Source of the DNA: Roseitalea porphyridii
GTDB taxonomy: Bacteria > Pseudomonadota > Alphaproteobacteria > Rhizobiales > Rhizobiaceae
Assembly (NCBI RefSeq): GCF_004331955.1
Contig: NZ_CP036532.1
Coordinates: 1,178,001-1,242,000, forward strand
DNA length: 64,000 bases
Direction of reading: 5' to 3'
The notes below the pieces were generated by a model that did not search any database, had not been told where the DNA came from, and saw only the letters and a program-made list of their open reading frames with translations. Positions 1 to 64,000 of this stretch are shown piece by piece (the stretch's first letter is position 1; each line of letters begins with the position of its first letter). The position numbers and the translations under genes were made by a program.

Positions 1-1486
1 TATCCATGGTGATCCAGCGGCGCCCCCATTGCTCGGCAACATAAGCGGTCGTGCCTGAGCCGCAGCTTGGGTCCAGGACAAGATCCCCGGGGTCGGTACT
101 CATAAGAATACAACGTTCCACCACCCGCTCGTTGGTTTGCACAACGTATCTTCTGTCGGATGCGCCCCCAAAGCCGCTCCACCAGTTCGAAACGGCTTGC
201 ATGCCGAAGTCACTGAATTTTCTGATGTACCTTATCTGTTTGTCGCCCACGTAGAGTCGGTCAGAGCGCGCAAGACGAGACATGCCGCTCTTTGTGCCCT
301 GGTCCGGGTGGGCTGTATGTTTCCAGCAGTTGCCCTTTGCCAAACCCGGGTCGAACAGCCGACCCTGGTAGGGGAACAGGTGACTCTGATTAATCCGAAC
401 GCCTCCAGCGACGATGTTCTCTGACGTGAACAACTCAGAGCTTGGATGCGCGCGAGTCACTTCGGATGGTCGAATGGCATATAGCGAACCGACAGCGTCT
501 TGCTTGGCCAAAGCCGCGATGGTTGTGAAAGAGCCGTCCAAGAGCCGAACATTCTTGAAGTCTTCTGCAATCTCGCTTTCATCGGATGGAGCTTCAAAAA
601 GTGCATTAAACTTTGCTTTTCCCCGGTCTTTGAAGAACCAAACGATGTAATCATTGATTTCCTCAATGAATCCTGCCTTTTGCCCTCCCTTCTTTTTAAC
701 TAGCAGCAGCGCAACCCGGTTCTTCTCCCCAAACACCTCATCCATCAGCGCGCGGACGCGGTGTACGTTCTCATCCCCGATCTGCACGAAGATCGAGCCG
801 CTCTCGGTGAGCAGGTCGCGCGCCACGGTTAGTCGGTCGCGCAGGTAGGAGAGGTAGGAGTGGATGCCGTCCTTCCAGGTGTCGCGGAAGGCCCGGATGA
901 CCTCCGGCTCCCGGCTGACATAGGCCGCCTTGTCATCCATGTTTCGCGAGCCAGTGGTCGCCTGCCAGTTTGAATTGAAGCTGATGCCATAGGGCGGGTC
1001 CATGTAGATGCACTGCACCTTGCCGCGCAGGTTCTCGCGCTCCGCGAGGTTCGCCATGACCATCAGCGCATCGCCGAGGATCATGCGGTTCTGCCAGTTC
1101 TGCTCGTGGGCATAGAACTCGGTGCGGGCTTCAAGGTCGTCCGGCCTGCCGTTGAAATCGGCAAACAGGTCCGGCATGTCGGCGGAAGCCTCACGCCTCG
1201 CCGCGGTCTCGCGTTTCAGCCGCTCGATGATCGCGCGCGGATGGATCTTTTCCTGAATGTAAACAGGGGGCGCATCGACATAGAGATCGGTCGCGTCCTC
1301 GGCATCCCTGCCGCGCCAGACAAGCTGCGGATCAAGGTCGGTATTGCGCGGATAGCGCAGCTTGATTGGCCGCGCCTCGTCCTCCTCCACAAAGCCCTGC
1401 TGCTCGGCCGTGGGGATCATGGTGCGCTTGGCGGCGTCGTGCTTGTAGTTTTCAACGTCCTGCGGTTTCGAGGGTTTCTTGGCCAT
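1..1486 (-). CDS. Type III-like (Mod) DNA methyltransferase, 3' end outside window
   Basis: Adenine/cytosine-N DNA methyltransferase, the modification half of a restriction-modification system. Reading from the ATG at 1486, 495 codons are open to the window edge. A DPPY catalytic motif lies at residues 163-166 and the SAM-binding motif DPSCGSGT at 472-479. Motif IV before motif I is the beta-class order typical of type III Mod subunits, with the target-recognition region between them. The start lies 4 nt after the preceding stop, so it is translated as the last gene of the operon led by the Res gene at 6007. The C-terminus is cut by the window. Recognition sequence cannot be read from this. 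Confidence 0.93.
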   Translation of the reverse strand, partial: MAKKPSKPQDVENYKHDAAKRTMIPTAEQQGFVEEDEARPIKLRYPRNTDLDPQLVWRGRDAEDATDLYVDAPPVYIQEKIHPRAIIERLKRETAARREASADMPDLFADFNGRPDDLEARTEFYAHEQNWQNRMILGDALMVMANLAERENLRGKVQCIYMDPPYGISFNSNWQATTGSRNMDDKAAYVSREPEVIRAFRDTWKDGIHSYLSYLRDRLTVARDLLTESGSIFVQIGDENVHRVRALMDEVFGEKNRVALLLVKKKGGQKAGFIEEINDYIVWFFKDRGKAKFNALFEAPSDESEIAEDFKNVRLLDGSFTTIAALAKQDAVGSLYAIRPSEVTRAHPSSELFTSENIVAGGVRINQSHLFPYQGRLFDPGLAKGNCWKHTAHPDQGTKSGMSRLARSDRLYVGDKQIRYIRKFSDFGMQAVSNWWSGFGGASDRRYVVQTNERVVERCILMSTDPGDLVLDPSCGSGTTAYVAEQWGRRWITMD

Positions 1487-1490
1487 CTTG

Positions 1491-2159
1491 TTATTCCTCT
1501 GCCCGCGCTTCGGTGGCGTGGATCAGGACGGCCTGTTTCACGCGGAATTCTTCTGTCATCATCTCAAGGCTTTTCTTGCTCAAATCGCCCAGCCGGTAAT
1601 CGCCGCTCCACGACATGAACGCACGCGTCATGAAGCCGTGGAGGCTCTGGCGGCGCATCTGCGGTATCAGCTCGGGCGCGGTGTTCACCATCGATCCCGC
1701 CCGCAAGATCGAGATGCCAGCGGGTGAATAGAGCCAGACGTAGGCCTCGGAGGTGGTACGAAGCATGTCTTCGCACTGACCGAAAACACGGTCCGATTTC
1801 GAGAAAGGTGGCTTGCTGAACAGTTCGAGGTCGATGTGGTCGACCATCTTTGCCTGGATCAGGTAGCCTTTCGAGACGTCGAAGCCCTTGCCCGACATGC
1901 GCAGGACCAGGCCCAAGTCTGCCCCAAAGCGACGTTCTTCCGACTGAGGGCCGCGCCAAGGGAGCTTTCGAGTCTCAACGCTCCAAGTCATGCCGCCGAC
2001 AAATGCACCATCGACGCTGCGCTCGATCCTGTCGGCCATACGCGAAGTGAAGTCGTCCTCGTCGTGAACGGATCGGCCAATGCGTCCGCAAAGATCATCG
2101 GTCTGCGACACGATCTGTCCGACAACAGCTTGAATGCCTTTATTATATCCGTGGAACAT
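1491..2159 (-). CDS. Unknown protein with nuclease-like E-D-QxK pattern, in RM operon
   Basis: 222-residue protein of no family I can name. Residues 74-104 contain E-E-R-R-F-G-A-D followed about 20 residues later by Q-A-K (E74/E75, D81, Q102, K104), an arrangement seen in PD-(D/E)xK nucleases that use QxK. No signal peptide or membrane segment is seen. It lies 15 nt after the 258-residue gene upstream and 4 nt before the methyltransferase, so it belongs to the restriction operon. A role as an accessory restriction nuclease is inference only; it could equally be a specificity or sensing subunit. Confidence 0.8.
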   Translation of the reverse strand: MFHGYNKGIQAVVGQIVSQTDDLCGRIGRSVHDEDDFTSRMADRIERSVDGAFVGGMTWSVETRKLPWRGPQSEERRFGADLGLVLRMSGKGFDVSKGYLIQAKMVDHIDLELFSKPPFSKSDRVFGQCEDMLRTTSEAYVWLYSPAGISILRAGSMVNTAPELIPQMRRQSLHGFMTRAFMSWSGDYRLGDLSKKSLEMMTEEFRVKQAVLIHATEARAEE

Positions 2160-2174
2160 GCTTGCCGCTTCCAG

Positions 2175-2951
2175 TCACATGCACACGCCGCAGGTCGCCG
2201 CATCGTCATAGCCAAGCCCATCGAGGTATGTTCTGGCCGCTTCAATATCGGGGAAGGGTCGCCACTCCCCCGTGCTGCGGCTGTCCACGCCCTGCGTGCC
2301 TTTACCGAAGTTGCAGTAGCCACAAGACGGGCGATGCAGTCGGGCGCGCTTATGGACCCAGTTGCGATAAACCCAGTATTCGCCGGCCTCCGCTTTAGGT
2401 GGAGTGCTTTCTGGTTTAACGTCGTCGCGCTGCAAGCCCTGCATCGCTCTGACAAACAAGTTGATGGTGCGCAGTGTGTCGTCAGTAAAGTAGGCGCGCT
2501 GATGCCGGATACTGTTGGCGATCTCGGCCATGATGGACTGGAAGCTCCAAAGCTCAATGCCCGCCCTCGTGGCGGCTTCCTCGGCTTCGGGCGTCCAGTC
2601 CCAAGTGACAACGACCTTGTGTGAGTTGTCGTCGGTGAAGCCGTATTCTCTCAGCTTCGCGGCGATCTGCGGTTGGCCGAATTTGCGTTCGACGAAAAAG
2701 CCCACTGTGCGACGCTGGCCGGCCTTCTGGACGCGCTGGTTGTGCTTTTCGAGCGAGAATTCCTTGGCTGTCAGTTTCGAATAGCTTTGCGAGCCGGAGA
2801 CGGTTGTCTCAATGTGGTAGCGCCCGAGGTTGACCGGGTCGATGGCGATCAGATCGATCTCGAACTGCCCGTCGCAACGCAGATTCGGTATAGTCGCCCA
2901 TCCCTTCACGTAGCGCACATATGCTTCGACGATCTTCTCCGTGGTCTCCAT
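2175..2951 (-). CDS. Unknown protein, endonuclease-like N-terminus and Cys4-type C-terminus
   Basis: 258 residues from the ATG at 2951, which overlaps the Res stop by one base (TGATG) and so is the coupled start; a longer frame begins at 3041 inside Res. The N-terminal part has E31-I-D33-L-I-A-I-D38 and H47-I-E48-T, like the core of PD-(D/E)xK nucleases but with Thr where the catalytic Lys would be. The C-terminus has H206, C210, C213 and C254, C257, a likely zinc site flanking a conserved-looking W/PF segment. Position between Res and Mod argues for a defence role. Function unknown. Confidence 0.82.
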   Translation of the reverse strand: METTEKIVEAYVRYVKGWATIPNLRCDGQFEIDLIAIDPVNLGRYHIETTVSGSQSYSKLTAKEFSLEKHNQRVQKAGQRRTVGFFVERKFGQPQIAAKLREYGFTDDNSHKVVVTWDWTPEAEEAATRAGIELWSFQSIMAEIANSIRHQRAYFTDDTLRTINLFVRAMQGLQRDDVKPESTPPKAEAGEYWVYRNWVHKRARLHRPSCGYCNFGKGTQGVDSRSTGEWRPFPDIEAARTYLDGLGYDDAATCGVCM

Positions 2952-5900
2952 CAGGCAGCCACCTTGCTTTGGCCGGCTATGAGAAGGCCGCGAACCCCGC
3001 CCGCGAACGTGTATGGATTGTCGAACTCCACGAAAGCCCAACGCCCGAAGCGACCAAGCGCGTTGACGCCCGGCACCCAGCGGGTCGCCATGGTGTCAGC
3101 CTTGGCCGCGTCCGGCTCGCCGCGCCGGCCCTTCACCTCGACGACGAGGTTCAGCGGATTGTCGGGACCGTGGCCGTCATCGAGGGAGAGGATGTAGTCG
3201 GGCCGGTAGCGGTGGGTCTCGCCGCGATACTCATACGGCACCTCGAAGCCGAGATTGTGGTTCTTCACATAGGCGCGGCAAACGTCCGAAAGCTCGCGCT
3301 CGATGGCTTCGGCAAAAGCTTTCTCCCAGTCCTGATCGGCGACGACAAACTCGACGTGGCAGAGGTTCGGATCGGTCTTGAACAGGTCAGCCTTCGAGGT
3401 TGCGAAATCGACGAAGCGGGTGGAGCCTTCCTCGTTGTAGGGATTGGGGATGGCTCGGACGAATTCCTGTGCTGACGACGGCGCACAGGCCCGCGCGATG
3501 CGCTCGGCCGCCTTCTGTGCCAGCGGACGCCAGAGGAACAGCCGCTTCATCGCCTCGCGGTTCTGGCCGTAGCAGGTCAGGCATTCATCGAACCAGCGCT
3601 CGGTGATCTTCAGCAGTTCGCCGAAGCGGTGGAGCGGGATTTCAGGCGCCGGTGACCGGTCCGGTTCCTCGCCGGGTGTGAATGCCTTGGGCTTGGAGTC
3701 CTCGCGGATGTAGCGGCGCAGCGTGTAGCCCGCGACGGCGTAGTAGACCGATTTCATCCGCTGGGTCTCGTAATTGTCGAGGGTCAGCTCGATGCCCTCG
3801 CCGACGATGGGTTCGACATCGGTCGTCGTTGGGATGTCGTCCGGCGTGACGGTGAGTTTGGAATCATCGGTGAAGTTCGCCACCAGCGGCCCCGGCGGAT
3901 AGGCAACGCGATAGCCAGAGATGTTGGGGAAGCGGATTTCGCAGGCCGCCCGCTCGGGTAGCGCGCGAACCCGCGTCATGCGTGGCGGTGGCGTGATCTT
4001 CGCCGGCGACGGGCTTTGCGTGAAATCGAAGGGCACGCCCAACACATCGGCATATTCGGGCAACAGCTTGCCGTCCGCGCCCGGCGTGTAGCTGACCCGG
4101 CGAAGGCCGCGACCGACGACCTGCTCGCACAGAAGCTGGGTGCCGAACGCGCGCACGCCGAGAATGTGGCTGACCGTGTTGGCGTCCCAGCCTTCGGTGA
4201 GCATCGACACTGAGACGACGCAGCGGATGTCGCCGCCGAGCTTGCCGGTCTGGCCGACGGTGTTCATCACCTCGCGAAGGATTTGCGCGTCCGCTAATTT
4301 TTCCGCCGCTGCCGCACCGTCCCGCCGGGCGACTTCTGCGCGGAACTCTTCGATTTCCTGCGCTGCCGCCTTTCGGAAGTCATCGGGCAGGGAGTCGCCC
4401 GCTTCCAGCGCTTCGCTGTCGAGGAGGACCGTGCGCGGGCGATCCCTCCAGCCACCATTTTCATGCACATTGGAGAAGAGCTTCAGCTTGCCCTCGACCA
4501 ATCGGCTTGTCGTTTGGTCGCCAACGGTCTGGCTGCGCTCATAACCGGAAATAAAATCGTAGATCAGCTTGGATGTCGCGGTGTTGTTGGCCACGACGAT
4601 GAAGACCGGCGGACGGTCGATGCCCGCGTCCTCCCATTCGTCGAACGTCGTTTCGTAATGACGGTAGAGCGCTTCCAGCGCACCGCGCAGAAGCTCTGGC
4701 AGTTCCTCGGGGTCGAGTTCGTTCGCCGTCTTGCGCCGCCCCTTCTTGGGCAACGCGTTCTTGGGCAGATTGGCGTAGAGCGCGCGATATTTCGGCATGT
4801 CGCCAGAGACGGCATCGTCCAGCACTGGCAGGCGCGGCGTCTTCACGATGCCGCATTCGATGGCATCCATCAGCGTGAAATCGGAGACGACCCACGGAAA
4901 CAGTGTGCCTTCCGGGTAGCCGGAGCCGCGCAAGAAGAATGGCGTGGCGGATAGGTCGTAGACAGCCTGAACACCGAGCTTGCGGGAGACGGCTTCCACG
5001 CCGGAAATCCAGACGCGGGCGGCCTCGTTGTTCTTTTTCGCCTCGTCCGCTTCCTCGCTGTCGAGCTCGCGTTCCTCGCTGTCACCTGGCTTCTCGCGAT
5101 AGCAATGGTGCGCCTCGTCATTCAGGACGATGACCCGCTTCAGGCCCATGAGCTTGCCCGCGACCCGATGGATCATCTGCCCTTCCGTTTCGAGGAATTT
5201 TTTCGGCTCCTCGCCCCGGTCTGCGAGGAGCTTCCTCGCCTCCGGTTTCACGGCCATCGTCTCGCGAAGCTGGAAAGCGTGGTAGTTGGTCACCACCACC
5301 CGCGCCTTGCGCAGATCACCCAGCATCTCCGGCGGCACGATGCGCCGCTTGGGGTCTTCGAAGTAATTGCCGTTTTCCTCCGGCTGGAGCACCCGAAGCC
5401 GGTCGCGGATGGTGATGCCGGGCGCAATGAGCAGGAAGCCGCGTGTGAAGCGGCTGCTGGTCGGACGGCGCGCCGCGTTGATCGCCTGCCAAGCAATCAG
5501 CAGCGCCATGACGGTCGTCTTGCCCGACCCGGTCGCCATCTTGGCCGCGATGCGGAACAGGCCCGGATTGGCCGTGTCGTTCGCTACGATCAGTTCTTCG
5601 CGATAGGATTTCGGCGCGACCTCGGTTAGCCAGATGATCGTCTCGACGGCTTCCAGCTGGCAGAAGAAGAATGGGAACTCGCGCACAGACCTGTCACGCC
5701 ACCAACGCAGAAGGCGTTCGGTCTCCGGGGTGACGTTCCATTTCGAAGGTGGCAGGGCGCGCCAGCGGTCGACCTCCGGACGGACCAGTTTGACCAGAGT
5801 GTTTTGCGTTGCGATCTTGTCGGCACCCAGGTTGAGCTCGTCTTGATTGTTCGAACGACGCGGTGCGGCAACGGGAACCACATAGCCCGGGTCGCGCCTG

Positions 5901-6007
5901 CCTTGTCTCACATCCCTGGTAGGCTGCCCCTTCGAGTCGAGAACCCAATGAGAAGTTGGCTCGGAAAAGGGGGTGTTCAGTATTGGACTTTGCTCAAATG
6001 AAGACAT
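2951..6007 (-). CDS. Type III-like restriction endonuclease (DEAH helicase plus C-terminal nuclease)
   Basis: 1018-residue Res subunit. The N-terminus (ILNTPF...SHWVLD..GQPT) resembles the group annotated at NCBI as BPTD_3080-family restriction endonuclease, from memory. Walker A ATGSGKTT is at 158-165, DEAH at 297-300, a YDLSATPFF motif near 350 and QVVGRGLRR of helicase motif VI in the second RecA domain. The C-terminus carries R-P-D937 and V-V-E957-V-K959, a PD-(D/E)xK nuclease core. It should translocate on and cleave unmethylated DNA. First gene of a four-gene operon with Mod at the end; a 19-bp palindrome lies 55 nt upstream. Confidence 0.93.
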   Translation of the reverse strand: MSSFEQSPILNTPFSEPTSHWVLDSKGQPTRDVRQGRRDPGYVVPVAAPRRSNNQDELNLGADKIATQNTLVKLVRPEVDRWRALPPSKWNVTPETERLLRWWRDRSVREFPFFFCQLEAVETIIWLTEVAPKSYREELIVANDTANPGLFRIAAKMATGSGKTTVMALLIAWQAINAARRPTSSRFTRGFLLIAPGITIRDRLRVLQPEENGNYFEDPKRRIVPPEMLGDLRKARVVVTNYHAFQLRETMAVKPEARKLLADRGEEPKKFLETEGQMIHRVAGKLMGLKRVIVLNDEAHHCYREKPGDSEERELDSEEADEAKKNNEAARVWISGVEAVSRKLGVQAVYDLSATPFFLRGSGYPEGTLFPWVVSDFTLMDAIECGIVKTPRLPVLDDAVSGDMPKYRALYANLPKNALPKKGRRKTANELDPEELPELLRGALEALYRHYETTFDEWEDAGIDRPPVFIVVANNTATSKLIYDFISGYERSQTVGDQTTSRLVEGKLKLFSNVHENGGWRDRPRTVLLDSEALEAGDSLPDDFRKAAAQEIEEFRAEVARRDGAAAAEKLADAQILREVMNTVGQTGKLGGDIRCVVSVSMLTEGWDANTVSHILGVRAFGTQLLCEQVVGRGLRRVSYTPGADGKLLPEYADVLGVPFDFTQSPSPAKITPPPRMTRVRALPERAACEIRFPNISGYRVAYPPGPLVANFTDDSKLTVTPDDIPTTTDVEPIVGEGIELTLDNYETQRMKSVYYAVAGYTLRRYIREDSKPKAFTPGEEPDRSPAPEIPLHRFGELLKITERWFDECLTCYGQNREAMKRLFLWRPLAQKAAERIARACAPSSAQEFVRAIPNPYNEEGSTRFVDFATSKADLFKTDPNLCHVEFVVADQDWEKAFAEAIERELSDVCRAYVKNHNLGFEVPYEYRGETHRYRPDYILSLDDGHGPDNPLNLVVEVKGRRGEPDAAKADTMATRWVPGVNALGRFGRWAFVEFDNPYTFAGGVRGLLIAGQSKVAA

Positions 6008-6061
6008 TCGAATGACGCTTAGTCGCCTCCCCGCGCACGTCGCAAGGCTCGAATCAGTAAA

Positions 6062-6080
6062 TCATTGTAGCTCACAATGA
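6062..6080. promoter_or_regulatory. 19-bp palindrome upstream of the restriction operon
   Basis: TCATTGT-AGCTC-ACAATGA, seven-base arms perfect, five-base spacer, 55 nt upstream of the Res start. Size and place fit an operator for a homodimeric regulator (for example an XRE or controller protein). The XRE gene at 7253 is a candidate binder, but this is inference. Confidence 0.45.
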
Positions 6081-6358
6081 AACGGTGCCTGGCGCGCTCC
6101 GTTCACGAGGGCGTCCGCTGTCGTTTCGCCTTCATTCGGGTGGCAGACCGGTCCCGGAATGTCGTCTTCGGTGTCGGTGGTGCTGTTCTCAAGTGCGAGA
6201 TATCCGTTCGCGTCGGATTCCATGTGGTGCGGCGAACTCACTTGCTGTGCCTGAGACAGCCAAGGGCCGCGAGACGAGATGGATGCATCGTCAACGCGCT
6301 TCAGGCCATCAATCGTCGTGATGATACCCTCGTTGGTCCGACAACGCCTTTGCAGCAA
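6062..6358 (-). CDS. Doubtful small hypothetical protein
   Basis: 98-codon frame between the small membrane-protein gene and Res on the same strand. The second half (from MESDANGYLALENS on) is acidic and looks protein-like, but the frame ends inside the palindrome at 6062 and no convincing ribosome site precedes it. If it is not a gene, 6008-6392 is non-coding leader DNA of the restriction operon containing only the palindrome. Confidence 0.25.
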   Translation of the reverse strand: MLQRRCRTNEGIITTIDGLKRVDDASISSRGPWLSQAQQVSSPHHMESDANGYLALENSTTDTEDDIPGPVCHPNEGETTADALVNGARQAPFHCELQ

Positions 6359-6392
6359 CGATTGATGCGCGACTTGCGCATCGGATCACCGA

Positions 6393-6665
6393 TCACCCTT
6401 TTTGTCGGAGCAGTTCCTGCGCGCGGCGGTTCACTTCCGCCTCGAAGGCGTCCTTCTCGGCCTGCCGTTGGGCGTGCAGCTCCACCATAAACGCCCTCCG
6501 AAACTTGCCCCGGTTCTTGTCGGGAAACGCCTGCCTGACGAACCATACAATCAAGAGGAAGCACCCAAAGATCGCCCATTGACTGCCACCGCTGTAGCCG
6601 ATGGCGAAGCCGACCCATCCGGTCATGGCGGCCAGCCAGATGAAAAACAGAAATCTGATCATCAT
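6393..6665 (-). CDS. Small membrane protein, unknown function
   Basis: 90 residues. Two hydrophobic segments, roughly 4-20 and 29-43 (IRFLFFIWLAAMTGWVGFAI; WAIFGCFLLIVWFV), are followed by a charged, probably cytoplasmic helical tail rich in Arg, Glu and Gln (residues 50-90) that may form a coiled coil. GGAGAG lies just before tandem ATG codons at 6665 and 6662; either could start it. It follows the secreted-protein gene at 6697 with a 31-nt gap, so the two may be co-transcribed. No family recognised. Confidence 0.6.
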   Translation of the reverse strand: MMIRFLFFIWLAAMTGWVGFAIGYSGGSQWAIFGCFLLIVWFVRQAFPDKNRGKFRRAFMVELHAQRQAEKDAFEAEVNRRAQELLRQKG

Positions 6666-6696
6666 TCTCTCCGGGCGACTTTAGTCCCGATCTGCA

Positions 6697-7116
6697 TCAA
6701 CCAGATGCCAAGGTGGCGGCGCAAATGGCAGCCGCGTCTCGAAAATCCAGACTCTGCTGCTTGTATACCGGGCTACCGAGCACAAGCGCACATTGCAGCA
6801 CTTGCATTTCGGTTACCCCGTTCATGCCTGTGCGCAATGCGACCAACACATCACCGATTTCGTAATAGCTGCTGGACTGCTGCGGCATGTCATACCGATG
6901 GGCGGCTTCAACGACGAGGCGTCGAATGTGCGAAGCCGACGCGTTGCCCAAGAACACGTTCTCCAACTTCTGGAAGACGTCATGGGATTGGGCGAACGCC
7001 GTGCCAGGCGTGAAGATGGTGATGCAAGTCAGCGAAATCATGGTGGCCACGACCCAACTGCGTCGGTGAGCCCGACGGCTCCTTCTTCGCATGCTCTTTG
7101 ATGCCTTCTTTTTCAT
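6697..7116 (-). CDS. Secreted/periplasmic hypothetical protein
   Basis: 139 residues with a strongly basic N-terminus (KKKASKSMRRRSRRAHRR), a hydrophobic core and an AFA-Q signal-peptidase-like site near residue 42, so exported. The mature part is about 97 residues, helical, with two Cys (in LQCALVLG and AAICAATL) that could form a disulfide. An internal ATG at residue 9 is an alternative start. No family recognised. Probably cargo of the island. Confidence 0.6.
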   Translation of the reverse strand: MKKKASKSMRRRSRRAHRRSWVVATMISLTCITIFTPGTAFAQSHDVFQKLENVFLGNASASHIRRLVVEAAHRYDMPQQSSSYYEIGDVLVALRTGMNGVTEMQVLQCALVLGSPVYKQQSLDFRDAAAICAATLASG

Positions 7117-7252
7117 TTCCGCTCCGCTCCGCTTAGGAACTCGGGTGAGGATTGCTGTGAGTACGATGTTAAACCCTTAGTATTGAAAAAACCCTAATCT
7201 AAATCCCTGCCGTCTCCCCGCAGCGCCTCTAAAGCTGCCGTGGGAGATTGCT

Positions 7253-7588
7253 TTGTCCGATCTGAAACGACGCTTCGGCCACCTTGTTGCTGCACACCGC
7301 AGGCGGTCCGGCATGACGCAGCAGCGGCTTGCCGAGCTCGTCGACGTAAGCGTCGACACAATTTCGAAAATTGAGACAGGCGCGTCAGGAGCTCGGTTTG
7401 CTCTTATCGAACGTCTTGCTCAAGCACTATCAGTTGATCCCGCCGAATTGTTCACGACCGAGATTCCGAGCGGAATCCTGCGAACGAAGGCCTACGCCGA
7501 ATTGGCGGCACGACTCGCCAGGCTCGATGACAATGATCTGCGTTGGATTTCCGATCTGATCGACGTCGCGCTACGCTCCAAACACTGA
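7253..7588 (+). CDS. XRE-family transcriptional regulator
   Basis: 111-residue DNA-binding protein. A lambda-repressor-type HTH covers about residues 8-60 (RRRSGMTQQRLAELVDVSVD, then ISKIETG), followed by a short helical tail. The start is TTG at 7253, preceded by GGGAG at proper spacing; no in-frame ATG exists upstream. It runs opposite to the small hypotheticals to the left and converges on the frameshifted integrase. Likely controls island genes, perhaps itself or the restriction operon; targets are not shown by the sequence. Confidence 0.85.
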   Translation: MSDLKRRFGHLVAAHRRRSGMTQQRLAELVDVSVDTISKIETGASGARFALIERLAQALSVDPAELFTTEIPSGILRTKAYAELAARLARLDDNDLRWISDLIDVALRSKH

Positions 7589-7594
7589 GCATCG

Positions 7595-8631
7595 CTACAG
7601 AACCGCCCCCGCCGCGTTGTCTGTGAAGAGATCGCCGTCACGTATGTAGCGCGCGAGCATGGCGTCGTTGGCGTGACCGGTTTGCCCCCGGATTTTGAGC
7701 ATGGATGCCCCGGCCATTGCCGCGCTGGTGGCAAAGCCCGCGCGCAGGGAATGACCGGAATATCCGGCCGGATTGATGCCGGCTTGGCGAAGTCGTGTCT
7801 TCAATATGATGGAGACGGCCTCGCCCGAGAGCCGCTTGTCACGCGTTCGCCCGTGTCGATCCATGACGACGAAGATCGGGTCGCGGTCAATCGCCGAATT
7901 ATCCAGCCAACCTTCGAGCGCCTTGACAGGGCAATGGCGGGTTCGGCCGAAGGGGATGCCGATCTTGCGCCCCGCGCCGTCCTGATCGGTCTTGGAGCGC
8001 CGTAGCGTGATGACCATGCCCTGGCGGGCAAAGTCGATGTCCTCGGCGTTCAACCCTATGAGCTCGGATCGGCGGAAGGCGCCTGCAAAGCCGAGCAGGA
8101 GCAGCGCACGGTCACGCACGTCTTTCGGCCGATCTCCCATCCGTTCGAGGACGGCGAACAGATCGTCCCGCAATAGCGGCTTGGCCTCCACCTGGGCGGT
8201 GCCGTTGGTTCGCCTGATCCCGCGCATCGTGGCCTTGACCAATTCGGACTTGGTCGGGTCGGCGAGCCCGCGCGCACGATGTGTCTTGCCAATGGCGGCA
8301 AGCCTTCGCGCGATCGTCGAGACCGCATGCGTCTGAGCCAACAAGGCGATGTAGCCTGCGATCATCGCATCAGTTGAGGGGATGGTTCCCCCCACGCCTC
8401 ATAGGCGGCCATGTCCGCCTTGTAAGCCCGTTTGGTGGCCGGGCTGAGGGATTGGGAAAGGAAGGATTGGACGGCTGTATCCGTGGATATGGGCGGAAAT
8501 TGCCCCGAGTTTGCTTGGCCCTGTGAATTTGCAATTGATTGCACTGGGTTTTCTATGCGCCGATCAGTGCAATCAATTGCAAATTCTGCGGCACCCTCGT
8601 CTCGATTTGGTTCACGCATCGGCGTTTCCAC
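7595..8631 (-). pseudogene. Tyrosine recombinase/integrase broken by a poly-G frameshift
   Basis: The C-terminal 266 codons (7595-8395) hold the full catalytic core: RRSEL, SKT, HSLRAGF, TGH and the nucleophile in MLARYIRDGDLF. The N-terminal SAM-like domain (AVQSFLSQSLSPATKRAYKADMAAYEAWG) is in another frame, 8362-8631. The two join at a run of six G on the coding strand near 8390-8395; seven would restore AWGGTIPST. It is either a one-base slippage mutation or a sequencing error. A GTG at 8395 could in principle start the core alone. The N-terminal coding DNA contains a 22-bp inverted repeat. Confidence 0.75.
8525..8586. repeat. 22-bp perfect inverted repeat inside integrase 5' coding DNA
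   Basis: Arms 8525-8546 and 8565-8586 are exact reverse complements, separated by 18 nt. Each arm contains the near-palindrome TGCAAT-CA-ATTGCA. The arms encode different peptides (EFAIDCT and VQSIANS) so protein constraint does not explain them. They could be protein-binding arm sites or a cruciform/hairpin. Confidence 0.9.
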
Positions 8632-8652
8632 GAAAGTCGTGATAATTGGGAG

Positions 8653-9813
8653 TTATAGCGAGTTAGCCGTGTTTGCGGCTTCGGCTCGGATTGCATCCAG
8701 AAGCGGAAGATCGGAGCGCATCTGGTTTAGGATTAGGTCGGCATCGGAACCGAACCGTGCGCTGACAATCGCAGTCGCTCTGTGCCGTAGGTCCGCTCCG
8801 GTCGTCCAGACCAGCCGCTTCTTCAGCAGACTGCTATCGGCATAGAACAGCAGCAATCCGAAAACCGAGCGCCGCTCATCGACAGCGATGTGATTGCGGA
8901 CAAGGCGCGCCGTTTCAGATGGTCCTTGCAGGAACCGGCGCATCGCCCATTGCCCCTCGCGCGTGAACTGATCAAGGGCGAACAACGGAATTCCGAACGC
9001 GTCGTCAGTCTTGAGCGGCGGAATGGCATCGTCCCGCACTTGCCATCTTGGCGCTTGTGGGGATGGGCAGGTGATGTCCCCCACGTCGTCAAGCGAGCGC
9101 CAATCTGCAAGAAGCAGGGGAATGAAAGCGCAGATGATCTCGCCCGTCTTGGCATATCCGGCCCGAGCGATCTCGACCAGCGTATGCGGCCAACCCAAAT
9201 CGATCATCAGATCAAATGTGGCCTTTGGTTGCCCTCGTCTGACGGGTAAACCGGTCACGCCCTTTTGTTGCGTACCCAACGCCAGCCACAGTGCAGAGGT
9301 ACGTTCTTCGATAGGTATTTGGCTATCCATCACGCAGGCCATCAGGTCGGGCAGCGGCCAATCGAACCTCTCTTGCATGAAGCGGCTAATCTCCGATGAA
9401 CCTTCAATTGTTGTATAGCTATCGTCACTGGCTCGACATTTGGGTGACGCGGCCAGTTCCTTCGCCATGAAGTGGACCGCTGTCGCTGCCATTCCCCGCT
9501 GTTCATAGGTTCGACGAAACTGAGTGGCGGCGGTCGCCTGTGCAATCAATTGCAAATTGGCGATGCCGACATCCTCGAAGGCTATGATGAGCAGCCGCCG
9601 CCAAAGGCGATCTGGATCGATGCGCAGCATGTGATCGGCGGCAGCCATTGCCCATTGTGTCTGTCCACGCCGGATCGATTTCTGCAGCAGGCTCGCTGCC
9701 AACCACGGGCTGACCCGCCGATTGAGTGGTCTCGGTGGCGCAGCGCCGGTCGTGCCAGCAAGAGCTGCATCCAGTTCCTGTTTGATGTCGTTGAAAAGCG
9801 CAGTTCGGCCCAC
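8653..9813 (-). CDS. Stand-alone RarA/MgsA C-terminal-domain-like protein
   Basis: 386 residues. GTG start at 9813, fixed by AGGAGGTGA five bases upstream. Residues 38-93 (LAASLLQKSIRRGQ..., FEDVGIANLQLIAQ) match the pattern in RarA/MgsA/WRNIP1 clamp-loader-like ATPases after the AAA+ domain (ALQKS.R, ASEDVGLAD, ALAQA), and AKELAASPK fits the following helix. There is no Walker A or B: the ATPase domain is absent. The rest, 150-386, is unassigned. Its stop lies 22 nt before the frameshifted integrase start, so they form one transcription unit. A role in replication-fork or recombination control of the element is inference. Confidence 0.72.
   Translation of the reverse strand: MGRTALFNDIKQELDAALAGTTGAAPPRPLNRRVSPWLAASLLQKSIRRGQTQWAMAAADHMLRIDPDRLWRRLLIIAFEDVGIANLQLIAQATAATQFRRTYEQRGMAATAVHFMAKELAASPKCRASDDSYTTIEGSSEISRFMQERFDWPLPDLMACVMDSQIPIEERTSALWLALGTQQKGVTGLPVRRGQPKATFDLMIDLGWPHTLVEIARAGYAKTGEIICAFIPLLLADWRSLDDVGDITCPSPQAPRWQVRDDAIPPLKTDDAFGIPLFALDQFTREGQWAMRRFLQGPSETARLVRNHIAVDERRSVFGLLLFYADSSLLKKRLVWTTGADLRHRATAIVSARFGSDADLILNQMRSDLPLLDAIRAEAANTANSL
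9540..9558. repeat. Third copy of the TGCAATCAATTGCA word
   Basis: 19 bases identical to the right arm of the inverted repeat at 8565-8586, here within the RarA-C-like coding region (encoding NLQLIAQ on the minus strand). About 1 kb from the other two copies. Confidence 0.85.
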
Positions 9814-10159
9814 GGTTCACCTCCTGTTTTTCCAGGGGGCAGACCAAATCGGGCGATCCCATCATTATCGTAGCTGATGGCGGGCGGGAACCAAGCGGAA
9901 AGCGCGCGATAAGGCCATGTTTGTACTTCCATTGTCGCACTGAAAATTCCATTCAAAACAATGACTAGACCGACCTTTTTTGTATTCTGACGCGAGTGCG
10001 AAGAATGGGTACACAATCGCTGTGCACCTCCTCCAACCGGGAAATCTGTACCTTTGAGTGCCTCCGGTTTGCCGCCAACATGCGGCTGATCTCACGCAAG
10101 AAGTCGCGTGTACGACTTCCGACACCAATTTGTATGTGTTGAGAGAGCCGGTTTATGGC
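9814..10159. other. Non-coding gap between the Rep-like and RarA-C-like genes
   Basis: 346 bases with no credible gene. The left end holds the Shine-Dalgarno AGGAGGTGA for the gene starting at 9813. A lower-GC stretch at about 9940-9990 is a plausible promoter or origin-proximal region for the minus-strand genes, but no clear -35/-10 pair or iteron set was found. Confidence 0.4.
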
Positions 10160-11098
10160 TCAAAGATGGATGTACTTCGGCTTGAGCAGCACGATGTTAT
10201 ATTGGTCAAGAACTTTCGGCCAATCCTCCCAGAGGGCCTCGAACTCAGCGTCGGCACTGCCTTGGCTCTTGAGAGCCTTCCTTAGGATGTTGCGATCGGG
10301 TTTCGGCAGTTCCGAAAGGCCCCGATTGATACCGCGAAGTCGCAAACTGTCTTCGATCTGCTGCTTGTAAGGGCTGGGCGGAAGACAATCGAGAATGCTG
10401 ACGTGCCATGCTCGAATGCCGCAAAAAGGGTTCTTGAGCGCAATCAGATCAGCACCGAACACGGCCGGATATAGCCGTCTCTCCAGCCGCAAAAGTGGTT
10501 TCTTCTTCGGTGGCTTTTGCTTGTCATACACCACAACCCTAGAACGGTTTGAGGCACCAAAATACTGGGTCTCGGGATAAGAATTGCGATCACCGTATAC
10601 GCCATGCTTTTGCTTACGGCTTGAGCCAAAGAGCAGCTCAGACAACTGGCGGCCTGGCATGTCAATGGCCAAATCCAAGCGCGTGATCTTTCCTTTCCAG
10701 ACAAATGTCTGCCATTCGAAGTTGGTTGAGCTCGCAATGAAAGCTTCCAATTCAATCCAGTCGTGAGGCTCGAAGTTGCTAGGATTGAGCTCAAGCCGAT
10801 AGGTCGGAACACCAGGGGCTTTTGGCCCAGCCTGGAAAAATGCTTTTGCTACCGATGTCTTTCCCTTGAGAGGAGAGTGATTGCTCAGCAGGCCCAACGG
10901 AAAATCGAGCTTTACATCAATGACATAGCGGCTTCCCGGTCGGACCTTTATTCCTGAGAGTTCCTCAATGAAATTGGTGTGCATGAGGTGCTTGATACTG
11001 GCTTGGGCAAACTCGTGGTTAGGTTCATTTGTGCATATGGTGATCCGGTCGATCTTAATCTCTGATTGTAGGATCGTTTGGTTGAGCTGGAAGGACAT
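10160..11098 (-). CDS. Rep_trans-type replication initiator-like protein
   Basis: 312 residues from the ATG at 11098; a longer frame to 11242 would overlap the upstream AlpA gene and is rejected. The central part reads KITRLDLAID (about 145-154), then TQYFGASNRSRVVVYDKQK and LLRLERRL, the order of motifs in Rep_trans (RstA, rolling-circle Rep and MobT-like) proteins: an RxDLA.D strand, a GS/GA...YDK strand and an R.E strand. It would nick or open DNA for element replication or mobilisation. A catalytic Tyr was not assigned. Basic C-terminus. Next to AlpA and integrase, it suggests an integrative element that can replicate or transfer. Confidence 0.6.
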   Translation of the reverse strand: MSFQLNQTILQSEIKIDRITICTNEPNHEFAQASIKHLMHTNFIEELSGIKVRPGSRYVIDVKLDFPLGLLSNHSPLKGKTSVAKAFFQAGPKAPGVPTYRLELNPSNFEPHDWIELEAFIASSTNFEWQTFVWKGKITRLDLAIDMPGRQLSELLFGSSRKQKHGVYGDRNSYPETQYFGASNRSRVVVYDKQKPPKKKPLLRLERRLYPAVFGADLIALKNPFCGIRAWHVSILDCLPPSPYKQQIEDSLRLRGINRGLSELPKPDRNILRKALKSQGSADAEFEALWEDWPKVLDQYNIVLLKPKYIHL

Positions 11099-11199
11099 GG
11101 TTTTTGCTCTTATTGAGGCTTTAAGACGAAAAGTTCGAAACAGCGGTCGCAGAGGCCCTCGACTGGACGCCAGCGGTTGGCGCCAATTCAAATGATCGA

Positions 11200-11400
11200 T
11201 CAGGCATTTTCGGTCGGTGCTTTGCAGTCGTTCTCGAGCCAATCGTCCAACTCACTGCGGACGTACAGCACGACGCGGGAGCCAAATTTGCGATACGGCG
11301 GCCCGTCGCCGCGCATTCGCATTTTTGCAAGTACGGAATTGGAAACGCCCAGATAGCGGGCCGCTTCTTTGGCGCGAAGATATCTCTGATTATCGGTCAT
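11200..11400 (-). CDS. AlpA/excisionase-like helix-turn-helix protein
   Basis: 66 residues: YLRAKEAARYLGVSNSVLAK, then PPYRKFGSRVVLYVRSELDDWL, the classic winged-helix pattern of AlpA/MerR-like excisionase proteins. AGGAGGACC precedes the ATG at 11400 at correct spacing. Such proteins steer integrase toward excision or activate int. Lies between integrase (upstream) and the Rep-like gene (downstream). Confidence 0.85.
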   Translation of the reverse strand: MTDNQRYLRAKEAARYLGVSNSVLAKMRMRGDGPPYRKFGSRVVLYVRSELDDWLENDCKAPTENA

Positions 11401-11465
11401 AGACGGTCCTCCTAATTTTGGGTGAGGACAGTCTGACTTGGTGCGACGGTGGGAAAAGAGGTGAA

Positions 11466-12050
11466 TTAACTGTGAATTCGCCCCTTGACTATTTCTAGTT
11501 TTTCTGAGAGTGCCAGCTGGCGAACGCGGTCGGAAGGGTAGAACTTCTCTTGCAGAGGCTGCTTCTTGATAGCCGTACTCATGCCTCGCACGGACTTCTT
11601 TATGCTGCTTGCGACCGCATAATCATACTTGCGCTCCGCCAGCATCTCGGCTGCCCGCTCAAAGCGGTCGTCATCTTTAAAACCCTCCTGCATGGCCACG
11701 CGTACGGCGACCCACCTCAACAGCTCTAACTCGGATTGCTCATCTTTATTAGGTCGCGGAACGAGCTGAGAAAAAGACCGATTGCCAAAACTGCTCGAAG
11801 CGTCCTTTAGACCCGGCGCAATCCATTGGTGCTTTTTGAAATCGATGCCCGCGTCGGCAATCTGATCGAGCGCACCACGTTCCAACTGGCCTATCCAAAA
11901 GGCTGCAGCATCAAACAGCGCGGCGATCACGCCAATCTTGTAGAACTGATGATATGCGTCTAGGCGCGTGAACGGATTGACGTTGTAGGATACCAAGAGG
12001 CCGAAATGCCCATAGGCTAATGACGGGTGTCGTTCTTCTTTCCTCAGCAT
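11466..12050 (-). CDS. Hypothetical protein in integrase operon
   Basis: 194 residues, no recognised family, no signal or membrane anchor beyond a mildly hydrophobic stretch at 40-56 (IGVIAALFDAAAFWIG). It starts 15 nt after the integrase stop on the same strand, so it is co-transcribed with int. The C-terminal third is Lys-rich (AVASSIKKSVRGMSTAIKKQ). The coding DNA is less GC-rich than the chromosome to the right, consistent with acquired DNA. Confidence 0.65.
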   Translation of the reverse strand: MLRKEERHPSLAYGHFGLLVSYNVNPFTRLDAYHQFYKIGVIAALFDAAAFWIGQLERGALDQIADAGIDFKKHQWIAPGLKDASSSFGNRSFSQLVPRPNKDEQSELELLRWVAVRVAMQEGFKDDDRFERAAEMLAERKYDYAVASSIKKSVRGMSTAIKKQPLQEKFYPSDRVRQLALSEKLEIVKGRIHS

Positions 12051-12065
12051 GAAGCCAAGATGGCT

Positions 12066-13250
12066 TCACTCAGTTGAAATTGCGTAACTGGCCCAGTTCA
12101 TCATGGCACGTCGTCGTTGATCCAGCAGATCAGACCTTGCATAGGCGCGCTCCGTCGCATCGCCTCGCTGATGAGCTAGTGCCTGTTCCGCAACTTCCCA
12201 GGGTACATTGCCGGCTTCGGAACACCAATCGCGGAAAGTGGATCGAAACCCATGCGTGGTGATGTTCACGTAGCCCATGCGGTTGAGCAGCTGACTGAAC
12301 GCCATGTCCGATTGCGGCTTGCTGGTGTGGGGAGATGGGAATATCAGCCTATCATGTAGCCCTTCGCAGCATCTCAAGACCATGATGGCCTCGTCGGACA
12401 ACGGAACGCGATGCTGCCTGCCCATTTTCATACGGTCGGCAGGAACGGTCCAGAGCCGCTGTTCGACATCGATCTCGGACCATTCAGCAAACCGAACTTC
12501 ACCGGATCGCGCGGCCGTCAGGATTGCAAACCGCAGCGCATACGCTGAAACGCTCGTCTGCGCGGCCAACACGGCGTAGAAAACAGGCAGTTGCCGCCAA
12601 GGCAACGCCGGAAAGTGCCGCACTTGCCGTCGGCGTTTGGGGAGAACGTGCGCCACGCCTTGGACCGGATTGGCATCCTTACGAAGCCCTTTGACGATGG
12701 ACCATTCAAACACGACGTTCATACGTTGACGGACGCGGTTGGAGGTTTCGGGCTTGCTTAGCCAGATCGGCAGGAGGATTTCGATGATGTGATCGCTCGT
12801 CACATCGGCAACATGACATTTGCCGATCACTGGAAACGCATATGAGCGCAGCGTGTTGATCCATTGATCGGCGTGTTTCGGGTTACGCCAACTCGGACGG
12901 TTGTGGCGCCAAACCTCATCAGCCACCTTTTCGAATGTGTGTTCGCTATCGTCGCGCTTGCGCTGGTCAATTGGATCATCACCGGCGCGGATGGTCTTCT
13001 TGATCTCAAGGGCTTTAATCCGTGCATCGGCGAGCGTGACCGCGTCAGCCGGGCCGATACCGATATCTCTACGCTTATGGCCAGCGGCGGTGTATCGGAC
13101 GATCCACTGCTTTGATCCGCCCGAACGAACGTGAAGGTAGAGCCCGTTGCCGTCCGAGTAGCGACCGGGCCGGGTCAACTCGCCAACCTGCTTTACCGTC
13201 AGTCCGTTGCGTTTGGGTCCTTGCCCCACAGTTTGTCCCACGAATTCCAT
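12066..13250 (-). CDS. Tyrosine recombinase, P4-type island integrase
   Basis: 394 residues. The N-terminal arm-binding domain (GLTVKQVGELTRPGRYSDGNGLYLHV) is typical of DUF4102 integrases. The core has R248 (TAARSGEVR), H333..R336 (HGFRSTFRDW), H360 (LAHQ) and nucleophile Y370 (ERAYARSD), so it looks active. It catalyses integration and excision of the island, with attachment sites expected beyond one end. It is transcribed leftward as first gene of int-hypothetical. No tRNA gene was found next to it. A short ~160-nt gap separates it from insertion-sequence debris on the right. Confidence 0.93.
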   Translation of the reverse strand: MEFVGQTVGQGPKRNGLTVKQVGELTRPGRYSDGNGLYLHVRSGGSKQWIVRYTAAGHKRRDIGIGPADAVTLADARIKALEIKKTIRAGDDPIDQRKRDDSEHTFEKVADEVWRHNRPSWRNPKHADQWINTLRSYAFPVIGKCHVADVTSDHIIEILLPIWLSKPETSNRVRQRMNVVFEWSIVKGLRKDANPVQGVAHVLPKRRRQVRHFPALPWRQLPVFYAVLAAQTSVSAYALRFAILTAARSGEVRFAEWSEIDVEQRLWTVPADRMKMGRQHRVPLSDEAIMVLRCCEGLHDRLIFPSPHTSKPQSDMAFSQLLNRMGYVNITTHGFRSTFRDWCSEAGNVPWEVAEQALAHQRGDATERAYARSDLLDQRRRAMMNWASYAISTE

Positions 13251-13413
13251 TCCAAGACTGGAGCAAACGGTAGGCTTTGGTGTTCTTTGGGGTCAATTAA
13301 AAGAGCGATTTCAGAATGTTAAAGTGGCATGATCCATGGTAAAGAAACGCCTGTGGATATCCTTCCTCTCCGCCAGCCAGTCCCAGGTCCATTCCGGACA
13401 CATGGGTTACAGT

Positions 13414-13820
13414 TTATTGCCGAGACATAGGTAACACATTTTGTCCGAAGGGGTCTTTGATCGGTTCCAGTCGGCAGGTGTCCTCGTCAAAGTATCCCAG
13501 ATCGTAGCTCATGAAGCTGGCGAGCCAGAGGCGGTCTTCGACCTGACGGATGCCGACCTTCTGTCCTGCAAAGACTGTCGACAGGTTGACCTTTTTGCGC
13601 CTGACGCAGATGCGGCCGCAGCTGGTGGCGGTGACAGTCTTGTCGTGGAAGGGGTAGTCGATCTCCGGCAGCCCGCGATAGGGCCGCGTGTTTTCTTCGT
13701 AGCGCTCGGCGGGGGTCGCCATGCCGAGGCCCTGATGCGGACGTTCGGTGTTGTAGTACTCGATGAAGTCATCGAAACGGCCCTGCTGCTGCAGGACGTT
13801 CTCGCCTGCGGGCTTGGTGG
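13414..13820 (-). pseudogene. 3' remnant of an IS481-type transposase
   Basis: The minus strand encodes ATKPAGENVLQQQGRFDDFI, then EYYNTERPHQGLGMATPAERY and a full C-terminus ending at 13414, which is the rve/DDE tail of IS481-family transposases. The N-terminal two thirds are missing: homology stops near 13820, where the IS6-type element begins. DNA to the left, about 13395-13440, with GGACACATGGGTTACAG, is likely the element's terminal region. Confidence 0.75.
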
Positions 13821-13875
13821 CGTTGTCAAAGGAAACGGCGTTGATCGGGCGAGGGCGGTCTCGTAGCGTTGGGGT

Positions 13876-14611
13876 ATGAGCAAGGCCAACCCGTTTCGCT
13901 ACTTCAAGACATCACCAGAGATCATCCGCCTGGCGGTCATGATGTATGTGCGCTTCCCGCTGTCGCTGCGCAATGTCGAGGACCTGCTGCACGAGCGCGG
14001 CATCGATGTCAGCCATGAGACGGTGCGCTACTGGTGGAACCGGTTCGGGCCGATGTTTGCCGGAGAGATCCGCAAGCGCCGGATTGAAGCGATGCGCTCA
14101 AGCCGCTGCCGCTGGCATCTGGACGAGATGTTCGTGAAGGTGAATGGCGAGACTTGCTATCTGTGGCGTGCCGTTGACCACGAAGGCGAAGTGCTGGACG
14201 CGGTCGTTACGAAGACGCGTGATCGCAAAGCAGCACTGAAATTGCTGCGAAAACTCCTCAAACGCCATGGCAAGCCCGCGGCCATCGTCACCGACAAGCT
14301 GAAGTCCTATGGCGCGGCGATGCGGGAGCTGGGTATCGACGAAAGCCGTCATGAAACAAGCGGCCGCTGGATCAACAACCGGGCCGAGAACAGCCATCTA
14401 CCGTTACGAAGACGAGAACGGGCGATGCTCCGGTTCCGGCAAATGCGAAGTCTGCAGAAGTTCGCCGCCATCCACGGCTCGGTTTATAACCACCCCCGGG
14501 TCAAGCCCGAGGGCGTGCTTCAATCAGGAACGCCACCTCTACAGCCGATCAAACTTCAAGCAAAACCGCACCGCCGCTCTTGCCGAGTGGCGTCAGCTTC
14601 TGGCGGCATAG
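13876..14611 (+). pseudogene. IS6-family transposase disrupted by a 25-nt insertion
   Basis: Starts MSKANPFRYFKTSPEIIRLA and carries the DDE catalytic residues: D in WHLDEMFVKV, D in IVTDKLKSYGAA and E in NNRAENSHLPLRRRE. After HGSVYNH the frame is broken by 25 extra bases (14494-14518); removing them restores FNQERHLYSRSNFKQN and the normal end EWRQLLAA at 14611. The unrepaired frame runs on to 14829 with no homology. No clear right terminal repeat was found, and the element cuts into a traG fragment. Confidence 0.85.
14494..14518. repeat. 25-nt GC palindromic insertion in IS6 transposase
   Basis: Contains CCCGGGTCAAGCCCGAGGG, a near-palindrome of the CCCGGGTCAAG...type that is scattered widely in rhizobial genomes. 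The second IS6 copy at 36704 lacks it at the same point, so it is an insertion here rather than part of the element. Confidence 0.75.
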
Positions 14612-14657
14612 GGCAGGGCACGTCCGGCAATCGGAGACTGGTTCGAGTTGGTCTGAC

Positions 14658-14819
14658 AGCTCCATCGCGCCTGAACGTCCCGCGCCCGCGCGCGAGGAGT
14701 TCGCGGCGCTGGACGATGAGCCGGACGACGACGCGCAGCGGGCGAAGCAACTCCGGGACCGGTTCCGGGGCGTGGCGCGTCAGGCCTCGCTCGATCCTGA
14801 AGACGGGATCGAGCTTTGA
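14658..14819 (+). pseudogene. traG: 3' fragment of conjugal coupling protein TraG
   Basis: About 53 codons ending RAKQLRDRFRGVARQASL, then DPEDGIEL and stop. This tail, followed by a ribbon-helix-helix gene, is the usual end of the VirD4-like TraG in Rhizobiales trb regions. Everything upstream is replaced by the IS6 element. Identification is from remembered family sequence and gene order. Confidence 0.55.
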
Positions 14820-14846
14820 GAGGGCCTAGATTTTGAGAGAACCTAG

Positions 14847-15287
14847 ATGAAGAAGGATCGCCTCAACGTCTATTTCGATCCCACACTGGCGGCCGAGCTG
14901 GAAAGTCTCGCGGCGCGCCGAAAGGTGTCCAAGTCGCAGATCGTCGAAGCCGCGCTCGCCTCCTACCTCTCGCCCGACGGCGCCGATCAGCGCGAAGCCG
15001 CCATCGTCCGCCGGCTCGACCGGCTCACCCGCGCCATCGAACGCCTGGAACGCGACGTCACGATCTCCACTGAAGCTGTGGCGCTCTTCGTCAAGTTCTG
15101 GCTCACAACCACGCCGCCGCTGCCCGATGCGATGCGCGATGCCGCCCAGGCGAAGGGCCGTGAACGCTATGAGGGCTTCGTCGAGGCGCTCGGCCGGCGA
15201 CTCGCCAAAGGCAGCACGCTGACGAAGGAGGTATCCCACGAGGCAGCTCCCAACCATGAATCAAAGAGCCCGACAAATGGGGCTTAG
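14847..15287 (+). CDS. Ribbon-helix-helix (CopG-like) protein of a trb conjugation region
   Basis: 146 residues. The N-terminus MKKDRLNVYFDPTLAAELES, then LAARRKVSKSQIVEAALASYL, is a ribbon-helix-helix DNA-binding fold. A helical middle follows (RRLDRLTRAIERLERDVTIS) and an aromatic FVKFWLTTTPPLPD stretch. In Rhizobiales this gene sits between traG and trbB, which is the context here, although both neighbours are fragments. It is intact and may be the only surviving gene of the transfer module; expression would depend on a new promoter. Confidence 0.8.
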   Translation: MKKDRLNVYFDPTLAAELESLAARRKVSKSQIVEAALASYLSPDGADQREAAIVRRLDRLTRAIERLERDVTISTEAVALFVKFWLTTTPPLPDAMRDAAQAKGRERYEGFVEALGRRLAKGSTLTKEVSHEAAPNHESKSPTNGA

Positions 15288-15315
15288 CTTCCTGCGCTCC
15301 GCCATGCGGCGCTAA
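15256..15315 (+). pseudogene. Possible first codons of trbB
   Basis: ATG at 15256 opens a 19-codon frame (MNQRARQMGLSFLRSAMRR) overlapping the end of the ribbon-helix-helix gene. TrbB starts of this group read roughly M..RAR...MLRTA.G. The resemblance ends at a junction near 15305, after which unrelated chromosome begins. Low confidence; gene order is the main support. Confidence 0.3.
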
Positions 15316-15357
15316 TGACCAAAAGGGTCATTGCTCAACTTTTTCAAGCACGCCCTT

Positions 15358-15735
15358 TCATGTTGCGATCGACTGATGCAGCGCGATGCGGTTGCCCTCG
15401 CTGTCCTCGATTTCGGCGACGAAGCCCTGATCGCCGATATCCTTTTTGGAATAGAGCACCTGCGCGCCGTTTTCCGCCGCCAGGGTCAGTGCCCTGTCGA
15501 TGTCGGCAACCGAGAGATAGACGATCGCGCCGGCCTTTGACGGCTCATAGACATCGCCCTTGACCAGCGCGCCGCTTGCGCCGGGCTTGCCCTCGGCATG
15601 CGGGAAGAGCGCCATCTCGTAGCCGTCGATCGTCGCCCGTTCGAGTTCGAAACCGAAGACGGCACTGTAGAAGGCGATCGCCCGGTCGAGGTCGTTTGCC
15701 GGTATCTCGATGTATGAAACGGGATTGGCGGTCAT
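15358..15735 (-). CDS. VOC (glyoxalase-like) family protein
   Basis: 125 residues from MTANPVSYIEIPANDLDRAI, a typical VOC opening (beta strand with possible metal ligand Glu, then DLDRA helix). It continues FYSAVFGFELER and ends DSEGNRIALHQS. Two beta-alpha-beta-beta-beta modules make one small metalloenzyme or binding domain. The substrate cannot be read. An in-frame extension to 15861 has no homology and is ignored. Confidence 0.85.
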   Translation of the reverse strand: MTANPVSYIEIPANDLDRAIAFYSAVFGFELERATIDGYEMALFPHAEGKPGASGALVKGDVYEPSKAGAIVYLSVADIDRALTLAAENGAQVLYSKKDIGDQGFVAEIEDSEGNRIALHQSIAT

Positions 15736-15820
15736 GGGCGGATGTTCAAAGTTGCGTCTCCGGTTCGCAGTGCAGCCTACCGACCGGGTGTTGGAAACCG
15801 GCGATGGCGAAAGCGCGGGG

Positions 15821-16237
15821 TTACAAGACGAGTTGGGTCTGAACCGACAGCGCGATCGCACGTTTGGCCTCGTCCTCGATGGTCGTCTGCCACACCGAAA
15901 CGCGCCTGCCCACCGAAACCGGCAACGCCGTACCGACGAGTCGCGTACCGCTCGCGGCGCGCCCCAGAAAATTCGTCTTGCTCTCGATGGTGATCGTGCC
16001 GGCCGCCCTCTCCGGCCGATTGAGATGGGCGCCGATCGCGGCGAGACAGTCGGCGAAGGCCATCAGCGTGCCGCCATGGGCGCTCTCGCCGATGGTGCAC
16101 AGTTCCGCTCTGACCGTGACCGCACCGACCACCTTTTCCGGCGTCGCCTCGGTCACCTCGAGCCCGATAAGTCGGGCGAACGGCATCGCACGGGCGAAGT
16201 CCGCCTCGGCGAAGTTCGTCATCGCGAAGTCCGGCAT
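15821..16237 (-). CDS. PaaI-family hotdog thioesterase
   Basis: 138 residues from the ATG at 16237, preceded by GGAGG. Hotdog-fold motif HGGTLMAFADCLAAIGA (about residues 53-69) with the helix D/C region typical of PaaI-type acyl-CoA thioesterases, then IESKTNFLGRA and RRVSVWQTTIEDE strands. It hydrolyses an unknown acyl- or aryl-CoA. Diverges from the XRE/MmyB regulator gene beginning at 16364, which may control it. Confidence 0.85.
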   Translation of the reverse strand: MPDFAMTNFAEADFARAMPFARLIGLEVTEATPEKVVGAVTVRAELCTIGESAHGGTLMAFADCLAAIGAHLNRPERAAGTITIESKTNFLGRAASGTRLVGTALPVSVGRRVSVWQTTIEDEAKRAIALSVQTQLVL

Positions 16238-16363
16238 GGCAACCTCCGATCCGCTGTTGTCACGCCCAGTCGGCCCGAACGAGGTACTGGAATCAATAAC
16301 GTCAGGCGTTATGATGCTGCCGAAAGACACGCGCCCGTCTGTCGGGTGGCGGAGGCCAGATCC

Positions 16364-17122
16364 TTGAAGGCATTCGGACAGACATTGAAGGCCTGGCGAA
16401 GCCGGCGGCGGATGAGCCAGATGGCGCTGGCGCTCGCCGCCGACGTCTCGACGCGGCACATCTCCTACCTCGAAACCTCAAAGGCGGCGCCGAGCCGCGA
16501 CATGGCGCTGCGCCTTGCCGAGGCGCTGAACGTGCCGGCTCATGCCCGCAATGACTGGCTGACGGCGGCGGGCTTCGCGCCGATCTATGAAAGCCGGCCG
16601 CTCGACAGCGCCGAACTTGCACCGTTCATGGAGGCCGTTACCCGCCTGCTGGATCGGCACGATCCCTATCCGGGCTGGGCGCTCGATCCGGACTGGCGGA
16701 TCGTGCTGTGCAATCGCGTCGGCGAAACGCTGCTGCGCCGCGTCGGCATCGCGCCGGGCGACAGCCTCGTTGCCGCCCTGGTTGACGACCCGACGCTCGG
16801 CGGCGCCCTTCTCAACTGGCGGGAGGCGACATTGACCCTGTCCCAACGGCTCGGCGCCGAGGCAAGACGGCGCAACGATGCCGAGACGGCGAAGGCGGCG
16901 GAGACGCTCGCCGCGCTCAGCGGCCAGAGCCCGCTTGCCGCGCCGGCGTCGGCCGCCGTCACCACGAGGCTCGGTATCAACGGGCGGGTGATCGAGCTCG
17001 TCTCGATCCAGGCGGCCTTCAACACCGCGAACGATCTGACGCTCGCGGATCTGCGAACGGAACTGTTCTTTCCCGTCGGCGCCGACAGCGAACGCAATCT
17101 TGCCGAGACGTTTCCGCCGTAA
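16364..17122 (+). CDS. XRE regulator with MmyB-type ligand-binding domain
   Basis: 252 residues from TTG 16364, chosen because GGAGG lies at correct spacing and the HTH starts right there (LKAFGQTLKAWRSRRRMSQM). HTH covers about 5-65, with TRHISYLETSKAAPSRDMAL. Residues 90-250 are the PAS-like MmyB domain (DPYPGWALDPDWRIVLCNRV; LRTELFFPVGADSERNL), reported to bind fatty-acyl-type ligands in related proteins. Divergent from the PaaI thioesterase, a plausible target. Confidence 0.88.
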   Translation: MKAFGQTLKAWRSRRRMSQMALALAADVSTRHISYLETSKAAPSRDMALRLAEALNVPAHARNDWLTAAGFAPIYESRPLDSAELAPFMEAVTRLLDRHDPYPGWALDPDWRIVLCNRVGETLLRRVGIAPGDSLVAALVDDPTLGGALLNWREATLTLSQRLGAEARRRNDAETAKAAETLAALSGQSPLAAPASAAVTTRLGINGRVIELVSIQAAFNTANDLTLADLRTELFFPVGADSERNLAETFPP

Positions 17123-17135
17123 GCCTTTAGCCCGA

Positions 17136-17723
17136 TCAGGCGGCGCGCTTTTGCGCCTCGAAATAGTGGTTCTCGCCCTCGTCGACATGTTCGGCGATCA
17201 CGTCCAGTCCCGCCTCGTCGAGAACGCGGATGTATTCCTCCGCCCCAAGCGACGACGACCGCCGGCCGGTCAGCACATCGTCCCAGGCGCAGGCCTGGCG
17301 CGGCGCAGTGAACAGGAACCGCCCCCCGGGCTTCAGCGCCCCGGCGACCTGTCCGATCAGGTCGCGCTGGGCGGTATCGGGCAAAAGGAACATCAGGCCG
17401 ATCGCGACGGCGCCGTCGAAGCGGCGACCGAAGAACCGGCTGCGTTCGGCCGGCTCGCATGCCACCTCGACATCGGGGAAACGCCGCCGGAACGCAGCGA
17501 CCAGCGCCGGCGAGGCATCGAGGGCGGATACGGTCAGGCCGGCGTCGAGCAGAGCGGCGGTGACCGGCTCGCCCGAACCGCAGCCGATATCGACAACCGT
17601 TCCAACGGCCGGAAGCGACGCCGCCCATTGGCGGACGATCGCGACGCCGGTGGTCGTGCGCGATCGCGCCGCCACGAACGCATCGGCGACCGCTTCATAG
17701 CCGTTGGACGTGTCGTCGATCAT
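17136..17723 (-). CDS. Class I SAM-dependent methyltransferase
   Basis: 195 residues from MIDDTSNGYEAVADAFVAAR. SAM-binding motif VVDIGCGSGEP at about 43-53, acidic post-I motif SALDASPALV, and LKPGGRFLFTAP as motif III/IV. Substrate unknown, probably a small molecule. Converges with the MmyB-type regulator gene and diverges from the VOC gene at 17899. Confidence 0.88.
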   Translation of the reverse strand: MIDDTSNGYEAVADAFVAARSRTTTGVAIVRQWAASLPAVGTVVDIGCGSGEPVTAALLDAGLTVSALDASPALVAAFRRRFPDVEVACEPAERSRFFGRRFDGAVAIGLMFLLPDTAQRDLIGQVAGALKPGGRFLFTAPRQACAWDDVLTGRRSSSLGAEEYIRVLDEAGLDVIAEHVDEGENHYFEAQKRAA

Positions 17724-17898
17724 CAGGTCTTTCCAATGCCGAGAGCCGCGGCAAGCACCGTTCGGTGACTTTGCATTCGACGAGCAGGTAAAACGCCCAC
17801 CTTGGCCGAACAATAACCTTCGACGTTATTGTCCTTCGGGCGGCTCCCTTGCCAAGTGGCGGCAGATGATTTGGCCAAGCCGACGGAGAACAGCCGCC

Positions 17899-18285
17899 AT
17901 GGTCCGCTTTCGCAAGACGACGCCGATCCTGCTTGCCGAGGACGTCAAGGCGTGCGCCGAATTCTGGACAGCGCTCGGGCTTCAGGTGCCCGTGACCGTG
18001 CCCGAAGGCGACGGCATTGGCTTTGCCATCATCGCCGGCGACGGCGTCGAGCTGATGTACCAGTCGTTTTCGTCGGCGCGCGCGCAAAGGCCCGAAGCGG
18101 TCGACCGCGTCGACCGCTCCGTCGTCTTCCTCGAGGTGACCTCGCTCGACGCGGTGCTCGCCGCGCTGCCTCAGACCGAGACCGTCGTGCCCGATCACGT
18201 CACCGACTATGGGGCGCGCGAAATCTATGTGCGCGATCCGGCCGGCAACCTGATCGGCTTTTCGCAGTTCGGCTGGCAGGAGTGA
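17899..18285 (+). CDS. VOC/bleomycin-resistance-like protein
   Basis: 128 residues from MVRFRKTTPILLAEDVKACA, with GGAGA upstream. VOC fold: VKACAEFWTALGL helix and the final strand REIYVRDPAGNLIGFSQF with an Asp-Pro-(Ala)-Gly-Asn turn. Small-molecule binding or dioxygenase/isomerase activity cannot be told apart here. No partner gene is obvious. Confidence 0.85.
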   Translation: MVRFRKTTPILLAEDVKACAEFWTALGLQVPVTVPEGDGIGFAIIAGDGVELMYQSFSSARAQRPEAVDRVDRSVVFLEVTSLDAVLAALPQTETVVPDHVTDYGAREIYVRDPAGNLIGFSQFGWQE

Positions 18286-18379
18286 GGCAGGAGACCGGCG
18301 CCGCGACACGGTCTCGCCCTCATGATCGGCGCATCTGCGCCCGACGATCCGATCCGAAACCATTCGACGAGAAACAAGC

Positions 18380-19384
18380 ATGAGAATCCTGCGTGTCCTG
18401 CTGGCGATATTCGTCGCCATCGCTCTGGGGCTCTATCTCAACAACGCGTCCTGGCTGGCGCCTGCCCCCGAGGGCGAACCGAAGCTCTATGCCCATCGCG
18501 GCGTGCATCAGCCCTATGAGCGGGCCGGACTGACCAACGACACCTGCACGGCCGAGCGCATGCTGCCGCCCGCCCACGACTATCTGGAGAACACGATTGC
18601 CAGCATGGAGGCCGCCTTCGCCTACGGCGCCGACCGTATTGAGATGGACATCTACCGGACCGCGGACGGCGACTGGGCCGTCTTCCACGATTACGGCCTT
18701 GCCTGCCGGACCGACGGAGAGGGCCGCATCCGCGACCACACCATGGCTACGCTCAGGACGCTCGATATCGGCCATGGCTATACCGCCGATGGCGGGCAGA
18801 CCTATCCGTTCCGGGGACGCTTCGTCGGCGCGATGCCGTCGCTGGCCGACGTGCTGACCCGTTTCCCGGACGAGGCCTTCGAACTGCATGCGAAGGGCGC
18901 CACTGCCGAGGAGGCCGACGCGCTCTGGGCCTATTTGCGGGAGATCGGGAACGTGAATGTCTCGCGCCTGACGGTCTTCGCGCTTCCGGCCTTCGACGCG
19001 CGTTGGAACGAACTCGACAACGGCGTGCCGGTGATCGGCAAGCACCGGGCGGCAGCGTGCGTCCGATCATACCTGCTCACCGGATGGACCGGGCGCCTGC
19101 CGGCCGCCTGCAATATGGGGATCGTCGTTCCGCAGGACATCGCCTGGCTGTTCTGGGGCTGGCCGGACCGGCTGCAGCAGCGCTTTGCCGACACGCCCGG
19201 CGGCGTCATGCTGATCGGCCCGGCGCTCAAGGAGAACGGCTCACGCGCCATCGACAGCCTCGAGGAACTGGCGCGCGTGCCCGACAGCTTTGCCGGCTGG
19301 ATCTACACCAACCGCATCGAACTGATCGGCCCGGCCATCGAGGCGCGTTCGGATGGTCGATCAACAAGTGCAGCGATGCGGTGA
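18380..19384 (+). CDS. Glycerophosphodiester phosphodiesterase family protein
   Basis: 334 residues. An N-terminal hydrophobic anchor or signal (RVLLAIFVAIALGLYLNNA) places it at or outside the inner membrane. Family motifs: AHRG (about 38-41), LENTIASMEAAFAYGADRIE with metal ligand E.D (EMDIY), and VFHD. Hydrolyses glycerophosphodiesters to glycerol-3-phosphate plus alcohol. Seven-plus conserved positions are present so it looks active. Stands alone. Confidence 0.88.
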   Translation: MRILRVLLAIFVAIALGLYLNNASWLAPAPEGEPKLYAHRGVHQPYERAGLTNDTCTAERMLPPAHDYLENTIASMEAAFAYGADRIEMDIYRTADGDWAVFHDYGLACRTDGEGRIRDHTMATLRTLDIGHGYTADGGQTYPFRGRFVGAMPSLADVLTRFPDEAFELHAKGATAEEADALWAYLREIGNVNVSRLTVFALPAFDARWNELDNGVPVIGKHRAAACVRSYLLTGWTGRLPAACNMGIVVPQDIAWLFWGWPDRLQQRFADTPGGVMLIGPALKENGSRAIDSLEELARVPDSFAGWIYTNRIELIGPAIEARSDGRSTSAAMR

Positions 19385-19548
19385 TCCCGACAGACGTTTC
19401 AATGCGAAACACCTTCCTGCTCCGCTTACACATCACGAAACACGGCTCTTTTTGAAGAGGTTTGAGCACTCGATCCCTTCGTTTGAATGCTTTGCGGTGC
19501 GGGCATAAGAACCGTCACAGGAGTTCTTGCTGGGCAAAAAGGTGAACC

Positions 19549-19986
19549 ATGTTTGAGACATTGCTGATTGTGGCCATCGGCTTTGCCGGCGGCATCGCCG
19601 TCGGGACACAGGCGCCCATTGCCGGCGCGATGGGCCACCGCATCGGCGGCGCGGCCGGCAGCCTGATCGTTCATCTGGGCGGCGCGGTGGCCTCGCTCGC
19701 GCTGCTGATCGCCCGCGGCGGCGAAGGCATTCGTGAGTGGCGCAGCCTGCCCTGGTACATGCTCGGCAGCGGCGTGTTCGGGCTGATCCTTTACCTGTCG
19801 CTGAGCCAGACCATACCGAGGCTCGGCGCCACCACGGCGATCACGCTGGTCGTCGTCGGCCAGCTCGTCGCCGGCATGATCATCGACCATTTCGGTCTGT
19901 TCGACGTGCAGGTCCGGAGCGTCGACCTGCAAAGGGTCCTGGCGACCCTGCTGCTGCTCGTCGGTGCCTATCTGATGTTGCGATGA
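19549..19986 (+). CDS. YdcZ/DUF606-type DMT transporter
   Basis: 145 residues with about five transmembrane segments. It begins ETLLIVAIGFAGGIAVGTQAP and has the family's N-terminal helix with GxxxG-like packing, and it ends LATLLLLVGAYLML. These half-size transporters of the drug/metabolite superfamily usually dimerise; substrate unknown. AAAAGGTG precedes the ATG. The 160-nt upstream gap holds only a short inverted repeat (AAGAAC/GTTCTT). Confidence 0.8.
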   Translation: MFETLLIVAIGFAGGIAVGTQAPIAGAMGHRIGGAAGSLIVHLGGAVASLALLIARGGEGIREWRSLPWYMLGSGVFGLILYLSLSQTIPRLGATTAITLVVVGQLVAGMIIDHFGLFDVQVRSVDLQRVLATLLLLVGAYLMLR

Positions 19987-20050
19987 GACGTCATGAAGAC
20001 CTCCATGCATGATCCGGGCGGATCGTAGGCTTTCTGTCACCGTTCATTTT

Positions 20051-20560
20051 TCAGCGCGAAACGGCGAAGCTGATCTCTCCGGCCACCGGGGCATTTCGCG
20101 CCAGTTCATGCTGATAGAGCGCCATCCGGGCATGCCGACCCCGATCCGGACCGAACAGGTCGAAAAGCAGGTCGGAAGCGCCGTCGAGCACCGCCGGCGC
20201 ATCCCGAAAGCCGGGAGCGGCATTGACATAGCCCACGAGCCTTACGGGCCGCTCGATGTGTCGGAGATCGCCCAGAACAGTCTTGGCAAGGGCCAGGTGG
20301 TTGAGCATCATCTGACGCGCCGAAGCATAGCCGTCCTCGATGGTGAGTTCGGCGCCCAGCTTTCCGGGCATGTCGATGATATCTTGCCCGTCGTCGCTTC
20401 TGACTGTGCCGTATGTGCCCGACAGATAGAGCAGCCCGGCATGCACGACGCCTGGTGCGAAACGGCCGATCGGCATTGGCGGCACCGGCAGGCGCAGACC
20501 GTTCTGCGCAAGCCTTTCCTCGAGTGTGCCGGGGTCGAACATCTGCCCGTTCTCCTTCAC
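20051..20560 (-). CDS. RidA-family protein
   Basis: 169 residues. Core motifs of the RidA/YjgF family: VVHAGLLYLSGTYGTVR, ASARQMMLNHLALAKTVLGD and VGYVNAAPGF. RidA proteins hydrolyse reactive enamine/imine products of PLP enzymes, or act as deaminase relatives. Translation is coupled by an ATGA overlap to the PLP aminotransferase upstream, which supports an imine-quenching or pathway role. The usual catalytic Arg near residue 105 is best matched by the ERPVRLVGY segment. Confidence 0.88.
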   Translation of the reverse strand: MKENGQMFDPGTLEERLAQNGLRLPVPPMPIGRFAPGVVHAGLLYLSGTYGTVRSDDGQDIIDMPGKLGAELTIEDGYASARQMMLNHLALAKTVLGDLRHIERPVRLVGYVNAAPGFRDAPAVLDGASDLLFDLFGPDRGRHARMALYQHELARNAPVAGEISFAVSR

Positions 20561-21726
20561 GCCGCACCGAGCGCCCGGTGAACGATCGCCCCCATGCCGC
20601 GAAGGCGCTCGACCGGCTCGTTGGAAAACACGAAACGAATGTACTGGTCACCGTGGTCGACGCCCCAGCCGGCCATCGCGGTCGCGGCGATGCCATGCTC
20701 CATCAGGCGCGCAGATGCCGTTGCACCGGTATGGCCGAAGTCGGTCACCCGCATGAGCAGGGACCAGCCGCCCGCAGGCACGCCGACCGGCATGCCGTCC
20801 AACTCTTCCAACAGGACATCGCGGCGACGCTGCAGTTCGGAGACATAGGCCGGCAGGGTCTCGACGGACCGTTCCAGCGCCAGCGCGGCCGCGTCCTGGG
20901 CGATGCCAACGGGCACGACGACATTCGCCAGGTTGACGGCGATCAGGTCCTCCATCAGCGGCTCGGGCGCCACGATCCACCCCACCCGCCAGCCGATCAT
21001 GCGCAGTTCCTTGGACGCACTGCCGACGGTGATCGTGCGCTCGGCCATGCCGGGCAATCCCGCCGCATGCAGCACCGGCCTACCATCAAACACCAGCCGT
21101 TCCATTGCCGCATCGACGATGAGCAGCAGATCTTTGGCGACGCACAGCTCCGCGACGAGCGCCCAGTCGTCAGCGTCCAGCCAGCCGCCCGACGGCATGG
21201 ACGGGGACGTCAGAAGCATCGCCCGGCTCTCCGGGCCGACCGCCTCGCGCAGTGCCTGCCGGTCCAGGCGCCACGCGCCACCCGGCGTGAAGATGAAGGG
21301 AACAAAGCGCGGCACGCCGCCGGCCAGGTGGACCCGGTTGATCAGACCCGCATAGGTCGGGTCGGTGACGACCACTTCGTCGCCCGTGTCGACCGTGGCC
21401 AGAAGCACGTTGAGAACGCCGGACAGCCCGCCCGCGCAGATCAGGCAGTTGCGATCCCCATCGTAGCGGACGCCCGACAGGGCGGAGACATGGTCGGCCG
21501 CTACGCTGCGAAGTCGCGTCTGACCGATGAAGGGCAGATAGCTGTTGTCCTCATCGCGATCGACGGCTTCCCTGGTACGGGCAAGTGCGACTGGATCGAC
21601 GGGTATATCGACATCGAGGTTCTCCAGCCGCAACAGATCGGCCGAGGAGGCGTCGGCGACGCGCCCAACGGCATCGACGCCGATACCGGCTATGTGAGCA
21701 AGTCGTGCGGGCCGCCTGCGGGCCAT
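20557..21726 (-). CDS. PLP-dependent class I/II aminotransferase
   Basis: 389 residues from the ATG at 21726, with AAGGAAACG upstream; a longer frame to 21840 is not needed. Fold type I: ICAGGLSGVLNVLLAT near the cofactor phosphate, DAAMERLVF with the pyridine-binding Asp region, and SASKELRMIGWRVGW with the Schiff-base Lys. Transfers an amino group between unknown substrates. Forms an operon with RidA and is divergent from a GntR/FCD regulator, the likely controller. The GntR gene is itself coupled to an old-yellow enzyme. Confidence 0.9.
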   Translation of the reverse strand: MARRRPARLAHIAGIGVDAVGRVADASSADLLRLENLDVDIPVDPVALARTREAVDRDEDNSYLPFIGQTRLRSVAADHVSALSGVRYDGDRNCLICAGGLSGVLNVLLATVDTGDEVVVTDPTYAGLINRVHLAGGVPRFVPFIFTPGGAWRLDRQALREAVGPESRAMLLTSPSMPSGGWLDADDWALVAELCVAKDLLLIVDAAMERLVFDGRPVLHAAGLPGMAERTITVGSASKELRMIGWRVGWIVAPEPLMEDLIAVNLANVVVPVGIAQDAAALALERSVETLPAYVSELQRRRDVLLEELDGMPVGVPAGGWSLLMRVTDFGHTGATASARLMEHGIAATAMAGWGVDHGDQYIRFVFSNEPVERLRGMGAIVHRALGAA

Positions 21727-21784
21727 GACCGTTTCCTTCCATGTCTCTGCGCCGCTCGGCCAGTTTCGGCGGGCACTACAACAG

Positions 21785-21820
21785 TGTATCCTTCTTGAGT
21801 AAATTGGATACAAATTGACA
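21785..21820. promoter_or_regulatory. Divergent control region: inverted repeat and candidate promoter
   Basis: TGTATCC (21785-21791) and GGATACA (21806-21812) form a seven-base inverted repeat. Within it, TTGGATACAA resembles the TTGTATACAA-type sites of FCD-type GntR regulators. TTGACA at 21815-21820 with CATAGG 17 bases on is a candidate promoter for gntR. Lies between aminotransferase and gntR genes. Confidence 0.4.
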
Positions 21821-21849
21821 GTTTGTGTCAAGGTCGCCATAGGAGACCG

Positions 21850-22551
21850 ATGAGCACATCACCGTCATCCCGGATGTTGTTGGAACGCCAGCGCGGCGCG
21901 CAGGCCGGCGAGATCGCGGCAAGGCTGCGCGACGAGATCGTCTCGGGCGCGATCGAGGGCGGCGCGCGGCTCGGTCAGGACGCGCTCGCCGCGCGGTTCA
22001 GCGTCAGCCGCATGCCGGTGCGCGAGGCGTTGCGCCTTCTGGAAGCGCAGGGGCTGGTCGATGTGCCGCCGAACCGTTCGGCCATCGTGGCGCGGTTGAG
22101 CCGCGACGATCTTGTCGACATTTTCGACATGCGCGCGTGCGCCGAACCGCTGGCGCTCGGGCTTGCCCTGCCGCACCTGACCAACGCACAGATCGACCGC
22201 GCCGCCGAAATCCAGCGCGAGATCGAGAACGCGCCGCTCGACCGGTTCGGCGACCTCAATGCCGAATTCCACCGGACGCTGCATGCGCCCTGCGGCCGGC
22301 CGCGCCTTCTGGCCCATATCGAGAGCCTGAACGCGCTCGCCGACCGCTATCTGCGGCTCGCCATCGGCACGATGGACCATCAGGGCCCGTCCGATGACGA
22401 ACACCACGCGTTGCTGGAGGCCTGCCGCGCCCGCGACGAGGCCAGTGCCCGCGCCGTCCTGACAGCGCATATCATGCGGGCGCGCGACGCGCTCGCGGCG
22501 GCTTTCGACGAGCGGGCGCATGAGCCCGACCGAGAGGACGCGTCCTTGTGA
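21850..22551 (+). CDS. GntR-family regulator with FCD domain
   Basis: 233 residues from ATG 21850, preceded by GGAGA. Winged helix at about 15-80 (IAARLRDEIVSGAIEGGARL, FSVSRMPVREALRLLEAQGL). The all-helical FCD effector domain follows with metal-ligand-like residues (FDMRACAEPLAL, FHRTLHAPCGRP, DEHHALLEACRARD). Likely senses an acid or amino-acid metabolite and controls the divergent aminotransferase-ridA pair and its own operon with the flavin reductase. Confidence 0.9.
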   Translation: MSTSPSSRMLLERQRGAQAGEIAARLRDEIVSGAIEGGARLGQDALAARFSVSRMPVREALRLLEAQGLVDVPPNRSAIVARLSRDDLVDIFDMRACAEPLALGLALPHLTNAQIDRAAEIQREIENAPLDRFGDLNAEFHRTLHAPCGRPRLLAHIESLNALADRYLRLAIGTMDHQGPSDDEHHALLEACRARDEASARAVLTAHIMRARDALAAAFDERAHEPDREDASL

Positions 22552-23753
22552 TGGATTTGGAAGACCGGGAGCCGCGCGCCCTGTTCCGACCCCTCACGCT
22601 GCCCTGCGGCGCGGTTCTGAAGACCCGCATCGCCAAGGCGGCGATGTCGGATTCGCTGGGCGACGGGCGCGGCGCGCCGACGAACGCGCAGATGCGCCTT
22701 TACGAACGCTGGGCCGAAGGCGGCGCGGCGCTGTCGATCGTCGGCGAGGTGCAGGGCGATCCGCGCTTCGCCGAAAAGCCGGGCAATCTCGTGCTGGCCC
22801 CGGAGATGGACGAAGCCCGCTTTGCCGAACTCGCCCGGCGCGGCGGCGCCAATGGGTGCGCCTTGTTCGCTCAGCTCGGCCATGCCGGCGCCATGGCGCA
22901 TCCGCCGATCTCCACCCCGAAGGGGCCCTCGGCGCTCGACCTGCCGGGCCTGACCTGCGAAGCCCTGACGCCGGCCGAGATCGAGGCGTTGCCGGCCGGC
23001 TTCGCCCGCACCGCCGCGATGGCGCAAAGGCTCGGCTTCGCCGGCGTGCAGGTCCATGCCGCGCACGGTTTTCTCTTCAGCCAGTTCCTGTCGCCGCTGT
23101 TCAACCGGCGTACGGACCGCTGGGGCGGGTCCCTCGCCAATCGCATGCGCGTGCTTGCCGAGACCATCGCCGCGGTGCGTGCGGCGGTGGGTCCCACCTT
23201 TCCGGTCGCGCTCAAACTCAACGCCACCGACCAGCTCGACGGCGGGCTGACCGAGGCCGAGGCGCTCGACATCATCGCCGCGCTCGACGGCGCCGGCCTC
23301 GATCTGATCGATATCAGTGGCGGCACCTATTTCCCCGGCGCGGCCTCCGCCTCGGATCGGCGCCAGAGCGGTCCCTATTTCGTCGATTTCGCAAGGCGGG
23401 CACGGGCCAGGACAACCGTGCCGCTGATGGTCACCGGCGGCTTCAAGCGGCGGACCGAGGCCATCGCAGCCGTGACGAGCGGGACGACTGACATGGTCGG
23501 GCTTGCCCGGGCGCTGGTGCTCGATCCGGACCTGCCGAACCGGTGGCGCATGGTGGAGGGCGACGATCCGGCCTTTCCGCGTTTCGCGTCGAGCCCCGAC
23601 GGCGGCGTCACCGCCTGGTACACGATGCGGCTGACGGCGCTTGGCGAGGATCGCGTGCCGGACGACACGCTCGACGCGCATGCGGCGCTCGCCGCCTACG
23701 AGGCGCGCGATGCGAATCGGGTGGCGAGCTGGAACGCACGGTTTGCCGGGTAA
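22551..23753 (+). CDS. NADH:flavin oxidoreductase (old yellow enzyme family)
   Basis: 400 residues. The ATG at 22551 overlaps the gntR stop (TGATG); a GTG at 22548 is an alternative. FMN-binding TIM barrel: RIAKAAMSDSLG, QLGHAGAMAH, VQVHAAHGFLFSQFLSP with the His-x-x-His-like pair, and MVTGGF near the phosphate site, VGLARALVLDP at the end. Reduces activated C=C bonds or N-demethylates. It is about 400 residues, so it lacks the second flavin/Fe-S half found in 2,4-dienoyl-CoA reductase types. Confidence 0.9.
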   Translation: MDLEDREPRALFRPLTLPCGAVLKTRIAKAAMSDSLGDGRGAPTNAQMRLYERWAEGGAALSIVGEVQGDPRFAEKPGNLVLAPEMDEARFAELARRGGANGCALFAQLGHAGAMAHPPISTPKGPSALDLPGLTCEALTPAEIEALPAGFARTAAMAQRLGFAGVQVHAAHGFLFSQFLSPLFNRRTDRWGGSLANRMRVLAETIAAVRAAVGPTFPVALKLNATDQLDGGLTEAEALDIIAALDGAGLDLIDISGGTYFPGAASASDRRQSGPYFVDFARRARARTTVPLMVTGGFKRRTEAIAAVTSGTTDMVGLARALVLDPDLPNRWRMVEGDDPAFPRFASSPDGGVTAWYTMRLTALGEDRVPDDTLDAHAALAAYEARDANRVASWNARFAG

Positions 23754-23793
23754 GGTGACGTGCGCGCCGCTCTGCGTCACCGGGCGAACACGA

Positions 23794-24645
23794 TCACGTC
23801 AAGCTTCGCGCCCAGTCATGCAGCCGCCTGACCGGCGCGGCGCCCCGGTCGGCGCGGCGCGTCACCAGATGATAGGTGGCGTTTCCCGGCGCGGTCCGGC
23901 GGGCCAGCACGCGCAGCCCCGGCCGGCCGCCGACATTGCAGGCGCGCACGCTGGCAATGCCATGGCCGAGTTCGGCGGCCCGCAGGCTCGCCGCATCGTC
24001 GCTCACGCGCGGTCCCCACGCGACGGCCTCAGGCGAGACGGTCAGTGCCTCAAGCCAGACCGGCCACTCCTCGAGGCCCGGCTGACAGATCAGCGGCTGG
24101 CTGCGCAGCAATGCGGCCGGGTTGTCGGTGGTCCGCGCGGTCGAAGCGACCAGCGCGATCTCCGAGGGCACCAGCGGCGTCGCCATCAGATCGGCGGCGA
24201 ACGATGCGCCGTAGCGGATGGCGATGTCGGACGCCGTCCAGCCGCGCGTCTCCTCGAAGGGCGTGGCCGCCGTGACGAGGTCGACCGCGAAAGGCGCGGC
24301 CAGCGTCCGGATCGCCTCCAGCCGTGGCATCAGCCAGGCATCGGCGAAGGCGGGCGTGGCATGCAGGCGCAGCACACGGTCGCGCCCTTTCGGCGCCAGT
24401 GCGTCCTCGATCGCGCCAAGATGCGGGTGCACCTGTTCGTAAAGGGCGAGGCCGTCGCTCGTCGGCACGAGCTTGCGGCCGCGCCGCGTCACCAGCGTAC
24501 GACCGAGATGGACCTCGAGTGCCGCAATGCGCTGGCTGACCGCGCCGGGCGTCACGTTCAGCCGCTCGGCGGCCTCGGCCGCGCTCGCGCCGCGGGCGAT
24601 CTCCGCGAAGGTTCTGAGCGCGTCGAAGGGCAGGCGTGAGGTCAT
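23794..24645 (-). CDS. LysR-family transcriptional regulator (GcvA-like)
   Basis: 283 residues. N-terminal HTH at about 5-63 (FDALRTFAEIARGASAAEAA; VTPGAVSQRIAALEVHLGR), then a substrate-binding domain with PAFADAWLMPRLEAI, the usual GcvA-type hinge. Diverges from the EamA exporter gene; a perfect 17-bp palindrome with T-N11-A lies between them, so it very probably regulates that exporter. Confidence 0.9.
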   Translation of the reverse strand: MTSRLPFDALRTFAEIARGASAAEAAERLNVTPGAVSQRIAALEVHLGRTLVTRRGRKLVPTSDGLALYEQVHPHLGAIEDALAPKGRDRVLRLHATPAFADAWLMPRLEAIRTLAAPFAVDLVTAATPFEETRGWTASDIAIRYGASFAADLMATPLVPSEIALVASTARTTDNPAALLRSQPLICQPGLEEWPVWLEALTVSPEAVAWGPRVSDDAASLRAAELGHGIASVRACNVGGRPGLRVLARRTAPGNATYHLVTRRADRGAAPVRRLHDWARSLT

Positions 24646-24652
24646 GAAAACA

Positions 24653-24669
24653 GTTTAGCATGGCTAAAC
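24653..24669. promoter_or_regulatory. LysR-type operator palindrome
   Basis: GTTTAGC-ATG-GCTAAAC, perfect seven-base arms and T-N11-A spacing, eight bases upstream of the lysR start and 47 upstream of the EamA gene. A canonical LysR autoregulatory site by position and form. Confidence 0.6.
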
Positions 24670-24715
24670 CCGGCGTCGAGTGATCTCGCTTGTCCGGCGG
24701 ACGATCCGGCCCGAA

Positions 24716-25621
24716 ATGGCCGCCATGACCGATCCGCGCACGCCGCTCACCTTGTCCTCGGCCCTCCTGCTTGTCGTCGTCTTCGCCGCCTTCGGCGCGC
24801 AGCAGACGGCCGTCAAGCTCGCCGTCGCCGATATCGGCCCGATCATGCAGGCGGCATTGCGCTCGGCCGGCGGCGCGGCGCTGCTCGCCCTCTGGTTCGT
24901 CCTGCGCCGCACCAACCCGTTCGCCGCGCCTCTTGCGCTGTCCGTGCTGCTCGGCGTCCTGTTCGCCGTCGATTTCGGCCTTCTTTATGTCGGCATCGCG
25001 CTGACCTCGGCGAGCCATGCGACGGTGCTCTATTACACCGCGCCGATGATGATCGCGCTCGCGGCCATGACAGCCATTGCCGACGAGCCCTTCGACGCCG
25101 GCAAGATCGCCGGCATCGCCATCGCCTTTGCGGGTGTGGCCATTGTCGCGCTGATCCGACCGTCCGGCGGAACGGGCGGGGCGACGCTTGCCGGCGATCT
25201 TCTGTGCCTTGGCGCGGCGGCGGCCTGGGCGCTGACCGTGCTCACCATCCGTGCAACCCGCCTTAAGTCCGTCGACGCCTCGGTCGTGCTGTTCCATCAA
25301 CTGTTCTGGTCGGTGCCGCTGCTGGCGGCGACGGCTTTTGTCCGGGGCGATGCGACCCTCCGCTGGAGCGCCACGGCGCTCGGCTCGCTTGCCTTCCAGA
25401 CCGTTGCCGTGGCCTTTATCGGCTATCTGGTCTTCTTCCGGCTGATCCAGCTTCATCCGGCCTCGCAGGTCTCGGCGATGAGCTTCCTGGCGCCGCTCTT
25501 CGGCGTGCTCAGCGCCTGGGCCGTACTTGGCGAGAGACTGACGCCGGGCTTTGCCGCCGGCGCCGGGGCCATCCTGGTCGGGCTTTGTCTGACGAACCGG
25601 TCCCGACGGGGCCTTTCGTGA
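24716..25621 (+). CDS. EamA/DMT-family transporter
   Basis: 301 residues, ten predicted hydrophobic segments in two five-helix EamA repeats (first TAVKLAVADIGPIMQAALRS, second from GDLLCLGAAAAWALTVL). It ends in the typical SFLAPLFGVLSAWAVLGERL. A metabolite exporter; substrate unknown. Start at ATG 24716 or 24725, both close to GCCCGAAATGG. Controlled, by position, by the divergent LysR. Confidence 0.88.
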   Translation: MAAMTDPRTPLTLSSALLLVVVFAAFGAQQTAVKLAVADIGPIMQAALRSAGGAALLALWFVLRRTNPFAAPLALSVLLGVLFAVDFGLLYVGIALTSASHATVLYYTAPMMIALAAMTAIADEPFDAGKIAGIAIAFAGVAIVALIRPSGGTGGATLAGDLLCLGAAAAWALTVLTIRATRLKSVDASVVLFHQLFWSVPLLAATAFVRGDATLRWSATALGSLAFQTVAVAFIGYLVFFRLIQLHPASQVSAMSFLAPLFGVLSAWAVLGERLTPGFAAGAGAILVGLCLTNRSRRGLS

Positions 25622-25783
25622 GCGCGGCCGCGTCGTCGGTGAGCCCCATACGGCGGCGCTTCGAGATCCCGCGCCGATCGCGGCCAGGGTTTTGGCGCTC
25701 GCCAGCAGAAAACCGGGGAAGAAAGAAGGAACCCCGCCGTCGAGACTCAAGCGGTACCATTGTCAGAAGGCCAGATTCCAATT

Positions 25784-25800
25784 AGTTGTGTGATACAACT
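25784..25800. promoter_or_regulatory. MarR-type operator palindrome
   Basis: AGTTGT-GTGAT-ACAACT, perfect six-base arms, ending 3 nt before the ATG at 25803 of the MarR-GNAT pseudogene and 14 nt before the next in-frame ATG (25815). Position and TTGT...ACAA form fit MarR autoregulation. Confidence 0.5.
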
Positions 25801-25802
25801 GA

Positions 25803-26775
25803 ATGGACGCTTCCATGCCTACAGACGCCGCAACCATCGCGCATATCCGGGATGCCTCGCGTCGGCTGGTGCGCGAACTGGGCTTCATGCAGGCAACGCT
25901 CGCCGGCACCGACCTGTCGCCATCGGCTGTGCACGCGATCATCGAGATCGGGCTCGGCGCAGTGTCAGCGCGCGCGATCTCGTAGCCGCTTTGCGGCTTG
26001 AGAAATCGACGGTCAGCCGGCTGGTGGGGGCGCTCGCCGCTGACGGCTATCTGAGCGAAACGCGCAATCCGGACGATACGCGCCGCAAGCGCTTGACGCT
26101 GACTGACAAGGGCCGGCGGGCCTACAGAGCCATCAATGATTTTGCCGACGATCAGGTTAAAGGCGCCCTCGACAGGCTCGACGGGCTGAGTGCGCCCGAT
26201 CTGGCCCGCGCGCTCGACGGCTATGCCAGGGCACTCGATGATAAACCACAAGAACAGCCCGTGACTGAAATCGTCGAGGGCTACGTGCCCGGACTGATCG
26301 GACAGGCGGTTGCCATGCACGCGGCCTACTACAGCCGCGCGGCCGGGTTCGGTGCATCCTTCGAGGCAACGGTCGCCGGCGACATGGCCGCTTTCGTGCC
26401 GCGACTGGGTCGGTACGGCAACGCCATCTGGTGCGCAAGCAGCGATGGCGCGATCGTCGGCACCATCGCCATCGACGGCCAGGATCTCGAACCGGGCGTT
26501 GCGCATCTGCGCTGGTTCATCGTCGCCGAAGGCCTGCGCGGGGCGGGCATCGGCCGCGCGTTGATGCAGGCCGCCATGGGGTTCGTCGACGCCAACGGTT
26601 TCGCCGAGACCCGGCTCTGGACCTTTCCGGCTTGAAGGCGGCCCGCGCGCTTTATGAGCGCGCCGGCTTTCGGCTCGTCGAGGAGAAGCCGGGCCGGCAA
26701 TGGGGCGAACAGGTGCGCGAGCAGCAATTCGTACGCCCCCACCCTGATCGCGTGTCCAACAATCAGGATCGCTAG
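25803..26775 (+). pseudogene. MarR-GNAT fusion protein, two frameshifts
   Basis: The pieces together make a bifunctional helix-turn-helix/N-acetyltransferase. The MarR start (AATIAHIRDASRRLVRELGF) breaks near 25970 at a GC run: two extra bases, or one missing, before GATCTC. The next frame continues SARDLVAALRLEKSTVSRLV through the GNAT domain (LRGAGIGRALMQAAMGFVDA) and hits a stop at 26635 after LWTFPA. One missing base there restores GLKAARALYERAGFRLVEEK to 26775. Two independent lesions argue for a true pseudogene rather than a single sequencing error. Confidence 0.85.
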
Positions 26776-26865
26776 TTCCACCCCGAACGAGAATTGGTTT
26801 CTCTAGTTCTATGATCGCGTTCACGACGCGCCCGACGGCAATCGGACGACAAGCGGAGCGGCTCC

Positions 26866-27235
26866 ATGCAGATCGATCTTACAGGCAGAATAGCGGTCGT
26901 GACTGGCTCGACGAAGGGCATCGGCCTTGCCGCCGGCGCTGATGCTGCTGACGGTCGCCCTGTTCCATCTGCCGGCATCGGTCCCGGCGGAGCGGTCGTG
27001 GCTTCTGCTCCATATCGGGCTCGCGCCGACGGGATTTGCCGTCGTCTTCTTTGTTGGCATGAAGCGGGCGGGCGCGACCGTCGCCAGCATCCCCGCGCTG
27101 ACCGAAGCGCTGACGGCAACGCTTCTGGCCTGGCTGGTGTTCGATGAGCGCCTCGGCGCGCTCGGCCTGATCGGCGCGGCCCTGCTCGTCGGCGCCATGG
27201 TGCTGCTGACGCGGAGCACGCGCGCGCCACGCTGA
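26866..27235 (+). pseudogene. Chimera: SDR N-terminus joined to an EamA transporter tail
   Basis: From ATG 26866 the first 23 codons (MQIDLTGRIAVVTGSTKGIG) are the Rossmann start of a short-chain dehydrogenase. Near 26935 homology switches, in another frame, to the last about 100 residues of a DMT transporter (LHIGLAPTGFAVVFFVGMKR, ALTEALTATLLAWLVFDERL). This is the scar of a deletion joining two genes; neither product can work. Confidence 0.8.
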
Positions 27236-27319
27236 CGGTGTGGTCAGAACCGGACCTGCCGCGATCACCGATTGCATGGCTTACGCTGCGCCCTGTCGGC
27301 CAGCTGCGCAGCGAGAACC

Positions 27320-28213
27320 TCAGTCGTGATGATGCCGCTTCGCCTGCGCGACCAGCCAATCGCGCACGCGCCGCACCGGTCGCGACACTTGCCGCGTGTC
27401 CGGCACCAGCATGAAGTAGCGCTCGCGGCTGGTCAGGGCCGGCCCGGGTAGCCGGACGAGCGCGCCCGCACGCAGCGCCTCGTCGCAGATGACATTGTCG
27501 CCGATGGCGAGGCCGGCGCCCCGCATCGCCGCATCGATGCACAGATGCGAGCGGTTGAAGTACAGATGGCCGGCCGCATCGTCGAGCGACAGGCCGAGCG
27601 CATCGAAACAGCGCCGCCACCAGTAGATGCCGCGCTCGTGGATCAGCCGGTGCGCCAGGAAGAAGGCCGGATCCTCCGGCGGCGAGCCTCTTTCGATCAG
27701 CGCCGGTGCTGCGACCGGAAAACCCTCGAAATCGAGGAACGGCTCGGTGCGGAAGCCTGTGCACTGCGCCGCGCCCCAGGTCAGCGCCAGATCGGCGTCG
27801 CCAAGGACGGCGCGCGGTGGATCGGGCCGCACGCGAATGTCGAGATGAACGTCGAGATCATCGAGCGCCGCGTCGGTCAGAAGCGGCATCAGCCATCGCG
27901 TGGCGAGATCGGATTCAACGTCAAGAACCACCGTGCGCCGGCCGACACCGCGCCTGAGGCGCCCGGTGTCGATCTCGAGTGCCGAAAGGGAATCGGCGAC
28001 GGTGCGGGCAAAGAGGCTGCCCTCGCCGGTCAGCACCACATGGCGGGCATGGCGCTCGAACAGCGCCACGCCCAGCTCGGTCTCCAGATTGCGCACGTGG
28101 CGGCTGACGGCGGCATGGCTGACGCCAAGCTCGTCGGCGGCGCGGGCGAAGCTGCCTTGGCGGGCGGCGGCGTCGAAGGCGCGCAGGGCATTCAGATTGG
28201 GCAGTTTGCGCAT
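27320..28213 (-). CDS. LysR-family transcriptional regulator (GcvA-like)
   Basis: 297 residues from the ATG at 28213 (MRKLPNLNALRAFDAAARQG). HTH FARAADELGVSHAAVSRHVR, then ESDLATRWLMPLL and the GcvA-type ligand domain. Divergent from the MFS gene at 28313 with 99 nt between, which suggests it controls that exporter. An inverted repeat AGCGT...ACGCT sits next to its start. Confidence 0.9.
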   Translation of the reverse strand: MRKLPNLNALRAFDAAARQGSFARAADELGVSHAAVSRHVRNLETELGVALFERHARHVVLTGEGSLFARTVADSLSALEIDTGRLRRGVGRRTVVLDVESDLATRWLMPLLTDAALDDLDVHLDIRVRPDPPRAVLGDADLALTWGAAQCTGFRTEPFLDFEGFPVAAPALIERGSPPEDPAFFLAHRLIHERGIYWWRRCFDALGLSLDDAAGHLYFNRSHLCIDAAMRGAGLAIGDNVICDEALRAGALVRLPGPALTSRERYFMLVPDTRQVSRPVRRVRDWLVAQAKRHHHD

Positions 28214-28312
28214 GCAGTGAGCGTAACCAAAACGCACGCTGGGGCAAGAATTGATCGTTTGAGCCACACGCTAGTCTTCGCTTGTCTGCGCGCGAACGAT
28301 CGGAGCGCAGCC

Positions 28313-29503
28313 ATGAACGCATCCACCTTGCAAGCCGGCCGGGTCATCGCCGCGCTGATCGTCGGCGTGCTGATCTATGGCCTTGCCATGGGCACCACCT
28401 ATCCGCTGCTCGGCGTGGTGCTGTCGGCTGAGGTCTCGGACGCGCTCAACGGTCTCAATGCCGCCGCTACCGGGCTCGGCCTGATCGTCGGCGTTCTCGT
28501 TATGCCGCAGGTGGCGCGGCGCGCCGGCGCCGGCACCACGGCGCTGATCGGCGTCGGCGTGATGGCGGCGTCGCTGGTCGTGCTGGCTCTCGCGCGCGAT
28601 TTCTGGCTGGTCTTCATCGCCCGCATGGCGCTGGGGGTCGGCGCCAACCTTCTCTTCATCGTCGCCGAGACCGCGCTCAACACCTTCGCCGATCCGGCGC
28701 GACGCGGCCGGGTGATGGGGCTTTACAGCACCGCCGTGGCGGTGGGATTCGTCCTCGGCCCGGCCGTTGTCGCGGCGCTGCCCAACCGTCCGCTGCCGAT
28801 CCTTGCCGCCTGCGCCATTGTCACCGTGCTGGCCGCGCTGCCGCTTTTGCGCGCGCGGCGGCCGGTCGATACGGCCGTGCGGCCCGCCTCGGCGCGCGCC
28901 GTGCTTCCGGCCATCATCGGCTATCCGTCCGCATTCGTCTTCGTCTTCATCGGCTCGTGCATCGATGCGGTGGCGATCAGCCTTCTGCCGGTGATCTCGC
29001 GCGGCCAGGGCTTTTCGCTGCAGGAGGGCGCGCTGTTCGTCACCGTCTTCCATATCGGCCTGCTCGCCGGCCAGCCGCTGATCGGCCACGCGCTCGACCG
29101 GATCGGCCGGCGCCGCACCGTGCTCGCCTGCGGGGGGATCTCGCTGGTCTGCACGCTCGCCATCGTGGGCGGGAGTTCGCTGGGCTTCTGGCCGGTCGCC
29201 GCGCTGATGCTGGTCTGGGGCGGCGCCAATTACGGCCTCTATACGGGCGGGCTGGCGCTGATCGGCGACCGGTTCGCGGGCGAAGCGCTGACCGCGGCGA
29301 CGATCGCCTTTGCCGCCGTCTATGCCATCGCCTCGACCATTGCCCCGGCGCTCGCCGGCGGCGCCACGGCGCTTCTCGGCGCGACCGGCTTCTATGCCTT
29401 GGCGGCCAGCATCTACCTTGGGGCGACGCTCATCGGCGCGGTCGCCTTCCGGCCGGCCGAACCGACCCTTGAAGGCCGTGGCGCCCGCCGCCCGCAACGC
29501 TAA
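28313..29503 (+). CDS. MFS transporter
   Basis: 396 residues, 12 hydrophobic segments. ATG 28313 has GGAGCG upstream. The motif A-like loop between helices 2 and 3 (PQVARRAGAGTTALIG) and its repeat (ALDRIGRRRTVLACG) are present. Resembles YcaD/YfkF-type sugar-phosphate or drug exporters; substrate unknown. Its last 74 bases overlap the convergent LysR gene. Confidence 0.88.
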   Translation: MNASTLQAGRVIAALIVGVLIYGLAMGTTYPLLGVVLSAEVSDALNGLNAAATGLGLIVGVLVMPQVARRAGAGTTALIGVGVMAASLVVLALARDFWLVFIARMALGVGANLLFIVAETALNTFADPARRGRVMGLYSTAVAVGFVLGPAVVAALPNRPLPILAACAIVTVLAALPLLRARRPVDTAVRPASARAVLPAIIGYPSAFVFVFIGSCIDAVAISLLPVISRGQGFSLQEGALFVTVFHIGLLAGQPLIGHALDRIGRRRTVLACGGISLVCTLAIVGGSSLGFWPVAALMLVWGGANYGLYTGGLALIGDRFAGEALTAATIAFAAVYAIASTIAPALAGGATALLGATGFYALAASIYLGATLIGAVAFRPAEPTLEGRGARRPQR

Positions 29504-30347
29504 AGGCCCGCCTGATCGCCGTGCTCATCGCCTCAAGGGCATCGCCACCGGTCGAAGGCGCCCGGCGCAACACCAGAAAGGAGGGATGGCTGAAATCAAG
29601 GTCCGGCACCGGGCCGAGCGCGTCCGTGCCGTTGCCCCGATCGAGCAGGCCCGCGGCGATGCCCGCCTCGACCGCCGCGCGCACGCCCAGCGCGCTCTCG
29701 CTCGTGAACACGATCCGATAGGACTGCCCCGCGCTCTCAAGCCCCGCCAGCGCCACATCGCGCCACCAGCAGTCGCGATCAAACAGCGCCACGGGCAGTG
29801 TGCCCTCGGTTGCAAGATCGCGGTCGGTACGCGCCATCCAGACAAGGTCATCGCGCCGCAGCACCACATCGCGCGGCGCCGGCTCGGGCACCGCGAACAC
29901 CGCCAGATCGAGCGCGCCCGCGCCAAGGGCCGCGTCATAGCCGGCCCCCAGCGCGCAATGGACATCCAGCTGCACCTCGGGATGACGTGCCGCAAAGTCG
30001 GCGACGATCCCCGTCAGCACGGCGCGGTCCTGATCGTCGGGCAGGCCGATGCGCAATCGGCCGCGAAGGCTTTCGCCGCGCAGTTCGGTGAGGACCGCAT
30101 CGAGCGACTGCGTCACCCGCCGTGCCACCGGGACGAGCCGTTCGCCGGCATCGGTCGGCCGCACGCCGCGGCCGTGCCGTGCAAACAGCCGCTGGCCGAC
30201 GATCCCCTCCAGTTGCTTGATCTGCAGGCTTGTCGCCGACTGCGACCGGCCGATGCGTGCCGCTCCGGCGGTGACGCTGCCGGTCTCGGCGACGGCGAGA
30301 AAGGTGCGCAGCAGGTCGCTGTCCAGTTGCGGCATGGATATTGGCAT
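29430..30347 (-). CDS. LysR-family transcriptional regulator
   Basis: 305 residues. HTH LRTFLAVAETGSVTAGAARI, then SQSATSLQIKQLEGIVGQRL. The ligand-binding domain begins RLRIGLPDDQDRAVL. The basic Arg-rich tail (AGGGRHGLQGSVRPAGRRPRR) overlaps the MFS gene end and may be a read-through extension rather than conserved protein. An internal start at MPQLDSDLL (30335) is equally likely. Divergent from the permease at 30433 and its probable regulator. Confidence 0.87.
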   Translation of the reverse strand: MPISMPQLDSDLLRTFLAVAETGSVTAGAARIGRSQSATSLQIKQLEGIVGQRLFARHGRGVRPTDAGERLVPVARRVTQSLDAVLTELRGESLRGRLRIGLPDDQDRAVLTGIVADFAARHPEVQLDVHCALGAGYDAALGAGALDLAVFAVPEPAPRDVVLRRDDLVWMARTDRDLATEGTLPVALFDRDCWWRDVALAGLESAGQSYRIVFTSESALGVRAAVEAGIAAGLLDRGNGTDALGPVPDLDFSHPSFLVLRRAPSTGGDALEAMSTAIRRAFSVAGGGRHGLQGSVRPAGRRPRR

Positions 30348-30364
30348 TTCCGATGACTGAGTTT

Positions 30365-30379
30365 GAAACTACGCGTTTC
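30365..30379. promoter_or_regulatory. Palindrome between lysR and permease genes
   Basis: GAAAC-TACGC-GTTTC, flanked by an imperfect TTT/AAA extension, 18 nt upstream of the lysR start. Likely LysR operator controlling both divergent genes. Confidence 0.4.
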
Positions 30380-30432
30380 TCAAATGGCTGTCCACCCGCC
30401 ACAGTGGCGCCGGAACGCAATCGGGAAACGCC

Positions 30433-31461
30433 ATGTCCATCGCCGACACCATCCGCGCGACACGACCGACGGTCCGCCATGTCTATGGCGCGCTGGCGGT
30501 GATCCTCGTCGCCCTGATTGCCTGGCAGCCCGTGCTTGCCCGCGACACGGTGATCTTCGCCGTGACCGGTCTCATCGACGTGACGCCGATCGTCATCCCC
30601 GGCGTCCTGCTCGCCGCCTGGATGATGGCGAGCGGGGCCAGCGACCGGGTCGCCCGCCTGTTCGAGGGGCGAACGGTCCACACGGTCGTGTCGGCCACGG
30701 TGATCGGCGCATTGCTGCCGGTCTGCGGCATCACCGTGCTGCCGCTGATGGCCGGGCTTCTGGCCGCCGGTGTGCCGCTGGCGCCGGTGATGGCGTTCTG
30801 GCTCGCCTCGCCGATCACCGGGCCGGCCATGCTCGCGGCGACCATCGCCACGCTCGGCTGGCAGTTCGCGATCGGCAAGGCGCTGGCGGCGATCGGGCTC
30901 GGCCTGCTGGGCGGGTTGGCGACGTCGCTGTTTGCCGGGCGCGGTTGGGCGAAGGCGCCGCTGCGGTCGAACCGGCTGGTCGCCTCGCTGGGAGCCCCGT
31001 GCGGCGCGTCCGGAAACGAGCCGGCATTCGAGCCGCGCCTCTGGCGAAGCGCCGAGCGGCGACGGCGCTTTGTTCGGCAGTGCTGGTCGATCGGCCGGCT
31101 GATCGTCATCGTTCTGGTGCCCGCCTTCGCCGCCGAGTTCCTGCTCAATGCCTGGCTCGCCCCGGACGCGCTGAGCGCCTATGTCGGCCGCGACAACCCG
31201 ATGGCCGTGCCGCTGGCCGTCATCGTCGGCGGGCCGGCCTACATCGACGGCTATGCCGCGCTGCCGCTGACGCGGGCCCTGCTCGAAGCGGGCATGTCGC
31301 CGGGCGCCGCGATGGCGTTCCTGGTCTCGGGCGGCGTCGCCAGCGTCTGGGGCGCGATGGCGATCGTGCCCGTGCTGCGCCTCCAGCCGTTCCTTCTCTA
31401 TCTGGCGCTGGCAGCCGTCGGATCGATGCTGTCGGGCTGGGCGTTCGGGCTGGCAAGCTGA
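30433..31461 (+). CDS. Permease, ArsP/DUF318 (UPF0718) family
   Basis: 342 residues, about eight to ten transmembrane segments in two halves split by a basic cytoplasmic loop (residues 180-210). Signature LLPVCGITVLPLMAGLLAAG, then PVMAFWLASPITGP, and PAYIDGYAALPL in the second half; the Cys in PVCGI matches the family's conserved Cys. Relatives export organoarsenicals or unknown solutes. No ars genes adjoin it, so the substrate is open. Confidence 0.82.
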   Translation: MSIADTIRATRPTVRHVYGALAVILVALIAWQPVLARDTVIFAVTGLIDVTPIVIPGVLLAAWMMASGASDRVARLFEGRTVHTVVSATVIGALLPVCGITVLPLMAGLLAAGVPLAPVMAFWLASPITGPAMLAATIATLGWQFAIGKALAAIGLGLLGGLATSLFAGRGWAKAPLRSNRLVASLGAPCGASGNEPAFEPRLWRSAERRRRFVRQCWSIGRLIVIVLVPAFAAEFLLNAWLAPDALSAYVGRDNPMAVPLAVIVGGPAYIDGYAALPLTRALLEAGMSPGAAMAFLVSGGVASVWGAMAIVPVLRLQPFLLYLALAAVGSMLSGWAFGLAS

Positions 31462-31539
31462 CCGGCTCCCCGGGCCGGCTCGCTGGCTCGGCCTGCATGG
31501 GCGTTGCAGTGGCCCCTCATGCCATGGTCGCGCGCCCGC

Positions 31540-32433
31540 TCATGCCCGTCTCCGCACGCGCGCCTTCAGGCACACCATCATCGCCGCGAAGACGATGACG
31601 GCGCAGATGAACGCGGTCGGCGTGATCGTCTCGCCGAGAAAGAGCGCCGGCCAGACAAGCGCCGCCAGCGGCAACAGGAGATTGATCTGCCCGATGCGGG
31701 CGATGCCGCCGGCCGCCAGGCCGCGATACCAGAAGATCGCCGCAAGGAACATGCTGACGACGCCGAGATAGGCCATCGACACCCAGCTCCATGGCGCCAC
31801 CGAGGCAAGGTCCACGCCGCGCAGCGACCAGACGAGCGGGCCGGCGGCAAACGGCGTCAGGAACAGCATCGCCCAACACAGCGTCGTGGTGCCGCCGAGC
31901 TCGGTCGAGACGCGCCCGCCTTCCACATAGGCCAGGCCGAGGCAGAGGAGCGCGAGAAGAAGCCAGCCGTCGGCCACACTGAACGCGCCGCCACCGGCGT
32001 CGTAGGCGTAGGTGAGAACCGCCGCCAAACCGATTGCGCAGGCCAGCCAGAAGACCGGCGGCGGGCGTTCGCCGGCGCGAAAGACGGCGATGATGGCGGT
32101 CGCCGCCGGCGCGAGGCCGGTGACGACGGCGCCATGCACCGCCGGAACCGATTGCAGCGCAACCGCCAGAAAGAACGGATAGCCCACCGCGAGCCCGAGC
32201 CCCATGACAGCGATGGCGACAAGGTGCCTTCGTTCCGGCAGCGCGGTTCTGCCCGTGAGAACGAGCGTGACGCCACCGAGAAGGCCGGCGACCACGATGC
32301 GCGCGCAGGTAATCGCGAGCGGCGAGAAATCCGCGACCGCGACGCGGGTCGCGGCCAAGGTGCCGCTGAAACCGAGCATGCCGACAAACCCGAAGAGGAC
32401 GCCGACGGTCCAGGGCGCGGGTCGCGCACTCAT
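31540..32433 (-). CDS. EamA/DMT-family transporter
   Basis: 297 residues from the ATG at 32433, which overlaps the upstream transporter stop by 4 bases. Two EamA repeats, ten helices (VGVLFGFVGMLGFSGTLAAT; PLAALVWPALFLGETITPTA). Together with the next gene it forms a two-transporter operon, unusual for DMT proteins that normally work alone. Substrate unknown. Confidence 0.88.
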   Translation of the reverse strand: MSARPAPWTVGVLFGFVGMLGFSGTLAATRVAVADFSPLAITCARIVVAGLLGGVTLVLTGRTALPERRHLVAIAVMGLGLAVGYPFFLAVALQSVPAVHGAVVTGLAPAATAIIAVFRAGERPPPVFWLACAIGLAAVLTYAYDAGGGAFSVADGWLLLALLCLGLAYVEGGRVSTELGGTTTLCWAMLFLTPFAAGPLVWSLRGVDLASVAPWSWVSMAYLGVVSMFLAAIFWYRGLAAGGIARIGQINLLLPLAALVWPALFLGETITPTAFICAVIVFAAMMVCLKARVRRRA

Positions 32434-33326
32434 CTCACGGCCGGCCGGTGAAGGGCGATGCCGGCCATGACGAACGCGACCCCGACCAGATCGCGCGAGC
32501 CCGGAAGCTGGGCCAGCACGATGGCACCGATCGCGGTCGCCGTCGCCGGCAGGAGCGCCAGAAGCAAGGCGAAGGAGGCGCGCGGCAGCCGCGCCATGGC
32601 GAGCTGGTCGCACACGTAGGGGATGACGGAAGACGCCAGCCCGACGCCGATTCCCGCCAGCACGATCAGCGGCATGCCGAAAACGCGCGCCGCCTCCAGA
32701 AAGCCGATGGGCATGAGAAGGACGAAGGCGATCGCCATGGCCGCGCCGAGCCGCTCGACGCCGCCGCCCGCGCCCGCTTCGGCAGCTCTATGGCCGAGGA
32801 CGATGTAACCGGCAAAGAGCGCGGCGTTCAGCGCCGCCCAGAACAGGCCGAGCGGGTCCGACGCCCAGGCGACGTCGATCAGCAGGACGACGCCGAACGC
32901 GGCGAGACCCAGCGCCAGAAGGTTCCGCCCGGTTCTGAGGCCATGGAGCGCGACGATGAGCGTTCCGAGAAACTCCATCGCCGCGACGTGGCTTATGGGC
33001 AGCCGGTCGAGCGCAAGATAGAAGGCGGTGTTCATCGCAGTGAGACAGACGCCGAGACCCAGGAGCAGGAGCCGCGTGCGTCCGTCCGCCTCGCGCAGGG
33101 TCCGCCACGGCCGGGTCAGGGGCGCAAGGACAAGCGCCGCCGTCGCGATCCGGAACCAGGCGATGCCGAGCACGCCGACGGCGGGGAACAAAAGCACGGC
33201 GAAAGCGGGACCGAGATAGCGCGAGGTTGCGCCGACAATGAACCATCCATGCGGCGGCACCGCATTGGCGGCGCGGTCGAGCCCGGGGAACGGCGCGCGT
33301 GCGGAGGCGGTGGGCGGCACATTCAT
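32430..33326 (-). CDS. EamA/DMT-family transporter (RhtA-like)
   Basis: 298 residues from MNVPPTASARAPF; an ATG four codons earlier at 33338 is possible. Ten hydrophobic segments with IVGATSRYLGPAFAVLLFPA and YVCDQLAMARLPRASFALLL, the pattern of RhtA-type amino-acid exporters. Divergent from an Lrp/AsnC regulator, which commonly controls amino-acid export, so threonine/homoserine-type efflux is a reasonable guess. Confidence 0.87.
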   Translation of the reverse strand: MNVPPTASARAPFPGLDRAANAVPPHGWFIVGATSRYLGPAFAVLLFPAVGVLGIAWFRIATAALVLAPLTRPWRTLREADGRTRLLLLGLGVCLTAMNTAFYLALDRLPISHVAAMEFLGTLIVALHGLRTGRNLLALGLAAFGVVLLIDVAWASDPLGLFWAALNAALFAGYIVLGHRAAEAGAGGGVERLGAAMAIAFVLLMPIGFLEAARVFGMPLIVLAGIGVGLASSVIPYVCDQLAMARLPRASFALLLALLPATATAIGAIVLAQLPGSRDLVGVAFVMAGIALHRPAVR

Positions 33327-33415
33327 GCCTGAAATCATGAAGGGCCTTACGGCCTTTTCATATGCTCGAACGGCGTTATCCTGGGCCTTGATCGCAGCAA
33401 TCGAAGGCCAACCCC

Positions 33416-33895
33416 ATGAAACGCCTTGGATACCAAAACGGCGCACTCGACGCGGCTGACCGGAAGATCCTGACCCTGCTTGTCGAAAACGCCCGCACGA
33501 CCACCGCCGAACTGGCGCGCGCTGTGGGGCTGTCCGCGCCGAGCGTCGCCGAGCGCGTCCGTCGCCTCGAGGAAGCCGGCGTGATCGGCGGCTATACGGC
33601 CGAGATCGCGCCGGAGGCCATCGGCCTGCCGGTCTCGGTCTGGCTGCGCATCCGCCCCGTTCCGGGTCAGCTGGAAAAGGTCGTCGAGATCATCCGGAGC
33701 ATCGCGGAAATCACCGAGTGCGACCGGGTGACGGGCGAGGACTGCTTCCTCGCCCGCGCGCATCTGGCCTCCGTCGCCGAGATGGAGCGGATCATCGACC
33801 GGATCATTCCCCACGCGATGACCAACACCTCGGTCATCCAGTCCTCGCCGGTGAAGCGCCGCCTTCCGCCTTTGCCGGGCGCGTCGACCCGATGA
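33416..33895 (+). CDS. Lrp/AsnC-family transcriptional regulator
   Basis: 159 residues. HTH at about 12-60 (LDAADRKILTLLVENARTTT; VGLSAPSVAERVRRLEEAGV), then the RAM/AsnC effector domain (ECDRVTGEDCFLARAHL). Binds amino acids as an oligomer. Neighbours are two EamA exporters (divergent) and a convergent LysE exporter, so it probably adjusts amino-acid efflux. Confidence 0.92.
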   Translation: MKRLGYQNGALDAADRKILTLLVENARTTTAELARAVGLSAPSVAERVRRLEEAGVIGGYTAEIAPEAIGLPVSVWLRIRPVPGQLEKVVEIIRSIAEITECDRVTGEDCFLARAHLASVAEMERIIDRIIPHAMTNTSVIQSSPVKRRLPPLPGASTR

Positions 33896-33936
33896 CGGCC
33901 AGGCGAGAGGCTCGGCGGTTCGTTGGGTGGACATTC

Positions 33937-34557
33937 TCATGCGGCGACCAGCGCCAGCCCGACCGAAGCCAGCAGCATCAGCGCGAACGCGATATTGGCC
34001 GCGCGGCCGATTCTCGGATGGCGCAGGAGACGCGAAAAGCCCGCGCCGAAGGCGAGCCAGGCGGTGTTCACGATGACGATGACAAGGACGAGCGCGGCGA
34101 GCTTGACGCCCGTATCCGCGCCGAGATGGCCCGGAACCAGGGTCTGGCTGGCATAGACCGCGCCGATGGCGGCAAAGGCCTTCGGATTGGCGATCGCCAG
34201 CAGAAAGCCCGGCACGAAGGCGGGCGCCGTGGCGCCATCGAGGGCCATCTTTCCGACCGGGGCCGTCGCGATCTTCCAGGCGAGATAGACGATATAGGCC
34301 GCCGCGATCCCGGTCAGGACCATCACAAGCTCCGGCCGCGCCAGGATCAGCGCGGTGACACCGGTCGCGATCATCAGGAGCACGCCGGTCGTGCCGGCGA
34401 CGATGCCGGCGAGATAGGGCAGGCCCGGCCGGAAGCCGAAAGCCGTGCCGATCCCGGCAAGGCTGAGTGTCGCCGGGCCCGGGCTTCCCATCAGCGGGAA
34501 AGCGGCGAGCCAGAGCAGGCCGAGCGCGTTTGCAAGATGCGGCAGATCCTCCATCAT
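33937..34557 (-). CDS. LysE-family translocator
   Basis: 206 residues, six transmembrane segments. MGSPGPATLSLAGIGTAFGF near residues 23-42 is the family signature (SPGP), and ALDGATAPAFVPGFLLAIANPKAF carries the N-P-K motif. Exports basic or neutral amino acids such as lysine, threonine or homoserine lactones. Divergent from the AraC regulator at 34608. Confidence 0.92.
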   Translation of the reverse strand: MMEDLPHLANALGLLWLAAFPLMGSPGPATLSLAGIGTAFGFRPGLPYLAGIVAGTTGVLLMIATGVTALILARPELVMVLTGIAAAYIVYLAWKIATAPVGKMALDGATAPAFVPGFLLAIANPKAFAAIGAVYASQTLVPGHLGADTGVKLAALVLVIVIVNTAWLAFGAGFSRLLRHPRIGRAANIAFALMLLASVGLALVAA

Positions 34558-34607
34558 CGGGCCATGATCGCCGCCGCGCTTCCCCCTGTCTTGAACGATT
34601 GTGCGCC

Positions 34608-35414
34608 ATGACCCGCCCCGGCGCCGGCCTGATCCGCTCCCGCCCCATCGCGGCCGGGCTGGAGATCGTCGAGACGGCGGGCCTGAGAACCGGCTACAGA
34701 CCGCATCGCCATGACAGCTATGTCATCGGGACGACGGCGCATGGCGTGCAACGCTTCCGCTACCGGGGCGAGGAGCGCCACGCTTTGGCCGGCCAGGCCT
34801 TCATCCTCCATCCCGACGAGCGGCATGACGGGCGGCCCGGCACGGACGACGGCTATGGCTATCGCGCGATCCACATCGCGCCCCGGCTTGTCGCGGAGGC
34901 CAACGGGCTGGGCCCGCTGCCTTTCGTCGCCTGCCCCGTCCTGGCCGATGCCGGGCTGATCGAGGCGATCGGCGCCCTGATCGAAACGCGGGACGATGCG
35001 CCATCGGACATTGCCCTCGTCAGCGCGCTCGCCGATCTCACCGACGCTCTGGAGCGCCTCGCCGGCCGGCCGCGGCGCCGGGCGCCCATCGCCGAGGAGA
35101 CGCTGCGGCGCATCAAGGCCGAGCTCGACGAAACGCCCGGCTCCGCCGTCTCGATGTCGGAACTTGAGGCCACATACGGTCTCAGCCGCTTTGCGATCGC
35201 GCGGCAGTTCCGCCGGTGCTACGGCGTCAGCCCGATGCGTTACGGCCTGATGCGGCGGCTCGATGTGGCCAAAAGCTGGATCCTTGCGGGCGAAAGCCTG
35301 GCCGATGCGGCGCTCGCCGCCGGGTTCAGCGACCAGAGCCACATGACGCGGCACTTCCTGCGGGCCTTCGGCATGACGCCGGGGCGCTGGCGGGCGCTCC
35401 ACGAGAGACGTTGA
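34608..35414 (+). CDS. AraC-family transcriptional regulator
   Basis: 268 residues. An N-terminal cupin-like sensing domain (RPHRHDSYVIGTTAHGVQRF) is followed by two HTH motifs in the last 100 residues (SMSELEATYGLSRFAIARQF; SLADAALAAGFSDQSHMTRH, then PGRW). Divergent from the LysE exporter with 50 nt between starts, hence probably its activator. Confidence 0.92.
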   Translation: MTRPGAGLIRSRPIAAGLEIVETAGLRTGYRPHRHDSYVIGTTAHGVQRFRYRGEERHALAGQAFILHPDERHDGRPGTDDGYGYRAIHIAPRLVAEANGLGPLPFVACPVLADAGLIEAIGALIETRDDAPSDIALVSALADLTDALERLAGRPRRRAPIAEETLRRIKAELDETPGSAVSMSELEATYGLSRFAIARQFRRCYGVSPMRYGLMRRLDVAKSWILAGESLADAALAAGFSDQSHMTRHFLRAFGMTPGRWRALHERR

Positions 35415-35569
35415 ATTCGCTTGGAACCGAGCCGCTTCGCTGCGGCAGATCCCGCGTAGCATGGGCAATTGCTATCGCAACGCCAGTGGGCTCCGGAGCG
35501 CCGGTCATGCCCGCGGAAATTGCGCACGACATCATAAGCCGAACAGGGGTCCGATTCCGCGCATCGGAA

Positions 35570-36602
35570 TTACCAGGTTCTCGCTTGCGGCATCCCGCTT
35601 GACTTGAGTCTGGAACCGGGCGTCCACCTCACCATCTCGGCCCAGGCCGGGCGGAAGCCGGCACTGGAAAAAAGGCGAATGGCCCCTGCGTTTCCGGCAA
35701 TCGCCCCAACGCAGCAATCGCTGACGCCGCGTGCTTCCAGAAGCCGTCCCGCCGCCGCCAGAAGCGCCTTGCCGATACCGCGGCCACGCGCGTCTGCGCG
35801 CACGGCCATGACATCGATCTCCGCGACCGCGTTCCCGGTGGGCCAAGTGTCAGCGAAGTCGTCCCGCCCCACAGCAATGTCCAACACCGCAATGCCGAGT
35901 GGTGCGGCTGCCGGCCCTGCACGTAGCAGCAGCCCCCTGCGTGCGGCAGCCTCGAAAATCGGCAGGAATACACCCCATGAAGTATCGTCGTCGACAAAGG
36001 GGCCGAGCTCGGGGCTGACGACCTGATGGTGTCGATGTACCGGTAACCACAGCTCGCGCACGCCTAGCACTTCAACTGGATCCGCCGTTTCGATGGGCAC
36101 GTCGGCGCCAACCAGGGATGGTATGGGGGCGCCAAGGCGAAGCAGCGTCATCCAGGCGGGCTGGAACCCGTGGCAGGCATAGAAGACGGCAGCCCGATCG
36201 TCGCCCGCAACGTGTCCGACATGCTGCGCGTTCACCCCGATTTCCGACGAGAAGTCGTCGACTGCGGCCATCAACCGGTTGCACAGACCTGCCTTGCGCA
36301 TGTCCGCGCGAACGACCAATGTGAGGATGTCGACCCACTGTGCTTCGGCGTCGAACGTCGCTGGCCAAGCCATGCGCCGGGGCCGCATCGCGACGTAACC
36401 GAGCACCTCGCCGCCACGCTCGGCGACGAGGACACGTCCGCCTGTAGCGATCGCGCGATCGTAGGCTTTTCGCCTCTGCTCCCATGACAGGTCATCGGAT
36501 ACGAAGGGGCCAAGGTCTGGGTTGATCGACCGATGATGGCGATGCAGAGCGCGCCACAGCTCCTCGACCCGTCCAAGCTCGTCAGCATTTCCCGCGCACC
36601 AT
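35570..36602 (-). pseudogene. Tandem GNAT acetyltransferase with lost or shifted start
   Basis: Two GNAT domains in one frame: first with VDILTLVVRADMRKAGLCNR and a degraded Q/RxxGxG, second with IDVMAVRADARGRGIGKALL, an intact acetyl-CoA loop; the linkers (RHHRSINPDLGPFVSDD and RHHQVVSPELGPFVDDD) are clear duplicates. Both ends of the homology are present except the first codons. No in-frame start lies between the CRISPR remnant and GNADELGRVEE; an out-of-frame ATG at 36602 reads MVRG, so one or two bases seem lost. The only open route starts far upstream inside mobile-element debris. Confidence 0.7.
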
Positions 36603-36619
36603 GGACCGCGGCCGCTTGG

Positions 36620-36710
36620 CCGTTCCCCGCACGCGCGGGGATGAACCGTCTGGCGGCCAACATCGACCGCGCCCGGAGGCGCCGTTCCCCGCACGCGCGG
36701 GGATGAAGAC
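36620..36710. CRISPR. Orphan two-repeat type I-E CRISPR remnant
   Basis: 29-base repeat at 36620-36648 with core GTTCCCCGCACGCGCGGGGA and end TGAACCG, a 33-base spacer (36649-36681), then a second repeat from 36682 identical through TGAA and diverging in its last three bases where an IS6 fragment begins. Hairpin CCCCGC...GCGGGG and length fit type I-E. No cas genes in the window. Confidence 0.8.
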
Positions 36711-37085
36711 GCGTGATCGCAAAGCGGCACTGAACCGACGATCCGCGTAGCGAAATTGCTGCGAAAACTGCTCAAACGCCATGGGCAGCCCGAGGCGGTC
36801 GTCACCGACAAGCTCAATTCCTATGGCGCTGCGTTGCGCGAACTGGGTGTCGACGCCGGCAGCCACGAGACGTCTGGCCGCTGGATCAACAACCGTGCCG
36901 AGAACAGCCACCTGCCATTGCGAAGACGGGAGCGTGCGATGCTCCGGTTCCGGCAAATGCGAAGTCTTCAGAAATTCGCCGCCGTTCACGGCTCGGTCCA
37001 TAATCGCTTCAACCTTGGGCGCGAGTTCTACTCGCGACACTACGTCAAGGAAAACCGAACCAGTGTTTCAACGAGTGGCGAAATA
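36704..37085 (+). pseudogene. Second IS6-family transposase fragment
   Basis: Starts mid-gene at GAAGACGCGTGATCGCAAAG, homologous to 14211 onward of the first copy. It encodes KLLRKLLKRHGQPEAVVTDK, then NNRAENSHLPLRRRERAMLR and HGSVHN. Twenty extra bases (36735-36754) shift the frame near its start. The C-terminus is badly diverged (FNLGREFYSRHYVKENRT, then a frameshift to FNEWR). It retains the second D and the E of the DDE triad, so it is non-functional debris of a related but not identical element. Confidence 0.85.
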
Positions 37086-37099
37086 GCGACTTGCGGCCC

Positions 37100-37560
37100 G
37101 AGCAGATACCTCCATTCGCAGACCGGTTCGCGTTTGTCTGACAGCACCGCCACCTCCCATCTCCCCACGGAAATCCCCTCCAAATACCTGAACTGTGTGC
37201 TGGTTCTGGTGTTCGGGTTCGTCCACATGCTGGCCCCTTCCAGGGTTTTCCAGGAAGTTGAACGCGGGTTGAGCTACGCCTCGAATGTGCCGCGTCTTTC
37301 GGGATCTTTCTCGCCTCTTCCTGTGGCACCAGCTTCTGGCGCCCCGGCTTTGCGGTCGGCTTCTCGTACGCGCCCGGGTCCGCATCGCTTCCAACGTCGA
37401 CGATTCGTGCCAGCAGGGCTTCGATCTGCGCTTCGGTTCCCGACGCCTCTCGCGGCGATCTCCTTGCCTCTGCAGCCCGAGCGAGGCGCTTGCTCCATAC
37501 ACCTGTGAATGTCGCGCACAAGCCGTCGCGCAATGTCGGTGCGGGTGTCATGCTTGCGCC
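37100..37560 (-). pseudogene. Decayed serine recombinase C-terminus
   Basis: In pieces across frames, the minus strand reads GVWSKRLARAAEARRS, then EAQIEALLARIVDVG, AYEKPTAKPGRQKLVPQEE and, in another frame, FNFLENP. Large serine recombinases have the same order after the recombinase domain (a coiled segment with ...L..RIVDASS...AYEKRIAELERQKLVL..., then ...FL.NPWK.W). No catalytic N-terminus remains. The rest of 37086-37725 shows no other gene. Confidence 0.5.
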
Positions 37561-37725
37561 GTTCGATGCCTTCTGATCGTGCGGCCTTTTCTCCCGAACG
37601 AAGGGATGCGCTATGGGACAGGCATTCAACGGCAGCGCATGCCGGGACGCCCTCTGGCGGGTGTATGCCAATCCGTGCGACGCGCACGGTATCGAACGCC
37701 GAAACCACGCGGTGGAGAGCGTGAC

Positions 37726-38355
37726 ATGACCAAAGCCCGACTGACGCAGGACCCGCACAAGACGCGCGCGCCCTCGGCGCAGCCCCTCGAGGTGGCGATC
37801 GGCCGCGCCGTGCGGAAGTTCCGGACCCAGCAGAAGCTGACGGTCGCCGAACTGTCCAGACTGACAGGCCTTTCGATCGGCATGTTGTCGAAGATCGAGT
37901 CGGGCTCGACCTCGCCGTCCCTGACGACGCTCCAGAGCCTGTCGAAAGCGTTGCGCGTGCCGCTGACAGCGTTCTTTCGCGGCTTCGAGCAGAGGCGCGA
38001 ATTCGCGCACACGCCGGCGGGGAGCGCCGTCGAAGTGGAGCGGCCGGCAACGCGCGCGGGCCACCAGTACAAGCTGCTCGGCCACATCACGTCCCATGCG
38101 AGCGGGGTGATCGTCGAGCCCTACCTGATCACGCTGACCGACCAGAGCGACACCTTTCCGAGCTTTCAGCACGATGGCATCGAACTGCTCTACATGATCG
38201 AGGGCGAACTCGATTACCGGCACGACAAGCAATCGGTCCGGATGAAGCCGGGCGACACGCTTCTGTTCGAGGCCGACGCGCCGCACGGACCGCACAATTA
38301 TGTCCGCCTTCCGGCGCGTTTCCTGTCGATCATCGCCTATCCGATCGACGACTGA
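37726..38355 (+). CDS. XRE-cupin transcriptional regulator
   Basis: 209 residues from ATG 37726 with GGAG upstream. HTH about 22-80 (AVRKFRTQQKLTVAELSRLT; SIGMLSKIESGSTSPSLTTL), then a cupin domain near 135-205 (SFQHDGIELLYMIEGELDYR; MKPGDTLLFEADAPHGPHN). Cupin regulators of this build sense small metabolites. It is 100 nt upstream of, and codirectional with, the mgsABC-gmaS-type operon, with a palindrome between, so it likely controls methylamine/glutamylmethylamide metabolism. Confidence 0.9.
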   Translation: MTKARLTQDPHKTRAPSAQPLEVAIGRAVRKFRTQQKLTVAELSRLTGLSIGMLSKIESGSTSPSLTTLQSLSKALRVPLTAFFRGFEQRREFAHTPAGSAVEVERPATRAGHQYKLLGHITSHASGVIVEPYLITLTDQSDTFPSFQHDGIELLYMIEGELDYRHDKQSVRMKPGDTLLFEADAPHGPHNYVRLPARFLSIIAYPIDD

Positions 38356-38376
38356 TCGCTCTCGAATAGCAAATGA

Positions 38377-38395
38377 CAGGAATATTTGTTTCCTG
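38377..38395. promoter_or_regulatory. Palindrome upstream of the mgs/glx operon
   Basis: CAGGAA-TATTTGT-TTCCTG, perfect six-base arms in an AT-rich stretch, flanked by direct TGACAG copies; 60 nt upstream of the first gene and 21 nt after the regulator stop. Candidate operator of the XRE-cupin protein. Confidence 0.5.
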
Positions 38396-38455
38396 ACAGT
38401 TGCATGCCCGGGTTTTGCTTGATAGCCTGCCGTCATTTGTAGACGGAGGAGGGCG

Positions 38456-39352
38456 ATGTGCGGGATCGTGGGCCTTTTTGCCAAGGACAAGCGCCTCGAG
38501 CCCCAGCTCGGCGCGCTTCTCTCGGACATGTTGATCACCATGAGCGACCGTGGTCCCGACAGCGCCGGTGTTGCCGTCTATGGCCACGGCCATGATGGCC
38601 GCGCGAAGATCACCCTTCAGAACGGCGACCCCGATGCCGATCTCGACGCGCTGGTGGCGGCTTTGCGCCATGCCACCGGCGAAACGATCGCGGCCACGCG
38701 GCGCGGCACGCACGCCGTGCTCGAGCTTGGCGCCGGGGCGGTGAATGCGGCACGCCGCATACTGATCGACCGGTTTGCGGAGTGGCGCGTGATGAGCACC
38801 GGCGGCGCGATCGAGATCTACAAGGAAGTCGGTCTGCCGGCCCGGGTGGTCGAGGCTTTCGACGTGCCCGGCATGACCGGGACCCATGGCATCGGACATA
38901 CCCGCATGGCCACCGAATCCGCGGTGACGACGCATGGGGCGCATCCGTTCTCGACCGGCGCCGATGAGTGCCTGGTGCACAATGGTTCGCTGTCCAACCA
39001 CAACAACATTCGCCGCGACCTGGCCCGCAAGGGTCTGACGTTCGAGACCGAGAACGACAGCGAGGTCGCCGCGGCCTATCTGACCGACCGGATGAACGAC
39101 GGCGCCGATCTCGGCCAGGCGCTCGAATGTGCGCTGCGCGACCTCGACGGTTTCTTCACGTTCGTCGTCGGCACGCGCGACGGGTTCGGCGTGTTGCGCG
39201 ACCCGATCGCCTGCAAGCCAGCCGTGATGGCGGAGACAGACAGGTTTGTCGCTTTCGGTTCGGAGTACCGGGCGCTGGTCGACCTGCCTGGCATCGAGGG
39301 CGCGCGGGTGTGGGAACCCGAGCCCGCCACGGTCTACTTCTGGAGGCACTAG
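38456..39352 (+). CDS. mgsA: N-methylglutamate synthase subunit A-like class II glutamine amidotransferase (GlxB)
   Basis: 298 residues. The initiator Met precedes Cys2 (MCGIVGLFAKDK), the N-terminal nucleophile of class II amidotransferases. GIGHTRMATES and ECLVHNGSLSNHNN are the glutamine-binding loops, and ENDSEVAAAYL is the channel region. It corresponds to the amidotransferase part of glutamate synthase on its own chain. With the next two genes it should form N-methylglutamate synthase (MgsABC) or GlxBCD. GGAGGAGG precedes the ATG. Confidence 0.85.
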   Translation: MCGIVGLFAKDKRLEPQLGALLSDMLITMSDRGPDSAGVAVYGHGHDGRAKITLQNGDPDADLDALVAALRHATGETIAATRRGTHAVLELGAGAVNAARRILIDRFAEWRVMSTGGAIEIYKEVGLPARVVEAFDVPGMTGTHGIGHTRMATESAVTTHGAHPFSTGADECLVHNGSLSNHNNIRRDLARKGLTFETENDSEVAAAYLTDRMNDGADLGQALECALRDLDGFFTFVVGTRDGFGVLRDPIACKPAVMAETDRFVAFGSEYRALVDLPGIEGARVWEPEPATVYFWRH

Positions 39353-40045
39353 GTGACCGCCGAGCTGCTCGATCTTGCGCAAACGCCGCTGCGCGACATC
39401 AACGCCGCCCTGCAGGCGCAGGCGCGCGGCGGAAACCGGACCCGATGGGAGATCGCCAATCCCCGCGGCTCTCATGCGCTGGCCGTCGGGCTTGACGCGC
39501 CGATCGAGGTCACGATCAGGGGGTCGACCGGTTATTATTGTGGCGGCATGAACAAGCAGGCGACCGTGCGCATCGCCGGTTCGGCTGGGCCGGGCGTGGC
39601 CGAGAACATGATGTCGGGAAGAGTGATCGTCGACGGCGATGCCAGCCAGTATGCCGGCGCCACCGGGCGCGGTGGCCTTCTGGTCGTCAACGGCAATGCA
39701 GCGTCGCGCTGCGGTATCTCGATGAAGGGCATCGACATCGTGGTGCGTGGCAATATCGGGCACAGTTCCGCGTTCATGGCGCAGAAGGGCAATCTGGTCG
39801 TGCTCGGCGACGCGGGCGAGGGACTGGGCGATTCCATCTACGAGGCACGGCTGTTCGTGCGCGGCACCGTCAGCAGCCTCGGCGCCGACTGCACCGAAAA
39901 GGAAATGCGCCCCGAACATCTGGCGCTTCTGGATCGGCTCCTCAAGGACGCCGGCATGGATGATGCCCGGCCCGATCAGTTCCGCCGCTACGGTTCGGCG
40001 CGCACGCTCTACAATTTCAACATAGACAACGCGTCGGCCTATTGA
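39353..40045 (+). CDS. mgsB: N-methylglutamate synthase subunit B-like (GXGXG domain, GlxC)
   Basis: 230 residues; GTG start directly after the previous stop. It is the GXGXG right-handed beta-helix of glutamate synthase as a separate protein: IRGSTGYYCGGMNKQATVRI, GDASQYAGATGRGGLLVVNG, VVRGNIGHSSAFMAQKGNLV, GDAGEGLGDSIYEARLFVRG repeat units. Structural subunit of the MgsABC/GlxBCD complex, tying the amidotransferase to the FMN subunit. Confidence 0.85.
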   Translation: MTAELLDLAQTPLRDINAALQAQARGGNRTRWEIANPRGSHALAVGLDAPIEVTIRGSTGYYCGGMNKQATVRIAGSAGPGVAENMMSGRVIVDGDASQYAGATGRGGLLVVNGNAASRCGISMKGIDIVVRGNIGHSSAFMAQKGNLVVLGDAGEGLGDSIYEARLFVRGTVSSLGADCTEKEMRPEHLALLDRLLKDAGMDDARPDQFRRYGSARTLYNFNIDNASAY

Positions 40046-40057
40046 GATCGAGACCCA

Positions 40058-41392
40058 ATGAGCCAGGCCCGTCCCAAAGTCCGCACCGAGCCCGTCCAGT
40101 CGGCGACATTCTCCAAGGCGGTGAACGCGGAGATCCGCCGCGCGGCCGAAACAGGCATTTATGACATTCGCGGCGGCGGATCGAAGCGGCGCGTGCCGCA
40201 TTTCGACGACCTGCTGTTCCTCGGCGCATCGATCTCCCGCTATCCCCTGGAAGGGTATCGCGAAAAGTGCGCAACGAACGTGACGCTCGGTACGCGCTTC
40301 GCCAAGACGCCGATCGAACTGGCGATCCCGATCACCATCGCGGGCATGAGCTTCGGCGCCCTTTCGGCCCAGGCCAAGGAGGCGCTGGGACGCGGCGCGA
40401 CGATCGCGGGAACGTCGACGACGACCGGCGATGGCGGCATGACCGAGGAGGAGCGCGGCCATTCGAAGACGCTGGTCTACCAGTATCTGCCGTCCCGCTA
40501 TGGCATGAACCCGGACGACCTGCGCCGCGCCGATGCGATCGAGGTGGTCGTCGGCCAGGGCGCAAAGCCGGGCGGCGGGGGCATGCTGCTCGGCCAGAAG
40601 ATCACCGACCGGGTCGCCGAGATGCGCGACCTGCCCAAGGGGATCGACCAGCGCTCGGCCTGCCGGCATCCGGACTGGACCGGGCCGGACGATCTGGAGA
40701 TCAAGATCCTCGAACTGCGCGAGATCACGGGCTGGGAGAAGCCGATCTACATCAAGGTCGGCGGCGCGCGCCCCTATTTCGACACCGCGCTTGCGGTCAA
40801 GGCGGGGGCGGACGTCGTCGTGCTGGACGGAATGCAGGGCGGCACGGCGGCGACGCAGGATGTCTTCATCGAGCATGTCGGCCAGCCGACGCTGGCCTGC
40901 ATCAGGCCCGCGGTCCGGGCGCTGCAGGAACTGGGGATGCACCGCAAGGTCCAGCTTGTCGTCTCCGGCGGCATCCGCACCGGCGCCGATGTGGCCAAGG
41001 CGCTGGCGCTGGGGGCCGACGCGGTCTCGATCGGCACCGCCGCGATGGTCGCGCTTGGCGACAACGATCCCAGATACGAGGACGAGTACCGCGCGCTCGG
41101 CACGACCGCCGGCGCCTATGACGACTGGCACGAGGGACAGGATCCCGCTGGCATATCGACGCAGGATGCAGAGCTTGCCGCACGGCTCGATCCGGTGCTG
41201 GGCGGCCGGCGGCTGGCCAACTATCTGGGGGTCATGACGCTCGAGGCACAGACCATCGCGCGCGCCTGCGGCAAGAGCCATGTCCACAATCTCGAACCGG
41301 AGGATCTGTGCGCGCTGACCATAGAGGCGGCCGCCATGGCCCGGGTGCCGCTCGCCGGCACCGACTGGATTCCGGGACAGACGCCGATTTGA
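40058..41392 (+). CDS. mgsC: N-methylglutamate synthase subunit C-like FMN subunit (GlxD)
   Basis: 444 residues. FMN-binding TIM barrel of glutamate synthase: ITIAGMSFGALSAQAKEALG, TGDGGMTEEERGHSKTLVYQ, GQGAKPGGGGMLLGQKITDR, VVLDGMQGGTAATQDVF, VSGGIRTGADVAKALALGAD. Near the C-terminus only scattered Cys (ARACGKSHVHNLEPEDLC) remain in place of the full 3Fe-4S ligand set of GltB. Makes N-methylglutamate by transferring methylamine from gamma-glutamylmethylamide or glutamate plus methylamine. Specificity inferred from operon. Confidence 0.87.
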   Translation: MSQARPKVRTEPVQSATFSKAVNAEIRRAAETGIYDIRGGGSKRRVPHFDDLLFLGASISRYPLEGYREKCATNVTLGTRFAKTPIELAIPITIAGMSFGALSAQAKEALGRGATIAGTSTTTGDGGMTEEERGHSKTLVYQYLPSRYGMNPDDLRRADAIEVVVGQGAKPGGGGMLLGQKITDRVAEMRDLPKGIDQRSACRHPDWTGPDDLEIKILELREITGWEKPIYIKVGGARPYFDTALAVKAGADVVVLDGMQGGTAATQDVFIEHVGQPTLACIRPAVRALQELGMHRKVQLVVSGGIRTGADVAKALALGADAVSIGTAAMVALGDNDPRYEDEYRALGTTAGAYDDWHEGQDPAGISTQDAELAARLDPVLGGRRLANYLGVMTLEAQTIARACGKSHVHNLEPEDLCALTIEAAAMARVPLAGTDWIPGQTPI

Positions 41393-41420
41393 GAGCGCGC
41401 TAGCACAAGGAGAGCACCCC

Positions 41421-42728
41421 ATGACCCAGAGCCTGACGGACTTCGCCAAGGAGCATGGGGTGAAATACTTCCTGGTCTCGTTCACCGACCTTTTCGGCGC
41501 GCAGCGGGCCAAACTGGTTCCGGCGGCCGCGATCGGCGCGATGGAAGCGGACGGCGCGGGCTTTGCCGGCTTTGCCGCCTGGCTGGACATGACACCGGCC
41601 GACCCGGACGTTCTCGCCGTGCCCGATCCCGCTTCGGCGGTGGCTTTGCCCTGGAAGCCGGACGTTGCATGGGTCGCGGCGAACTGCACGATGGAGGGCG
41701 AGATCGTCGCCCATGCGCCGCGCAACGTGCTGCGCGCCCAGATCGCGCGGGCCACCGATCGGGGCCTGCGCGTGAAATCGGGCGTCGAAGCGGAGTTCTT
41801 CCTGCTCGGCGCGGATGGCTCGGACCTTTCCGATCCGGCCGACACCGCCGTCAAGCCTTGCTACGACCAGCAGGCGCTGATGCGCCGCTACGAGGTCGTC
41901 GCCGAGATCTGCGACTATATGCTGGATCTGGGCTGGCAGCCCTATCAGAACGACCATGAGGATGCGAACGGCCAGTTCGAGATGAACTGGCGGTTCGACG
42001 ACGCGCTCACCACGGCCGACCGGCATTCCTTCTTCAAGTTCATGGTCAAGTCGGTGGCCGAGAAACACGGGTTCCGCGCGACCTTCATGCCCAAACCGTT
42101 CCAGAACCTGACCGGGAACGGCTGTCACGCCCATATCTCGGTATGGGATGCCGCCGGTGAGACGAACCTGTTCGCGGACGAAGCCGGCGAGACAGGCCTG
42201 TCCGATCTGGGCCGGCACTTTCTGGGCGGCATCATCGCGCACGCCGCCGCACTGACCGCGATCTCCAATCCCACCGTCAATTCGTTCAAGCGGATCGCCG
42301 CGGCGGGCACCGCATCGGGGGCGACCTGGGCGCCCAACGCGATCAGCTGGTCGGGCAACAACCGCACCCACATGGTGCGCGTGCCGGAGGGTGGACGCTT
42401 CGAACTGCGCCTCGCCGATGGCGCGGCCAACCCCTATCTGTTGCAGGCCGCCATCATCGCCGCTGGCATCGAGGGTATCGACGCCAAGGCCGACCCGGGC
42501 GAGCGGCTCGACTTCAACATGTATGCCGAGCCGCACAAGGCCAAGGATGTCGCCAAGCTGCCGGTCAACCTGCACGACGCGCTGCGCCTTCTGGACGGGA
42601 ACAAGGCCCTGCGCGCGTCGCTGGGGGCGGAGTTCGTCGATGCGTTCGTCAAGCTGAAGACGCAGGAATGGCAGACCTATCTGTCCAAGCTGACCGACTG
42701 GGAGCGCGAGACGTATCTCGACGCCTGA
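41421..42728 (+). CDS. gmaS: Gamma-glutamylmethylamide synthetase / type III glutamine synthetase (GmaS/GlnT)
   Basis: 435 residues, with AAGGAG before the ATG. Glutamine-synthetase motifs: SGVEAEFFLL, NDHEDANGQFEMNWRF, KPFQNLTGNGCHAHISVWD (the ATP-loop His), NRTHMVRVPEGGRFELRLAD. The short GlnT-type chain, in an operon with split glutamate-synthase subunits, is the hallmark of GmaS, which ligates methylamine to glutamate with ATP. GlnT of rhizobia is a close alternative. The four Mgd (sarcosine-oxidase-like) genes normally next to it are missing in this window. Confidence 0.85.
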   Translation: MTQSLTDFAKEHGVKYFLVSFTDLFGAQRAKLVPAAAIGAMEADGAGFAGFAAWLDMTPADPDVLAVPDPASAVALPWKPDVAWVAANCTMEGEIVAHAPRNVLRAQIARATDRGLRVKSGVEAEFFLLGADGSDLSDPADTAVKPCYDQQALMRRYEVVAEICDYMLDLGWQPYQNDHEDANGQFEMNWRFDDALTTADRHSFFKFMVKSVAEKHGFRATFMPKPFQNLTGNGCHAHISVWDAAGETNLFADEAGETGLSDLGRHFLGGIIAHAAALTAISNPTVNSFKRIAAAGTASGATWAPNAISWSGNNRTHMVRVPEGGRFELRLADGAANPYLLQAAIIAAGIEGIDAKADPGERLDFNMYAEPHKAKDVAKLPVNLHDALRLLDGNKALRASLGAEFVDAFVKLKTQEWQTYLSKLTDWERETYLDA

Positions 42729-43087
42729 AGGTCCCCGATCGCACGGTGCGGCAGACCGGCCCGTGCCGCTGCTGGATTGCCATTGCCGCGGGAAGCCGTG
42801 AAATTCGCTCCGATCACCTCCCAAGTGCGGCTGTGGCGCCGTCACCGTCGCGCCGTCTTGCTCCCTGGCCCCCGATCGCCATAATCGCCCGTGAGGGCCG
42901 CGGCCTGTCGCGCTGGGGTGCGGTTGCCGGTTCCCCGGCGAAAACCGCGATGGTTCCATTTCGGAGAGCGTCCGATGTTCCGCAAAGGGTCAACGGGATC
43001 GGTAGCGAGGCGTGGCGGGGCCATTCCGACGAACAAAGCGCGGCCGGTGGGCCGGTCATGCATGGCACGTCTGGGTAGGGCGCGGTG
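42729..43087. other. Intergenic region, nothing clear
   Basis: 359 bases between gmaS and the GntR/LacI-type regulator. GC-rich with weak hairpin potential just after gmaS (GCACGG...CCGTGC) that lacks a T run. No gene, promoter or repeat that I can support. Confidence 0.4.
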
Positions 43088-44179
43088 ATGCGGCAGAACA
43101 CGCTCGACAAGATCGACAGGATCCGCGCCCGGCTGGAAGAGCAGATCGCCGAGGCCAGTCCGGGGGACCGGCTGCCGACGGTCAAGGCGCTGATGCGTCA
43201 GCACCGGACGGCGCAACGCACGGTCGAAGCGGCATTGCGGCCGCTGCTGGAAGCCGGTCGCCTGCAGGCCAGGCCCGGTGTCGGCCTCGTCGTGCCGGGC
43301 GCGGAGGCCGCCATGGAGGAAGACGCCTGGGAGGGCGATCTTCTGGTCCTCTACCGGATCTCCGAGAGCCGGCTTGCCCGGTCGGTCCTGTTGGAGATGG
43401 AGCAGCGTCTGAAGCTGCGCGGCCGCACCGTCCTGCAGATCGGCTATTCGAGTGAAGCCCAGGCGCTCGACCTGCTCGCCCGGATGGGTCGGTTCAAGGC
43501 GTGCCTGATCCAGATCCATTTCGAGATCGTCTCGATCGACTTTCTTGCCGCCCTGCAGAGACACGCCCGAGCGATCATCGTCGACGGCGTTTCGGCCGTC
43601 GGCATCAATGCCGATGCCATCGGCACGAACTGGCGCGAGGCGCTGTCGATCGCGTTCCGTACGCTGCAGGCCCATGGCCATACGCGAATCGGCTTCCTCA
43701 CCTCCGGACACGAGGCGCGCCAGATCGCCATGGCGCGGCGCGAGTTCCAGATGCTGTCGGGCTGGCTGCCCGAGGCCGACGCGAACTGGCTGATCGAACT
43801 GGACACGCTGCCCGGCGCGACGCAGATCGCCGACATCACCGCGGCGCTCGGCCCGCTGCGCGACGATAACGGCCGGCTGCCCTTCACCGCGCTGATCGCG
43901 TGGGGCATCGTCGAGGGCTTCGTGCTCGAGCGCGCGCTCACCGATCTCGGCCAGAGCATCGGTGAGGAACTCAGCGTCCTGCTTCTGGGAAGCACCGATT
44001 TTCCGTCCGAGCACGTGCGCCGCTTCGACGTCATCGGCAACTCCCAGCGCGAGAAACTCGACACGTTCGAGCGCGTCATCATCGATCGGATCGACGACCG
44101 CGGCGACGCGTCGCGCGTCCATTATCTGCCGATCAGCCATGTCGTGCATGGCAGTATCGTGCGGCTCGACCCGGATTGA
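43088..44179 (+). CDS. GntR-type regulator with LacI-like ligand-binding domain
   Basis: 363 residues from ATG 43088 (GTG 43085 possible). The N-terminal winged helix lacks a classic first turn but keeps PGDRLPTVKALMRQHRTAQR and EAALRPLLEAGRLQARPGVG. Residues 85-360 look like a periplasmic-binding-protein/LacI sensor: LLVLYRISESRLARSVL, FRTLQAHGHTRIGFLTSGHE, LIAWGIVEGFVLERAL. A sugar-responsive repressor by design. It lies directly upstream of, and codirectional with, the sulfatase/sugar operon; an inverted repeat overlaps its stop codon. Confidence 0.8.
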   Translation: MRQNTLDKIDRIRARLEEQIAEASPGDRLPTVKALMRQHRTAQRTVEAALRPLLEAGRLQARPGVGLVVPGAEAAMEEDAWEGDLLVLYRISESRLARSVLLEMEQRLKLRGRTVLQIGYSSEAQALDLLARMGRFKACLIQIHFEIVSIDFLAALQRHARAIIVDGVSAVGINADAIGTNWREALSIAFRTLQAHGHTRIGFLTSGHEARQIAMARREFQMLSGWLPEADANWLIELDTLPGATQIADITAALGPLRDDNGRLPFTALIAWGIVEGFVLERALTDLGQSIGEELSVLLLGSTDFPSEHVRRFDVIGNSQREKLDTFERVIIDRIDDRGDASRVHYLPISHVVHGSIVRLDPD

Positions 44180-44214
44180 GTATAACCAAGATTGTAGCCA
44201 AATCCGTACTCAAT
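44175..44214. promoter_or_regulatory. Inverted repeat between regulator and sugar operon
   Basis: ATTGAGTA (44175-44182) and TACTCAAT (44207-44214) are perfect inverted arms 24 bases apart, in an AT-rich island 39-78 bases before the GTG of the first operon gene. The left arm contains the regulator's stop codon. Candidate operator pair. Confidence 0.5.
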
Positions 44215-44252
44215 TAGCGTGCCCGCATCGGTTTCGGTGTTCGGCGGACAAA

Positions 44253-45527
44253 GTGCTACAGAAATCTCCCACCCAGGCCACAATCGGGGTCTCGATCATC
44301 GGAGCGGGTGAACGCGGCATCTACTATATCGGCACGCGGATGGCCGAGATCGCCGCCGATACCGGCTTCCGGATCGTCAACGTCCACGACACACTGGCGG
44401 ATCGGGCGCGCTATGCCGCCGAGCATCTGAACGGCGTCTACGCCGCCGGCGGGTTTTCCCACACGGTTTCGCCGGTCGCCGATCTTCAGGCGGCCATCTG
44501 CGATCCGGCCGTCGATCTGGTCGTGGTGACGACCCATACCGACGCGCACCGCACGCCCGTCGAGATCGCCGCGCGGGCGGGCAAGCGCGTCTATCTCGAC
44601 AAACCGATCGCGGTCACGCTCGAGGACGCGAGCGCGATCCTGGAGGCGGAGGCGCTGTCGGGCGAGCCGGTGATGATGGGTTTCACCCGCCGCTACGAAC
44701 GCCCGTGGATCGAGGCCGTCGACATCGCCCGGAAAGGCCGTATCGGCGATCCGCAGATGATCCTGTTGAGGTCGGTCATTCCCTACACGCGCTACCTGCA
44801 GCTGTGGCATCGCAACCAGGCCAAGTCGGGCGGTGCCATCAACGACAAGTGCTCGCACCATTTCGACGTGCTCAACTGGATCGCCGGCAGCCCTGCGGTC
44901 TCGGTCTCGGCCATCGGCGGGCGCAGCGGCATCTTCAAGCCCGATCCGGGCGCCCCGCAGCGCTGCAGCGAATGCGCGCGCCAGTGCCCCTATCGCCGCC
45001 ATCACACGCTGGTCGACAAGTTCGAGGGCGTCGGCCGGGTCGCAAACGACAGCTGGACCCATGCCGACCGCATCGAGGACCGCAACGACAATTGCGTCTA
45101 TCTGCCCGGCGCCGACATCGACGATCACGCCATCGTTTCGGTAACCTACGAGAACGGCATGACGGCGTGCCTGTTTTTCACCATCTTCGGTCCCTGGGCG
45201 CCCGATCAGGAAACGCTGGAGATCGTCGGCTCGTCCGGCCGGCTCCGCATGGAGCGCCATTCCGGCGAGATTGACCTCGTCTCCGCGCACGGTCACAGGA
45301 ACGAGACGATCCGTTTCGCCGATCCCGATCGCGGGTCGACCCATTTCGGTGCCGACCTCGAACTGGTTCGCACAATGCGCGGCTTCATGGATGGCGACGC
45401 TCCGCCGGTCGGGCCGAAAGACGGGCTGATGTCGCTGCGCATGGTGCATGCCGCCCTTTGGTCGCTGCGCAACAACGGACAGCCGATCAATCCGGCGCTG
45501 GCCATGGACATGGTGGAGGCCGCCTGA
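44253..45527 (+). CDS. Gfo/Idh/MocA-family oxidoreductase with Cys cluster
   Basis: 424 residues from GTG 44253, the first in-frame start before the Rossmann motif (SIIGAGERGIYYIG). YLDKPIAVT at about 115 carries the family EKP/DKP lysine, and SGGAINDKCSHHFDVLNWIA the active-site D..H. An unusual insert RCSECARQCPYRRHH (about 240) holds three Cys in a CxxCxxxC spacing and could bind metal. NAD(P)-dependent oxidation of a sugar or cyclitol. First gene of the eight-gene operon; the next gene overlaps by one base. Confidence 0.88.
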   Translation: MLQKSPTQATIGVSIIGAGERGIYYIGTRMAEIAADTGFRIVNVHDTLADRARYAAEHLNGVYAAGGFSHTVSPVADLQAAICDPAVDLVVVTTHTDAHRTPVEIAARAGKRVYLDKPIAVTLEDASAILEAEALSGEPVMMGFTRRYERPWIEAVDIARKGRIGDPQMILLRSVIPYTRYLQLWHRNQAKSGGAINDKCSHHFDVLNWIAGSPAVSVSAIGGRSGIFKPDPGAPQRCSECARQCPYRRHHTLVDKFEGVGRVANDSWTHADRIEDRNDNCVYLPGADIDDHAIVSVTYENGMTACLFFTIFGPWAPDQETLEIVGSSGRLRMERHSGEIDLVSAHGHRNETIRFADPDRGSTHFGADLELVRTMRGFMDGDAPPVGPKDGLMSLRMVHAALWSLRNNGQPINPALAMDMVEAA

Positions 45528-47089
45528 TGCCAGCCAGCCTGCCAGAGCGCCTGACACCGATGGCCGCCGAGCGCGGTGTGCGCGCCTATTACGGCGACAT
45601 CCACAATCACTGCGCGCTCTCCTACGGCCATGGAAGCCTTGATGGGGCGCTCAGGCGCGCCGCGCTGCAGCTCGACTTCGTCTCGATCACCGGCCACGCG
45701 CATTGGCCGGACATGCCCGTCGACGAGCCGTCGGTCGCCCACATCGTCGACTTTCACGAAAAGGGCTTCGCCAAGCTGCGCGCCGGCTGGCACGACCATT
45801 TCGGCACGCTCGCCGCCCATGACGACGAGGACGGGTTCTGGGTGTTTCCGGGATACGAGATCCATTCGTGCGCCGATGGCGACTACACGATCGTCTACGC
45901 CGACCTCGATCCGGATCCGATCGTGCTGGCCGACACGCCGGCCGAACTGAAGGCGCGGCTCGGCGAGGCCAAGAACGGGCGCGCGCTGACCTTCCCCCAC
46001 CATATCGGCTACCGCCGGGGCGCCCGCGGCATCAATTGGGACACGTTCGATCCGGACCTGTCGCCGTTCGTCGAGATGTTCTCGATGCACGGCTGCGCCG
46101 AAGCCTCCGAAACGCCGCGCGGCTATCTGCACTCGATGGGGCCGGTCGACGGGCGCTCGACCATGGCCGAAGGGCTTCGACGCGGCATGCGGTTCGGCGT
46201 CGTCGGAAACACCGACCATCACAGCGGCTTTCCCGGCTCCTACGGTCACGGCCGGATGGCCGTTTATGGCCAACCCGGCGGTCGGGACGCCATCTGGGCC
46301 GGATTGAAGCACCGCCATACCAACGCCCTGACCGGCGACAACACCCACCTTCTGATTACGACCGGCGATGCGATCCAGGGCGATGTCGCCGCACCATCGA
46401 AGAACACGGTGCTGGCTGTGGAGGCGGTCGCCGGCGGGTTCATCGATACGATCGACATTATCCGCAATGGTCGCCTTTTCGATCGCATATCGCCCGATCT
46501 GGCGCCCGCGCCGGTCGATCCGGGCACTCCCGACACGGTCGAGACGGTTCTCTATCTCGAACTGGGCTGGGGCGCGCGGCGGACGGCCCATCACTGGACC
46601 GGGCGGATCGCCATCGAGAACGGGTCGATCGAGCAGGCGACGCCACGCTTTCGCGGGCCGGAGGTGGTCTCTCCGCTCGAAGGCGGCGACAACGCCCATC
46701 CGCTGCCGCAGCTCTGGCGTGACGAGGACGCGGTCGGCTTCGCGGTCACTGCCGACGCCAACCCCAACAACGTCACGTCCGCCACGCAAGGCTTCGCACT
46801 GCGCATCAAGGCGAGCCCCGATGCCATGATCCGGGCCGAGCTGAGCGGCATGCGGATCGACGTGCCGGTGACCCGGCTCGTCGAAGGCGCGCTCAGCGGA
46901 AATCTTGGCCCGATCGACACGCCCGCCTTTCGCTTTCACATGCTGCCGCAGGCGCATCAGTGGCAGTGGGCCGGAACCATCGATCTGGGCGAGACCGGGG
47001 CGGGCGAAAGCGTCTATGCGCGCCTGACCCAACGCGACGGCCAGATGGCCTGGACGTCACCGATCTTCTTTGGAGACGCAATGAACTGA
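45527..47089 (+). CDS. PHP-domain metal-dependent hydrolase
   Basis: 520 residues; ATG overlaps the previous stop (TGATG). PHP metal ligands: GD24-I-H26-N-H28 (YYGDIHNHCALSYGHG), GH57AH59W, PHHIGYRRG and GNTDHHSGFPG. The first 290 residues are the PHP barrel; the rest is beta-rich (ENGSIEQATPRF, LRIKASPDAMIRAEL) like DUF3604-type proteins. No signal peptide, so cytoplasmic. Probably hydrolyses an ester or glycoside-like bond in the imported compound; the actual substrate is unknown. Confidence 0.82.
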   Translation: MPASLPERLTPMAAERGVRAYYGDIHNHCALSYGHGSLDGALRRAALQLDFVSITGHAHWPDMPVDEPSVAHIVDFHEKGFAKLRAGWHDHFGTLAAHDDEDGFWVFPGYEIHSCADGDYTIVYADLDPDPIVLADTPAELKARLGEAKNGRALTFPHHIGYRRGARGINWDTFDPDLSPFVEMFSMHGCAEASETPRGYLHSMGPVDGRSTMAEGLRRGMRFGVVGNTDHHSGFPGSYGHGRMAVYGQPGGRDAIWAGLKHRHTNALTGDNTHLLITTGDAIQGDVAAPSKNTVLAVEAVAGGFIDTIDIIRNGRLFDRISPDLAPAPVDPGTPDTVETVLYLELGWGARRTAHHWTGRIAIENGSIEQATPRFRGPEVVSPLEGGDNAHPLPQLWRDEDAVGFAVTADANPNNVTSATQGFALRIKASPDAMIRAELSGMRIDVPVTRLVEGALSGNLGPIDTPAFRFHMLPQAHQWQWAGTIDLGETGAGESVYARLTQRDGQMAWTSPIFFGDAMN

Positions 47090-47136
47090 CGCGTCTCCTT
47101 CAACTGCCCACGTTTCACCAAAAGGGAGGATTCCAG

Positions 47137-48402
47137 ATGAAACGACACCTTGCATTTCTCACCGCGCTGGCCGGCGCCACGGTGCTTGCCGGTACGGCGA
47201 TCGCCGCCGAGTTGAACATCGTGCACGGCTCGGTCGGTCGAGACCAGGAGATCCTGCGCAGCCAGCTCGACAAGTTCGAGGCGGAGACAGGGCATACCGT
47301 GACGATCGTGTCGATGCCCGAATCGACCACCGACCAGTTCGCCCAGTACAAGCTGTGGCTGGCCGCCCAGTCGTCCGACATCGACGTCTACCGGCTCGAC
47401 GTGATCTGGGCGCCGCAGATCGAGACCCACTTCATCGATCTCAAGCCGCATGTCGAGGACATCATCGACGACTACGTCCAGGGCGCCATTGAAAGCCAGA
47501 TGGTCGGCGACAAGCTCGTCGCACTGCCCATGTTCCTGGGTGCGCCGGCGCTCTACTACCGTTCGGACCTGCTCGAAAAGCACGGTAAGGACGTGCCGGC
47601 GACCTGGCAGGAGATGACCGAGACCGCCAAGGCGATCATGGAAGCCGAGCGTGCCGAGGGCAATGAGGACATGTGGGGCTTCGTCTTCCAGGGCGCGGCG
47701 TATGAGGGCCTGACCTGCAACGCGCAGGAATGGATCGCCAGCTTCGGCGGGGGGCGCATCGTCGAGAACGATGGCACGATCGCCATCAACAACCCCAAGG
47801 CTGCCGAGGCGATCAACCTCGCCGCATCCTGGGTCGGCGACATCGCTCCCGATGGCGTCCTCAACTACAAGGAAGAAGATGCCCGCGGCGTCTTCCAGTC
47901 CGGCAACTCGGTGTTCATGCGCAACTGGAACTACGCCTATGCGCTTGGCAATGGCGACGACAGCCCGATCAAGGGCAAGTTCGGCGTCTCCACGCTGCCG
48001 ACGGGCGGCGAGGGCATGGAACCGGCGCACACGCTGGGCGGCTGGCACCTGGGCGTTTCGAAGTATTCGGAGAACCAGGAAGAGGCGATCGAGCTGGTGC
48101 GGTTCCTGAACAATTACGAGAACCAGAAGGAACGCGCCATCGTCACCTCGCGCCCGCCGACCCTGACGGCGGTGTACGAAGATCCCGAAGTCGCCGCCGA
48201 GCAGGAGTTCATCCCGCTGTGGAAGCCGGTCGTCGATGGGGCGCTTCCAAGGCCCTCGGCCGCGACCAAGCGCCAGTACAACGAGGTTTCCTCCGAGTTC
48301 TGGACCGCCGTTCATGACACGATGAGCGGCAAGGGCACGGCCGAGGAGAACCTCGCCCGGCTCGAGGCACGCCTGCAGCGCCTGAAGGGCGCCAACTGGT
48401 AA
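47137..48402 (+). CDS. ABC transporter sugar-binding protein (CUT1 family)
   Basis: 421 residues. Signal peptide about 1-23 (HLAFLTALAGATVLAGTAIA). Mature part is a family-1 solute-binding protein: FEAETGHTVTIVSMPESTTD, QYKLWLAAQSSDIDVYRLDV, PMFLGAPALYYRSDLLEKHG, GGWHLGVSKYSENQEEAIEL. Similar in build to the trehalose/sucrose-binding ThuE. GGGAGG upstream gives the strong translation expected for a binding protein. Periplasmic receptor for the operon's sugar. Confidence 0.92.
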   Translation: MKRHLAFLTALAGATVLAGTAIAAELNIVHGSVGRDQEILRSQLDKFEAETGHTVTIVSMPESTTDQFAQYKLWLAAQSSDIDVYRLDVIWAPQIETHFIDLKPHVEDIIDDYVQGAIESQMVGDKLVALPMFLGAPALYYRSDLLEKHGKDVPATWQEMTETAKAIMEAERAEGNEDMWGFVFQGAAYEGLTCNAQEWIASFGGGRIVENDGTIAINNPKAAEAINLAASWVGDIAPDGVLNYKEEDARGVFQSGNSVFMRNWNYAYALGNGDDSPIKGKFGVSTLPTGGEGMEPAHTLGGWHLGVSKYSENQEEAIELVRFLNNYENQKERAIVTSRPPTLTAVYEDPEVAAEQEFIPLWKPVVDGALPRPSAATKRQYNEVSSEFWTAVHDTMSGKGTAEENLARLEARLQRLKGANW

Positions 48403-48463
48403 GCCGACACTCCCCGCGCGTGGGCCCACGGGCCCGCGCGCAAACCGAACCGGGGACCGAGCC

Positions 48464-49446
48464 ATGAGCCTGACATCGGATGCGGCCGCGACCGGCGCGC
48501 TGACGCCAACCAAGCCCAAGGCCTCACGCCTTTCGCGCGAACGCATCCGCTCGGCATGGCTGTTCCTGGCCCCGATGCTCATCGTGCTGGCCGCGGTGGC
48601 GCTCTATCCGCTCTACCGGACCATCTATTTCAGCTTCACCGATGCCTCGCTCGATCTGCTCGGCGAGGCGCGCTGGGTCGGCTTTCGCAACTATCTGGAA
48701 TATCTCGACTACGGCAACGGCCAGGGCGAGTATTTCGGCCTTCTGGTCGACGCGCGCTGGTGGCGTTCGGTCTGGAACACGGTCTGGTTCGCCGTCGTCT
48801 CGGTCGCCCTCGAAACCGTATTCGGGCTGATCATCGCGCTGGTGCTGTTCAGGAAGTTTCCCGGCCGCGTCTGGGTGCAGGCGGCCGTGCTGATCCCCTG
48901 GGCGATCCCGACCATCGTGTCGGCGCGGATGTGGGCGTGGATGATGCATGACCAGTTCGGCATCCTCAACGACATGCTCGAGCGTGTCGGCCTGATCGAC
49001 ACGCCGATCGCATGGACCGCTTCTCCCGAGACCGCGATGATCGCGGTGATCATCGTCGATGTGTGGAAGACCACGCCCTTCATGGCGCTCTTGATCCTGG
49101 CCGGGCTCCAGATGGTGCCGCAGGACATCTACGAGGCCGCCAAACTCGACGGCGTGCCGCCGTTCCGCCTGTTCCGCAAGGTGACGCTGCCGCTGATCAT
49201 GCCGGCGGTGCTGGTCGCCGTCGTCTTCCGCGCGCTCGACGCGCTGCGCGTCTTCGACATTATCTACGTGATGACGCCGAACACCGATTCGACCCGCTCG
49301 ATGAGCGTGTTCGCCCGCGAGAACCTGTTCGATTTCGACCAGTTCGCCTACGGCTCGGCCGCATCCACGCTGCTGTTCTTCATCATCGCGCTGATGACCA
49401 TCAGCTTCATCTATCTCACGCGCATGAACCTTGAGGGGGACGAGCG

Positions 49447-49450
<4 letters not shown>
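48464..49450 (+). CDS. ABC sugar permease (MalF-type)
   Basis: 328 residues, six transmembrane segments after a charged 25-residue start (SAWLFLAPMLIVLAAVALYP). The EAA loop reads EAAKLDGVPPFRLFRKVTLP near residues 225-245, the ATPase docking site. Forms the channel with the next gene, overlapping it by 4 bases (ATGA). Confidence 0.93.
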
Positions 49451-50280
<830 letters not shown>

Positions 50281-50286
50281 TCCGTC

Positions 50287-51306
50287 ATGGCTTCCGTCGA
50301 ACTTCACAATGTCAGCAAGGCGTTCGGCGCCGTGAAGGTGCTGCACGATGTCAATCTGGCGCTGGAGAAGGGTGAGTTCATCGTCTTCGTCGGGCCGTCC
50401 GGCTGCGGGAAGTCGACGCTCCTGCGGCTGATTGCCGGGCTCGAGGACATCACCTCCGGCGATCTTCTGATCAGCGGCGAGCGCATGAACGATGTGCTTC
50501 CGGCCAAGCGCGGCATCTCGATGGTGTTCCAGTCCTACGCGCTCTACCCGCATATGACGGTGTTCGAGAACATGGCCTTCGGCCTCGAACAGGCAAAGCT
50601 TTCGCCCGACGAGATCAGGAGCCGCATCGCCCAGGCTGCCGAGATGCTGCAGATCAGCGACTACATGGACCGCAAGCCGCGGCAATTGTCTGGCGGCCAG
50701 CGCCAGCGTGTCGCCATCGGCCGCGCGATCACGCGACAGCCGCGCGTGTTCCTGTTCGACGAGCCGCTGTCGAACCTCGATGCGGCCCTGCGCGTCGACA
50801 CGCGGCTGGAGATCGCCGCGCTTCACAAGCGGTTGTCCGATACGACCATGATCTATGTCACGCATGACCAGGTCGAGGCGATGACGCTCGCCGACCGCAT
50901 CGTCGTGCTCAATGCCGGCAATGTCGAACAGGTCGGCACGCCGATGGACCTTTACCACAACCCCGCCTCGCAGTTCGTGGCCGGTTTCATCGGCTCGCCG
51001 CGCATGAACTTCATCACCGGTGCGGTCGCCGACAGGCATGGCGCGGCCGTCTACGGCATCAGGCCCGAACACGTCGATCTCTCCACCGACGGCGGCGACT
51101 GGGGCGGCCGTGTCATGCTGACCGAGGCGCTCGGTTCGGACACGTTCGCGCACGTGCAGACCGAGGAGGCCGGGATGGTCAATGTCCGCCTGCGCGGTTC
51201 GCGCCGGGTGCGCGAGGGCGAGCCCGTGTTCCTGACGCCGCAGACCGAGGCAGCGCACCTCTTCGACGCCGGCGGCAAGCCGATCCGGGTCGCCCGGGCG
51301 GCCTGA
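50287..51306 (+). CDS. ABC sugar-import ATPase (MalK/UgpC type)
   Basis: 339 residues. Walker [10 protein letters not shown] (36-44), Q-loop [20 protein letters not shown], signature [15 protein letters not shown], Walker [17 protein letters not shown], switch His in [10 protein letters not shown], and a C-terminal TOBE/OB region ([15 protein letters not shown]). Energises the MalF/MalG pair. Follows the permease by 6 nt. One atypical residue run, [12 protein letters not shown], replaces the common MN.G.I.Q.G.P. Confidence 0.94.
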
Positions 51307-51308
51307 CG

Positions 51309-52262
51309 ATGATGGCGCCCGCCACCGAAAGCCCCCGTGCGATCCTTGTTCTGGGGAATGCCAATCTCGACGTCATCGTCGGCCATGTCGACAACTGGCC
51401 CGAACGGGGAACGGAATCCTTCTTCCCGCACGGCGATCTGCGCATTGGCGGTTCGGCGGCGAACACGGCGCGCGTGCTGCAGCGACTCGGCGCCCGGTCG
51501 GGCCTCGTGTCGGCGCACGGCGGCGACTTCGCAGGCGCGGCGATCGGCCAGGCCTTTGCGGGCGTGCGCGACCGCGTGGCTTCCCTGGACGGGCCGACCG
51601 GGTTCACGGTCGGCCTGCTCCACCGGCCGAGCGAACGAACCTTCCTGTCATCGGTCGGCCATCTTGACCGGCTCGATGCCGCCTTCTTTCGCAGGGCGCT
51701 CGACGGAGTAGCGCTGGAGGGCGCGCTGGTCCTTCTCAGCGGCGGGTTTGCCATGCCAGCCCTGATCGAAGGCCATCGCGCCCTGCAGGATTTCCTGCGC
51801 GATCGCGGCGCGGAACTGGCGATCGATCCGGGCTGGCCGAACGGCAACTGGACCGACACCGAACTGCGCCAGGCGCGCGCCTGGCTCGCTGCCAGCGACC
51901 ATGCGCTGCTCAACGACAAGGAGGCGGCCGCGATCGCCGGCACCGTGGACCTGGAGGCGATGATCGGCGCTCTGGCTGACGCATTGCCTTACGGCGCCAC
52001 GCTCATCATCAAGCGCGGCCCCAAGGGCGCGATCGCGCACCGGGCCGGCCGGACCATCGAGGTGACGGCGGAAGCGCTCGATCCGGTCGACACGGTCGGC
52101 GCCGGCGACGCCTTCAACGCCGGCTATCTCGATGCGCTCGCAAAGGGCATGTCGCTGCGCCCCTGTCTGGAGCGGGCGGTCACTGTTGCCGGGCACATCG
52201 TGTCCGAGTTTCCGCGCGCCGCATCGCCCATCGACCCCGCACGGCAATCGGAGCCCGCATGA
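51309..52262 (+). CDS. PfkB-family carbohydrate kinase
   Basis: 317 residues. N-terminal GNANLDVIVGHVDNWPERGT and GGSAANTARVLQRLGA match PfkB signature 1. Near the end, DTVGAGDAFNAGYLDALAKG carries the anion hole and catalytic Asp of signature 2. Phosphorylates a hexose, keto-deoxy acid or nucleoside with ATP. Two bases after the ABC ATPase and overlapping the sulfatase, it should act on the desulfated sugar. Exact substrate not readable. Confidence 0.9.
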   Translation: MMAPATESPRAILVLGNANLDVIVGHVDNWPERGTESFFPHGDLRIGGSAANTARVLQRLGARSGLVSAHGGDFAGAAIGQAFAGVRDRVASLDGPTGFTVGLLHRPSERTFLSSVGHLDRLDAAFFRRALDGVALEGALVLLSGGFAMPALIEGHRALQDFLRDRGAELAIDPGWPNGNWTDTELRQARAWLAASDHALLNDKEAAAIAGTVDLEAMIGALADALPYGATLIIKRGPKGAIAHRAGRTIEVTAEALDPVDTVGAGDAFNAGYLDALAKGMSLRPCLERAVTVAGHIVSEFPRAASPIDPARQSEPA

Positions 52263-53662
52263 AACGCAACATTCTGCTGATGATCGCCGACGATCTGGGC
52301 CGCATGACCGGCTGCTATGGCGAACCGGCGATCAGCACGCCGAACATCGACGCGCTGGCCGGGCAGGGTACGCGTTTCGACATGGCTTTCGCCTCGACCG
52401 CATCGTGCTCGGCGAGCCGTTCGGTGATCTTCACCGGCCTGCACACGCACGAGAACGGCCAGTACGGCCTCCACCACGACCATCACCACTTCATGACCTT
52501 CCATCACGTCGAGACGGCGCCGGCGCTCTTCAACGCTCTGGGCTACCTTACCGGCATCATCGGCAAGGTCCATGTCGGCCCGCCATCGGTCTATCCCTGG
52601 ACCGTGCGGGCGGAGAGCGGCACGCGTGACATCGGCTGGGTCGCCGAGCAGGCAGGAGCCTTCCTTGAGACCGCGCGCCACGCGGACAAGCCCTTCTTTT
52701 TGACGGTCGGCTTTATCGACCCGCATCGGGACGCGACGCGGTCCGGATTTGGCAACGACGATTTCGACGACGACGACGAAGAACGCGCGTTCCGGCCCGA
52801 AGACGTCTCGGTGCCGCCCTTCCTGAGCGACCTGCCGGAAGTGCGGCTGGAACTGGCCGAGTACTACCGCTCCGTGCATCGTCTCGACCGGGGCGTGGGG
52901 CGGGTGCTCGCCGCGCTCGAAGCGTCCGGGAAGGCCGACGAGACGCTGGTCGTCTTCGTCAGCGACAACGGGGCGCCGTTTCTCAACTCGAAGACCACGC
53001 TCTACGACGCCGGCGTTCACCTGCCGCTTCTGATGCGCGTGCCAGGGGCGAGGGCCGGCGTGGCCAACCCCAACCTCGTCTCGTTCATCGACATCCTTCC
53101 GACCATGCTCGACTGGGCCGGCGCGCCGGCGGCCGAAAGCGCCCGGCGGGGTCGTTCGCTGCTGCCGATCATGGAGCACGAAACGCTGGAAGACGACTGG
53201 CGGCTCGTCTTCGGCTCGCACACCTTCCACGAGATCACCAACTACTGGCCGACGCGGTTCGCCCGCACGCCGCGCTACAAGTACCACCGCAACGTTGCCT
53301 GGCAGCTCGACTTCCCGTTCTCCGGCGACCTTTACGGCTCGCTCTCCTGGGAGGGGATGCGCAACGCCAACCCGTCCACGATCGGCCGCCGCCCGCTGAA
53401 GGCCTATGTCCGCCGTCCGCCCGAGGAATTGTACGATCTCGTCGACGATCCGTTCGAGGTGAACAATCTGGCCGATGTCCCCGAACACCAGCGCACGCTG
53501 CACGAGTTGCGCGCCCGCACCGAAGCTTGGCAGAGGGAGACGGACGACCCCTGGCTCTATCGGGATGGCATGTCGGTGCGCGCCATCGCCCATCATCTGG
53601 AGGCCGGATTGAAGCTGCCCGACCGGTTCGATTTCGACCCGGACGCGCCGGGCAACCGCTAG
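52259..53662 (+). CDS. Sulfatase resembling N-sulfoglucosamine sulfohydrolase, cytoplasmic
   Basis: 467 residues, no signal peptide (MKRNILLMIADDLGRM). Active-site C50-S-A-S-R54 for formylglycine. Metal ligands D11, D12 and D236-N237 (VSDNG). K103 and H105 in GIIGKVHVGPPSVYP, D154-P-H156. The stretch HENGQYGLHHDHHHF, then GIIGKVHVG...YP, parallels human sulfamidase (QNGMYGLHQDVHHF; GIIGKKHVGPETVYP), recalled from memory. Likely removes sulfate from a nitrogen or oxygen of an imported sugar. Needs formylglycine-generating enzyme from elsewhere. Last gene of the operon; 4-base overlap with the kinase. Confidence 0.88.
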   Translation: MKRNILLMIADDLGRMTGCYGEPAISTPNIDALAGQGTRFDMAFASTASCSASRSVIFTGLHTHENGQYGLHHDHHHFMTFHHVETAPALFNALGYLTGIIGKVHVGPPSVYPWTVRAESGTRDIGWVAEQAGAFLETARHADKPFFLTVGFIDPHRDATRSGFGNDDFDDDDEERAFRPEDVSVPPFLSDLPEVRLELAEYYRSVHRLDRGVGRVLAALEASGKADETLVVFVSDNGAPFLNSKTTLYDAGVHLPLLMRVPGARAGVANPNLVSFIDILPTMLDWAGAPAAESARRGRSLLPIMEHETLEDDWRLVFGSHTFHEITNYWPTRFARTPRYKYHRNVAWQLDFPFSGDLYGSLSWEGMRNANPSTIGRRPLKAYVRRPPEELYDLVDDPFEVNNLADVPEHQRTLHELRARTEAWQRETDDPWLYRDGMSVRAIAHHLEAGLKLPDRFDFDPDAPGNR

Positions 53663-53712
53663 GGCAGGACGAAGCGCGCGACCACCAGGGCAGAGCGAAG
53701 CGCGCGACCGCA
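53661..53712. repeat. Imperfect 26-bp tandem duplication after the sulfatase
   Basis: Two units, 53661-53686 and 53687-53712, share AGGGCAG..CGAAGCGCGCGACC. The first begins in the sulfatase stop codon. Otherwise 53663-53841 is non-coding, separating two convergent operons. Confidence 0.75.
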
Positions 53713-53841
53713 ATGCTCGCCCCCTCGGACGAGCGAATGGCACCGGATCGAAAGGACCGTTCGTCGGGCAGGGGCTCACGGCCCTTGCGATCGCCACGAC
53801 GTCCCGGCCGGCGCGTTCATGGGCGCCGGCGCCAGCGTTCC

Positions 53842-55008
53842 TTATCCGCCGATCCGCGGAAGGATCTGCGGCGCGCGCGCCGACAACAGCTCGGGCCCGT
53901 TCGCACGCAGCACGATATCTTCCTCGTGAACGAGGAAGCGTCCGGGCACGACCTCGGCCGACGGCTCGAGCGTCAGCACCATGTTCTGTCGCAACACGGT
54001 ATCGTCGAGGGGTGAGAACGAGGGCCATTCGGTGAGGCTGATGCCAAGCCCGTGGCCAAGACGGCCGCGTGCCGGTTGCACGCCCCGCCGGAGCAGGTCG
54101 GCGGTCATGAACGCGTGCACATCGCTCGCGCGCATGCCCGGGCGCAGCGTTTCGAGCGCCGCCTCGGTGGTCAGCCAGAGCGCGTCCTGGGTCTTGCGGA
54201 TCGCGTCCGTCACCGGTCCGATCGCGAAGTTCCGGTCGAAGTCGCAGAAATAGCCATCGCGCACGGCACCGGTATCCAGCATCAGCACGTCGTCCGTCGT
54301 CAGCGGCTCGGGCGATGCCGGCGAGATCACATCGGCGTAGCCCTGCCGGCCGGCGCCGCCGGCGAGATAGCCGACCCAGTCCGCGCCCTCCTCGAGCAGC
54401 GCGATCTGGAAGTCGCGGAACACGCTCTCAAGTGCACGTCCGGCCTGCGCGAACTCCGGGACCCGCGCGAACGCCCGATCCGCGATCTCGCAGACGGTCC
54501 GGAGCTTGTCGATTTCCGCCTCGGACTTGATCTCGCGCACGCGCCTGACCTCCGCCGTCGCATCGACGAAGCTGCGCGGCACGATGCGCTCGGCCACACG
54601 CGCGAAATCGGCCATCGGCATGCGCAGATGGGTCTCGGATCCCATCGGCACGCCGATCCTCGCCTGCGATCGCGACAGGCTGCAGATCACGTCGACCAGC
54701 AGCGTCACACCGTCATCGGCCGGGTCGGGCGCGTTCCAGGTGCGAATGTCGCCGATCCATGTGCGCGCCATCAGTTCGGCCCCGATCGCCGGGATCACGG
54801 CCACGGGCTCGCCCGCCTCCGGTACGACGACGAACCAGGGTCGGGTGGGGCTTTCCCAGAAACGGGTCAGAAAGCCCGTCGCGTAGAACACGTCCGCCGG
54901 CGTCGTGAGCAGCAGCGCGGCCAACCCTGTTTCCGCCATCTCCGTCTGCAGGCGCCTGATCCGGCCCCGATACTCGTCCGCGCCGAAGATCAGCGATCGT
55001 TCAGCCAT
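53842..55008 (-). CDS. M24-family (Xaa-Pro dipeptidase-like) metalloenzyme
   Basis: 388 residues from the ATG at 55008, which overlaps the upstream gene by 8 bases. N-terminal creatinase-like domain, then the pita-bread fold with ligand Asps in LMLDTGAVRDGYFCDFDRNF, His in LGHGLGISLTEWPSF, and Glu in VLTLEPSAEV and VHEEDIVL. All five metal positions are plausible, so active. Cleaves Xaa-Pro dipeptides, or as a creatinase relative another C-N bond. Paired with a PLP ammonia-lyase-like enzyme, suggesting catabolism of an amino-acid derivative. Confidence 0.9.
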   Translation of the reverse strand: MAERSLIFGADEYRGRIRRLQTEMAETGLAALLLTTPADVFYATGFLTRFWESPTRPWFVVVPEAGEPVAVIPAIGAELMARTWIGDIRTWNAPDPADDGVTLLVDVICSLSRSQARIGVPMGSETHLRMPMADFARVAERIVPRSFVDATAEVRRVREIKSEAEIDKLRTVCEIADRAFARVPEFAQAGRALESVFRDFQIALLEEGADWVGYLAGGAGRQGYADVISPASPEPLTTDDVLMLDTGAVRDGYFCDFDRNFAIGPVTDAIRKTQDALWLTTEAALETLRPGMRASDVHAFMTADLLRRGVQPARGRLGHGLGISLTEWPSFSPLDDTVLRQNMVLTLEPSAEVVPGRFLVHEEDIVLRANGPELLSARAPQILPRIGG

Positions 55009-56047
55009 CCTCGGCGCCTTCGCTGAGGATCGCGAGCACCCGGGCATCGGCCCCGGGGTCGAGGCCCGCAAGCAGCGCCGCGATCCCGGCTCCACCCGAT
55101 GGCGTGGAGGCGAGATCGAGCTCTTCGAGGACAGCGACCGCCGCGTCCGCTTCGGCGTCGCTGATCGTCACGAACAGGTCGGCATCCCGCGACAGGCCGG
55201 CAAGGGCGATCAGCGATGGCTCCTTGCAGTCGAGCCGCCCCATGTTCGACACGGCGCCTTCGGTGATCACCGGAGCGCCGGCGGCAATGCTCGCAAACAG
55301 GGCAGGCGCAGCGTCCGGTTCGACGATGACGATCTGCGGATCATCGCCCCAGACCAGGCGTGTATGGGCTGCAACCGCGCCCGCCAACCCGCCGACGCCG
55401 GCCTGCAGCACGATGTGGGTCGGCGGCTGCGGCATCTGCTCGACGGCCTCGGCCGCCATCTGCAGATACCCCTCCATCACCCGGCGCGGCAACTCGAAAT
55501 AGCCCGGCCAGGAACTGTCCGACAGGAGGGTCCAGCCATTGGCCTTGGCGGCGTCGGCGGCCGCCGCCATGCTCGCCTCGTAGTCCGCGCCCGAGCGCAC
55601 GACCCGCGCGCCCTTCGCCTCAAGCCGCGCGGCAAAGGCGGACGGCACCGTTTCGGCCAGGTAGATGACGGCGACTGCGCCAAAAAGGCGGGCGCCGGCG
55701 GCCACCGAAAGGCCGTGATTGCCCGCGCTTGCGGCGACGTAGGTGCGACCCGTCAGAGCTTCGGACCAGGTGTCCTCCCGTACCGCCGCAGCGGCATCGC
55801 GCGCGACGGCGTGCGCCGCGCCGAGCGCCTTGAAGCTGCCAAGGCCCATGCGCCTGCGCTCGTCCTTGAGCCAGATTTCGCCGACACCTGCGCGCGCCGC
55901 CAGTTCAGGTGCGGCAAGCAGGGGCGTCGGCTGGTGAGCCGGGCAAAGCGCCAGAAGCCGGCCAACGCCTCCCGCATCGGGCAGGGGCAGCGGACAATCA
56001 AGATCGATGCCGCGCCCGCGCCACGGATTTCGTTGCACCGTCGGCAC
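55001..56047 (-). CDS. PLP-dependent ammonia-lyase (diaminopropionate ammonia-lyase/threonine dehydratase-like)
   Basis: 348 residues. Fold type II PLP enzyme: cofactor Lys in RRMGLGSFKALGAAHAVARD, ASAGNHGLSVAAGARLFG, glycine loop LQAGVGGLAGAVAAHTRL, and TPSGGAGIAALLAGL near the pyridine. The opening RNPWRGRG and the GSFKALG.....A spacing resemble 2,3-diaminopropionate ammonia-lyase. Eliminates ammonia from an amino acid. Overlaps the M24 gene; 128 nt after the dioxygenase. Confidence 0.85.
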   Translation of the reverse strand: MPTVQRNPWRGRGIDLDCPLPLPDAGGVGRLLALCPAHQPTPLLAAPELAARAGVGEIWLKDERRRMGLGSFKALGAAHAVARDAAAAVREDTWSEALTGRTYVAASAGNHGLSVAAGARLFGAVAVIYLAETVPSAFAARLEAKGARVVRSGADYEASMAAAADAAKANGWTLLSDSSWPGYFELPRRVMEGYLQMAAEAVEQMPQPPTHIVLQAGVGGLAGAVAAHTRLVWGDDPQIVIVEPDAAPALFASIAAGAPVITEGAVSNMGRLDCKEPSLIALAGLSRDADLFVTISDAEADAAVAVLEELDLASTPSGGAGIAALLAGLDPGADARVLAILSEGAEDG

Positions 56048-56175
56048 ATTGCCTCCCTTGCCGCATGGCGATCAGAGCATCCCTTCACATCGATCACGTG
56101 TGGCGCCGCAATTGCAAGCCTGCACGGCCCCGATTGGCGCTTCTGATAAAGGACCGTTGCTCCCGCGCCGGAGGG

Positions 56176-57057
56176 CTACGATCGCGCCAGGACGAAATCG
56201 TGCTCGACCTCGAGGAACGGGCCGTCGAATCCGGCCTTGTCGATCCTGGCGGGGTCGTCGACCGGCTTGAACTCCGCCATCAGGCTCTGCTTGACGCCGA
56301 AGACGGCATCGGAGGCGATGTAGGGGTCGTCCGGATCGAAGATGTGGGTGGTCAGCGTCTCGTAGCCGTCGGCCGCGATGATGTAGTGCAGATGCGCCGG
56401 CCGGTAGGGATGGCGGCCGAGCGATGCCAGGAGCTTGCCGACCGGCCCGTCGTCGGGGATCGGATAGAACTTCGGCTTGACGCCCCGGAACCAGTATTCG
56501 CCCTCCTCGTTCGAGCGGAACACGCCGCGCAGGTTGAAGTCCGGCTGGATGCCCTTCTGCTGGACGTCGTAGAAGCCCTCGTCGTTCGCCTGCCAGACGT
56601 CGATCTTCGCGCCGGCGATGGGCTTGCCGTCTGTGTCGAGGATGCGGCCACGCACCAGCATCGGCTCGCCCTTCTGGTCGAGGCAGATGTTCGACCCGAG
56701 CGGCAGTTCGGGCGCGCCCTCCACGTGGAACGGCCCCAGCACCGTCGATTCCGATGCGCCGGACGGCTTGCGGTTGTTGATGGCGTCGACCAGCATCGAC
56801 ACGCCCAGAACATCCGACAGCAGGATGAACTCCTGCCGCCATTCGTTGCACATGTGGCCGGTGTCGGTGAGGAACATGATCGCCTTGAACCATTCCTCCT
56901 GGGTCGGTTCGATCTCCTTGACCGCTTCGTGCAGGTGACGGATCAGCACGTCCATGACCTGACGCAGCCGCGCATCCTCGGCGCCTGCGTTCCGCGCGAT
57001 GACAACCTCGGCCGAATTCTCCTCGGTGAAGAAGCCGCTCTCGTTGTGGGCGTTCAT
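56176..57057 (-). CDS. Hydroxyquinol 1,2-dioxygenase
   Basis: 293 residues from the ATG at 57057 with AAAGGA seven bases upstream. Intradiol dioxygenase: N-terminal helical dimer domain (ARLRQVMDVLIRHLHEAV) and Fe(III) ligands Y163, Y198, H222 and H224 (GFYDVQ, KFYPIP, RPAHLHYII). The LGPFHVEGAPELPLG and VWQANDEGFYDVQQKG stretches are typical of the hydroxyquinol group. Ring-cleaves benzene-1,2,4-triol to maleylacetate. Follows the hydroxylase by 11 nt and is supported by the maleylacetate reductase in the same operon. Confidence 0.9.
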   Translation of the reverse strand: MNAHNESGFFTEENSAEVVIARNAGAEDARLRQVMDVLIRHLHEAVKEIEPTQEEWFKAIMFLTDTGHMCNEWRQEFILLSDVLGVSMLVDAINNRKPSGASESTVLGPFHVEGAPELPLGSNICLDQKGEPMLVRGRILDTDGKPIAGAKIDVWQANDEGFYDVQQKGIQPDFNLRGVFRSNEEGEYWFRGVKPKFYPIPDDGPVGKLLASLGRHPYRPAHLHYIIAADGYETLTTHIFDPDDPYIASDAVFGVKQSLMAEFKPVDDPARIDKAGFDGPFLEVEHDFVLARS

Positions 57058-57068
57058 GTCGTGTCCTT

Positions 57069-58850
57069 TCATTCGGCGGCCGCGGCGGCGCGCCGGTCCG
57101 GCTGCAGGATGGTCTCGAAGACGCGGCGCAGTTCCGCTTCGGGGTCGGCCGCCATGCCGGCGATGCGGTAGCAGACGTGCTGGTCGGGCCGGGTCATCAC
57201 GGCGCCGGCGTCGCCGGTCTCGCGGATGCGTGCCCAGTCGCCCAGATGGTCCTGCACGGCCATCCTTGGCCCGATCACGTGCACGACGATCTCGACGCCG
57301 GCCTCGCGGGCGACCGTCGCGGCGGCCGTCGCCCATGCCTCGCCGCCGATCCCGGTGAAGATCGTCCAGCGGCCCTTGCCGCACAGATCCAGCGTCGACA
57401 GTTTCGATCCGTCCTCGCCGAACAGCCAGCAATGGGGAATGCGCGCCCCGGGCCACGTGGTCGGCTGGTAGTGGAGCTCGGGATCGACCGCGAAGCCCGG
57501 ATCGGGGTGATCGTCCTTGACCACCGCGCCGCTGTCATAGCGATGGTTCATCTCCACGCCGTGGCAATCGAACTCGTACTTCTTGAACTCGATCGCCTTG
57601 CGCAGCGCCTCCCGCTGCGCTTCGGCATCGGCGTCCGAATTGCAGCGCTTGTCCATGTTCTGCTGCATCTTCACCGGATCGACGGTGCCGGTCATGCCGA
57701 GCGCCTCGAAGATCGGGCCGAACTCGGCGATCGACTGGTTGGCGCGGGTCACGATCTGCCGGGCGACCGGTGCGCGCTCCTGCGAATAGCTCTTCAGCAG
57801 TTCGGGGCCGGCCGCGCCCTTGAGCACGTGGGCGAGCTTCCAGGCCAGATTGTAGCCGTCCTGGATCGACGTGTTGGAGCCGAGCCCGTTGGAGGGCGGA
57901 TGCCGGTGCGCAGCATCGCCCATGATGAAGACGCGGTCGGTCTGCATGTGCGTGGCGTACATGTTGTTGACGGTCCAGGTGTTGGCCGAGATGAGGTCGA
58001 TCTCGAGGTCCGGATCGCCGACGAGCTGGCGGGCCACCTCGGTGGCGTAGGCCTCGTCGACTTCCGGTGCCGGCTCGTTGATGTCGTAGCCCCAGACGAT
58101 CAGCCACTCGTTCCACGGCCGCACCATGCGCACCAGGCCCATGCCGATGCCGCCGACATTGGCGCCCGGCTGCATGACCCAGTAGAGCACCGACGGCCGG
58201 TGGGCGACGTGCCTTGAAAGGTCCGCCTTGAACAGGATGTTCATAGATCCGCCGACGCCCATCTGCCCCTCGAAGGGAAGTCCGGCATTTTCCGCCACGA
58301 GCGAGTTGCCGCCGTCGGCGCCCACCAGGAACCGCGACCGGATCGTGATGTCCCGGCCCGTCAGCCGGTCCCGGCAGGTGGTCAGCACGCCGTCGGCATC
58401 TTCCTCGTGCGACAGATATTCGGTCGACATCCGCGACTGGGTCCCGCGCGAGCAGGCGGTCTTGAACAGCAGCGGCTCCATGAAGGTCTGCGGCAGGTCA
58501 TTCATCATGCACGGCGAGGCGATCTCGTGCTCGGCCTTGGAGGCGGGCGCGTTGCCCCAGCTCTGCATCCGGCCCAGTTCCTCGCCGGCGAGGCTCTCGC
58601 AGAACACGTTGTTGCCCATCAGGTCACGCTCGGTGGCGAACAGGTACGCCTCCTCCTCGACCTCGCGGCCGAGATCGCGCAGCACTTCCATCGTGCGCTG
58701 GTTGGTGATGTGGGCTCGCGGCGTGTTGGCGAGCCAGCGGTAGCGGTTGACGACCATGTTCTCGACCCCGTAGCTCGACAGCAGCGCTGCGGTCGCGCTG
58801 CCGGCGGGCCCGGTTCCGATGATGAGGACGTCGGTGGTGATGTCGGCCAT
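57069..58850 (-). CDS. FAD-dependent phenol/resorcinol-type monooxygenase
   Basis: 593 residues. FAD Rossmann motif LIIGTGPAGSATAALLSSYG at 9-28, the DG-type FLVGADGGNSLVAENAGL, and the FAD-ribityl GD motif VFIMGDAAHRHPPSNGLGSN. A thioredoxin-like C-terminal domain covers about 480-593. Same architecture as 2,4-dichlorophenol 6-monooxygenase (TfdB) and resorcinol 4-hydroxylase. Next to hydroxyquinol dioxygenase, the expected product is hydroxyquinol, from resorcinol or a related dihydroxy-aromatic. Confidence 0.9.
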   Translation of the reverse strand: MADITTDVLIIGTGPAGSATAALLSSYGVENMVVNRYRWLANTPRAHITNQRTMEVLRDLGREVEEEAYLFATERDLMGNNVFCESLAGEELGRMQSWGNAPASKAEHEIASPCMMNDLPQTFMEPLLFKTACSRGTQSRMSTEYLSHEEDADGVLTTCRDRLTGRDITIRSRFLVGADGGNSLVAENAGLPFEGQMGVGGSMNILFKADLSRHVAHRPSVLYWVMQPGANVGGIGMGLVRMVRPWNEWLIVWGYDINEPAPEVDEAYATEVARQLVGDPDLEIDLISANTWTVNNMYATHMQTDRVFIMGDAAHRHPPSNGLGSNTSIQDGYNLAWKLAHVLKGAAGPELLKSYSQERAPVARQIVTRANQSIAEFGPIFEALGMTGTVDPVKMQQNMDKRCNSDADAEAQREALRKAIEFKKYEFDCHGVEMNHRYDSGAVVKDDHPDPGFAVDPELHYQPTTWPGARIPHCWLFGEDGSKLSTLDLCGKGRWTIFTGIGGEAWATAAATVAREAGVEIVVHVIGPRMAVQDHLGDWARIRETGDAGAVMTRPDQHVCYRIAGMAADPEAELRRVFETILQPDRRAAAAAE

Positions 58851-58888
58851 GATCGCTTGTCTCCTCTGTCGACTTCACGCGCTTGCGG

Positions 58889-59932
58889 TCAGCGTTTGAT
58901 CTCGAGCCTGCGCTGCGTGGGGAACAGCGCGATTCCGGTTCGTCGGGCGAAGAACCCCCACAGGCCCGTCGGCGCGAACAGCATGATGACGATGCCCAGG
59001 AGCCCCAGCACGATCAGGTAGACCGCGCCATAGTCGGCCAGCAGTTCCTGCAGGAAGAAGAAGACGAGCACGCCGACGATGGGGCCCTCGAGCGTGCCGA
59101 TGCCGCCGATCACCACGATGAAGATCACGAAGGCGGTCCACTGCGTCACCGCAAAGGCGCTGTCTGGGCTGATGCGGCCGTTCTGAAGAAAGATCAGCCC
59201 GCCCGCGATGCCCGCGCCGAAGGCCGCCACGAGGAAGACGATCCACTTCATGCGCGCGGCGTCGACGCCCACGGACTTGGCGGCCTCGACATTGTCGCGC
59301 AGCGCCGCGAGCGCCAGGCCACGCCTTGTGCGCAGGAACCAGTAGATGCCGCCGATCGTGGCGGCCGCGAGCGCCAGAGCGAGCCAGTATGCCAGGATGT
59401 CGCGCGCGGCCGAGGCGCGGACGTCGAAAAGCGCCTCGATCCATTCGACGCCCCACATCTTGTCCCGCGCATCACGCGGCAGCGAGGTGCCCGTGCCGCC
59501 GCCCACCGCCTGCCATTGCGCAACGCTCAGGCGGACGACTTCGGCAACCACCCAGGTCCCGATCGCGAAATAGGCCCCGCTGAGACGGAACACGAAAAAC
59601 GCCGTGGGGATGGCGAGAAGAAGCGCGAAGACGCCCGAAAGGAACAGCGCCGCGACCGGGTTGACGCCCCAAAGTATGGTCGCGCCGAACAGCATGTAGG
59701 CCCCGAAGCCCACGAACGCCTGCTGGCCGACGCTGACCAGGCCGCTATAGCCCGCAAGAAGGTTCCATAGTTGCGCAAGCGTCAGCATGGTCAGGATGAA
59801 GAAGAGGTCTTGGATCAGGCTGCGCGAGGCGAAGGCCGGCAGCACGATCGCAACGCCGAGGAGCGCTATGGCGGCAATGCCGCTGATCGTGGCAACCCGC
59901 GTGCGGGCGGAGACGGAATAGGTGGTAGCCAT
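58889..59932 (-). CDS. LivM-type ABC permease
   Basis: 347 residues from the ATG at 59932, which shares its A with the LivH-type stop. About ten transmembrane segments with LWNLLAGYSGLVSVGQQAFV and the cytoplasmic LRDNVEAAKSVGVDAARMKW docking loop, FGAGIAGGLIFLQNG. Inner-membrane half of a branched-chain-amino-acid-type importer, here probably for an aromatic acid since it sits in the hydroxyquinol operon. Confidence 0.92.
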   Translation of the reverse strand: MATTYSVSARTRVATISGIAAIALLGVAIVLPAFASRSLIQDLFFILTMLTLAQLWNLLAGYSGLVSVGQQAFVGFGAYMLFGATILWGVNPVAALFLSGVFALLLAIPTAFFVFRLSGAYFAIGTWVVAEVVRLSVAQWQAVGGGTGTSLPRDARDKMWGVEWIEALFDVRASAARDILAYWLALALAAATIGGIYWFLRTRRGLALAALRDNVEAAKSVGVDAARMKWIVFLVAAFGAGIAGGLIFLQNGRISPDSAFAVTQWTAFVIFIVVIGGIGTLEGPIVGVLVFFFLQELLADYGAVYLIVLGLLGIVIMLFAPTGLWGFFARRTGIALFPTQRRLEIKR

Positions 59933-60795
59933 CAGTCGACCGCCCTTGGAAAGAGGCCGCGCGGCCGGATCAGCAACACGATCAGAAACGCGACATGGCC
60001 GGCAAGGATCTGCCATTCGGGGTTGATCGCGGCGCCCACGGTCTGCGCCACGCCGATGATGATGCCGCCCGCCAGCGTCCCCCACAGGGAGCCGAGGCCA
60101 CCGATGATCACCGCCTCGAAGGCGTAGATCAGCCGTGCCGGGCCGACATAGGGGTCGAAGTTCGATCGTGTCCCCAGGTAGAGGGCCGCGATCGTCACCA
60201 CGACCAGCGCCAGGCCCATCGCCGTGGCGAACACGCGGTCGGGCCGGATGCCCATCAGGCTGGCGGTGACCGGATCGTCCGAGGTCGCCCGGAACGCCCT
60301 TCCGATGGCGGTGCGATAGAAGATCTGGTTGAGCCCCACGATGACGACGATCGCCGAGGCGAAGGTCAGAAGCGGCAGCAGGCCCACCGTGACCGGGCCG
60401 ATATCGACCGAGGCGGTCTCAAGGGCGCCCATGGAGATGCGCTGGCTGTCGGCCGAAAAGCCCTCGAGCAGGCTGTTCTGGATCACGACCGACAGGCCGA
60501 ACGTCACAAGCAGCGGCGGAAGGATGTCCTCGCCGAGCGTCCGGTTCAGGACGGCCTTCTGCAGGACCCAGCCGAACACGAACATCACGGGAGCGGCGAA
60601 CAGCGCCGCCACGAACGGATCGAGACCGAGCACCGAGACGATCACCAGGATCAGATAGGCGCCCATGACGATCAGGTCGCCATGGGCGAGGTTGACGAGC
60701 CGCATGATGCCGAAAACCAGGCTCAGCCCGGCGGCGAACAGGGCGTAGAGCCCGCCCAGCAGCACGCCTTGCACGATCGTGTCGATCCAGATCAC
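59932..60795 (-). CDS. LivH-type ABC permease
   Basis: 287 residues, about eight transmembrane segments. It begins GVLLGGLYALFAAGLSLVFG, then GIMRLVNLAHGDLIVMGAYL, the LivH hallmark. Docking loop FRATSDDPVTASLMGIRPDR. Pairs with LivM, with which it overlaps by one base. Confidence 0.93.
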   Translation of the reverse strand: MIWIDTIVQGVLLGGLYALFAAGLSLVFGIMRLVNLAHGDLIVMGAYLILVIVSVLGLDPFVAALFAAPVMFVFGWVLQKAVLNRTLGEDILPPLLVTFGLSVVIQNSLLEGFSADSQRISMGALETASVDIGPVTVGLLPLLTFASAIVVIVGLNQIFYRTAIGRAFRATSDDPVTASLMGIRPDRVFATAMGLALVVVTIAALYLGTRSNFDPYVGPARLIYAFEAVIIGGLGSLWGTLAGGIIIGVAQTVGAAINPEWQILAGHVAFLIVLLIRPRGLFPRAVD

Positions 60796-60823
60796 GCCGT
60801 TCCTCCCTGCCGCTTGTGCGGGT

Positions 60824-61618
60824 TCATGCCGGCGCTCCGAAATAGGCCGCGTGGATGTCGTCGCGGCTGATCTGGTCGGGTCGCCCTTCCAGGGTGATCC
60901 GGCCTTCCATCATGCAATAGACCCGGTCGGCGACCTTGAGCGCTTGGCCGATGTCCTGCTCGACCACGATGACGCTGGTGCCCGCCTCCTTGATCTTCGG
61001 GAGCGCCGCATAGATGTCGCGGATCACGACCGGCGCGAGGCCGAGACTGATCTCGTCGCACAGAAGGATTTCGGGGTTCGACATGAGCGCCCGCCCGATG
61101 GCGACCATCTGCTGCTGGCCGCCCGAAAGCGCCGTACCGGGATTGTGCCGGCGTTCCTTCAGCACCGGAAAAAGGGTGTAGATCGCATCGAGCGACCACA
61201 CGCCCGAGCCATCGTGCCCGGCCGCAAGCTCCATCGGATTGGGGCCGCCGGTGAACCGGCTGATGAACCCGTCGATCCGGTCGCCGAGGTCGCGCCCGCC
61301 CTTGTGCTGCCCGCCGATCAGCAAATTCTCCTCGACCGTCAACGACGGGAAAAGGCGGCGTCCCTCGGGCACCATGACGATGCCGCGCTTCATGATCGTA
61401 TCGGGCATCAGGTGGCCGATGCTGACGCCCTTGTGGCAGATCTCGTCGGGAGCGCCCCGCAGCACACCGGTGATCGAGCGCATCAGCGTCGTCTTGCCGG
61501 CTCCGTTCGCGCCGATGATGGCGACGGTCTCGCCCTCTTCGAGCCGGACGTCGACGCCGAACAGCGCCTGGAAGTCACCGTAGCGGGCCGTCAGCCCTGT
61601 GGTCTCGAGCAGCGCCAT
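60824..61618 (-). CDS. LivF-type ABC ATPase
   Basis: 264 residues. Walker A GANGAGKTT (38-46), signature ALSGGQQQMVAIGRALM, Walker B ILLCDEISLGLAP, and switch VIVVEQDIGQAL. It is longer than the usual 235: an extra segment of about 30 residues (GPNPMELAAGHDGSGVWSLD) lies between the Q-loop and signature. The start overlaps the LivG-type stop by one base. Confidence 0.92.
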   Translation of the reverse strand: MALLETTGLTARYGDFQALFGVDVRLEEGETVAIIGANGAGKTTLMRSITGVLRGAPDEICHKGVSIGHLMPDTIMKRGIVMVPEGRRLFPSLTVEENLLIGGQHKGGRDLGDRIDGFISRFTGGPNPMELAAGHDGSGVWSLDAIYTLFPVLKERRHNPGTALSGGQQQMVAIGRALMSNPEILLCDEISLGLAPVVIRDIYAALPKIKEAGTSVIVVEQDIGQALKVADRVYCMMEGRITLEGRPDQISRDDIHAAYFGAPA

Positions 61619-62331
61619 CAGACCTCGATCCCCAGATAGATCTCCTTGACCTCGCGGCTGTCCATGATCTCGGCCGGGTCGCCCAGCCCGATCACCCGCC
61701 CGAAATCCAGAACGAGCAGGCGTTCGACGACGGCGGTGAGCGCGTGAAGGACATGCTCGATCCAGATGATCGTGACGCCGCCTGCATGCAGCGCGCGGAT
61801 GGTCTCGATCAGCGCGGTGCATTCGGCGTCGGTCAGTCCGCCGGCGATTTCGTCCAGCAGCAGCAGCCGGGGCTGCGTCGCCATCGCCCGGGCGAGCTCC
61901 AGCCGCTTGCGCTGCAGCAGCGTCAGGCCGCCGGCCGGCCTGTTGGCCACCTCGATCAGTTCGGTCCGCTCGAGGATGCGGGCGACGTCGTCAACGACAT
62001 CGCTCTCCGTCCGATCCTGCCCGTGGGTCGCGGCGACCAGCAGGTTCTCGAACACGGTCAGTCGGTTGAAAGGCTGCGGTATCTGGAACGACCGGCCCAT
62101 GCCGGCCAGGCAGCGCTGCATCGGCGGGGTCCGGGTCACATCGCGCCCCAGATACTCGATGCGGCCCGCATCGGGTGCGAGATTGCCGGTGATCAGATTG
62201 AAGAGCGTCGACTTGCCGGCGCCGTTTGGCCCGATGATGCCAAGCGCCTGCCCCTCGGGCAGATCGAAGCTGATGGCGTCGGCGACCTTCAGGGCGCCGA
62301 AGCTCTTCGAAACATCGTGCAGCGAAAGAAT
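61618..62331 (-). CDS. LivG-type ABC ATPase, unusual start
   Basis: 237 residues if begun at 62331. LSLHDVSKSFGALKVADAIS leads into Walker A GPNGAGKST, FQIPQPFNRLTVFENLL, a slightly degenerate signature TLLQRKRLELARAMA (LSGGQ replaced), Walker B LLLLDEIAGGLTD and IWIEHVLHAL. No ATG, GTG or TTG exists in a sensible place: the best start is ATT at 62329-62331 behind GGGGAGGAG. The open frame upstream to 62571 lies over the binding-protein gene and is non-homologous. Confidence 0.85.
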   Translation of the reverse strand: MLSLHDVSKSFGALKVADAISFDLPEGQALGIIGPNGAGKSTLFNLITGNLAPDAGRIEYLGRDVTRTPPMQRCLAGMGRSFQIPQPFNRLTVFENLLVAATHGQDRTESDVVDDVARILERTELIEVANRPAGGLTLLQRKRLELARAMATQPRLLLLDEIAGGLTDAECTALIETIRALHAGGVTIIWIEHVLHALTAVVERLLVLDFGRVIGLGDPAEIMDSREVKEIYLGIEV

Positions 62332-62362
62332 GGCGCTCCTCCCCGGTTCCTCGCTTGAGGAA

Positions 62363-62390
62363 GGCGGCCCGGCATCATGGCCGGGCCGCC
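62363..62390 (-). terminator. Perfect 11-bp hairpin after the solute-binding-protein gene
   Basis: GGCGGCCCGGC, six-base loop, GCCGGGCCGCC, nine bases after the stop of the binding-protein gene and with no T run. Typical of the intercistronic hairpins that stabilise the 3' end of binding-protein mRNA or partly terminate before the permease/ATPase genes. Confidence 0.7.
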
Positions 62391-62398
62391 GCTTTCTG

Positions 62399-63679
62399 TC
62401 AGGCCAGCGGCTCCATGACGCCCTGGGTCGGGATGTCGGGCGCGGTCTTGTTGTCGACGACGACGAGGTCGAAGGCGCCATCGTCCTGGCGGCGCCACTG
62501 ACCGCCCACCAGCGGTGTCTTGCAGACGTTCTGGGCGGCAAAGGGCGGCACGCCTTCGCCGTTCCAGGCAACGCGGCCGACGATCGTCTGAAGGTCGGTG
62601 GCGGCGATCGTCTCGGCCATCAGGTCCGGGTCGGTCGGATCATCCGCCCGCTTGATGACATCGGCCGCCATCTCGAACAGCGAATGCACGAAACCGATCG
62701 GCTGCGTCCAGGGGCGTCCGGTGGCCTCGGTGAAGGCCGCGGCGAGTTCGCCGCAGCCCTGACCGGTCAGCGAGGAGGTGAACGGGTGATTGGCCGACCA
62801 CCACACTTCCGACGACAAGTTGTGGCCCGCTTCGCCGAGCGTCTCGACCGACTGCGGGAAGAGGATCGCCTTGGCGACGGTGATCGCCTTGGGCTCGAAA
62901 CCCTGCTGGATCGCCTGGTTGCGGAACGTCGTGAAGTCGGGCGGAATGACGACGCCCGTGACGATCTCGCAGTTGGCCTGCCGGAACGCGTTGATCTGCG
63001 CGGAAAAGTCGTCGGTCAGGTTCTGGTAGCGGCCCGGATCGACGGTGGTGTATCCGGCCTGCGCAAAGCCCGGCGCGACGCCCACGTTCGGATCGCCCCA
63101 GGCATTGCCGTCCGCATCGTTCGGGAACAGGCCGCCCACCTGCTTGTTGGTGTCGAGCTGGTCCCACATGTTGGTGAAGACGGCAATGACGTCCTCGAGC
63201 CCCCAGAAATAGTGGAACGTGTAGTCGAAGGGCCGCCAGCTGTCGGGCGCGCCGGGATTGCCCTGCTGTCCGATGAACCATGGCTGCCAGGGCGCCTTGG
63301 TCGAGATCGTCGGGATGCCCTCGCTCTCGCAGACCGTCGAAACGGGGTTGGTCGTCTCCGGTGTGGAGGCGACCAGCATCAGATGGATCTCGTCGTCGAT
63401 GATGAGTTCCTGCGCCACGTCCGCGGCGCGGTTGGGATTGGACTGGCTGTCCCGGACCAGCACCTCGACGTTCAGTCCCTGTTCGGCGGCGACCCGGTTG
63501 AACATCTCGATGGTGAACGCGTCCGCCTCGGCGAAGCCGGCAAGCGGCCCGGTCTGGGGACTGACATAGCCGATCCGGACCGTGGTTCCCTGTGCCAGCG
63601 CGGGCGCGGCGAGCCCGCCGGCGGACAGGACGAGGCCGCCGGCGGCGCCCGATTTCAGAAGTCTTCTTCGCGTGATCAT
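62399..63679 (-). CDS. Liv-type solute-binding protein, Tat-exported
   Basis: 426 residues. The signal sequence has the twin-arginine motif TRRRLLKSGAAGG and ends APALAQ near residue 30. Mature protein is a type I periplasmic-binding fold of the LivJ/urea/aromatic group: IGYVSPQTGPLAGFAEADAF, VLVRDSQSNPNRAADVAQEL, ASTPETTNPVSTVCESEGIP. Receptor of the importer. Position between maleylacetate reductase and the ABC genes suggests it captures an aromatic acid, for example a dihydroxybenzoate. Confidence 0.92.
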   Translation of the reverse strand: MITRRRLLKSGAAGGLVLSAGGLAAPALAQGTTVRIGYVSPQTGPLAGFAEADAFTIEMFNRVAAEQGLNVEVLVRDSQSNPNRAADVAQELIIDDEIHLMLVASTPETTNPVSTVCESEGIPTISTKAPWQPWFIGQQGNPGAPDSWRPFDYTFHYFWGLEDVIAVFTNMWDQLDTNKQVGGLFPNDADGNAWGDPNVGVAPGFAQAGYTTVDPGRYQNLTDDFSAQINAFRQANCEIVTGVVIPPDFTTFRNQAIQQGFEPKAITVAKAILFPQSVETLGEAGHNLSSEVWWSANHPFTSSLTGQGCGELAAAFTEATGRPWTQPIGFVHSLFEMAADVIKRADDPTDPDLMAETIAATDLQTIVGRVAWNGEGVPPFAAQNVCKTPLVGGQWRRQDDGAFDLVVVDNKTAPDIPTQGVMEPLA

Positions 63680-63704
63680 TGTCTATTCCTCCCTTTTTCA
63701 CTGC

Positions 63705-64000
63705 TCAGTCGGGCCGGCTGCCCTCCCAGGCAGCCTGTAGGAGCGCCCTGATATCGTTCTGGTCAAACGGGCGCGGGTTGGCATAGCTGTTCTCGACGGC
63801 GATCGCCGAAGCGCGATCGAGATCGTCCTCGCTCAGACCGAGATCGGACAGCCGCAGCGGCGCGCCGAGAGACCTGGCGAAGTCCCAAAGGCCACCGCCG
63901 ACCGAACCGCCGAACATCTCCGCGATCGCGCCGAGCCGGTCGGTCGCCGCCGCGTTGAAGCCCGCCGTGTGCGGCAGGAGGATCGCGTGCGTTTCCGCAT
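63705..64000 (-). CDS. Maleylacetate reductase, C-terminal part
   Basis: The last 98 codons of an iron-alcohol-dehydrogenase-like protein run in from beyond the right edge. AETHAILLPHTAGFNAAATD includes the conserved His of the metal/active site, and LGAPLRLSDLGLSEDDLDRA, then YANPRPFDQNDIRALLQAAW is the typical maleylacetate reductase tail. Reduces maleylacetate to 3-oxoadipate with NADH. First gene seen in the aromatic operon (26 nt before the binding protein). The N-terminus is outside the window. Confidence 0.85.
   Translation of the reverse strand, partial: AETHAILLPHTAGFNAAATDRLGAIAEMFGGSVGGGLWDFARSLGAPLRLSDLGLSEDDLDRASAIAVENSYANPRPFDQNDIRALLQAAWEGSRPD

What the first reader, a model, noticed from the sequence alone, without database searches (positions are those of the whole stretch)
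43088..53662. Sugar-import operon ending in a cytoplasmic sulfamidase-like sulfatase
A GntR/LacI-hybrid regulator is followed by oxidoreductase, PHP hydrolase, CUT1 ABC importer, PfkB kinase and a sulfatase, mostly with 1-6 nt spacing. The sulfatase has CSASR and local similarity to N-sulfoglucosamine sulfohydrolase but no signal peptide. This implies that an intact sulfated (amino)sugar is imported, then desulfated, phosphorylated and oxidised inside. I know of no described pathway with exactly this gene set.
Basis: partly seen in the sequence, partly recalled or inferred. Interest (0 to 1): 0.8.

Follow-up and report, generated by a model that had tools for sequence, protein, structure and literature searches.

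The report
Likely sulfated-sugar import and desulfation operon
Some alphaproteobacteria share a gene cluster that probably takes in a sulfated sugar whole and strips the sulfate inside the cell with a bacterial cousin of the human enzyme lost in Sanfilippo A disease; the exact sugar and the way the enzyme is activated are still unknown.

Summary
The operon is real: nine same-strand genes at 43085-53662 (regulator, Gfo/Idh/MocA oxidoreductase, PHP-like hydrolase, four-gene CUT1 importer, PfkB kinase, signal-less sulfatase). Its eight core genes keep one order in 12 of 13 loci that reach far enough (exception L036). The sulfatase is no choline sulfatase: human SGSH (sulfamidase) is its best PDB match, 286 bits against 140 for the next enzyme, and both lie in one clade (100/97). 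N-desulfation of a glucosamine derivative is favoured, not proved. For: ROK kinase plus GlcN-6-P deaminase precede the operon in two relatives; others carry a SIS gene. Against: SGSH's Arg282 is Lys here, SGSH-like relatives sit in polysaccharide clusters, S1_8 includes 2-O-sulfatases. Unexpectedly, all 16 bacterial clade rows lost the proline of the formylglycine motif, and 5 of 13 operon-bearing genomes, including the single-contig window genome, show neither copper-site FGE nor full-score anSME. Import then cytoplasmic desulfation has been proposed before; this gene set appeared in no listing of my searches.

The parts
43085..44179 (+). GntR-type regulator with LacI-like effector domain (GTG 43085 or ATG 43088)
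   Evidence: PF00392 32.3 bits, Peripla_BP_3 24.2 bits, under its cut-off; conserved 50-78% at the head of the operon
44253..45527 (+). Gfo/Idh/MocA oxidoreductase; possibly a sugar dehydrogenase or an NAD-dependent glycosidase
   Evidence: PF01408 and PF02894; Foldseek top hits scyllo-inositol dehydrogenase 6ktj and, within the top 15, GH188 sulfoquinovosidase 8qc6; start GTG by comparison
45527..47089 (+). PHP-like metallohydrolase, distantly CehA/McbA- or DUF3604-like, function unknown
   Evidence: NF038032 38 bits, below cut-off 80; DUF3604 in 8 of 9 family members at E up to 1, best 3.3e-10, the window's own 0.33; invariant HxH, H, E, H, D residues
47137..48402 (+). CUT1 solute-binding protein; the N-terminus reads as an export signal (by eye)
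   Evidence: PF01547 107.6 bits
48464..49450 (+). CUT1 permease 1
   Evidence: PF00528 68.1 bits
49447..50280 (+). CUT1 permease 2
   Evidence: PF00528 55.6 bits
50287..51306 (+). CUT1 ATPase (UgpC/MalK type)
   Evidence: NF008653 452.9 bits, over cut-off 432
51309..52262 (+). PfkB-family sugar kinase
   Evidence: PF00294 121.5 bits; absent in L014, L015 and L026
52259..53662 (+). SGSH-clade type I sulfatase, apparently cytoplasmic, CSASR motif (C50)
   Evidence: human SGSH 4mhx 285.9 bits; tree; active-site residues

Best explanation
A catabolic operon for a sulfated sugar glycoside carrying its sulfate at the 2-position, most likely an N-sulfoglucosamine (GlcNS) derivative. The solute-binding protein and CUT1 transporter import the intact sulfated molecule. 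Gfo and the PHP-like enzyme, present in all 12 complete operons, process the rest of the molecule; I guess NAD-linked cleavage of a glycosidic bond, but only their linkage is shown. The signal-less SGSH-type sulfatase then removes the sulfate in the cytoplasm. The freed (amino) sugar is phosphorylated (PfkB here, ROK in two relatives) and, if an amino sugar, deaminated by a GlcN-6-P deaminase (NagB in those relatives, possibly the SIS protein in others, a NagB-II-like protein elsewhere on the chromosome here) to fructose-6-P. The GntR/LacI regulator responds to an intermediate. Shown: gene content, order, conservation, SGSH clade, start without signal peptide, presence of the deaminase genes. 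Inferred: substrate, N- versus O-sulfate, order of steps, Gfo and PHP chemistry.
For: Human SGSH is the best of 84 PDB sequences matched, 286 bits against 140 for the next enzyme. A tree of 82 rows puts human SGSH, 12 operon sulfatases and three other bacterial proteins in one clade, 100/97; the PDB S1_8A sulfatase is outside. Catalytic and metal residues D11, D12, C50, R54, K103, H105, H156, D236, N237 and the docked-substrate residues H324 (=His368) and D357 (=Asp401) are kept (SGSH roles from PMC4014121, passages read). The core eight genes are in fixed order in 12 of 13 loci that reach far enough. In L014 and L015 a ROK kinase and a NagB lie directly upstream on the same strand; that NagB hits GlcN-6-P deaminase 2bkv with 140 bits, and all 12 PDB sequences matched are named GlcN-6-P deaminase or isomerase. 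A SIS protein follows the ATPase in L022, L025 (frameshifted), L027, L145 and L120, with a remnant in L028 and L146. The window genome holds a NagB-II-like gene (281 bits; curated cut-off 430) close to a NagK-like gene (250 bits; cut-off 370). The three nearest non-operon clade members read as Tat or Sec exported (by eye); operon members start without a signal. A related cassette of CUT1 permeases, Gfo, PHP and an S1 sulfatase exists in a Spirochaeta MAG.
Against: SGSH's Arg282, proposed to orient the N-sulfate, is Lys in all 15 bacterial clade rows that reach it, the window included, and in four further relatives, as in O-sulfatases. Relatives in Catenovulum and Flammeovirga lie in polysaccharide-degradation clusters with rhamnosidases, GH2 and other sulfatases, suggesting O-sulfated algal sugars. 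S1_8 contains galactose- and xylose-2-O-sulfatases (PMC12549532). The characterised Pedobacter/Flavobacterium N-sulfamidase has motif CTPAR (PMC6189696) and could not be compared. ROK+NagB occur only in two genomes of one genus and could belong to a neighbouring cluster. The SIS protein resembles NagB-II only weakly (20 bits). No NagB or SIS gene is in the window's own operon. In L036 PfkB and sulfatase stand apart from the other core genes. Gfo and PHP are not needed for free GlcNS.
Confidence: 0.5

Rival explanations
1. The same import-then-desulfate logic, but the substrate is a 2-O-sulfated neutral sugar or glycoside (for example xylose-2-sulfate or galactose-2-sulfate from algal polysaccharides). 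Kinase and SIS isomerase handle the neutral sugar.
For: S1_8 holds 2-O-sulfohydrolases; Lys instead of SGSH Arg282; relatives in Catenovulum (source given as algae) and Flammeovirga polysaccharide clusters; several host names are of marine genera as I recall them, and Salipiger's record gives the Pacific Ocean; SIS + PfkB also fits isomerase + kinase.
Against: NagB + ROK upstream of the operon in two relatives; S1_8A, assigned as a galactose-2-sulfatase, falls outside the SGSH clade.
Confidence: 0.3
2. Another sulfamate or sulfated metabolite is the substrate (for example a sulfated natural product or osmolyte); the sugar-type genes process a glycosyl part.
For: Gfo and PHP, not kinases, are the constant enzymes of the 12 complete operons; the PHP family has no named function.
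Against: CUT1 importer and kinase are typical for sugars; SGSH-clade placement.
Confidence: 0.15
3. The operon serves an unsulfated sugar and the sulfatase is an inactive or moonlighting passenger, since no maturase is found in the window genome.
For: No FGE and no full-score anSME in G000.
Against: Of the 15 bacterial clade rows that reach all catalytic and metal positions, 14 keep them apart from Arg282 (L046 has His for Asn274); the gene closes all 12 complete operons; 7 of 13 operon-bearing genomes do hold a copper-site FGE.
Confidence: 0.05

Closest known systems
Human SGSH (N-sulfoglucosamine sulfohydrolase, SulfAtlas S1_8; PDB 4MHX)
   Same: Full-length similarity about 39%, same clade, same metal and catalytic residues except one
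   Different: No signal peptide seen, Arg282 replaced by Lys, Pro of CSPSR replaced by Ala or Gly, bacterial catabolic operon
Pedobacter (Flavobacterium) heparinus N-sulfamidase, S1_8, and B. thetaiotaomicron BT4655 (PMC5066984; PMC9067506; passages)
   Same: Bacterial N-desulfation of GlcNS in heparin use (BT4655 predicted, mutant accumulates N-sulfated glucosamine)
Streptobacillus moniliformis GAG importer Smon0120-0123 with predicted cytoplasmic sulfatase Smon0126 (PMC5430744, passages)
   Same: ABC import of sulfated disaccharides, then proposed cytoplasmic desulfation
   Different: Uses GH88 and lyases for chondroitin and hyaluronan, heparin disaccharides bound poorly; no Gfo or PHP gene is named in the passages read (the full cluster was not seen)
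GH188 NAD-dependent sulfoquinovosidase pathways in Roseobacters (PMC10755693, passages)
   Same: Gfo/Idh/MocA-fold enzyme at the entry of sulfosugar breakdown in marine alphaproteobacteria
   Different: Sulfonate, not sulfate; our Gfo is only about 20% identical and its activity is unknown
lambda-carrageenan S1_8A/B/C sulfatases (PMC12549532, passages)
   Same: S1_8, act on the 2-position
   Different: Sequence score half or less of SGSH; act in a polysaccharide cluster whose oligosaccharide breakdown is periplasmic

Membership tests
Type I (formylglycine) sulfatase, S1 | Sulfatase fold and catalytic/metal residues | tested here: met
   PF00884 141.9 bits; residues kept
Type I (formylglycine) sulfatase, S1 | Motif C/S-x-P/A-x-R | tested here: met
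   CSASR in the window; CSGSR in L027, L028, L036, Salipiger and Marinovum DG898 does not fit the pattern
Type I (formylglycine) sulfatase, S1 | A known maturase (FGE or anSME) in the genome | tested here: not met
   G000: only a NirV-like FGE-fold protein without the Cu-site cysteines, anSME model 72.9 of 349 bits; 7 of 13 operon-bearing genomes do have a Cu-site FGE and one more has only anSME
SGSH / S1_8 sulfamidase | Sequence clade with human SGSH | tested here: met
SGSH / S1_8 sulfamidase | Arg at the SGSH 282 position | tested here: not met
   Lys245 in the window, Lys in all 15 bacterial clade rows reaching it and in four further relatives
SGSH / S1_8 sulfamidase | Cleaves the N-S bond of GlcNS | not testable with these tools
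   needs enzyme assay
Choline sulfatase | NCBIfam TIGR03417 above cut-off | tested here: not met
   116.7 of 433.45 bits
Phosphonate monoester hydrolase / PehA | NCBIfam NF045661 above cut-off; closest PDB relative | tested here: not met
   114.4 of 900 bits; PMHs rank far below SGSH
CehA/McbA metallohydrolase (PHP gene) | NF038032 above cut-off | tested here: not met
   38 of 80 bits; no PDB sequence match at E up to 10
GH188/GH109-type NAD-dependent glycosidase (Gfo gene) | Fold and catalytic signature of the family | tested here: inconclusive
   Fold shared with both dehydrogenases and GH188 at equal TM-score; catalytic signature not tested
CUT1 ABC importer | SBP_bac_1, two MalFG-type permeases, UgpC/MalK ATPase | tested here: met

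The most novel reading that the evidence does not exclude
The operon's sulfatase belongs to an SGSH branch that works without FGE or anSME: its motif lost the FGE-recognised proline (CSASR, CSGSR) and several hosts, including this one, show neither maturase. It would be matured by the reported but unidentified third system or act with an unmodified cysteine, in a pathway where a Gfo + PHP pair opens a sulfated aminosugar glycoside.
Probability: 0.22. Interest if true: 0.8.

Novelty: new variant of a known kind. Interest (0 to 1): 0.52.

Why it matters
It points to a route in alphaproteobacteria for using sulfated (amino) sugars without extracellular desulfation, with a bacterial relative of the enzyme deficient in Sanfilippo A disease. 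A bacterial SGSH relative without signal peptide could be a handy tool for studying S-N bond cleavage, including the Arg282Lys question that the SGSH structure paper leaves for future work. The hosts lacking FGE and anSME give testable cases for the proposed third sulfatase-maturation system (Benjdia et al. 2007, seen only as a cited title in PMC6189696).

Tried and rejected
Choline sulfatase and phosphonate hydrolase assignment of the sulfatase: rejected on scores. Acesulfame sulfatase of Shinella as a relative: set aside, it is described as 30% identical to choline sulfatase with a CxPxR motif (passages). Structure of the PHP protein: mean pLDDT 69.7, pTM 0.75, and Foldseek gave only meaningless matches (query-normalised TM at most 0.10), so nothing is concluded from it. 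Gfo model (pLDDT 73.9): fold search cannot separate dehydrogenase from NAD-dependent glycosidase. NirV-like gene beside a NirK-like gene as FGE: rejected, no GGSxxCxxxxCxR site. Radical-SAM/SPASM gene L007 as anSME: 72.9 bits against a cut-off of 349, and three of the five maturase-less genomes have no match at E up to 0.001. PF01182 match in the window genome as NagB: set aside, because its score (181 bits) fits the group of strong hits found in 11 of 13 genomes while the operon NagBs score only about 70 with this model; I take the strong group to be 6-phosphogluconolactonase, a recalled inference not checked by a call. The last genome search was a second FGE test by protein query: 0 of 6 genomes without FGE matched at E up to 1, 5 of 5 controls did; one control match (G300) reads a stop inside, though its shorter match has none.

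Rows dropped or not examined: the tree leaves out L036 and L087 (partial) and L072 (no ORF found), 3 of the 80 loci. One search counts exclude 24 named rows; with the 8 of these that lie outside the SGSH clade added, the +2 residue is P in 59, A in 6, T in 1 and Q in 1 of 67 rows outside the clade, and A in 13 and G in 3 of 16 bacterial clade rows. The four relatives added were placed with SGSH by score only (253-296 bits), not in the tree. Of 6 plasmid records matched I opened 4.
Full report
What is there. The window (G000:C1:1178001-1242000 of a single-contig, 3.54 Mb genome rated 99.99% complete) holds nine co-directional genes at 43085-53662: GntR/LacI-type regulator, Gfo/Idh/MocA oxidoreductase, PHP-like hydrolase, CUT1 binding protein, two permeases, ATPase, PfkB kinase and a type I sulfatase. 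Five of the eight junctions are between -4 and +6 nt; the others are 47, 61 and 73 nt. Upstream ends a glutamine-synthetase-like gene (41421-42728), downstream an opposing M24 peptidase gene (53842-55095).

Conservation. A search of 297 genomes of the order found the sulfatase (E up to 1e-40) in 4, the window's own and one distant relative included, so it is patchy. Two genomes (L014, L015), hits of a genome-collection scan (L021-L029, L036) and two plasmid records (L145 Salipiger profundus, L146 Marinovum algicola) carry close relatives. Of 13 loci that reach far enough upstream of the sulfatase, the window included, 12 keep the order GntR, Gfo, PHP, SBP, permease, permease, ATPase, sulfatase. 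The exception is L036, where PfkB and sulfatase follow unrelated genes; in that genome (G308) a permease, ATPase and SIS gene lie on another contig (L120). L023 and L027 are cut by contig ends but agree as far as they go. Exchangeable genes: PfkB is missing in L014, L015 and L026, 3 of the 15 loci that cover its place; a SIS-domain gene lies between ATPase and PfkB in L022, L025 (frameshifted), L027 and L145, and as a 67-68 residue remnant with both ends and no middle in L028 and L146; L014 and L015 have a ROK kinase and a NagB directly upstream of the regulator.

The sulfatase. Human SGSH is its best PDB match by far (285.9 bits; next enzyme, an S1_8A sulfatase, 140.2). In a maximum-likelihood tree of 82 rows human SGSH, the 12 operon sulfatases and three others (L030 Acidobacteria, L031 Bacteroides-labelled MAG, L046 Bythopirellula) form a clade with 100/97 support. 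Choline sulfatase and PehA models score far under their cut-offs. All residues listed for SGSH catalysis and metal binding are kept in the window's protein except Arg282, which is Lys245 (PMC4014121, passages). That arginine is the one the structure paper proposes for binding the N-linked sulfate, and it is Lys in all 15 bacterial clade rows that reach it and in four further relatives. Sequence therefore supports an SGSH-lineage enzyme but does not settle N- against 2-O-sulfate; published S1_8 members act on both (PMC12549532, passages; PMC5066984, passages). L030, L031, L046, Catenovulum and Flammeovirga members begin with what read as export signals (judged by eye); operon members do not. 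Catenovulum and Flammeovirga members sit in clusters with rhamnosidases, GH2 and further sulfatases, which feeds the O-sulfate rival.

Amino-sugar evidence. The L014 NagB matches 12 PDB sequences, all named glucosamine-6-phosphate deaminase or isomerase, best 140 bits, and NCBIfam glucosamine-6-phosphate deaminase models above 6-phosphogluconolactonase. The SIS protein resembles GlmS/NagB-II-type SIS proteins only weakly. The window genome has no operon-type SIS protein at E 1e-10, but a SIS protein elsewhere scores 281 bits with NagB-II (the next family 139; curated cut-off 430), in a locus with an N-acetylglucosamine-kinase-like gene (250 bits; cut-off 370) and, by eye, a MurQ-like gene. So GlcN-6-P could be deaminated in trans. 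L014/L015 are two genomes of one genus, so this is one evolutionary observation.

Gfo and PHP. They are in all 12 complete operons, whereas the kinases are not. A PHP relative and S1 sulfatases of another subfamily also co-occur in a Spirochaeta MAG (L061: binding protein, permeases, Gfo-type genes, PHP, sulfatase) and in Maledivibacter (L097: what I read as GH4, PHP, PTS, sulfatase, and an opposing radical-SAM gene); these are 2 of the 70 loci outside the operon group, so the link is not general. GH4 and GH188 are NAD-dependent glycosidases that oxidise C3 (PMC10755693, passages), so I suggest, without proof, that Gfo in the operon may cleave a glycosidic bond. The predicted Gfo structure matches scyllo-inositol dehydrogenase and GH188 equally well. 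The PHP model was too poor to use.

Maturation. Type I sulfatases need cysteine changed to formylglycine. In all 16 bacterial clade rows the proline of CxPxR is Ala (13) or Gly (3), and in the four relatives added it is Ala (2) or Gly (2); outside the clade it is Pro in 59 of 67 rows. Of 13 operon-bearing alphaproteobacterial genomes, seven hold an FGE with the copper-site motif (G071, G231, G298, G299, G300, G302, G304) and three an anSME above cut-off (G299, G300, G301). G000, G297, G303, G305 and G308 have neither. A second search with an FGE protein found nothing at E up to 1 in the six FGE-less genomes and hit all five controls. Three of the five are MAGs (the records of L021, L027, L036), G305 is the draft genome of Roseibaca ekhonensis CECT 7235 (record names), and G000 is one contig but may lack a plasmid. 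Weaker radical-SAM matches exist in G000 (72.9 bits) and G297 (147.7 bits). CSGSR also occurs in a genome with FGE (L028, G304), so motif and maturase do not simply go together. Precedents: unmodified choline sulfatase turns over slowly, and a third maturation system has been proposed for E. coli (PMC6189696, passages; the 2007 paper seen only as a cited title).

Comparison and novelty. ABC import of sulfated GAG disaccharides followed by proposed cytoplasmic desulfation is published for Streptobacillus (PMC5430744, passages), and N-desulfation in heparin use is known or predicted in Pedobacter and Bacteroides. Literature searches (25 of 39,563 papers listed; 2 of 2; 20 of 31; 12 of 2,113; 7 of 7) showed titles and abstract openings only, and none described this gene set; the library lacks most subscription papers. 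I rate it a new variant of a known kind.

Verdict. Ordinary parts in a well-conserved combination that I did not find described, with two open and testable points: which 2-sulfated sugar is used, and how the sulfatase is activated in hosts without known maturases.

Noticed in passing
window 38456-42728: Glutamine amidotransferase, GXGXG, glutamate-synthase-like and glutamine-synthetase-like genes with an XRE-cupin regulator (37285-38355): looks like an N-methylglutamate synthase cluster (name recalled; Pfam).
   Followed up: partly
window 53842-58850: Opposing genes: M24 peptidase, PLP-dependent PALP enzyme, intradiol dioxygenase with catechol N-domain, FAD aromatic-ring hydroxylase: an aromatic-degradation neighbourhood.
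   Followed up: partly
L028:8869-9075 and L146:12872-13075: In two Marinovum algicola strains the SIS gene is an in-frame remnant keeping roughly the first 20-24 and last 40-46 residues, between ATPase and PfkB.
   Followed up: yes
window 44964-45095 (Gfo residues 238-281): Four invariant cysteines (C238, C241, C245, C281) in a low-confidence insertion of all 8 aligned Gfo homologues, reminiscent of a metal site.
   Followed up: no
G000:C1:1853972-1854967 (L002, L018, L135): A second cysteine-type S1 sulfatase (CMPAR) of the same genome lies next to CUT1 permease genes, again with no FGE found in the genome.
   Followed up: partly
L061:1984-11332 and L097:4710-13840: CUT1 or PTS transporters, Gfo or GH4-like enzyme, PHP and a different S1 sulfatase together in a Spirochaeta MAG and in Maledivibacter (names partly by eye).
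   Followed up: partly
L145 and L146: In Salipiger and Marinovum the whole operon is on a record listed as a plasmid, which fits its patchy spread.
   Followed up: no
L036 and L120 (genome G308): PfkB and sulfatase stand apart from the permease, ATPase and SIS genes, on different contigs of a MAG: a split operon or an assembly fault.
   Followed up: no
L003:1471-2523 (G000:C1 near 3.266 Mb): FGE-fold protein without copper-site cysteines next to a NirK-like gene (NirV-like; both names by eye and recall); the FGE Pfam model rings above cut-off on it, so family hits alone would wrongly suggest an FGE.
   Followed up: yes
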